DNA of 38,421 nucleotides, taken from the NCBI GenBank assembly GCA_022539475.1, contig VCMS01000283.1, forward strand, positions 1 through 38,421, read 5' to 3'. Below, piece after piece: positions 1-38,421 of this stretch; positions within the stretch are counted from its first letter, which is position 1; each line of letters begins with the position of its first letter. A program made the position numbers and the translations under genes. The notes under the pieces are model-generated. The model saw nothing but the letters and a program-made list of their open reading frames with translations. It had not been told where the DNA came from and did no database searches. The stretch is from Gracilaria domingensis (taxonomy: Eukaryota; Rhodophyta; Florideophyceae; Gracilariales; Gracilariaceae).

Positions 1-1
1 A

Positions 2-1459
2 TCTCCTGCACAGCAACCACTCCCAACGCACATTGTTCTCAAGGTAAAACGTAATGCCGATGGTTCAGTCGAACGCTTCAAGGCTCGAGTGGTGGCTGGT
101 GGTAATCATCAGACCTTTGGTGAGAACTACATGGAGACATATGCACCAGTGGTTTCTTTCGGCATAGTACGTTTCTTCCTGTACTTGTCCTTATGTTTGC
201 AAATGTACATTGCTCAGGTGGATGTGAAGACCGCATTCCTCAACGGCGATCTCGATGAGGACGTTTGGGTCATGTCACCGCGTGGTGTTCCAGGACTTGG
301 CTCACGATGCTACAAGCTTCAAAAGGCAATGTATGGACTGAAGCAAGCACATCTAGCCTGGCACACCAAGTTCACACGCGATCTTGCAGACATTGGTTTT
401 GAAGAGCTGCCAAGCGCACCTTGCGTGTTCCGACGCCCCAGTGAATACAGAGGCTACGCCTACATCCTGGTGTACGTTGACGATCTGCTAATCTTCACTC
501 CGTCCACGGAAGAGCGATCTGGGATCCTGGAGGAGCTCAGGAGTCTGTACGAGATTCGCGTTGAGAATAAAGTGACGCTTTACCTTGGTGTTGAACTTAC
601 TTGGAGTGTAGACGACGATGGTCGACTAACAGGTGTTCAGCTTGGTCAACCCTTATACATTGAAGGCATGCTTCGACGCTTCGGTCTGGACAACTCCAAG
701 CCTGCCCGCAGTCCAATGGTAGAGTCATTCTTCTCCGGACTTGCGGAGGAGGAGGACAAATCGGCTCAGGATGTGCAGTTGTACCAGCAGATGATCGGGT
801 CTCTGCTGTACTTGGCACTTCGCACTCGCGTGGATATTCTTGCACCGGTACTCATTCTTGCTCGTTACCAAAGCAATCCAACGGCATACTGTCATAGAGC
901 TGCGAAACGAGTGCTGCGCTACCTACAGGGTACTCGGCATCATGGATTGAACTACCGCGCCGGCTCCTTGGATATGGAGGCGTATGTTGATTCAGACTTT
1001 GCTGGTGACAAGTCGGATCGCAAGTCCATGTCCGGGTATATGATCAAGTTCGGTTCTGCCGTGGTGTTCTTCGGTGCCAAGAAGCAAGCTTCAGTTGCTT
1101 TGTCTACTGCAGAGGCTGAATACTATGCTCTGACCATGGCGGCGCAGGAGATTGTGTGGATGAAACGCGTGCTGTCCGAACTTGATATGGGCATCAATGG
1201 TGCGGTTTCTCTCCACTCGGACAACCAAGTTGCGATCGACTGGATTGCAGGTGAACGGTGCCCGTCGGGTAGGGCTAAGCACATTGACGTGAAGCTGCAT
1301 TTCATTAGGGACTTGGTAAAGGATTCTGTGATCGATGTGAAGTATGTGCCGAGTGAGTTGAACGACGCAGACATTCTTACCAAGCCCCTTGGTCCGTTAG
1401 GTGCCCAGGCAATCATGGAAAGGATTGGACTTGGCCAGGAACTCGAGGAGGAGTGTTGA
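2..1459 (+). CDS. Copia-type pol, C-terminal part (reverse transcriptase and RNase H), E0
   Basis: The frame is open from base 2 and is cut by the window edge, so the gag, protease and integrase parts are not visible. The protein starts in the N-terminal reverse transcriptase region (FKARVVAGG), followed by VDVKTAFLNGDL and the catalytic YVDD at codons from 473. The RNase H domain has YVDSDFAGD, STAEAEYYAL, SDNQVAI and the C-terminal AKHIDVKLHFIRD. These are standard for Ty1/copia (Pseudoviridae-type) elements. The frame is intact to the TGA at 1457-1459 and overlaps the start of its LTR by a few bases. It belongs to a different family from E1/E2, whose RNase H motifs differ. It could pair with the integrase family of E4, but nothing here proves that. 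Confidence 0.93.
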   Translation, partial: SPAQQPLPTHIVLKVKRNADGSVERFKARVVAGGNHQTFGENYMETYAPVVSFGIVRFFLYLSLCLQMYIAQVDVKTAFLNGDLDEDVWVMSPRGVPGLGSRCYKLQKAMYGLKQAHLAWHTKFTRDLADIGFEELPSAPCVFRRPSEYRGYAYILVYVDDLLIFTPSTEERSGILEELRSLYEIRVENKVTLYLGVELTWSVDDDGRLTGVQLGQPLYIEGMLRRFGLDNSKPARSPMVESFFSGLAEEEDKSAQDVQLYQQMIGSLLYLALRTRVDILAPVLILARYQSNPTAYCHRAAKRVLRYLQGTRHHGLNYRAGSLDMEAYVDSDFAGDKSDRKSMSGYMIKFGSAVVFFGAKKQASVALSTAEAEYYALTMAAQEIVWMKRVLSELDMGINGAVSLHSDNQVAIDWIAGERCPSGRAKHIDVKLHFIRDLVKDSVIDVKYVPSELNDADILTKPLGPLGAQAIMERIGLGQELEEEC

Positions 1460-1638
1460 TGTTGGGTCATGGTCGAGTGCCTGTCAGTCCTCAAGGGTGC
1501 TCCAAGTACTTGGAATACAAAGTTGCAGGGGAGCATGGGCACTTTTGGGCACCCTCGCGCGAAAGGCGCATATGCGCCTCTACGCAAACCCAACGTGATA
1601 CTGCAATATGATTGGCTACTGCAAATGCGTGTATGCAA
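1455..1638 (+). repeat. Start of the E0 3' LTR, interrupted by element E3
   Basis: A purine tract (GAGGAGGAG) precedes TGTTGATG at 1455, the usual polypurine tract/LTR start. The block around 1530-1630 resembles the LTRs at 9895, 26699 and 28175: a GGGAGCATGGGC stretch, the palindrome GCGCATATGCGC, and GATTGGCTACTGCAAATG. The LTR stops at TGCAA (1634-1638), where E3 is inserted, and probably resumes at 6162. Confidence 0.7.
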
Positions 1639-2631
1639 TGTTAGAGGTTATAGCTGGGATCGGAAAGTTGACATGAGGAAGGATGGGGGGATGCAAGGGA
1701 AGTTCGCCAGCTCTGGCTCATATTTACTTGGAGGTGCTTGAGTCACAACCTATATAGCACTTCTTCGCTACTCCATCATGCGACTCCAACTCTGACCAAC
1801 ATGCAACTCACTAACCAGAGACACTCAATACTACCAATCATCTACAGACATAACATGGTAACAGTGCCAAACTGCTTACAACAGCAGTGCACAACAACGC
1901 ACAACAGTGTACAACAGTGCACAACAATTCCGTACACTACTGCACAGCAGTGCACAACAATGCACAACAATGCACACCAATGTAGTAGCCATGCACGTCC
2001 CTGACAGTGTACCGACACATTTCTACAGCACACCACGAGCACCACACATCAACGCAGTCAACAATATGACAGCCCACCATAGTAACACGACCATGCATAC
2101 ACACAATGCAACACCTCACCATCATGACCAGCCATGCTTACGGAACATCACATCACACTTCACGTGTTGCTGGCACGCTGTAATCTGTACACCACACCGT
2201 AATGTGTACGTGCCAGATACCCAAGTCCCACATCATCAACAAGTACCTGTAAACCACATGACGTCAGTCACTTAGCTGCAACATGTTCCATTCATCCATA
2301 CACACACATTTGCATGTAGCACAACTCAAACATGGTGTAAACTTCACAACACTGACAGTGCTGCCACCTGTACCTTGTGTGCACATACATAGCCTTCAAC
2401 CCTGTACTTCATGACCACTGTACAACCTGTCATCGTTGTACCTTGTGGTCATCCCAGCTGAACGATAGCGTTCCAGTGTAGCCATAAACGTTCAACCCAT
2501 AATGAGTATACCACACAGCAACGTAGTATACCAAACAGAACAACATCAATCTCGGTTTCACGTATCAAGGTACCATTCTAGACTCCACACATCTCAACTG
2601 CTTGATGTCAGTGACAGCATGACTTCCAACA
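1639..2631 (-). repeat. E3 3' LTR
   Basis: 993 bp. It matches 5165-6156 almost perfectly; the visible difference is one C in a CCC/CC run near 2073. The terminal dinucleotides are TG/CA. A TATA motif (CCTATATAG, 1749-1757) lies near the inner end. Short open frames inside are repeat-driven and are not called as genes. Confidence 0.93.
1878..1980 (-). repeat. Short tandem repeats inside LTR (GTGCACAACA type)
   Basis: About ten degenerate copies of a 10-base motif, (A)CAGTGCACAACA, stand in a row. The same block lies at 5404-5506 in the other LTR. A related TGTGCACTGTTGTGCGTTGTTG block sits in the LTRs at 9895, 26699 and 28175. Confidence 0.8.
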
Positions 2632-2642
2632 CCCTCCCTCTG
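2632..2642 (-). other. Polypurine tract of E3
   Basis: On the minus strand a purine run (GAGGGAGGG) directly abuts the LTR start TGTTGGAAG. This is where plus-strand priming occurs in LTR retrotransposons. Two similar tracts occur at 2862-2873 and 2990-3002. Confidence 0.75.
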
Positions 2643-3110
2643 TTACTGACTTCAAGCAACCAGCGCTCCTGGTCAAGTACTTGCTAAGTAACAAGTCGGG
2701 CAGTCAAGAAACCAATGTCACTGCAAATAAGCCTTACGATGGCCAACGGTGACAACTAAACATCAAGTGCAGTTAGTGTGTGTCCAAGCCCACGGCTGTA
2801 CCGTTCTAGCAGTATACCAAGATCATAGTTCTGTTCTGTACGATTCGGATGTTCTGGAAACACCCTCCTTTTGTCACACACTCTGAACTTCTTACTCATC
2901 CTTCGTATGGCAACGAAGACAACAGCTTCCGGTTCAAACAGATATCAACAACAGACAGTGAGAGCTTAAGTCTGAGGATGTTACTCTGACACCCTCCCTC
3001 TCTCACTGGCTTTGAACTTCTCTCGGAACGAAAATGCACCTCAGAGTCCTTCACAAAAGGGATCTAGACGTCCATAAGTGACCACATTCTAGACACCGAA
3101 AACAAATGTT
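2643..3110 (-). other. 3' non-coding region of E3, shared with 29395-29752
   Basis: No coding frame. The sequence matches the region beside the E4 pol fragment (29395-29752) up to CTCTGACAC. There E4 continues into pol, while E3 goes into the hairpin array. It contains three polypurine-tract-like motifs followed by TGT. Confidence 0.6.
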
Positions 3111-4027
3111 GCTCCGAGCATGTAACACATAACAACCTCTCGGAGCACCATTAATCACAGTACTTCAACCAGACATGCAAACACACGCAACCTTCTGGTT
3201 CGAGACCGATTTTCTGAACACCGGACATGCAACAAGTAGCAACCTTCCAGTTCAACATCACCTTCGTAACAGCTGGACATGCAAAAGAGAGCAACCTTCC
3301 AGCTCAACAAATCTCTTCAAACAGCGGACATGCAAAATCACAGCAACCTTCCGCGAATAACACACAAAGAGAATTGCAACACAGGCATCCTGGACTTGCA
3401 AAATGACAACCTTCCAGGCCCCGTCCATACAAAATGATGTCCTACACACTCAGGCATGAAACAGTCAACCTCCTGAGTCAAACAGCTCTTTCATTCACAC
3501 CGGACATGCAAACACATAGCAAACTTCCAGTGACAACAAACTGAAACAAAGAGCATAACAAACATCACAAGCAATGAAACAAACACTCAGGCATGAAACA
3601 CTCAACCTCCTGAATCGAACAGCTCTTCCATAACCCAGACATGCATACATGTAACAACCTCCCGGTAACATGAAAACAACATGGAGAGCAAAACACACAT
3701 CACAAGTGATCAATAATACACTCAGGCATGAAACACTCAACCTCCTGAGTCAAACAGCTCTTCCGTACACACCGGACATGCAGACAAATAGCAACCTTCC
3801 GGTACAACATAAGTAAAGCGAAGAACACAGCACAACTCCCGGGCATACATAATGACAACCTTCTGAGCCTGCGTAAGGAAGTCACGATAACAACGGACAA
3901 GTAACATCGCAACTTTCGAAAGTTGATACAAAGAAGAGCTCAGACATGTTCAACAACAAACACCCAGGAAGTGTCATAAACGAATCTCACACACACAGTC
4001 TCAGGCAGGAAACACTCCACCTCCTGA
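3111..4027 (-). repeat. Array of covarying hairpins in place of gag-pol
   Basis: At least nine short hairpins with 17-21 base loops. On the plus strand each loop begins CATG (once CTTG) and ends AACCT (once AAACT). On the minus strand, the sense of E3, that reads AGGTT...CATG. Arms: GCTCCGAG/CTCGGAGC (3111/3139), AACCAGA/TCTGGTT (3167/3194), AGCTGGA/TCCAGCT (3271/3298), GCGGA/TCCGC (3324/3350), CCTGGA/TCCAGG (3389/3413), ACTCAGG/CCTGAGT (3448/3472 and 3720/3744), ACCGGA/TCCGGT (3771/3798). Units at 3217-3253, 3498-3532 and 3585-3615 pair with one G-U wobble in the minus-strand RNA. Weaker units lie near 3633, 3835 and 4001. A perfect 16-bp palindrome is at about 3910-3925. Confidence 0.8.
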
Positions 4028-4039
4028 ACTGTAGCGAGA

Positions 4040-5149
4040 ATAACAACAACAAACTGCAAGCGATCGGGTGCATAAGGAACTAAGATTCCTGGTACCCTAG
4101 GGAGTCGGACCCCTGACCCCCGGAGACCCTCCGGGTAGGAAACGACTTTCTTCTGTCTACCTCCTCCTGCGTTCCAGGAGAAGGCGCGTCGCTCTCTACG
4201 AGACGTCCAGAGGATGGTTAGTGACCAAAGATATGCCTTCACCAAGTTAAACCCTCTCTGGTCTCTTGCAAGAACTTGCGCGACCCTGATACTGCAGGTA
4301 CTATGACAAACCGAGGTACGCTTCCAGCAAGCAAACAATCAAGTTCACAAGCGGCCTGATCCTGAAAAGGAGGTCAGCCTACGACACGTCGCCTCCCCGC
4401 ACCACCGCAGCAGTACGGATCAAAAGCTCGTTTCAGTTTGTCTTCCCAACAGATCAAGAACCCAACACACAGTCAGGTCACACACAACAAAGGTGAACCA
4501 CCCCTGTTCGATGCAGTACGTCACGGCACCCCGTCAACTTCAGCACTCGCGGTACTACCAGGTCTTTCGACCGACACCGTTATCCGCCCCGAAGGACCGG
4601 TGGGAGCCCGCTGGACAGCGCGTCCGAATTGGTTCAAGCCGCCAGACTAACGTCCCCGATTGCTCGGATCAACCGCTCGTCGCACCGAAACCCAAGTGAT
4701 CACCACAAATGCCGAGCACACAGGCAGTGCCCGGACTTCAACGAAAAAACGAATGCTGAGCACAACACACAAGTGCACAGACTTCAACGACAACGGTACT
4801 CAACCCCTCGGATCAGAACCCGCAAACACGACACGGGGATCACAACAACGAAAACATAGGCGAGAAACCAACAAAGCGGATAGCGATCGACGAAAACGAA
4901 AATGAACTAGAAACCAAACAGAATCACGAAAGTAGAACAGCGTCGAGCCACTACCACCACAACGCCCTCAGGGAGGAACGCAAACCAAAAGGGAAATACA
5001 ACACCACCAAACCGGTCAACGACAAGAAACACGACGAAAAAAAAAACATCGAAAACATCAACAACGGCGTTCAACAACATGGACGGCGGTGAGGGAGAGC
5101 GGCGGAAAGGGAAACCTCATGACGAACGACAACGGCAGAGGTCAGCGGG
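4040..5149 (-). other. 5' leader of E3 (non-coding)
   Basis: Read on the minus strand, 5149 to about 4480 matches the leader at 28159-27485, and about 4500 to 4050 matches 10683-11110 on the plus strand. This is the untranslated leader of the copia lineage. Homology to E2 stops where the E2 gag leader begins. No coding frame of note. Confidence 0.75.
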
Positions 5150-5164
5150 GCTGGGCCCATAACC
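5150..5164 (-). other. Primer-binding site, complementary to initiator tRNA-Met anticodon arm
   Basis: Directly after the 5' LTR end, the minus strand reads GGTTATGGGCCCAGC. Its complement GCTGGGCCCATAACC is the anticodon stem-loop of eukaryotic initiator tRNA-Met (anticodon CAT). Drosophila copia and Ty5 are known to prime from an internal half-tRNA of this kind. An identical site lies at 28160-28174. Confidence 0.85.
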
Positions 5165-6156
5165 TGTTAGAGGTTATAGCTGGGATCGGAAAGTTGACAT
5201 GAGGAAGGATGGGGGGATGCAAGGGAAGTTCGCCAGCTCTGGCTCATATTTACTTGGAGGTGCTTGAGTCACAACCTATATAGCACTTCTTCGCTACTCC
5301 ATCATGCGACTCCAACTCTGACCAACATGCAACTCACTAACCAGAGACACTCAATACTACCAATCATCTACAGACATAACATGGTAACAGTGCCAAACTG
5401 CTTACAACAGCAGTGCACAACAACGCACAACAGTGTACAACAGTGCACAACAATTCCGTACACTACTGCACAGCAGTGCACAACAATGCACAACAATGCA
5501 CACCAATGTAGTAGCCATGCACGTCCCTGACAGTGTACCGACACATTTCTACAGCACACCACGAGCACCACACATCAACGCAGTCAACAATATGACAGCC
5601 ACCATAGTAACACGACCATGCATACACACAATGCAACACCTCACCATCATGACCAGCCATGCTTACGGAACATCACATCACACTTCACGTGTTGCTGGCA
5701 CGCTGTAATCTGTACACCACACCGTAATGTGTACGTGCCAGATACCCAAGTCCCACATCATCAACAAGTACCTGTAAACCACATGACGTCAGTCACTTAG
5801 CTGCAACATGTTCCATTCATCCATACACACACATTTGCATGTAGCACAACTCAAACATGGTGTAAACTTCACAACACTGACAGTGCTGCCACCTGTACCT
5901 TGTGTGCACATACATAGCCTTCAACCCTGTACTTCATGACCACTGTACAACCTGTCATCGTTGTACCTTGTGGTCATCCCAGCTGAACGATAGCGTTCCA
6001 GTGTAGCCATAAACGTTCAACCCATAATGAGTATACCACACAGCAACGTAGTATACCAAACAGAACAACATCAATCTCGGTTTCACGTATCAAGGTACCA
6101 TTCTAGACTCCACACATCTCAACTGCTTGATGTCAGTGACAGCATGACTTCCAACA
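5165..6156 (-). repeat. E3 5' LTR
   Basis: 992 bp, nearly identical to 1639-2631. On the minus strand it starts TGTTGGAAG and ends CTCTAACA, next to the primer site. A TATA motif lies at 5275-5283. Confidence 0.93.
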
Positions 6157-6161
6157 TGCAA

Positions 6162-6699
6162 CGTAGTTTGGACAAGTGGTTCTGGCTGTATGGGCTAGGA
6201 GTGGCGGATGGTACAAGTGGTGCGCTGTGATTGGTTGGAGTCTGCTAGTGTTGGCCACTTATGCAGTAGCTGAGAATGTGCGAATACAGGCTATACTGGG
6301 CGGTTTTTGCAAGATGTGCGATTCTAGGCTATTGCGAAGGTTTTGGAGCGAATGTGCGATTCTGAGCTGCGCGAGGGGTTTGATGCGCCGGATTGAAAGT
6401 GTTGATTTTTGGGGCTACTAATGGATCATGGAGTTGGCATTGGATTTGGCGCGGTTTGATTTAGTTGTTTTGAATTCGTATTGTGATTTGCGCGCGCTTT
6501 CGTTGTCAAGGTGTACACTTTGACAGCGTGTGCTGTTATGTCGCATGCAGCGACGGCGGCGGTGCGCGGTTAGTACTAGTAGGTTGCGATCGTCCCCGTT
6601 CACTAAACTCGGTCGAAGGTGGCCTACCCCCTTTGTTTGTTTTACCCATCTTGTTCACATTTTCCTCACTTCCCTTTGTCTAACCTGCGCACGCTGCGT
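6162..6699. other. Non-coding remainder, probably E0 LTR and flank
   Basis: After the E3 target duplication the sequence resumes with GTAGTTTGGACAAGTGG, which weakly parallels the interior of the LTRs at 9895 and 26699. No convincing gene is visible. The end is pyrimidine-rich. The block breaks off at about 6700, where the E1 pol begins at the protease. Confidence 0.4.
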
Positions 6700-9600
6700 T
6701 ACTGGATTGTTGACTCTGGAGCTACTGCGCACATGACTTATGATGACTCAATGTTCCAAACGTACGAGACAAAGGTGTCGTCGGGTGTGAGTATCGGCAA
6801 TGATTCCAAGTTGCAGTCTGTTGGTCTCGGAAGTGTGGAGCTCGATCTGACTTTGAAGGGTCCAACGTAAGTGCAAGCTGAAGCAAGTGGTGCACGTGCC
6901 TAACTTGCGGTACCACCTGTTGTCAGTGTCGCAGATTTGTGATTTGAACTGCACGGTAGTGTTTGACAAAGAAAAGGTATGTGTGTACAAGGGGTCAAAA
7001 GTGGTTGCCGTTGGGCGCCGCGTCAAAGACCTGTACTACCTTTGCACTGCTGCAGATCAGTTCACGGATACGGACAGTGCCTTGTGTCAGACTTGTCTCT
7101 ATGGCATGCTCGAATGGCTCATGTGAATGTGGAAGGCATCAAGCAGATGGCTCGAAATGGTGTTGTGTCAGGTCTGAATGTGGATGTGGCTCAGAAGCTG
7201 GATGTGTGCGGCTCTTGTGCAGTGGGCAAAGCAACCCGTGCTCGACTCCCAAGCAACGGGGGGAACGAGCTGAACACGTACTAGACCTGGTACACTCTGA
7301 TATATCGGGTCCAGTGAACGTGAAGTCCTTGGGAGGCTCGCACTACTTTGTCACATTCATCGATGACCACAGCCGCTACTGCTTCTGTACATGCTCAAGA
7401 CGAAGGATGAGGTGTTCCGGATTTCATCAAGTGGCTCAGGTTTGTGGAGAACCAGATGGGCAGGAAAGTGTTAACCATCACCGCTCGCAAGAGTGTGCTG
7501 CGTGCATTACGCACTGACAATGGTGGTGAGTACTTGTCCAATCGGTTCTCCGAAAAGCTTGAGCAGTACGGTATTGAGCATCAGCGAACTGTGCCTTACA
7601 ATCCACAGCAGAACGGGCTAGCCGAGAGGTTCAACCGCACACTCATGGACTTGGTCAGGTCAATGTTGCATCAAAGAATGTGCCAAAAAGCTTTTGGGCT
7701 GAGGCTCTGAATGTCTCTGTGTATGTGCGCAACAGAGTGACCTGCAAAGCGCTTCCGAGTGACGTGACTCCGTTTCAGCTGTGGCATGGACAGAAGCCTG
7801 ATCTGAGCAATCTGCGTGTGTTTGGTAGCCGTTGCTGGTACAAGGTGGTTGATCACAAGTTGAAGAAGCTGGAAGAGCGTGCAGTGGAGGCCATCTTCAT
7901 TGGGTACACTTCAGGCTCCCACGGGTACAAGTTGTGGGACAGCCAGAAGAAGAAGGTGATTGTGTCACGAGATGTGAGGTTTGACGAGTGCTCTGGAACT
8001 GAAAGTGACGAGCACTCTGAAGACGAGGACTATGCGGATATCGACTTGGTTGACAAGTCGGGATCTGCTGAAGCCTCAACCTCCGACACATCCGCCGATC
8101 ATTCTGAAGATGACCTTCTGCACCAGCTTCTCACGAGAGTACCACGAATGCCAGTACGGATGAACACACCACACCAGTCCACAAGATGAGCCGGAAGTGA
8201 CAGAGATGCAGCCCTTCGTAGATTCACGCGTCAGAGAAAGACGCCATCCTCGTGGTGGCGTGGTGCCAGTGCTTTCCTTACAGCCAGTGATGATACTCAC
8301 TCGTCGTACGGTGACGCAGTGTCACGTCCTGATTCCGAAGCTTGGAAGAAGGCGATGAAGAGTGAGTACGAGTCATTGATGGAGCATGACACATGGGATC
8401 TAGTGCCAAGGCCAGCAGACAGCAACGTGATTTCGTCCAAGTGGGTGTATGTGCAGAAGTATGAGGCATCGTCATCTGGTGAACCGACCGTGCGTTACAA
8501 GGCTCGTGTGGTTGCAAGAGGCTTCCTGCAGATCGAGGGTGTGGACTTCTCAGAGACTTATGCACCTGTGGTGAAGTTCACATCCATCAGAATGATCCTG
8601 TCAGTCACTGCCGTACGAGACTTCCACTTGCACCAGATGGACGTGAAGACTGCGTTTCTGAACGGTGACCTTGACGAGACAATGTACATGGAGCAGCCAA
8701 TGGGATTCACACAGCAGGGAAAGGAGGACTTGGTGTGCCGACTGAAGAAAGCGATCTATGTGCTTAGACAAGCACCAAGGCAGTGGCACGCCAAGATATA
8801 CGCCTTCCGTGTTGGTGAAATGCACCTCAAGCCGAATACGCAGACGAGTGTGTCTACACCGGGATCATACTGGGTTTCTTGGTTATCATTGCTCTGTACG
8901 TGATGACCTGCTGATTGCAGTCCGGCATGAAAACCATGGAGCGTGTGAAGGCAGAGCTGTCAAGTCGTTTCCGCATGAAGGACCTCAAAGAAGCTCGCAT
9001 GGTTCTTGGATTTGAAATCCATCGAGACAGAACCAAGCGAGAGCTGTCTTGACTCAGTCAGCGTACACAACAAGGTCGTGGAGCGATTTGGCATGCAGCT
9101 GTCGAAACCCAGTTGACACTCCTATGGAGTGCGGTGTGGACTTGTCTGTTGATGAGGAAGTGCTCACGCATGTACCGTATCGCCAGGCGATTGGCTGCCT
9201 CATGTATCTGTCTGTGGGAACTCGTCCGATATCTCATATGCTGTGGCTAAGCTGGCCAAGTATGTTGAGAAGCCGGGATACACTCACTGGAAGGCGGTCA
9301 AGCGTGTTCTTCGCTACCTCAATGGCACTACCATGTTCGGGTTGACGTATGGCTCCAGCACGATTTGCAACTGCACGGGTATGTGGACTCCGACTGGGCG
9401 GTGATGTTGCCAACCGCAAGTCCACCAGCGGATACTTGTTCATGATTTGCGGTGGTGCTGTGTCGTGGTCTTCTCGTCAACAGGAGGTAGTGCTCTGTCC
9501 AGTGCGGAGGCTGAGTACGTGAGCTTGTGCTCTAGCACGAAGGAGGCAATCTGGCTTAGGCGACTTTGGAACGGCATTGGCAGTGCAATTGGAATCGATG

Positions 9601-9874
9601 CAGATGGGTCTGTGAAGCTGCTGGTTGAACCAACTCCATGTATGTTGATAACCAGGGCAGCATTGACCTTGCTCGTAATGGAGTGGTGAAGAGGCGAACC
9701 AAGCACATTGACATTCGGTTCCACTTCACTCGAGAAGCTCTGCAGGCCAAGTCGATTGTGCTGTTCTACTGCCCGACGGATTCCATGGTTGCCGATATGC
9801 TGAATAAGCCGCTTGCCCGAGTGAAGCACGAGAAGTTCCGCGAAGCCAGTGGTGTGATCCACATAGAAGTTTGA
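6700..9874 (+). pseudogene. Copia gag-pol fragment E1 (protease to RNase H), multiply frameshifted
   Basis: Homology to E2 starts at the protease (WIVDSGATAHMT, active-site DSG) and runs through integrase (HSDISGP, DNGGEY, NGLAERFNRT), reverse transcriptase and RNase H (SSAEAEY, TKHIDIRFHF) to the same stop at 9874. Gag and the 5' LTR are absent. Compared with E2 the sequence is almost identical but has more than fifteen one-base losses or gains, many in short runs (for example near 6868, 7079, 7384, 7422, 7673, 8116, 9050, 9370). These break the frame repeatedly. Where E2 has amber stops (24777 and 25428), E1 has GAG and CAG. It is followed by a polypurine tract and the LTR at 9895. Confidence 0.93.
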
Positions 9875-9885
9875 AGTCAGTGACA

Positions 9886-9894
9886 GAGGGGGGG
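9886..9894 (+). other. Polypurine tract of E1
   Basis: GAGGGGGGG immediately precedes the LTR start TGTTGGATG. The same junction is found at 26690-26698 in E2. Confidence 0.85.
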
Positions 9895-10682
9895 TGTTGG
9901 ATGTTGACCCTGTGCTGTCACTGAGAACCAAAAGTGCTGGGGAGCATGGGCTGTTTTGGAGGGTGCCATTGGAAAAGCGCATATGCGCCTCTGCGCAAAC
10001 TCAACGGGAAACGGGCTTGTGATTGGCTACTGCAAATGGTCATATGCATTGTGGTTGGTACAAGTGTTGTGGCGCTAATGGGTTGTTTCCGGGGTACACG
10101 TGTGTAGCTAGTACACTGGGCATACTGTACATGATGCACAGGGTACACACGTATGTGCGTGGTCATGTAGGACAGCTTGGTGTGACTTTGGCACTATGGT
10201 GAGGAGTAGATGCGCTGTCAAGAGGTTTACACTGTGGTATTGTTGGTGACGTAGGACTTGGAGTGAGTTTGTGGTGACGTGTTAGTTGGTGAGCTTGTAC
10301 GTAACTGTTATGGTGGCGTGTACGGATTACAGTGTGTTGGCACTATGTGAATCTGTGCATGGTCATGGTTATGTGTAGGCACGTAACTTGATGTGCACGG
10401 TTGTGCACTGTTGTGCGTTGTTGTGCTTTGTTGTTGTAAGCTGTCATGATAGTGTGGCAGTGTTACCATGTTATGTTAGAAGATGATTGGTAGTATTGAG
10501 TGTCTCTAGCTAGTGGTTTAGGTATTGCTTGGAGTTGGAGGCTTGCGATGGTTGCGCAAAGTAGTTCTATATAAGCGGTGACTCGAGCGCCTCCAAGTAA
10601 ATTCCGAGCCAGAGCTGGCGAACTTCCCTTCATGCCCCCCATCCTTTCTTCAACCTTCCCTTCTTAGCTACAACCTCTATCA
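9895..10682 (+). repeat. Shared LTR: 3' LTR of E1 and 5' LTR of E2
   Basis: 788 bp from TGTTGGATG to CTCTATCA. It follows the polypurine tract of E1 and precedes the leader and gag of E2, so one LTR serves two tandem elements. It is a few percent diverged from 26699-27484. TATATAAG lies at 10568-10575 and the palindrome GCGCATATGCGC near 9978. The base after it is not a primer site (see 10683). Confidence 0.93.
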
Positions 10683-11265
10683 GTGGTCCACCTTTATTGT
10701 AGCTGACCTGACTTTGTGTTGGGTTCTTGATCTGTGGCGAAGGCAAACTGAAACGAGCTTTTGATCCGTACTGCTTCGGTGGTGCGGGGAGGCGACGTGT
10801 CGTAGGCTGACCTCCTTTTTAGGATCAGGCCGCTTGTGAACTTCATTGTTTGCTTGCGAGAAGCGTACCTCGGTTTGTCATAGTACCTGCAGTTTCAGGG
10901 TCGCGCAAGTTCTTGCAAGAGACCAGAGAGGGTTTTATTTGGTGAAGGCATATCTTTGGTCATTAACCATCCTCTGGAAGTCTCGTAGAGAGCGACGCAC
11001 CTTCTCCTAGAACGCAGGAGGAGGTAGACTGCAGAAGTCGTTTCTTACCCGGAGAGTCTCCGGGGGTCAGGGGTCCGACTCCCTAGGGTACCAGGAATCT
11101 TAGTTCCTTTTGCACCCGACTATTCATCTTTATTGTTGTTGTTGTTTGTTGTTATTGTTGTTTGTTGTTGTTTGTTGTTGTTTGCTGTTGTTTACCGCTG
11201 TCGTTTGCTATTGCCGCCTGTCTGCCACCGCATTATCTGGTTCGCTGCAATTCCTCTCTTACATC
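10683..11265 (+). other. E2 leader lacking the primer-binding segment
   Basis: The LTR end CTCTATCA is joined directly to GTGGTCCACC. In E3 the equivalent position lies about 660 bases after the primer site. The remaining leader matches E3 4050-4500 (minus). The last 130 bases before gag are a TTG/TGTT-rich stretch (about 11130-11210). No coding frame. Confidence 0.75.
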
Positions 11266-11862
11266 ATGGACTCGTTTAGTGGGCTCAAGATCGAGAAGTT
11301 GGGTGAGGATAACTTCCATACTTGGAAGCAGAAGATTCAGTATGTACTTGCACTGAAAGACCTCAAGAACCATCTCACCACTTCTGCACCCACGGATGAA
11401 GAGGAACTGGTAAAGTGGCAAATCCGCGACGAAAGGGCTAGAGCTATCATTGGACTCACGCTTGCCGACGAGCACTTGGATCACATTCGAGACATCGAGA
11501 CTGCTGCTGACGCATGGAAGGCCATTTGCAATGTGTTTCAACGTAAGACTCTTCTTAACCGAATCAACGCCAGACGTGCTTTCTACTCTGTCAAAATGCG
11601 CGAGGACGAGAAGATGTTGCAATTCATCAACCGTGTTCGGCACTTGGCCTCCGACCTCAAGAGTATGGACGTCAACGTTGAAGGAGAGGACATTGCTATG
11701 GCTGCTCTATGTGGACTTCCGGATCGTTTTGAGCACCTCATTGTTGCAATTGACACCACGATCGGAGATCGCCAACTCACTATGGAGTTTGTGAAGAGCC
11801 GTCTATTGCAAGAAGAGCAACGTATGAGTGATCGTGCCAAGGAAGAGTCCGGTGTTGATGCT
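11266..11862 (+). CDS. Copia gag, N-terminal part (E2)
   Basis: ATG at 11266 opens MDSFSGLKIEKL and the typical copia gag (UBN2/retrotran_gag type) with NFHTWKQKIQYVL, FQRKTLLNRINARRAF, INRVRHLASDL and CGLPDRFEHLI. The frame reaches ESGVDA at 11862, where the DNA transposon begins. It is continued at 23241 by ALLGRQFRRKS and a CCHC knuckle. The apparent frame past 11862 is transposon sequence. Gag would bind the RNA genome and form the particle. Confidence 0.9.
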
Positions 11863-11995
11863 CGTCTGTCTCTTGCAGATGCTAGTTTTTGGCGAGGGTC
11901 GTCCAGAAATTGGCAAGGGTCGTCCAGTAAATTTTTTGAAAAAATATCGAGATCAATTATTTCAAAATCTGCAGATAATTGCTTGGGTCGTCCAG
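11863..11995 (+). repeat. Left terminus and subterminal repeats of copy A
   Basis: Terminal CGTCTGTCTCTTGCAG is followed by three direct copies of GGGTCGTCCAG at 11896, 11917 and 11985. Copy B has the same set starting at 30746. Subterminal arrays of this kind are usual transposase binding sites, but binding is inferred. Confidence 0.7.
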
Positions 11996-13322
11996 AATCG
12001 CTGTGCAGTAAATACTGGTGGGTTTTCCACTCGTGCTAGTTCTTTAGTCGAGGGCTACCTGAACTGTATTTCGCGAAGTCTAGGTTCAGTTTCCATTAAG
12101 GTGCACATTACACGATACCTTCTGCGGAATGATACCCTGCAACGCATGGAATACTAGTGCTAGTACAGATGATGCCCATTATGAAATCATACCGTTTTAT
12201 TCGTATCTATTCTTCTATCGACCGCTTTTGCTAACCACTACTTCGCTATATTACATGTACCATTTCCCCATGATGGATCGGGTGTAGGCGCAATCTGCGG
12301 CAGATGCCGCAGAGGGCACCTGCACCAAATTGCGGTAACGGTAGAACACATACGCACTCCGAGAGGATGAGGCGCGAAGCGCCTCATCCTCTCCGTTCGT
12401 CATGTAGGGAACCATGCCCAGATGCATGGTTCCCTACTTGAGGAACCTGCACCTGCAACTCGTGAGCTACGTACGCATCAAAAGTCATTTACCTGTATAC
12501 GCAAGCGGAAAGTATCCATAAGTTAGTCAATGATCAGTTGGATACATTTGAAATGCGATGGAACGTACCATTGATAAAGCAAAACAGAAACGTTGCGCTA
12601 GAAAAGTCGAGGGACCTAGTAACTCGCAAAAGTAACCCAAAGCCTTTTTCCTGCCGTTTACATGTCGCAGAGCGCGAAGAGACGTGGTGAGGATTGGTTA
12701 GTTTAGAACAAAGATACGTAGAAGGAAATGGAAGCACGTACGAAAAGACTGCACAGAAGGACTGCACGGAATACATCCGTGAGATACGGATGCTGTCCGC
12801 TTTATGGAGGCGTCCGACGAGGGCGGAGAAAGAGAATGAGGTACGCTTCATGTCCGCTTAATGGAATCCATTCTCAGCACGCTACTTCGTAATCCGTCGT
12901 ACTTTTTTCCGCCCTCGCACTTCGTAGCGAGTGCGAGGGCGGGAAAACGTACGACGGAGCGGAGTAGAGCGCGAGGATGGCACGGATCACGACGGTAACA
13001 AAAGATCGTACGTCGGACGGGCGGGGGCGGCGGCGGAGGGAAGAGATCTATTTTTCTGTGCGAGATTGGACAAGTGTACAGCGTACAACGTTGGGAAACC
13101 ACAGGTTTATAACCAGTGGTAGATAATACGAGAAGTACACCCTTGTGTTGAGGTCGACGTGTACCTACGTTCCTTTTTGAACGAAAGCACGTGAGTTAAA
13201 CTCAAAATATATTCTCCGTTCTGAGCAAGACGTCGATATTGACTGTCGCTCGACCTCCTTCTCCCTTCGGACGCCCTTCCCTTGCAGTCTTTGTCGTCGT
13301 TTCTCGTTCATTTCTTCTTCCT
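11996..13322 (+). other. Non-coding 5' region of the transposon with long hairpins
   Basis: No frame here looks coding. It holds strong hairpins: 12294-12313 (9-bp stem), 12361-12393 (GAGAGGATGAGGCGC arm, 15-bp stem, loop GAA), 12404-12437 (14-bp stem) and 12893-12958 (arms beginning TCCGTCGTAC with a GC-rich inner stem CCGCCCTCGCACT). All are conserved in copy B (31177-31319 and about 32150-32215). The transposase promoter should lie here; no clear TATA box was found. Confidence 0.65.
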
Positions 13323-16300
13323 ATGGTCTACTACTGTACACATAAGAAGCGTGGGTGCCCCTTCGTTACTCGCCGAGGAGTCTTATCTCTTCAACAGCAT
13401 GTCAACCATTGCCCGTTTCGTCTGAAAGCAGCGCTGGAAGACGACAATAGCCGGGCCATTCGGAGAAGCAAGCGTCTCAAGCTTTCCGCGCCCGCGCCCG
13501 CATCTTCCGAAACGGTCACTGCCCCTTGTCGCCTTCCCGAGCCTCCAGTGTCCGAGGACATCGTCGACCCCACTCCGTGCGCCCCTCCCATTCCGGACAC
13601 TTCGCATTGTGTTTCTCCTTCCCCGGGTCCCGCGTCATTAGAGCGAGAACACGGAAGCAGTTCCCGCCCAGTGCCTTCTGAGGAGGCCCTTGGTGATTTG
13701 CATATGGATTATCTCACGGTTTGTTTGGCTTCAGTAGCTTCCAACCTTGGTCATCGTGAGGCGGACGAGCTAATTGGGCTACTTCGGGACCCGCGATTCT
13801 CGCAAAAGCGATTCAACGAGACCATAACAAGTTCCAAGCGCTGTACAGAACTGAAGAACGCCATTTTCGAACGATACGCCTCAAAGGACGGTTTCAATCG
13901 CAGAACTGTCTCGCCAGAAGGATGTAAGTTCAGCGCCATCCTCTACACGAGAGACCCCGTTCAGACACTTGTGAAACAGCTCCAGTTGGCTAACAACGAA
14001 AACACATTCTTCCACCCTATACCTCAGACCCACTCCACGAAAATATCTCACCCCATGTCCGGCTCTCTCGCAAGAGACGCCACCTCAAAACTTAAGGAAA
14101 TGGTCATGGGCTCGTTGGATAGTAGAATAGTGTGGTACTCCCAAGAAATAAGTTACAGTGAATCTTTCGTAGGTCTTCTGCAGGTATACACCGATAAGTC
14201 TTCAACAACTCTAAAGCAAACATCGGTTACCGCCTATCCTCTTCACCTCATATTTCTCAACTTCTCCGACGAGCTTCGCCGTAAGTGTATCCGTGATGAC
14301 CTCACAGTAGTGGCATACTTCCCTACCACACTGATCGAGGTTTCCGCATCTGAAGCAGACGCAATGCCATTTGTTTCTAGCAAGTCTCTACGCGAGTCCA
14401 GGATGCAAATCCTTCAAGAATCTCTTCGTCAAGTCCTGGAGCCCATTCTAAATCTCACGCAGAAAGGTTTTCAGTTCATCGGCGAAGACAAACTAAGTCG
14501 AGTGTGCCATCCTCTGCTTGCAAGTTATTGTGCGGATATTCCTGAGGCTAAGGACATTCTGTCCATTCTTCATGGGACCAAAACGGAAAGCCCGTGTCAT
14601 AGATGCAAAGCCCCTCGCTCATCTTTATGCAGTCCTATTCCCACCTCATTCAACGGACGTTCTCAAAAGCACACGAAAAGCATCCGAAAGACATACACAG
14701 CTATCTTGCAATATGCACAAAAAGACGAGCCGGAAAGACGTCCACGTCGTGCGAGGGAGAGGAGATCTCAAGCGGATACTCTGATGCGTTCAAATTCCAT
14801 ATCTCTCATTCCTTCGTTCCTCGAAACTTCCGTAAGCCTTGGAATGATCCCGGGATTGTCTCCATACAGTCTGTTCTCATTCGAACCATTACACAACTTG
14901 CATCTCGGCATCTCAAAGTTGATAAAAACGGCCACAATCGCGAGACTGCAGTCAGACACCCTGTGCACCACAATAGGAACATCTGCATCGCGTTCACTTC
15001 GAACGATACGCACCCAACTCCTCAACCATGCAAACGCAATTCTAGCTGCCATAGAACGCGATTCTCCTGCCAAAGGTTTACATATCGATTTCTCCACGCA
15101 GGAGAAAGGCAAATCTTTGAATGGTATCTTCACGAAAGACGGTCTCCGTGGAATGCTGGAGGCCAAAAACTACAAAGCACTTGACATGGTCTTTCCCTTC
15201 ATAGGAGCATTCTTTGACATATGCTGTGGAGAACAGGACGTTGCCCCAATCACAACCGTTTTCTCTCAGTATTCGGACTTGCTCTCGACCTTATTCAGAT
15301 ACAATCCTGACCCGTATTGGACTGAAAGCTGTCTCCTGTGTCTTAGTTCGGAGATTGAAGCCTTCAAGCGTTCCGCAACAAAGACTCTGGCGGATTTTCA
15401 TCCCTCCAGACTGGGAACTCTGAAGTTTCATCTTCTCGATCATCTCGTGGACGATATTCGCCGTCTGGGAAGTATCAAGTACTACGACGCAGGCATATAC
15501 GAACATGCACACCTGCTATTTAAGAGACACTACAAAAAGACGTCCAGAAGAACAGCAACGGCTGTGGAGGAGACTATTCGCTCCATTGAGCACGGACATG
15601 TTAGAAAGCAATGGAATGGCAATACTCCTTACCAGCGTAATCCAGGTTTACCAGGAACTTCCACACAGCTTCCTCGGTTTGCAATGAGAGGGCGTTCTTT
15701 TACTTTACGAGCTCTTCAACATTGTGTTTCAAGTATGTCCAGTTCAAAAACATGGACTGCTGTTAGAGAGATGTTCTCAAGTACGGACACAAGGTCGATT
15801 CTTGACCAGATTGGTGAACAGGCCCTTCCTCCTTTCCTCAGTCTCGTGAAAGAAACACTGGATGAGCACTCTATTACATACTTCCCAGAAAAGACAAGGA
15901 TAACTCTGGTGAATTCGGCCCTCGTGAAAGGCGGTTTCGTTCCGACTCTTGAACACTTCGATTCGTCTTCTAAGGCACTTAAGCTGGGACGACCCAAATA
16001 CCCCATCATCCAACGTGTCTTCGCTTCTCCAGCATTTGGTCCCAGTAGAAAGCCAAAGTTTTCCACTGTATTGGTAAGCGGAGAAGATTCAGAGACTTGG
16101 GTTGCCCAGGTAGTCGCTCTGATGTCGGCCACGTCGCGATTCGGAGCTATTGCAAAGGTCGCGTATTGTGCCAAAAGTCGCGGATCAAGTGGGTGTGAAG
16201 CGCTAGTTTTCTCTAGTTTGATATGTGTGCACGGCGTGTGCAGCGAAATCACTGCCAGAAGAGCCGGAAGGAGTGCTTTCGAAGGTCTCCGGAGGGTGCC

Positions 16301-16349
16301 AAAATGTGGCCAGAACGTGCCCGCGGGCGGAGGGGGTCGGTCGTGTTAG
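13323..16349 (+). CDS. DDE transposase, KDZ/Plavaka-like, C-terminus lost (copy A)
   Basis: ATG at 13323. Residues 4-34 form a C2HC-type zinc finger (YCTHKKRGCPF...HVNHCPF). A low-complexity basic/proline linker follows. The catalytic core has VYTDKSSTT with D291, a CHRCK knuckle (C425, C428), FEPLHNLHLGISKL (E521, H524), KFHLLDHLVDDIRRLGS (from 701) and YEHAHLLFKRHYKKTSRR (E727). This motif order is that of KDZ/Plavaka transposases of the CMC/CACTA group. The second motif is usually DxxH; here it is ExxH in both copies. Homology to copy B ends at 16123. The last ~75 codons are unrelated sequence running into the foldback element, so about 125 C-terminal residues are missing. Confidence 0.8.
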   Translation: MVYYCTHKKRGCPFVTRRGVLSLQQHVNHCPFRLKAALEDDNSRAIRRSKRLKLSAPAPASSETVTAPCRLPEPPVSEDIVDPTPCAPPIPDTSHCVSPSPGPASLEREHGSSSRPVPSEEALGDLHMDYLTVCLASVASNLGHREADELIGLLRDPRFSQKRFNETITSSKRCTELKNAIFERYASKDGFNRRTVSPEGCKFSAILYTRDPVQTLVKQLQLANNENTFFHPIPQTHSTKISHPMSGSLARDATSKLKEMVMGSLDSRIVWYSQEISYSESFVGLLQVYTDKSSTTLKQTSVTAYPLHLIFLNFSDELRRKCIRDDLTVVAYFPTTLIEVSASEADAMPFVSSKSLRESRMQILQESLRQVLEPILNLTQKGFQFIGEDKLSRVCHPLLASYCADIPEAKDILSILHGTKTESPCHRCKAPRSSLCSPIPTSFNGRSQKHTKSIRKTYTAILQYAQKDEPERRPRRARERRSQADTLMRSNSISLIPSFLETSVSLGMIPGLSPYSLFSFEPLHNLHLGISKLIKTATIARLQSDTLCTTIGTSASRSLRTIRTQLLNHANAILAAIERDSPAKGLHIDFSTQEKGKSLNGIFTKDGLRGMLEAKNYKALDMVFPFIGAFFDICCGEQDVAPITTVFSQYSDLLSTLFRYNPDPYWTESCLLCLSSEIEAFKRSATKTLADFHPSRLGTLKFHLLDHLVDDIRRLGSIKYYDAGIYEHAHLLFKRHYKKTSRRTATAVEETIRSIEHGHVRKQWNGNTPYQRNPGLPGTSTQLPRFAMRGRSFTLRALQHCVSSMSSSKTWTAVREMFSSTDTRSILDQIGEQALPPFLSLVKETLDEHSITYFPEKTRITLVNSALVKGGFVPTLEHFDSSSKALKLGRPKYPIIQRVFASPAFGPSRKPKFSTVLVSGEDSETWVAQVVALMSATSRFGAIAKVAYCAKSRGSSGCEALVFSSLICVHGVCSEITARRAGRSAFEGLRRVPKCGQNVPAGGGGRSC

Positions 16350-16835
16350 GGTAGCTACCCTACCACGACCGGACCCCCCCGCCCGCGGGCACGTTTTGGG
16401 CGATGTTTTGAAAAATGTGCGATATTATGCCCGCGGGTGGAGGGGGGTCGGTCGTGTTAGGGTAGCTACCCTAACACGACCGGACCCCCCGCCGCGGCAC
16501 TGGACGATTTTTTGAAAAATGTGCGATTTTATGCCCGCGGGCACGTTTTGGACGATTTTTTGAAAAATGTGCGATTTTATGCCCGCGGGCGCGGGGGGTC
16601 GGTCGTGTTAGGGTAGCTACCCTAACACGACCGGACCCCTCCGCCCGCGGGCACGTTTTGGACGATTTTTTGAAAAATGTGCGATTTTATGCCCGCGGGC
16701 GGGGGGGTCCGGTCGTGTTAGGGTAGGTACCCTAACACGACCGACCCCTCCCCGCTCGCGGGCACGTTTTGGCCACATTTCGGCGCCTTCCCGGGACCTC
16801 CCAAAACACGCCGCCCCGCAGTGATTTCGCTACAC
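16236..16835. mobile_element. Foldback/MITE-like element with four long palindromes
   Basis: Outer inverted repeats: AGCGAAATCACTG at 16242-16254 and CAGTGATTTCGCT at 16819-16831, followed inward by related sequence including CCAAAATGTGGCC and its inverse. The inside has four 32-bp palindromes (16339, 16450, 16601, 16711), three of them perfect or off by one base, centred on GTAGCTAC and containing GTTAGGG/CCCTAAC. They are separated by repeats of GGACGATTTTTTGAAAAATG and GCCCGCGGGC. No coding capacity. No clear target duplication seen. It lies inside copy A and was probably inserted after it. Confidence 0.75.
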
Positions 16836-17191
16836 CCGGCCGCCGGTACGTTGGCGCCGCTGTCCACGTGTATTCGCGGGAGTAGGCTGTACATGGAAGT
16901 AAATGAGTGTTCTCTTGACTACTATGCAAGGCATTTGAAGAGCATGATTAGAGAGCGCGACCATTGCTCGCGTGAGTCATCATTGCGCGAACTCCACGAC
17001 TCTAAAGCGTACAATCAGCGTGCGAGCGGCCACGGACAGGACACGGACGAGACTGGCAGTGCGCTGGGAGGAGCTGCCGAAAGCGGGGGTGCCCAGCGTA
17101 AGTCGCCGTTTAAAAGGCTCGCATCCGTTCTTGTATCGTCCAGAGCGAACGAATTGTTGATATACACCTTTCACTGCAATAGCTGTTCAAC
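16836..17191 (+). other. Non-coding segment upstream of the 17192 gene
   Basis: An open frame of 124 codons from 16821 overlaps the foldback end and has no recognisable features. A TATA-like TTTAAAAG lies at 17109-17116, about 80 bases before the ATG at 17192. Confidence 0.35.
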
Positions 17192-18310
17192 ATGAAGCCA
17201 ACTCGTGTTCGAAAGCGTACGCAAAGCGTGACTCCTCGCACTCGGCGGAGCACTCGATTATTGCAAGGTGGAATGCGGGTTTCTCTGCAGATGGATATTG
17301 AGAATGAAGGAAAGGTGATAGTGGGGTAAGCGTTTTTGCATGGAATTGGAAGTGTTCTACGCCGCGAGTTGCTCGGGAAGCAATTGGACCCAGGTCTTGT
17401 GATGGTTCATAATACTCTCATCATTCGAAGCGGTCAGACGTTCTACCCTTACCGGGCGGAGGGCCTGGATCTTCCACAATATATCCAGGATCTCCGGACG
17501 GCCGCTCCTTGGGATGGGAAAATGATGGAACCGGTGGCAGCCAGCATTCCGGCGTCCAAGCGAGGAACGGTGAGCGCTATGAGTGAGGTGATGACGCCGA
17601 CAAGCCGCACGGAGCCAATTCGAAGTTCATCAACACCGAGAGGTAGCCCATCAGTAGCACCTCCGCGGGCCAGTCCATCGTCTGTTTCGAAGCGGACTAA
17701 GGAGACGAGATCATCTCCAGCTACGAAGCGGACAGGTCAAACAAAGTCTACCTCCGTTACGAAGCCCACTGCGTCGAAAAGGGCTTCTCCTGCGATGAAT
17801 CAAACCGTCGACACAAGGGGATCTTCTGCGTCGAAACAGACGGTTCAGCAGGGGACGGCTGTGCAAGAGGAGGAAGATGAGATCATAAAAGGTCCTCTTT
17901 CAGACGCGGATGCGCAATCCGCACAAGGAGCTGGTCCATCTGTACCCCAAACTGCACCAGAAACTGCGGAGCAGCAGGACGATGACGTTGTGCTTCTGTC
18001 CGCAAGAATGGCACGTTCAAGTGTTTCTGGCGAGCGGTCTGGAACACAAGGGACACCTACTCGGAGCAAGACGTACAGACGAATTCGTCAGAAGGTACCA
18101 AAGGTGAACCTCAATTCTAATTTCGTGTACAACAAACTGTGGCAGTGGAGAGAAGAAATGGATTCTGCTATTGGAGACCTGTTGCAGAAGATGGATGCGT
18201 TTGTTATCTATCCCGGCGATAAAAGTTGCGAAATTGTGGATAACTTCCGGTTTTCACTTCGACAGTCCATTGTAAGTGAAGTTAGGGAACAGGTCATTTC
18301 GATAAAGTAA
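17192..18310 (+). CDS. Basic low-complexity protein of unknown function, with in-frame TAA at 17327
   Basis: I do not recognise this gene. ATG 17192 opens a very basic start (MKPTRVRKRTQS...RTRRSTRLLQ). The frame meets TAA at 17327-17329 inside GGGGTAAGCG, then stays open to 18310. If translation starts after the stop, the first ATG is 17402 (302 residues). The middle part has repeated Ser/Thr/Lys-rich units (SSVSKRTKET, SSPATKRTGQT, SKRASPAMNQT, SSASKQTVQ), then an acidic patch (EEEDEI) and a C-terminal conserved-looking domain (NSNFVYNKLWQWREEMDSA, KSCEIVDNFRFSLRQSI). The stop lies in a GTAAG donor-like site. In-phase removal is possible with acceptors at 17352 (27 bases) or 17430 (105 bases). 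Either a short intron or a broken gene is possible. The protein is perhaps nuclear. Confidence 0.5.
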
Positions 18311-18369
18311 TTTTTATGTTTAACTATCTCTAAAAGGTTTACAACACCGAAAAATCATGTGTTCTAACC

Positions 18370-19272
18370 TCAAAGCTGGGGGAATGGGGAGGGAGATAAC
18401 TTTTCCTTAACAACGTTGACGTAGTTTGTATGAAAAGGAGCGGGGTAACCGCCTACAATGTTTCTTTCTTGGCGGGAAAAGTCGTAGAAGTACGCGTTCC
18501 TAAACTGAAAGTCGGAGAAAGAAGTAGGGAAGCCAACGAGAGTTTTCCCATATGCAAGAAGTCGCCCAACGGTCTCTTCCAGGTTGAAAGTAGTACCTGT
18601 CTTAAGCGAAACTATCTTCAACAGCTCTTTCATTATTGTGAGCACAACCGTACTGCACTCCGTAGCGACTACGTCCATAGGAATGAAACCTCTTGAGGCC
18701 CCGACGATGTTGAACGCTGATAGCCACACGAGCTTCTCATAATAGCTTACGAGAAATGTGTCTTCGTCGACAACCCCGCAAGTGAGACCCATAGACCTAA
18801 ACCTGTCTGCAACGTTGCAGGCCCACTTTCCTGTTGCGACAGTGAGACCATCCGGACTTTGAGGAGTGACACCATCCTGCGGAGCTGCGTTTCTTGAGGG
18901 GACACCAACGTATAGGACAACTTTTGAACATGTGTCCACACCGAGCTTCGAAACCAATGGTATGATGTCTCCATTCTGGAAGAAAACGAGATTCTCTCTG
19001 AGCGAATAAGGGCAAGCCTGAATTACGGTCTCCAGGGTGTTCGTTCTTCCACAAACTAGTATCGGTACATCAGAAAGATGAGAGGTAGCAGCCATGCTGC
19101 AGAATTCGTGTGCGGAAATGACCGTATCTTCTTCGTTCGCCAGCATGGTACCTATACGCCCCCTTCCAACAATAACGGCCCGAGTCCTTCGGGCGGGAGA
19201 TGAGGCCTGAGGGACGTCAGAGTATCTGGGACTCGGAGGCGGAGTGGGAGGCATGTCGCACTGGGAGTTCAT
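18370..19272 (-). CDS. Ketopantoate-reductase-like NAD(P)-binding protein (plant/algal family)
   Basis: The first ATG in the frame is at 19272, giving 300 residues and an intact frame. An N-terminal Pro/Ser-rich stretch (1-30) is followed by a Rossmann start, AVIVGRGRIGTML (GRGRIG at 36-41), LVFFQNGDIIPL, GLTVATGKWACNVADRF and, in the C-terminal half, YYEKLVWLSAFNIVGA and FRNAYFYDFS. This is the layout of a conserved plant and algal family related to ketopantoate reductase (ApbA/PanE C-terminal domain). Its members are reported in plastids; the reaction is not established to my knowledge. No transit peptide is obvious. The gene lies inside transposon copy A, convergent with the 17192 gene and divergent from the epimerase exon. 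It could be captured cargo. Confidence 0.7.
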   Translation of the reverse strand: MNSQCDMPPTPPPSPRYSDVPQASSPARRTRAVIVGRGRIGTMLANEEDTVISAHEFCSMAATSHLSDVPILVCGRTNTLETVIQACPYSLRENLVFFQNGDIIPLVSKLGVDTCSKVVLYVGVPSRNAAPQDGVTPQSPDGLTVATGKWACNVADRFRSMGLTCGVVDEDTFLVSYYEKLVWLSAFNIVGASRGFIPMDVVATECSTVVLTIMKELLKIVSLKTGTTFNLEETVGRLLAYGKTLVGFPTSFSDFQFRNAYFYDFSRQERNIVGGYPAPFHTNYVNVVKEKLSPSPFPQL

Positions 19273-19672
19273 TGCAAGTGTTCGAATGTTTTTGTGTGAC
19301 GATAGAAATGGAAGATGGGGCGGAGAACTGCTTGGGTAAAGAGTGATACTTAAGTAAAAACGGTTAGGAAGCGCAGAACGGGAACATGGTTCACTTTGTG
19401 AAAGTGAGCGAAATGTATGATATGTGATTGTACTGAATGAATGATAGGGCTTGTATGAGACGACAAGCCACAAAGTGTGATGATGTTTTATGAAAGGTAG
19501 GTGGAAGAGTAGAAAGTGTGCAATGAATGAAACTGATTTCGAACCTGAGTTGTAAAGTAGTTGTAAAGTACGAGTTACGGGGAGCTTGATTACAGGATGA
19601 AAGGAGCCATTTTGGCTTCATAAATGACGTGAACGGGTTCTATAGCTTCACTTGGATTGCCATAATTAAAAG
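19273..19672. other. Region between the reductase-like gene and the epimerase exon
   Basis: About 400 bases, AT-richer than the surroundings. It probably contains the minus-strand promoter and 5' UTR of the reductase-like gene. The frame upstream of its ATG stays open for 67 codons without another ATG. No N-terminal epimerase sequence is present. Confidence 0.4.
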
Positions 19673-19990
19673 GATGGAGTTGGATTGCGTCCGAATACGT
19701 CTTTAAAGGTCGTAGAAGCACTTATGAAGGAAGGAGTTGTAGACATGTTATTGTTGATGACGGTGGAGCCAGGGTTTGGAGGACAGGCGTTTATGGAGGG
19801 TGTTCTTGACAAGGTGCGACATGCAAGGGAGTTGTACCCAAGAATAAGGATACAGGTGGATGGGGGTATTGGACTGAGTACTGTGAAAGGAGTAGTGAAG
19901 GCCGGTGCAAACATTTCAGTTGCAGGATCTGCCATCTTTGGCTCGAGTAACCCAGCTCATGTCATAGCTGGTTTTCGAAAGGTTGGTTAG
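19673..19990 (+). pseudogene. Ribulose-phosphate 3-epimerase, orphan 3' part
   Basis: 105 codons match the C-terminal half of ribulose-phosphate 3-epimerase (interconverts ribulose-5-P and xylulose-5-P in the pentose phosphate and Calvin cycles). GVGLRPNTS, LLMTVEPGFGGQAFM, IQVDGGIG (with the second catalytic Asp) and VAGSAIFGS are all present and in frame to the TAG at 19988. Full-length enzymes have about 220-230 residues. The N-terminal half, with the first catalytic Asp and the metal-binding histidines, is absent. The frame begins just after AAAAG at 19672, with a stop codon directly upstream. It therefore looks like a terminal exon behind a splice acceptor whose 5' exons are missing. Confidence 0.8.
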
Positions 19991-20060
19991 AGATAGTAGC
20001 ATAAATTTATTGTTTATTACATTGTTACCTTTACGTGTTATCACGACTATATTCTCCGTC

Positions 20061-20388
20061 TCCATTGGAGATGTATTTCTCTTGTATCACAACCGGGAAA
20101 GGATGTGAGAGAACATAAATATATCTCCAGTGGACGCTGAGAGGGAGGATGAACTACTCTACGTGCTACCATTGTTACCCATCCGGTGTCGAGTGGTGAC
20201 ATATTCTTTTTTTGTCACAACCCACAAAGGATGTGACGGAAGAAGAACATGCCCCCAGTCGAGACAGAGGGTGAGCAACTCTAAGTACAATCACTAGTCC
20301 CTAGCTTGCCTCCACTGGCAATATCTTCCTGGTTTGCTATAACCATCGAGTGGGGTTATGGTGGAAGAGAAGAATATCTCCGGTCGAG
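20061..20388. repeat. Three tandem units, each an imperfect ~35-bp-stem hairpin
   Basis: Units at 20061-20134, 20188-20264 and 20309-20388 (spacing 127 and 121). Each has a left arm of the type TCCA-TGG-ATATTTCT...CACAACC and a right arm that is its inverse (GGATGTGA...ATATCTCCAGTGGA). Arms differ between units but stay paired within each: TCACAACC/GGATGTGA in units 1 and 2, CTATAACC/GGTTATGG in unit 3. No coding frame. The surrounding sequence (19991-20060, 20389-20629) shows nothing else. Confidence 0.75.
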
Positions 20389-20629
20389 GCGAGGTGGTTG
20401 GGGATTATGTGAGCGCAAAAGAGGAGACAGAGATGTGGCTTTCAAATAGTGGAAGGTGCGAAGGTGTACAGTAGATGTTTTGGCGGGAAATGGATGAGAG
20501 AAACAGTGGCAATCATGGTGCTGGATATAGCCCGTGTGGTTGGACAGTGGGGGTGGACAGCACAGTTTAGCTCGATTGCACTGTATCGCAGCGGCAACTT
20601 CGATCCAACTACTACTTGTTCTTCTGAAG

Positions 20630-21559
20630 ATGTCGAACGGATACGTGAAGGATGAGGAGCTGTTGGCGGTGTTGGAGGTGGAGGAGGTACCGCAGACACA
20701 GTCACCAAAGCGGGAAGAGGACGTGATTACGGCGGCTGGTCGGATGTCGCAGAAGAAGGAAGTGGCTGAGGAAGGAAAGAAGTGTGAGGCGAGGAGAGGG
20801 GATGGTGATGAGGTGGAGAAGGGGGTAGAATTGGAGGTGGAGGGGGTCGCAATGGAGAGAAGGGGTGCGGTGCATCTGAGTCAGTTAGAGGTTGGAGACC
20901 AGATAGAGAGTGGGGGCGGAGAGGGTGACAGGGAGATGCGGTTTGTGGGGGAGATGAAGGCGAGGGTGGGGATGTTGGGGTTGGTGATGAAGGAGCAACT
21001 GGACGATGGAATTGTGGAGATTGTAACGGAAATGGGCGGTGTGGTGCTGAGTGGGGGTGGTAGTGGTGTTTCGGTTGAGGCGATTTCGAGCTTGCGGAAT
21101 TCGTTGTCGGTATTGGGAGTGGAGATGAGAAATCATGTGTATGGGATAGTGGAGTGTGCGGGAAGGGAGGTTGGAGAGTTGCGGGAGGAGAATAGGGTTC
21201 TGAACGAGAGGTTGGACGTGCTGGAGAAGGAGGTGAAGGAGCTGTGCAAGAGGCAAAGATTGGTGGAAGAGGAGACGGTGAAAGGAGGTGTGGAGGGAAA
21301 GACGGAGAAGGGAAGTGTGGGAAGGGTGGCGGTGCAGAAGGGGTCTCCTGTGACACCGAAGACAAAGGGTGGTGGGGTTGGGGATGGGAAGAGCCGTCTG
21401 AAGAAGAGGCGTAAGGAGATGAAGAAGGTGGTGGAGGAGGTGCCGCGGGAGGGAGTGGGAGCTCCGGTGGTGACTGGGTTTAGGAGTGCGGCGGAGGTAG
21501 CGCGGACTGCGAAGGGGATTCTGAGGGGACAGGAGGAGAGAAGGATGGGAGGGATTTGA
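20630..21559 (+). CDS. Coiled-coil protein of unknown function (first copy)
   Basis: I do not recognise this family. ATG at 20630 gives 309 residues, Glu/Gly/Val-rich with a purine-rich coding strand. Predicted features: an acidic N-terminus, a long heptad-like region around ISSLRNSLSVLGVEMRNHVYG and ELREENRVLNERLDVLEKEVKEL, then a basic stretch (KSRLKKRRKEMKK) and a conserved-looking tail (VVTGFRSAAEVARTAKGIL). The layout recalls ORF1/gag-like or nucleic-acid-binding accessory proteins, but no zinc knuckle is seen. From codon 52 onward it is repeated at 22067-22774. It lies at the right end of copy A. The long proline/serine-rich frames on the other strand are shadows. Confidence 0.55.
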   Translation: MSNGYVKDEELLAVLEVEEVPQTQSPKREEDVITAAGRMSQKKEVAEEGKKCEARRGDGDEVEKGVELEVEGVAMERRGAVHLSQLEVGDQIESGGGEGDREMRFVGEMKARVGMLGLVMKEQLDDGIVEIVTEMGGVVLSGGGSGVSVEAISSLRNSLSVLGVEMRNHVYGIVECAGREVGELREENRVLNERLDVLEKEVKELCKRQRLVEEETVKGGVEGKTEKGSVGRVAVQKGSPVTPKTKGGGVGDGKSRLKKRRKEMKKVVEEVPREGVGAPVVTGFRSAAEVARTAKGILRGQEERRMGGI

Positions 21560-21996
21560 AGCCGTTTTGGGGCGAGGCGGGTATACGAGAAGGGGGAGAG
21601 TTGTGCACCTGACTTCTACAAAATGAACGCGTGATGGGCGAGAAATGCGTAAATAGCGGGGGTGGTGTGGACTGGGAAGAAGTGATGGGATGATTGAGGT
21701 GGGATGAGTTGCGATTGGCATTGCAACATGGGAGAAAATGGAAACGCAAACTAGCACGAGTGCAGTTTTGAGAGAGGGTCGCGGAAAAGAGTGAATGGGG
21801 TGGTGCGGCGAAGTAGAACCTCTACAAAAACTAGGGGACCCAAGCACTAAACTGCGCGAAATGGAATTTAATATTCCAAAATTTCTTAATTTTTTGAGTG
21901 CCAGCCTCTGCTACCCCCTCGCGCGCCCCAAATAGCCCCAAAACTAGCTTAGTTTCCAAAGCGAACAGACTATATTCCACTTTGCAGAACACAGAC
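20782..21996 (+). repeat. Tandem duplication, unit 1 (right end of transposon)
   Basis: Begins GTGTGAGGCGAGGAG and ends TTTGCAGAACACAGAC, directly followed by unit 2 (21997-23241), which is about 97% alike by eye. The unit spans most of the coiled-coil gene, a ~440-bp non-coding tail (containing GGAATTTAATATTCC) and the transposon right terminus. Confidence 0.88.
21560..21996. other. Non-coding tail of unit 1
   Basis: No gene seen. It contains an AT-rich inverted repeat (GGAATTTAATATTCC near 21860) and ends in the terminal motif. The matching tail of unit 2 is 22775-23241, with an extra ~30 bases near 22845. Confidence 0.6.
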
Positions 21997-22066
21997 GTGT
22001 GAGGCGAGGAGAGGGGATGGTGATGAGGTGGAGAAGGGTGTAGAATTGGAGGTGGAGGGGGTCACA

Positions 22067-22774
22067 ATGGAAAGAAGGGGTGCGGTGCATCTGAGTCAGT
22101 TAGAGGTTGGAGACCAGATAGAGAGTAGGGGCGGAGAGGGTGACAGGGAGATGCGGTTTGTGGGGGAGATGAAGGCGAGAGTGGGGATGTTGGGGTTGGT
22201 GATGAAGGAGCAACTGGACGATGGAATTGTGGAGATTGTAACGGAAATGGGCGGTGTGGTGCTGCGTGGGGGTGGTAGTGGTGTTTCGGTTGAGGCGATT
22301 TCGAGCCTGCGGAATTCGTTGTCGGTATTGGGAGTGGAGATGAGAAATCATGTGTATGGGATAGTGGAGTGTGCGGGAAGGGAGGTTGGAGAGTTGCGGG
22401 AGGAGAATAGGGTTCTGAACGAGAGGTTGGACGTGCTGGAGAAGGAGGTGAAGGAGCTGGGCAAGAGGCAAAGATTGGTGGAAGAGGAGAGGGTGAAAGG
22501 AGGTGTGGAGGGAAAGACGGAGAAGGGAAGTGTGGGAAGGGTGGCGGTGCAGAAGGGGTCTCCTGTGACACCGAAGACAAAGGGTGGTGGGGTTGGGGAT
22601 GGGAAGAGCCGTCTGAAGAATAGGCGTAAGGAGATGAAGAAGGTGGTGGAGGAGGTGCCGCGGGAGGGAGTCGGAGCTCCGGTGGTGACTGGGTTTAGGA
22701 GTGCGGCGGAGGTAGCGCGGACTGCGAAGGGGATTCTGAGGGGACAGGAGGAGAGAAGGATGGGAGGGATGTGA
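22067..22774 (+). pseudogene. Coiled-coil protein, second copy lacking the N-terminus
   Basis: The first in-frame ATG is 22067, giving 235 residues that match the C-terminal part of the 20630 protein with about eight substitutions (for example C to G and K to N in the basic region). The first ~75 codons of the gene are not in the duplicated unit and there is no promoter copy, so it is probably not expressed as such. The frame has stayed open. Confidence 0.6.
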
Positions 22775-23218
22775 AGCCGTTTTGGGCGAGGCGTGTATAC
22801 GAGAAGGGGGAGAGTTGTCCACCTGACTTCTGCAAAATGACGTTTGCGGAGACGGATAGAGAGGATGCGAACGCGTGATGGGCGAGGAATGGGTAAATAG
22901 CGGGGGTGGTGTGGACTGGGAAGAACTGATTGGATGATTGAGGTGGGATGAGTTGCGATTGGCATTGCAACATGGGAGAAAATGGAAAGGCAAACTAGCA
23001 CCAGTGCAGTTTTGAGAGAGGGTCGCGGAAAAGAGTGAATGAGGTGGTGCGGCGAAGTAGAACCTCTACAAAAACTAGGGAACCCAAGAACTAAACTGCG
23101 CGAAATGGAATTTAATATTCCAAAATTTCTTAATTTTTTGAGTGCCAGTCTCTGCTACACCCTCGCGCGCCCCAAATAGCCCCAAATCTAGCTTAGTTTC
23201 CAAAGCGAACAGACTATA

Positions 23219-23241
23219 TTCCACTTTGCAGAACACAGACG
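23219..23241 (-). repeat. Right terminus of transposon copy A
   Basis: Read inward from the end: CGTCTGTGTTCTGCAA. Compared with the left end CGTCTGTCTCTTGCAG, 12 of 16 positions agree, including the first seven. A second identical right terminus lies at 21980-21997. Confidence 0.65.
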
Positions 23242-26200
23242 CTGCACTCTTGGGACGCCAGTTTCGTAGGAAGTCATTGAAGTCGGTTGTGTGTTACTAT
23301 TGTGGCATAAAGGGTCATATCCAGAATAACTGTTTCAAAAAGCAACGTGATGGGGCTAACAAGGATCAGATCGATGCTGCTCACCCAAGTGTACATACCG
23401 CCCTCAACGATGAGCAAGGTACGGGCGGCAGCGATTCTGACTTTGTATGCCTCATTGCGAATGGTGCCGACAAGGCCACTAACAGTGACTGGATTGTTGA
23501 CTCTGGAGCTACTGCGCACATGACTTATGATGACTCAATGTTCCAAACGTACGAGACAAAGGTGTCGTCGGGTGTGAGTATCGGCAATGATTCCAAGTTG
23601 CAGTCTGTTGGTCACGGAAGTGTGGAGCTTGATCTGACTTTGGAAGGGTCCAAACGTAAGTGCAAGCTGAAGCAAGTGGTGCACGTGCCTAACTTGCGGT
23701 ACCACCTGTTGTCAGTGTCGCAGATTTGTGATTTGAACTGCACGGTAGTGTTTGACAAAGAAAAGGTATGTGTGTACAAGGGGTCAAAAGTGGTTGCCGT
23801 TGGGCGCCGCGTCAAAGACCTGTACTACCTTTGCACTGCTGCAGATCAGTTCACGGATACGGACAGTGCCCTTGTGTCAGACTTGTCTCTATGGCATGCT
23901 CGAATGGCTCATGTGAATGTGGAAGGCATCAAGCAGATGGCTCGAAATGGTGTTGTGTCAGGTCTGAATGTGGATGTGGCTCAGAAGCTGGATGTGTGCG
24001 GCTCTTGTGCAGTGGCAAGCAACCGTGCTCGGACTCCCAAGCAAGGGGGGGAACGAGCTGAACACGTACTGGACCTGGTACACTCTGATATATCGGGTCC
24101 AGTGAACGTGAAGTCCTTGGGAGGCTCGCACTACTTTGTCACATTCATCGATGACCACAGCCGCTACTGCTTTCTGTACATGCTCAAGACGAAGGATGAG
24201 GTGTTCCGGATTTTCATCAAGTGGCTCAGGTTTGTGGAGAACCAGATGGGCAGGAAAGTGTTAACCATCACCGCTCGCAAGAGTGTGTTGCGTGCATTAC
24301 GCACTGACAATGGTGGTGAGTACTTGTCCAATCGGTTCTCCGAAAAGCTTGAGCAGTACGGTATTGAGCATCAGCGAACTGTGCCTTACAATCCACAGCA
24401 GAACGGGCTAGCCGAGAGGTTCAACCGCACACTCATGGACTTGGTCAGGTCAATGTTGCATCAAAAGAATGTGCCAAAAAGCTTTTGGGCTGAGGCTCTG
24501 AATGTCTCTGTGTATGTGCGCAACAGAGTGACCTGCAAAGCGCTTCCGAGTGACGTGACGCCGTTTGAGCTGTGGCATGGACAGAAGCCTGATCTGAGCA
24601 ATCTGCGTGTGTTTGGTAGCCGTTGCTGGTACAAGGTGGTTGATCACAAGTTGAAGAAGCTGGAAGAGCGTGCAGTGGAGGCCATCTTCATTGGGTACAC
24701 TTCAGGCTCCCACGGGTACAAGTTGTGGGACAGCCAGAAGAAGAAGGTGATTGTGTCACGAGATGTGAGGTTTGACTAGTGCTCTGCAACTGAAAGTGAC
24801 GAGCACTCTGAAGACGAGGACTATGCGGATATCGACTTGGTTGACAAGTCGGGATCTGCTGAAGCCTCAACCTCCGACACATCCGCCGATCATTCTGAAG
24901 ATGACCCTTCTGCACCAGCTTCTCACGAGAGTACCACGAATGCCAGTACGGATGAACACACCACACCAGTCCCACAAGATGAGCCGGAAGTGACAGAGAT
25001 GCAGCCCATTCGTAGATTCACGCGTCAGAGAAAGACGCCATCCTCGTGGTGGCGTGGTGCCAGTGCTTTCCTTACAGCCAGTGATGATACTCACTCGTCG
25101 TACGGTGACGCAGTGTCACGTCCTGATTCCGAAGCTTGGAAGAAGGCGATGAAGAGTGAGTACGAGTCATTGATGGAGCATGACACATGGGATCTAGTGC
25201 CAAAGCCAGCAGACAGCAACGTGATTTCGTCCAAGTGGGTGTATGTGCAGAAGTATGAGGCATCGTCATCTGGTGAACCGACCGTGCGTTACAAGGCTCG
25301 TGTGGTTGCAAGAGGCTTCCTGCAGATCGAGGGTGTGGACTTCTCAGAGACTTATGCACCTGTGGTGAAGTTCACATCCATCAGAATGATCCTGTCAGTC
25401 ACTGCCGTACGAGACTTCCACTTGCACTAGATGGACGTGAAGACTGCGTTTCTGAACGGTGACCTTGACGAGACAATGTACATGGAGCAGCCAATGGGAT
25501 TCACACAGCAGGGAAAGGAGGACTTGGTGTGCCGACTGAAGAAAGCGATCTATGTGCTTAGACAAGCACCAAGGCAGTGGCACGCCAAGATATACGCCTT
25601 CCGTGTTGGTGAAATGCACCTCAAGCCGAATAACGCAGACGAGTGTGTCTACACCGGGATCATACTGGGTTTCTTGGTTATCATTGCTCTGTATGTTGAC
25701 GACTTGCTGATTGCGAGTCCGAGCATGAAAACCGTGGAACGTGTGAAGGCAGAGCTGTCAAGTCGTTTCCGCATGAAGGACCTCAAAGAAGCTCGCATGG
25801 TTCTTGGATTTGAAATCCATCGAGACAGAACCAAGCGAGAGCTGTCCTTGACTCAGTCAGCGTACACCAACAAGGTCGTGGAGCGATTTGGCATGCAGCT
25901 GTCGAAACCAGTTGACACTCCTATGGAGTGCGGTGTGGACTTGTCTGTTGATGAGGAAGTGCTCACGCATGTACCGTATCGCCAGGCGATTGGCTGCCTC
26001 ATGTATCTGTCCGTGGGAACTCGTCCGGATATCTCATATGCTGTCGCTAAGCTGGCCAAGTATGTTGAGAAGCCGGGCAACACTCACTGGAAGGCGGTCA
26101 AGCGTGTTCTTCGCTACCTCAATGGCACTACCATGTTCGGGTTGACGTATGGCTCCAGCACTGATTTGCAACTGCACGGGTATGTGGACTCCGACTGGGC

Positions 26201-26678
26201 CGGTGATGTTGCCAACCGCAAGTCCACCAGCGGATACTTGTTCATGATTTGCGGTGGTGCTGTGTCGTGGTCTTCTCGTCAACAGGAGGTAGTGGCTCTG
26301 TCCAGTGCGGAGGCTGAGTACGTGAGCTTGTGCTCTAGCACGAAGGAGGCAATCTGGCTTAGGCGACATTGGAACGGCATTGGCAGTGCAATTGGAATCG
26401 ATGCAGATGGGTCTGTGAAGCTGCTGGTTGAACCAACTCTCATGTATGTTGATAACCAGGGCAGCATTGACCTTGCTCGTAATGGAGTGGTGAAGAGGCG
26501 AACCAAGCACATTGACATTCGGTTCCACTTCACTCGAGAAGCTCTGCAGGCCAAGTCGATTGTGCTGTTCTACTGCCCGACGGATTCCATGGTTGCCGAT
26601 ATGCTGAATAAGCCGCTTGCCCGAGTGAAGCACGAGAAGTTCCGCGAAGCCAGTGGTGTGATCCACATAGAAGTTTGA
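23241..26678 (+). pseudogene. Copia gag C-terminus and pol of E2, with two amber stops
   Basis: One continuous frame continues gag after the insertion. CCHC knuckle CYYCGIKGHIQNNC, protease WIVDSGATAH, integrase zinc region (WHARMAH...CGSC) and catalytic D, D, E (HSDISGP, TDNGGEY, NGLAERFNRT), reverse transcriptase with YVDDLLIASPS, and RNase H (DSDWAGD, SSAEAEY, DNQGSID, TKHIDIRFHF). TAG at 24777-24779 (after integrase) and TAG at 25428-25430 (in reverse transcriptase) interrupt it. E1 has GAG and CAG there. A single gag-pol frame is normal for Ty1/copia-type elements. Confidence 0.92.
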
Positions 26679-26689
26679 AGTCAGTGACA

Positions 26690-26698
26690 GAGGGGGGG
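26690..26698 (+). other. Polypurine tract of E2
   Basis: GAGGGGGGG abuts the LTR start TGTTGGATG, as at 9886-9894. Confidence 0.85.
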
Positions 26699-27484
26699 TG
26701 TTGGATGTTGACCCTGTGCTGTCACTGAGAACCAAAAGTGCTGGGGAGCATGGGCTGTTTTGGAGGGTGCCGTTGGAAAAGCGCATATGCGCCTCTGAGC
26801 AAACTCAACGGGAAACGGGCTTGTGATTGGCTACTGCAAATGGTCATATGCATTGTGGTTGGTACAAGTGTTGTGGCGCTAATGGGTTGTTTCCGGGGTA
26901 CACGTGTGTAGCTAGTACACTGGGAATGTTGTACATGATGCACAGGGTACACACGTATGTACGTGGACATGTAGGACAGCTTCATGTGACTTTGGCACTA
27001 TGGTGAAGAGTAGATGCGCTGTCAAGAGGTTTACACTGTGGTATTGTTGGTGACGTAGGACTTGGAGTGAGTTTGTGGTGACGTGTTAGTTGGTGAGCTT
27101 GTACGTAACTGTTATGGTGGCGTGTACGGATTACAGTGTGTTGGCACTATGTGAATCTGTGCATGGTGATGGTTATGTGTAGCCACGTAACTTGATGTGC
27201 ACGGCTGTGCACTGTTGTGCGTTGTTGTGCTTTGTTGTTGTAAGCTGTCATGATAGTGTGGCAGTGTTACCATGTTATGTTAGAAGATGATTGGTAGTAT
27301 TGAGTGTCTCTAGCTAGTGGTTTTGGTATTGCTTGGAGTTAGAGTTGTGCGATGGTGTCCCAAAGTAGTTCTATATAAGTGGGGACTCGAGCACCTCCGA
27401 GTAAAATCCGAGCCAGAGCTGGCGAACTTCCCTTCATTCCCCTATCCTTTCTTCAACCTTCCCTTTCAGCTTCAACCTCTATCA
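26699..27484 (+). repeat. E2 3' LTR
   Basis: 786 bp, TGTTGGATG to CTCTATCA, a few percent diverged from 9895-10682. TATATAAG lies at 27372-27379. What follows is not flanking host DNA but the inverted leader 27485-28174. Confidence 0.92.
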
Positions 27485-28174
27485 AAAGTCAGCTCAGCAA
27501 CAATAAAGGTGGACCACCTCCTGTCCAGTGCAGTACGTCGCGGCACCCCGTCCACAAATGCCCCCGCGAAGAATACCAGGTCTTTCGACAGACACCGTTA
27601 TCTGCCCCTAAGGACCGGTGGGAAATTCGCAAGACGGAACAAATGCTTTGGTTCAAGCCGCCAGACTAACGTCCCCGATTGCTCGGATCAACCGCTCGTC
27701 GCACCGAAACTCAAGTGATCACCACACCTGCCGAGCACACACGCAGTGCACGGACTTCAACAGAAGCGAATGCTGAGCACAACACACAAGTGCACAGACT
27801 TCAACAACACAAGGTCCTCAACCTCTCGGATCAGAACCCACAAAGACGACGTGGGGATCCCAACAATAATAACAGAGGGAGACCAAACGAAGCGGATAGC
27901 GATCGACAACACGGGCAACAACGAGCGCCCAAACACAATCACGATGGAAAGTCAACGTCGAACCACCACCAACCAAACGCCCTCAGGGAGGAACGAACGA
28001 CCGAAAGAAGAAAGTCAACACCGACCAACGATACGGTCAACACACCCGACGCAACGGAGAAGGGAACGAAAGGGAAAACAGCGAAGCGGATGAACGGCGG
28101 TGAGGGAGAACGGCGAGAATCAGCGGCGAGAGGGAACGATAACGGCAGAGGTCAGCGGGGCTGGGCCCATAACC
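27485..28174 (-). other. Inverted copia leader with primer site, between two opposed LTRs
   Basis: Minus-strand reading: primer site at 28174-28160, then a leader matching E3 (5149 to about 4480), ending 30 bases past GTGGTCCACC where the plus-strand LTR end begins. It is the piece missing from E2 at 10682/10683, in reverse orientation. No gene; open frames here are low-complexity. Confidence 0.8.
28160..28174 (-). other. Primer-binding site (initiator tRNA-Met anticodon arm)
   Basis: Same 15 bases as at 5150-5164 (minus strand GGTTATGGGCCCAGC), next to the LTR end at 28175. Confidence 0.85.
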
Positions 28175-28960
28175 TGATAGAGGTTGAAGCTGAAAGGGAA
28201 GGTTGAAGAAAGGATAGGGGAATGAAGGGAAGTTCGCCAGCTCTGGCTCGGAATTTACTTGGAGGTGCTCGAGTCACCACTTATATAGAACTACTTTGCG
28301 ACACCATCGCACAACTCCAACTCCAAGCAATACCAAAACCACTAGCTAGAGACACTCAATACTACCAATCATCTTCTAACATAACATGGTAACACTGCCA
28401 CACTATCATGACAGCTTACAACAACAAAGCACAACAACGCACAACAGTGCACAGCCGTGCACATCAAGTTACGTGCCTACACATAACCATCACTATGCAC
28501 AGATTCACATAGTGCCAACACACTGTAATCCGTACACGTCACCATAACAGTTACGTACAAGCTCACCAACTAACACGTCACCACAAACTCACTCCAAGTC
28601 CTACGTCACCAACAATACCACAGTGTAAACCTCTTGACAGCGCATCTACTCCTCACCATAGTGCCAAAGTCACACCAAGTTGTCCTACATGTCCACGTAC
28701 ATACGTGTGTACCCTGTGCATCATGTACAGTATGCCCAGTGTACTAGCTACACACGTGTACCCCGGAAACAACCCATTAGCGCCACAACACTTGTACCAA
28801 CCACAATGCATATGACCATTTGCAGTAGCCAATCACAAGCCCGTTTCACGTTGAGTTTGCGTAGAGGCCCATATGCGCTTTTCCAACGGCACCCTCCAAA
28901 ACAGCCCATGCTCCCCAGCACTTTTGGTTCTCAGTGACAGCACAGGGTCAACATCCAACA
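28175..28960 (-). repeat. Complete LTR, opposite orientation to the E2 LTRs
   Basis: 786 bp; the minus strand reads TGTTGGATG to CTCTATCA. Same family as 9895 and 26699. Its TATA (TATATAAG on the minus strand) is at 28280-28287. Confidence 0.92.
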
Positions 28961-29260
28961 CACTGTTGTGCTTTGTTGTTGTAAGCTGCCATGATAGTGT
29001 GGCACTGTTACCATGTTATGTGCGTAGATGATTGGTAGTCTTGAGTGTCTCTGGTTAGTGAGTGGCATCTTCTTCAAAGTTGGAGTCGCGTGATGGTGTA
29101 GAGAGGAAGTGCTATATAAGTTGTTACTCAAGCACCTCCAAGTAAATTCCGAGCTAGAGCTGGCGAACTTTCCTTGCATCCCCCCATACTTCCTCATGTC
29201 AACTTTCCGATCCCAGCTATAATCTTACAGTGAGAGCACAGCGTCAACATCCAACAACCC
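28961..29260 (+). repeat. LTR fragments, rearranged
   Basis: 28961-29229 is the 3' two-thirds of an E3-like LTR in plus orientation (TATATAAG near 29112, ending GATCCCAGCTATAATC). It is followed by 30 bases that are the inverted first bases of an LTR (GTCAACATCCAACA). The same GTCAACATCCAACA ends the LTR at 28960. Confidence 0.7.
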
Positions 29261-29394
29261 ATACTGCGTATACTACACGACCGCCATAGTATACCAAACA
29301 GAACAACATCAATCTCGCTTTCACAAAGCACGGTACCATTCTAGACTTCACACATCTCAGCTGCCTGATGTCAGTGACAGCATGACTTCCAACA
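29261..29394 (-). repeat. Partial LTR of E3 type (start only)
   Basis: Matches E3 LTR positions 2497-2631, ending TTCCAACA at 29394, with a polypurine tract at 29395-29404. It is the 3' LTR start of the minus-strand element E4. Confidence 0.75.
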
Positions 29395-29742
29395 CCCTCC
29401 CTTAGTTACTGACTTCAAGCAACCAGCGCTGCTGACCAAGTACATGCAAAGTAACACGTTGGGTGGTGAGGAACACAACGGTACCCACTTAAACCTGACA
29501 ATGTCAATCGGCGACAACCAAACATCAAGTGCAGTTAGTGTGTGTCCAAGTCCACGGGTGTACCGTTCTACCAGTATACCAAGATCATAGTTCTGTTCTG
29601 TACGATTCGCATGTTCTGGAAACACCCTCCTTTTGTCACACACTCTGAACTTCTTACTCATCCTTTGTATGGCAACGAAGGCAACGGCTTCCGGTTCAAA
29701 CAGATATCAACAACAGACAGTGAGAGCCTAAGTCTGAGGATG
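29395..29742 (-). other. 3' non-coding region of E4
   Basis: Matches E3 2632-2985, including a second polypurine-like motif near 29620. No gene. Confidence 0.6.
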
Positions 29743-30745
29743 TTACTCTGACACAAAGGTGACGTGACGAGAGCGCATGATGCGCGGTATACCCTCACCA
29801 TCCCTAACAAGTATGTCGAACACACCATGCTCAAGAGTCTGCAAGTACACCCCCTCAAGTGCACGAGACTCGAACTTGGTTCCTTCGATCATCTTGAGTA
29901 CGAAAGCAGCACATCCAAAAACCCGAGTGTGGTTCAACGTCGGCCTGTTGCCAGTCATCAACGAGTGCGGAGTGCTTCCAGTAGTTGAATGTGGAACACG
30001 ATTCCGCACGAACAGTACATGTTTCAACGCAAACACCCACAAACATTCCGGTAGATTGGCCTGAATGAGCGTAGCTCGAGCAGCTTCCTCCAGGTACGAT
30101 TGATGCGCTCGGATATGGCGTTGTGTTCTGGAGTGTACGGAGGTGAGAAAGAAGTATCCTCGAATTCATTGTTTGGACTGTCTTGCAACGCAATATACTC
30201 CTTGGCGTCATCCGAGTGCAGTCTCTTCACCACCACTCCTCCAAGCTGCTTGAGCTTCTGCGCGACAGCATCATACACATCATTGAGTTCGCTACGGTGT
30301 TTCATGAATCCAATGAGGACATATCGTGAGTGGTCATCCACGAATGCCGACGCATACTTGAACCTCTGTGGGAACGACAGAGTGAGTGGTCCGATGATAT
30401 CAGTGTGCACTTTGTCACCAACTGACGATTCACGAACGAATGAACCAGGAAACGGTAGCTTGTGTGCTTTTCCGAAACGGCATGGCCGACATACCTCCTC
30501 CATTTCAGCCGGGCGAGGCACACTATCGGCATGTTTGTAAACAACCTGCAAGTCCCTCGGGTTCATGTGGGCTGGTCTTCGGTGCCACAGTTGTGCTAGA
30601 GCAGTCATCGAGGCCTTCAGTGCGCATTCCAAATCGACTTGGTTGGAGATAAGAGCGCGGTCATGAGTGAAATGAACTATCGGTTCCGGCAAAGTGTACA
30701 GTCCGGAACGTTTATCGCGGTTTCCTGACCCAATGTGCAGACCAT
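29743..30745 (-). pseudogene. Copia integrase fragment E4, frameshifted and internally deleted
   Basis: Minus-strand frame from the transposon border: GLHIGSGN, then the zinc-binding H-H-C-C (LWHRRPAHMN...CRPCRFGKAH) and catalytic D, D, E (HTDIIGP, HSDDAKEY, PEHNAISERINRT). A one-base loss near 30090 shifts the frame. The integrase C-terminal part then continues (LPECLWVFALKHVLFVRNR, TRVFGCAAFVLKM, SRHVTFVSE) to a TAA at 29743-29745. Reverse transcriptase and RNase H are absent; the sequence jumps to the 3' non-coding region. The 5' side is cut by transposon copy B. Confidence 0.88.
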
Positions 30746-31176
30746 CGTCTGTCTCTCGCAGATGCTAGTTTTTGGCGAGGGTCGTCCAGAAATTGGCAAG
30801 GGTCGTCCAGTAAATTTTTTGAAAAAATATCGAGATCAATTATTTCAAAATTTGCAGATAATTGCTTGGGTCGTCCAGAATCGCTGTGCAGTAAATACTG
30901 GTGGGTTTTCCACTCGTGCTAGTTCTTTAGTCGAGGGCTACCTGAACTGTATTTCGCGAAGTCTAGGTTCAGTTTCCATTAGGGTGCACATTACACGATA
31001 CCTTCTGCGGAATGATACCCTGCAACGCATGGAATACTAGTGCTAGTACAGATGATGCCCATTATGAAATCATACCGTTTTATTCGTATCTATTCTTCTA
31101 TCGACCGCTTTTGCTAACCACTACTTCGCTATATTACATGTACCATATCCCCATGATGGAGCGGGTGTAGGCGCAA

Positions 31177-31319
31177 TCTGCGGCAGATGCCGCAGACTGC
31201 ACGTCCACCATCGGCTGTATCGGTAGAACAAATACGCACTCCGAGAGGATGAGGCGCGAAGCGCCTCATCCTCTCCGTTCCTCATGTAGGGAACCATGCC
31301 CAGATGCATGGTTCCCTAC
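31177..31319 (+). repeat. Hairpin cluster in copy B
   Basis: Stems at 31177-31196, 31243-31275 (GAGAGGATGAGGCGC arm) and 31286-31319 are the same as in copy A at 12294-12437. The sequence between the first two is more diverged than the stems. Confidence 0.75.
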
Positions 31320-31373
31320 TTGAGGAACCTGCACCTGCAACTCGTGAGCTACGTCCGCATCAAAAGTCATTTA

Positions 31374-31888
31374 CCTGTATGCGCAAGCAGAAAGTATCCA
31401 TAAGCTAGTCAATGATCCGTTGGATACAGTTGAAATGCGATAGAACGTACCATTGGTAAGAGCAAAACAGAAACGTTGCGCTAGAAAAGTCGAGGGACCT
31501 AGTAACTCGCAAACGGAAGAAGAAGCAGGAAAGGGATCGGTTAGATTACCAGCCCACCATCATCGTAAAGCGCGAAAAGGTGTTGAAGCGAGAACTCACA
31601 AGCAAGAAAATTAAGAATGCCCAAGCAGCAAACATACCGCAAGATGCGATAAACGAGAGAGCAGCCTATGTCCCAACCAAGTACCAGAATCGCCTATCCC
31701 GAACAGCCAGAGATCGATCTTGAGAGAGGAAATGAAATTGGTCGTTTTCCTGTATACGCAAGCAGAAAGTATCCATAAGTTAGTCAATGCTCCGTTGGAT
31801 ACAGTTGAAATGCGATAGAACGTACCATTGATAAGAGCAAAACAGAAACGTTGCGCTAGAAAAGTCGAGGGACCTAGTAACTCGCAAA
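31374..31888 (+). repeat. 140-bp direct repeat, 375 bp apart (31374-31513 and 31749-31888)
   Basis: CCTGTATRCGCAAGCAGAAA to AGTAACTCGCAAA occurs twice, and only once in copy A (about 12491-12629). The extra 375 bp account exactly for the different distance from left end to transposase ATG (1835 versus 1460). The spacer 31514-31748 has no equivalent in copy A and no gene. Confidence 0.85.
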
Positions 31889-32580
31889 AGTAACCCAAAG
31901 CCTTTTTCCTGCCGTTTACATGTCGCAGAGCGCGAAGAGACGTGGTGAGGATTGGTTAGTTTAGAACAAAGATACGTAGAAGGAAATGGAAGCACGTACG
32001 AAAAGACTGCACGGAAAGACTGCACGGAATACATCCGTGAGATACGGATGCTGTCCGCTTTATGGAGGCGTCCGACGAGGGCGGAGAAAGAGAATGAGGT
32101 ACGCTTCATGTCCGCTTAATGGAATCCATTCTCAGCACGCTACTTCGTAATCCGTCGTACTTTTTTCCGCCCTCGCACTTCGTAGCGAGTGCGAGGGCGG
32201 AAAAACCTACGACGGAGCGGAGTAGAACGCGAGGATGGCACGGATCACGACGGTAACAAAAGATCGGACGTCGGACGGGCGGGGGCGGCGGCGGAGGGAA
32301 GAGATTTATTTTTCTGTGCGAGATTGGACAAGTGTACAGCGTACAACGTTGGGAAACCAGAGGTTTATAACCAGTGGTAGATAATACGAGAAGTACACCC
32401 TTGTGTTGAGGTCGACGTGTACCTACGTTCCTTTTTGAACGAAAGCACGTGATTTAAACTCAAAATATATTCTCCGTTCTGAGCAACACGTCGATATTGA
32501 CTGTCGCTCGACCTCCTTCTCCCTTCGGACGACCTTCCCTTGCAGTCTTTGTCGTCGTTTCTCGTTCATTTCTTCTTCCC

Positions 32581-35500
32581 ATGGTCTACTACTGTACACA
32601 TAAGAAGCGTGGGTGCCCCTTCGTTACTCGCCGAGGAGTCTTATCTCTTCAACAGCATGTCAACCATTGCCCGTTTCGTCTGAAAGCAGCGCTGGAAGAC
32701 GACAATAGCCGGGCCATTCGGAGAAGGAAGCGTCTCAAGCTTTCCGTGCCCGCGCCCGCATCTTCCGAAACGGTCACTGCCCCTTGTCGCCTTCCCGAGC
32801 CTCCAGTGTCCGAGAACATCGTCGACCCCACTCCGTGCGCCCCTCCCATTCCGGACACTTCGCATTGTGTTTCTCCTTCCCCGGGTCCCGCGTCATTAGA
32901 GCGAGAACACGGAAGCAGTTCCCGCCCAGTGCCTTCTGAGGAGGCCCTTGGTGATTTGCATATGGATTATCTCACGGTTTGTCTGGCTTCAGTAGCTTCC
33001 AACCTTGGTCATCGTGAGGCAGACGAGCTAATTGGGCTACTTCGGGACCGGCGATTCTCGCAAAAGCGATTCAACGAGACCATAACAAGTTCCAAGCGCT
33101 GTACAGAACTGAAGAACGCCATTTTCGAACGATACGCCTCAAAGGACGGTTTCAATCGCAGAACTGTCTCGCCAGAAGGATGTAAGTTCAGCGCCACCCT
33201 CTACACGAGAGACCCCGTTCAGACACTTGTGAAACAGCTCCAGTTGGCTAACAACGAAAACACATTCTTCCACCCTATACCTCAGACCCACTCCACGAAA
33301 ATATCTCACCCCATGTCCGGCTCTCTCGCAAGAGACGCCACCTCAAAACTTAAGGAAATGGTCATGGGCTCGTTGGATAGTAGAATAGTGTGGTACTCCC
33401 AAGAAATAAGTTACAGTGAATCTTTCGTAGGTCTTCTGCAGGTATACACCGATAAGTCTTCAACAACTCTAAAGCAAACATCGGTTACCGCCTATCCTCT
33501 TCACCTCATATTTCTCAACTTCTCCGACGAGCTTCGCCGTAAGTGTATCCGTGATGACCTCACAGTAGTGGCATACTTCCCTACCACACTGATCGAGGTT
33601 TCCGCATCTGAAGCAGACGCAATGCCATTTGTTTCTAGCAAGTCTCTACGCGAGTCCAGGATGCAAATCCTTCAAGAATCTCTTCGTCAAGTCCTGGAGC
33701 CCATTCTAAATCTCACGCAGAAAGGTTTTCAGTTCATCGGCGAAGACAAACTAAGTCGAGTGTGCCATCCTCTGCTTGCAAGTTATTGTGCGGATATTCC
33801 TGAGGCTAAGGACATTCTGTCTATTCTTCATGGGACCAAAACGGAAAGCCCGTGTCATAGATGCAAAGCCCCTCGCTCATCTTTATGCAGTCCTATTCCC
33901 ACCTCATTCAACGGACGTTCTCAAAAGCACACGAAAAGCATCCGAAAGACATACACAGCTATCTTGAAAAATGCACAAAAAGACGAGCCGGAAAGACGTC
34001 CACGTCGTGCGAGGGAGAGGAGATCTCAAGCGGATACTCTGATGCGTTCAAATTCCATATCTCTCATTCCTTCGTTCCTCGAAACTTCCGTAAGCCTTGG
34101 AATGATCCCGGGATTGTCTCCATACAGTCTGTTCTCATTCGAACCATTACACAACTTGCATCTCGGCATCTCAAAGTTGATAAAAACGGCCACAATCGAG
34201 AGACTGTAGTCAGACACCCTGTGCACCACAATAGGAACATCTGCATCGCGTTCATTTCGAACGATACGCACCCAACTCCTCAACCATGCAAACCCAATTC
34301 TAGCTGCCATAGAACGCGATTCTCCTGCCAAAGGTTTACATATCGATTTCTCCACGCAGGACAAGGCAAATCTTTGAATGGTATCTTCACGAAAGACGGT
34401 CTCCGTGGAATGCTGGAGGCCAAAAACTACAAAGCACTTGACATGGTCTTTCCCTTCATAGGAGCATTCTTTGACATATGCTGTGGAGAGCAGGACGTTG
34501 CCCCAATCACAACCGTTTTCTCTCAGTACTCGGACTTGCTCTCGACCTTATTCAGATACAATCGTGACCCGTATTGGACTGAAAGCTGTCTCCTGTGTCT
34601 TAGTTCGGAGATTGAAGCCTTCAAGCGTTCCGCAACAAAGACTCTGGCGGATTTTCATCCCTCCAGACTGGGAACTCTGAAGTTTCATCTTCTCGATCAT
34701 CTCGTGGACGATATTCGCCGTCTGGGAAGTATCAAGTACTACGACGCAGGCATATACGAACATGCACACCTGCTATTTAAAAGACACTACAAAAAGACGT
34801 CCAGAAGAACAGCAACGGCTGTGGAGGAGACTATTCGCTCCATTGAGCACGGACATGTTAGAAAGCAATGGAATGGCAATACTCCTTACCAGCGTAATCC
34901 AGGTTTACCAGGAACTTCCACACAGCTTCCTCGGTTTGCAATGAGAGGGCGTTCTTTCACTTTACGAGCTCTTCAACATTGTGTTTCAAGTATGTCCAGT
35001 TCAAAAACATGGACTGCTGTTAGAGAGATGTTCTCAAGTACGGACACAAGGTCGATTCTTGACCAGATTGGTGAACAGGCCCTTCCTCCTTTCCTCAGTC
35101 TCGTGAAAGAAACACTGGATGAGCACTCTATTACATACTTCCCAGAAAAGACAAGGATAACTCTGGTGAATTCGGCCCTCGTGAAAGGCGGTTTCGTTCC
35201 GACTCTTGAACACTTCGATTCGTCTTCTAAGCCACTTAAGCTGGGACGACCCAAATACCCCATCATCCAACGTGTCTTCGCTTCTCCAGCATTTGGCCCA
35301 GTAGAAAGCCAAAGTTTTCCACTGTATTGGTAAGCGGAGAAGATTCAGAGATTTGGGTTGCCCAGGTAGTCGCTCTGATTCGAATATCTCTCCTTGATTC
35401 TGCACTTACCGCACCAGAGGTGGCATTCGTCCGGTATTTCGAGGTTTTACCCCCCGCAACAAACATCGACCACATATTGAAATGCATATCTTTACGGTGG

Positions 35501-35758
35501 GCTACAAACGATGCAAAGAACCACACTCTTCCGTTCCCTCTTCATTCCAAAGCGGAGACTATCGTAGAGTTAACTCCTTGGTACGGGATGGTTCCGGCTT
35601 CTGCACTACAGGGAACTGTCCATGTTGTTCGATCAAACTACCCTGCTCCACCTTTTTGTCCTCCACTTCAATGGTTTCAACACCGATTCTACATCAATCG
35701 ATTCTATCATGATTCAGATGAAGGACCAACTGAGCACGTTGATCTTGTACAGCCTTAA
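32581..35758 (+). pseudogene. KDZ/Plavaka-like transposase, copy B (one stop, two frameshifts, full C-terminus)
   Basis: ATG at 32581, same zinc finger and catalytic motifs as copy A, including FEPLHNLHLG and YEHAHLLFKRHYKK. Three defects: TAG at 34207-34209 where copy A has CAG; a one-base loss near 34362; another near 35298. After the last, the frame runs on to a stop at 35756-35758. This supplies about 125 C-terminal residues (VRYFEVLPPATNIDHILKC, PWYGMVPASALQGTVHVVRS) that copy A lacks and that resemble the usual Plavaka C-terminal region. Confidence 0.85.
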
Positions 35759-37470
35759 ACATTAAGGGCTCCATCCTCTACATGTTCACCTTGTGGTGCC
35801 TTTTCTTGTGATCCTGTGTTACTTCCGAAATCGTTCATGTCCATTTCCTTGAACTCCATATCCCCTTCCTCGCATTCACCAACGAAGCAATCGCTAATAG
35901 ACCCCAATCTTCGGCTCACACTGTCAATAAAAAATTGTTCTTTCACAGTGAGGTAAAGTCTTCCGTTCGACGGCATTTGATATCCAAATGTAGCCTCTCT
36001 CATGTCATCACCAAGAACCTTAGTCCAATCTTACGTTGTCGTTCCAAAATTATGAAACTTGCTGGAATTGGTCCTCAAGACACGTTGCCTAACATCCCCC
36101 AGAACATTCTTTAAACACAGAGATAGCGGTTCGGCAAACTTCTTTGTAAACAGTTTCTGTCTCTGGCCACCCCTTGACACATCCGTACTTAGAAGGCTCA
36201 CAACCGTCAACACCCAAGCGTCCAAACGTGCGAGCAACAGTATTGTGCCATCTAAAAAGGTGCCCGTATCCTTGTCTTCCACATCATACCCATTAAACTC
36301 CTTCAGTACTTGTACCCCGACACGGTTTCGGAAGAACAAGTCTTGATCTTCCGTCGGCACATCCTCGACATTGTCCGCATTGGAGTACTTTAGACGAACA
36401 AATGGGGCTTTTCTCCACCATGAAGTGTTCGGTACACCATTTTCGTCAAGACGCAGTATGTTCTCCTGCGCTTCCTTCAACTGCATTGTGAGTTCGTCAG
36501 CATTCTCTTCTACCAGCTTTGTTCTTCTCCAAATCAGATCGTACCCCAGGAGCAGAAATAGTTTATCCCTCGTATTTCTCTTACGAACCCCCACGACGTC
36601 ACTCATGGTCTGCCGCATTCTCTGCCTAAGGCACATATCTGCACAAAGTTCCAGTATACACCTGTCGGTAAGAGATGCTTTTCTAATACCTTCCCAGCTC
36701 AACTCCTTCAACTCGCTTTCAACCCTTTTCTTCAGCAAAGCATCTGGCCCCCCCTCTACCGACGGTGTGAACACGCCAAAACTGCCCAAGAGCTCCACGG
36801 GGTTTTTAGGAACCATGTATGAACCACCTTCCTCCGGCTCAATAAGCCCTTCCCCACTCTCAGTTGCGTCTTCCACCTTCTCGGCACGGTTACCCCAATT
36901 TCGGGTGAGCGACTCACCTTCGAGCCATAGCTCACTTGTTTCTCTCCTTGCCCACGTCAGCATGTTGTGATACACTGCTCGAGCAACCCCTCGAAACTCG
37001 TCGCACACCTCAATTTTATGCTTCTTTGGACCTGTCTGCCCAGGTTCACCAGCACGTGTACTCCTATCTCCCTCCTGTTTCAGTGCCCCTCTTAGCCCTT
37101 CAATGACTAGATCCTTCTCTTCAAGCCTCTTTTTCAAAGCCGTACTCTGCTCTTGGGCGACCTTCACTAGAATTCCCCGAACCATCAAGTCCTCTTGTAG
37201 CGTCTTAAACTTTTCTTTCAAGCAATTCAGTTCATTTAGAAGATCAGGTCTGTTCATAGAGCTTGAATTCACACCAGTTTGGATATCTTCCGTTATTTCC
37301 CTAGCTTCTTCGGCGACAGGCCCCGGTAATGCCGCATGATTCGGTGTTATTTCGTTATCGGAACTATCCTCATGTGCCATAGCCTTAGACACGAGAGGCT
37401 GCAGGCTTCTGTGTCCACCCTTGGCACGGCTCCGAGCTCCAACTCCCGTGTCTGTCCTCCTCCATGGCAT
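35755..37470 (-). CDS. Coiled-coil protein of unknown function, minus strand, with in-frame TAA at 36031
   Basis: I do not recognise this family. From ATG 37470, 479 codons: an acidic N-terminus, a coiled coil at about residues 70-130 (LLNELNCLKEKFKTLQEDL, ALKKRLEEKDLVIEGLRGAL), a conserved-looking middle (CDEFRGVARAVYHNMLTWA, DRCILELCADMCLRQRMRQ) and a C-terminal part (LFFRNRVGVQVLKEFNGYD, TILLLARLDAWVLTVVSLL). The frame stops at TAA 36031-36033 (in ACGTAAGAT), but 91 more codons in the same frame stay open to 35755, ending close to the transposase stop (convergent). In-phase acceptors would allow a 36- or 75-base intron. It may begin further upstream (37897-38148). Confidence 0.55.
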
Positions 37471-38148
37471 GGTATATCAGATGAATTGGGCCTCGTACGA
37501 GCTGCAACGGCCTCCGTTCTGGAAAGAGGGGAAGGTCGAAAAGTAACTCGTCTATCAGTTGTCTCTCGATTTCTTATTGTCTTTCTCCCTTGTCCGGACC
37601 CATTGCGAGGCATGATACGATTCATAGCGGCCCCAGTTCTAGAAGACAGGGATGGACGTGACGATCTTAATATACCAGGGCTCTCACGACTTCTCGTCAT
37701 TGTCCCTTGTTGTCCAGATCCACTGGGCGGCGTAACCCGCGCCCCAGTAGCTCCGGTCTTCGATATCGGCCGGGGACATGAAGGTTTTGGTGTCATACGA
37801 ACCTCTTCGGTTCCAGTTGTCATGCCCTCCTGTCCTGACCCGCTGGGCCGAGTTACCTCATCTTCTTGAGGAGCAGAGACAGATGCACGATTTGCATTAT
37901 GGCAGTTGACGGCACGACATCGTTCGCTGATCCACGAATTCTTGACGCAATCCCGGAAGACGCTCCGCTGCGAGATGGGCGAGAGAGTCCTGTAGAAGGA
38001 CGCCACTGACTCTCTCCTTCGTCGAGGACGACTTCCGTTTAGGAAGTGCGGTGGTTGTAGCCTGATTCGTATCATCCGATGCTCTTCTCTTCTTCTGTCC
38101 ACTCTTGTTCCGCTGCGTACTATTTCGCTTTCTCGGCGTTATACCCAT
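37471..38148 (-). CDS. Possible 5' exons of the minus-strand gene: basic start and 40-residue repeats
   Basis: ATG at 38148 opens a strongly basic, nuclear-signal-like stretch (MGITPRKRNST, KSGQKKRRAS, LPKRKSSSTKER) in the same phase as the 37470 frame, closing at 37897. Between 37890 and 37480 another minus-strand phase holds three imperfect ~40-residue repeats (VTPPSGSGQQGTMTRSRE, IMPRNGSGQGRKTIRNRE, and a first copy with RPSGSGQEG). Splicing or frameshifts would be needed to join these with the main frame. The exon limits cannot be fixed from the sequence alone. Confidence 0.4.
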
Positions 38149-38421
38149 GTTGTGGAGATAACAGGGTAATGAAACGAAATTGTTGGGGAGGGGGGGAGGG
38201 GGTGGGGGGGGGGGTGCATGGTTCAGATATTCGGGAGACTCCGCAGTTCCTGCTTTTTAGGAATTTGAGGTGCCCAATGGGTCGCAAATATCGCCGTTAC
38301 AGATGAAGAGCTCCAGTGTACATGTACAACAACGCGTATTGCAGGCAGCTGCAACACTCACAAGCATATTTACTTTCTATTTGGTAGCTGAATCTCATCT
38401 ATTGCTCGCAATGTCAAATAA
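38149..38421. other. Upstream region with a long G tract
   Basis: 38184-38215 is a run of G blocks (GGGGAGGGGGGGAGGGGG, then about twelve G), 35-65 bases upstream of the ATG at 38148 on the opposite strand. It could form a quadruplex. The exact run length may be unreliable. The rest shows no feature, and no transposon terminus. Confidence 0.5.

Follow-up and report, generated by a model that had tools for sequence, protein, structure and literature searches.

Very large gene-carrying mobile DNA is represented in fungi by the giant Starship elements, which have a tyrosine recombinase; the algal element described here is likewise large mobile DNA with genes on board, but bears a Plavaka domain instead. 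According to the excerpted text of a 2025 fungal study (PMC12730594), Plavaka elements are fungal DNA transposons of the CMCT group, with target duplications of 2 bp in PlavakaA and 2-3 bp in PlavakaB and with termini of the form TGT..ACA (A) or CATCA..TGATG (B); a further criterion is a pair of motifs, C(2)C and H(3-4)H, lying between the second D and the last E. The same excerpts report that some fungal Plavaka families also bear an extra gene, a TET/JBP dioxygenase. KDZ elements (Kyakuja-Dileera-Zisupton) were grouped by name with Plavaka in earlier work and carry extra enzymes in fungi, but these excerpts do not place Plavaka in KDZ, and they give KDZ duplications of 7-8 bp, against 2 bp in the algal element, and a KDZ transposase dissimilar to that of Plavaka (PMC12730594). 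In plants, Pack-TYPE/Pack-CACTA elements and Tgm-Express likewise amplify host-like gene sequence on DNA transposons; extracts of the reports concerned (PMC8903248, PMC1947982) call Pack-TYPE non-autonomous, whereas many of the algal copies bring along a long frame for a transposase, as well as intronless genes that are complete. For red algae, the titles and abstract openings of the papers searched contained no Plavaka element or gene-carrying DNA transposon.

The window analysed here is a stretch of 38,421 nucleotides from Gracilaria domingensis (contig VCMS01000283.1), in which an insertion sits within an older copia gag. With a probability of roughly 0.85, this insertion of 11.4 kb is one member of a cut-and-paste transposon family that belongs to the Plavaka lineage and lives in a Gracilaria-type red alga, descent from a longer form and carriage of passenger genes included. 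The family shares with fungal Plavaka the transposase domain and, as in PlavakaA, duplications of 2 bp; it differs from what the excerpts describe in its red algal host, in its reductase, epimerase, HAD and methyltransferase-like sequence, and in a length of up to ~23 kb (a composite estimate). Its termini, CGTCTGT..ACAGACG, differ from both published Plavaka types, with TGT/ACA lying four bases inside, and the element is therefore filed only as one with a Plavaka transposase. The features of the window are as follows.

11266-11862, plus strand: 5' half of the copia gag that served as target (PF14223, 3.4e-36), ending with the CT duplication at 11861-11862
11863-23241, plus strand: whole inserted element, 11,379 bp, with ends common to other copies and flanking duplications
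11863-11885, plus strand: left terminal repeat CGTCTGTCTCTTGCAGATGCTAG, identical at unrelated flanks in copies C26, C2, C231 and C179, and with one change in C262
11896-11995, plus strand: three subterminal direct repeats GGGTCGTCCAG (starts 11896, 11917 and 11985)
13239-16349, plus strand: Plavaka transposase open reading frame (ORF); residues 233-486 match PF18759; the family sequence ends near 16123 and the remainder crosses the junction
16123-16124, no strand: internal junction, where ~6.7 kb is absent relative to the putative long form
16235-16838, no strand: array of G+C-rich palindromes, from self-comparison; its length appears to vary among copies
17192-18115, plus strand: N-terminal remnant of a ~1,300-aa ParB-like/dioxygenase-like ORF, with a stop at 17327-17329 and an open frame from 17336
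18119-18288, plus strand: remnants of a HAD-hydrolase-like region, with two more junctions at 18241-18243 and 18286-18288
18370-19473, minus strand: ketopantoate-reductase-like open ORF (core 18373-19269)
19670-19987, plus strand: C-terminal remnant, 106 aa, of a ribulose-phosphate 3-epimerase (PF00834, 6.4e-26)
20534-21559, plus strand: ORF of 341 aa, with no Pfam match over the cut-off
21978-21997, plus strand: inner right end, at which other copies terminate
21998-23241, plus strand: second right-end unit, 95% identical to 20783-21997 and as much as 98% identical to right ends elsewhere in the genome
23242-24779, plus strand: CT duplication (23242-23243) and 3' gag half, leading into protease-like and integrase domains
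30746-35379, plus strand: second copy in the window, with the same left end and transposase region; the sequence differs after 35379

When the gag flanks are joined and a single copy of the 2-bp duplication is retained, the frame runs on from VDA (11862) into ALLG. A 600-base query made of the joined flanks was matched along positions 1-600 at 98-99% in 40 of 40 scored places (the best 40 of 177 candidates), so that both gag halves represent one kind of uninterrupted gag. The original prediction, that the segment is delimited exactly by two halves of a copia gag that stops at VDA and resumes with ALLG, thus holds with exact borders, and its proposal that everything between them, cargo included, entered as one unit is supported by the empty sites, by common ends flanked by 2-bp duplications, and by the presence of this cargo in further copies. 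Near-identical repeats abound in the region and the borders are known from the assembly, which would favour an assembly artefact or two unrelated insertions adjoining each other in different copia copies; given the empty sites, the 2-bp duplications at five sites and an internal order that is unchanged on other contigs, either is very improbable. Equally hard to credit is an ordinary host gene block with transposon ends inserted on either side: the reductase and epimerase do resemble normal metabolic genes, but the block recurs together with element ends in other copies at 97-98% identity, and the 40 empty gag sites do not have it.

The ends form imperfect inverted repeats, as had been predicted, with 7/7 perfect matches (CGTCTGT/ACAGACG) and 14/23 overall; among random window pairs, 14/23 was reached at a rate of 3.6e-4 and a perfect 7-mer at 9e-5. 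The direct repeats GGGTCGTCCAG near the left end did not turn up within the element's final 500 bases. Eleven other copies were fetched. The left end of the window copy, found elsewhere at unrelated flanks, is common to five of them, the remaining six not being covered that far left, and the right-end motif is common to eight. In other copies the right end reads ...ACAGACG and then gives way to unrelated flanks; the terminal G is therefore part of the element, which leaves a duplication of 2 bp (CT). GCT does occur at both borders, as first noted, but its reading as a 3-bp duplication is ruled out by this comparison. All five copies read at both ends have a 2-bp duplication of their own (CT, CG, AA, AC and TT), with a chance expectation of ~(1/16)^5 assuming equal bases; the C2 site counts less as evidence because it is A-rich.

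The right end of the window copy is doubled. Eight of the 11 fetched copies terminate at the inner motif, and the other three are cut off or stop earlier. The outer end of the second unit (23219-23241) is the terminal repeat that adjoins the CT duplication. The outer unit is closer to other genomic right ends than to the inner unit (up to 98% versus 95%) and so is no simple local copy; judged by its sequence, the outer right end derives from another subfamily. The doubling might have formed after insertion, by duplication or conversion on site, in which case the jumping unit would be ~10.1 kb rather than 11.4 kb. The eight further right ends that were read show no doubling in the flanks fetched, and the inner end is the usual one, in keeping with this; the higher similarity of the outer unit to other genomic right ends speaks against it, although conversion could still account for that, and we put later doubling at somewhat below even odds.

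The transposase matches the Pfam Plavaka family (PF18759) at 1.5e-18 with 67.5 bits (cut-off 26.3), and one relative, 46% identical, likewise bears the domain. In the 932-aa translation, a pattern search placed CHRC at residue 423 and HLLDH at 701, candidates for the C(2)C and H(3-4)H motifs. Transposase sequence occupies 80 distinct places among those scored, and at 33 of 49 places among the matches listed a frame of 1,100 aa stands instead of the version in the window. The enzyme had been described as KDZ/Plavaka-like: its Plavaka half is upheld by the PF18759 match, while assignment to KDZ is ruled out by the 2-bp duplications together with that match.

The same ends and cargo recur across other contigs. 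Nearly all of 16900-20700 is found in 28 of 40 scored places, the window counted, and 7 of the 11 fetched copies track the window to the inner right end, except in the palindrome array and near 12.63 kb, where the window copy is shorter by about 225 bp. The cargo is thus part of a high-copy family, and its unique capture at this site is ruled out by the high copy number. Copies L037, L038 and L039 are collinear with the window save for discrete gaps: after 18115, behind the ParB-like/dioxygenase-like remnant, the window copy is without 3.77 kb, and at 19666/19671 it is without 459 bp relative to L039. It looks like an internal-deletion derivative of a longer element, and the second copy in the window is probably the left part of the longer form.

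Spacings between the genes are conserved. Among 94 listed dioxygenase places, a listed reductase stands less than 9 kb away in 28, and in 24 of these the distance is 4,491-4,522 bp; nine lie by a listed near full-length epimerase, at 5,875-5,897 bp in eight. From transposase to dioxygenase, the spacing is 12,623 bp in C108 and 12,625 bp in C591 (two of five cases), with both halves on the same strand. Distances of ~17.1 kb from transposase to reductase and ~18.4 kb to the epimerase remnant are thus to be expected; C315 (17,027) and C218 (17,160) lie at the former and C91 (18,420) at the latter. Two probes inside the C108 interval match the second copy of the window and L022 in the expected order. 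Against a single long form, the other three transposase-dioxygenase spacings deviate (5,943, 8,305 and 13,643), the reductase lies at 17,651 in C269 and 18,150 in C182, identity is only 86.6% for the first C108 probe, and the match of the third spans 44-49 of its 151 bases. The transposase-dioxygenase collation reached 16 kb from the transposase and the later cargo check 26 kb, the latter taking reductase and epimerase matches only from contigs that also hold a listed transposase; 52 of the 80 transposase places had neither gene within 26 kb among the matches listed, whose limited number may or may not account for this. Copy counts are lower bounds, from the best-scored places, and intactness is biased upward.

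These places with no listed cargo gene, together with the left half alone in the second copy of the window and the part right of 16123 alone in the C262 copy, would be expected if the window type were a recombinant of two families, a transposase left half and a cargo right half joined at 16123. The two halves on one strand in C108 and C591, the cargo at the expected distance in C315, C218 and C91, and the ordered matches of two C108 probes to flanking parts make such a recombinant improbable. Descent from one large element remains the preferred reading, and these data suggest a master element of 22-23 kb, a length composed from spacings and short probes across copies.

The reductase-like gene, predicted to be intact, is an open ORF in the window and stands in at least 131 genomic places among the matches listed. 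It gave no match in Pfam or NCBIfam profile searches, and its plant homologues are mostly 31-41% identical. Its structural model (pLDDT 85) has a PanE fold, with 3i83 as best Foldseek match (E 4.7e-7, TM 0.60), and ketopantoate reductase (PanE/ApbA) is the predicted fold and function. A search for a viral origin gave 127 pattern matches in viral_contigs, with 0 confirmed relatives. The piece first described as an epimerase exon is present, but looks like the deletion remnant of a complete intronless gene. Longer relatives carry the complete gene, stop-free in 26 of 41 near full-length places, and the full-length domain is documented for the long form L039 (PF00834, 1.6e-61; NF004076, 207.3 against a cut-off of 165; TIGR01163, 211.4, just below 212.6), the window copy holding the C-terminal part only. 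Places C176 and C518, which match the epimerase profile nearly throughout and both have stops, were excluded from the collation, and so were C320 and C187, as these are probably host genes.

Longer relatives also carry a 1,300-aa ORF in which ParB-like motifs occur beside dioxygenase-like ones, as well as a HAD piece and an ORF that resembles a methyltransferase. In the dioxygenase-like part an HxD...H...R pattern was noted by eye, a candidate 2-oxoglutarate dioxygenase signature; this part had no match in Pfam, NCBIfam or PDB searches, its model reached pLDDT 32, and 65 pattern matches in viral_contigs yielded 0 confirmed relatives. The methyltransferase-like ORF has a DPPF motif, falls below the family cut-offs (PF10237, 16.1 versus 23.2; PF01555, 14.4 versus 26.7), and had no PDB or NCBIfam match. 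Both identities are weak ones, drawn from motifs. It is doubtful, though conceivable, that a ~23 kb Plavaka-lineage element bears its own DNA-modification kit, a methyltransferase and a ParB-like/2-oxoglutarate-dioxygenase fusion editing bases in its own copies, beside working carbon-metabolism genes, and so parallels the fungal TET/JBP-bearing transposons through different enzymes.

Selection was examined on 12-16 rows per segment, from copies covering 97% of the segment, transition bias being ignored. Synonymous changes made up 48/170 of single-copy (p 0.11) and 12/22 of shared changes (p 0.002) in the transposase, 12/32 (p 0.07) and 4/15 (p 0.52) in the reductase, 6/16 (p 0.18) and 0/1 in the epimerase remnant, 23/74 (p 0.08) and 4/9 in the 341-aa ORF, and 7/49 (p 0.98) and 2/5 in 17336-18115. 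Three non-coding controls read as coding gave pN/pS of 0.81, 1.01 and 1.17 for single-copy changes and 0.43, 0.83 and 0.42 for shared ones; since the controls are also low for shared changes, the corresponding 0.26 in the transposase hints no more than weakly at selection. Among six epimerase copies (frame-shifted C245 excluded), 28/85 changes were synonymous (p 0.03), or 13/39 without C9 (p 0.10).

The family would descend, on the evidence of spacings and junctions, from a ~22-23 kb element with a transposase, a methyltransferase-like ORF, a ParB-like/dioxygenase-like ORF, a HAD piece, a reductase, a complete epimerase and the 341-aa ORF. Five or more internal deletions may have given rise to the window subfamily, which would then have spread. 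The window copy was presumably moved by a Plavaka DDE transposase, either acting in trans from copies that have the 1,100-aa frame or being its own shortened protein. The reductase and epimerase are most likely captured passengers, and the DNA-modification-like genes, if real, could help the element to counter silencing by the host.

Metabolic genes amplified together with DNA transposon ends, from dozens of times to more than 100, would add red algae and the Plavaka lineage to the known range of gene-carrying transposition. Copies as similar as these allow stepwise gene loss from a large element to be traced, and allow a test of whether tools for altering DNA marks are carried by transposons in organisms other than fungi. 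For annotation they are a warning, as a reductase or epimerase gene model in a genome of this kind can belong to a transposon.

The gag reading frame of the interrupted copia element runs up to VDA at 11862 and resumes in frame at ALLG with one copy of the duplication retained. In a search of the genome (77.9 Mb in 680 contigs), positions 1-600 of a 600-base query made from the joined flanks were covered at 98-99% in 40/40 scored places, the best 40 of 177 candidates. As all of these gags are uninterrupted, both gag halves in the window represent a single target. The original prediction had taken them as the exact borders of the insertion, which the in-frame join and the empty sites bear out. 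Eleven other copies of the element were fetched for comparison of the ends. The left end lay within the fetched stretch in five of them (C26, C2, C262, C179, and C231), beginning at window position 11863, or at 11862 through one matching flank base, and the right end was seen in 8/11, at the motif CACTTTGCAGAACACAGACG, equivalent to window 21997; both element ends therefore recur elsewhere in the genome. The flanking dinucleotides (CT, CG, AA, AC, and TT) are the same left and right in 5/5 sites, namely the window and the four copies with both ends. Of the GCT duplication proposed earlier, CT stands as a 2-bp duplication, while the G is the last base of the element. The ends are indeed imperfect inverted repeats (7/7 perfect, then 14/23). 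Two features of the window copy are:

13239-16349, transposase ORF, Pfam Plavaka match (1.5e-18)
21998-23241, second right-end unit, directly after the usual right end

The second right-end unit is 95% identical to 20783-21997 but up to 98% identical to other genomic right ends, and thus derives from another subfamily. The CT duplication adjoins the outer right end; the doubled form may have transposed as such or may have formed after insertion.

The Pfam match supports the Plavaka part of the "KDZ/Plavaka-like transposase" proposed earlier. The sole database relative reported (7,993 candidates scored) was P0124, a 553-aa protein with 46% identity that also has a Plavaka domain. Own-genome searches (best 40 of 1,471 candidates by DNA, best 49 of 1,714 by protein) gave at least 80 distinct transposase places combined, and an open frame of 1,100 aa occurs in 33/49 places among the protein matches listed. 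The window-type frame has 1,049 aa instead, because its last part crosses a junction at 16123. A G+C-rich long palindrome array (16235-16838), of apparently copy-dependent length, adjoins this junction and may favour breakage and deletion. PMC12730594 places Plavaka alongside CACTA/EnSpm-like transposons and describes two types, with duplications of 2 bp or 2-3 bp.

The cargo comprises a ketopantoate-reductase-like gene (18370-19473, minus), an epimerase remnant (19670-19987), and neighbouring ORFs. Essentially all of 16900-20700 was matched at 97-98% in 28/40 scored places, the window counted, and mainly 18286-20698 in the remaining 12; judged by these matches, the cargo is part of the transposon family, and other copies with cargo do exist. 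The reductase frame was found in at least 131 places (best 131 of 528 candidates); in 122 of the 131 no stop interrupts it, a proportion that overstates intactness because the places listed are the best-scored ones. Almost all homologues of the frame in the databases come from plants, most of them at 31-41% identity, and its structure model (pLDDT 85) predicts a ketopantoate reductase fold. The epimerase remnant has at least 150 matching places (best 150 of 452 candidates). The closest named proteins of two element genes are FGB62_89g16 (97% over 77% of the query) and FGB62_128g110 (91%), both from Gracilaria domingensis.

Longer relatives carry parts that the window copy lacks:

L038 (C296), 395-4300, ParB-like/dioxygenase-like ORF, at least 1,302 aa, covering the part absent from the window copy
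L037 (C5), 264-968, HAD-like piece (PF08282, 1e-12)
L039 (C296), complete intronless epimerase, 261 aa (PF00834, 1.6e-61)
L022, 1-1659, minus strand, frame of 553 aa that contains a DPPF motif and matches DNA methyltransferases below threshold, adjoining a longer copy's palindrome region

L037 is collinear with the window apart from three added stretches: 3.77 kb lies between window positions 18115 and 18119, a further ~0.7 kb at 18243, and ~0.64 kb at 18288, and the junctions fall at a few shared bases. In the window, the counterpart of the long L038 ORF can be read from ~17192 until a stop interrupts it at 17327-17329. The long ORF had no Pfam or NCBIfam match; by eye, we take its VDGLHR stretch to be ParB-like and its HTD...VTHAG...R pattern to resemble 2-oxoglutarate dioxygenases. 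Environmental relatives of the dioxygenase-like part, measured against L037, are the proteins P0122 (35%) and P0123 (26%), and the part occurs in at least 94 places (best 94 of 689 candidates), 67 of the 94 without a stop. The L039 epimerase gene is placed divergently to the reductase, and 459 bp of this gene are missing from the window; the "epimerase exon" described originally is epimerase sequence, apparently a deletion remnant of such a complete gene. Matches that span the epimerase profile from position 2 to at least 192 occur in 41 places, not necessarily all in elements, a count that leaves out C320 and C187, likely host genes. Twenty-six of the 41 lack a stop, one of which (C245) is frame-shifted. 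Six fetched epimerases, C245 apart, share 91-98% identity; the C320 gene is clearly different.

Spacings, taken from the best-scored places listed, bear on whether these genes belong to one long element. The dioxygenase-like part lies 4,491-4,522 bp from the reductase in 24 of the 28 listed places with a reductase within 9 kb, and, among the matches listed, 5,875-5,897 bp from a near full-length epimerase in 8/9 and 12,623 and 12,625 bp from the transposase in 2/5 (the other three being 5,943, 8,305, and 13,643). The transposase would therefore be expected ~17.1 kb from the reductase and ~18.4 kb from the epimerase remnant; 17,027 (C315), 17,160 (C218), and 18,420 (C91) fall near these values, 17,651 (C269) and 18,150 (C182) off them. 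Further transposase-to-cargo classes are window-like (4.9-5.3 kb) or 8.0-8.3 kb, and 52/80 transposase places had no reductase or epimerase within 26 kb among the matches listed. Three 151-base probes were drawn from C108, between transposase and dioxygenase: the first matched the window's second copy (38010-38161, 86.6%), the second L022:460-610 (98.7%), and the third 44-49 bases within the palindrome region, for the most part in opposite orientation. The first two fit a single long element; the third match is partial. The summed pieces of such an element would reach ~22.7 kb, a composite estimate across copies.

The second element copy (30746-38421) has the left end and transposase region of the first, with a tail that differs after 35379 and holds a 479-aa ORF (36031-37470, minus); it probably represents the left portion of a long-form element that continues past the window edge. 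At 12484-12631 the second copy and the other fetched copies have ~225 bp of additional sequence with a 148-bp repeat, absent from the first copy. A frame at 30024-30692 (minus), by eye resembling a copia-type integrase fragment, stops just short of the second copy's left end. The copia stretches 6698-10682 and 23485-27484 are 98% identical, in the same orientation and ~17 kb apart; further inverted pieces lie at 4039-4501 and 28174-28961, and a 993-bp direct repeat (1639-2631 and 5165-6156) is 99.9% identical.

The element is a discrete insertion with a 2-bp duplication, common ends, recurring cargo, and discrete internal gaps. The Plavaka transposase would move it by cut-and-paste, internal deletions would arise through repair at short matches, and the deleted forms may spread partly in trans. 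Shared transposase changes lean synonymous (12/22, p 0.002), but low shared pN/pS was also found in 2/3 non-coding controls (0.42 and 0.43). As selection results on transposase, reductase, and epimerase are not decisive, the cautious reading is that the cargo genes ride as passengers; a bolder one is that DNA-modification-like genes help the element. Among the papers listed as naming Plavaka, titles and abstract beginnings mentioned no such element in a red alga, nor did further literature searches bring one up. DNA transposons that carry genes are known from plants and fungi; gene carriage itself is thus not new, and what is added here is a gene-carrying Plavaka-type element in a red alga.
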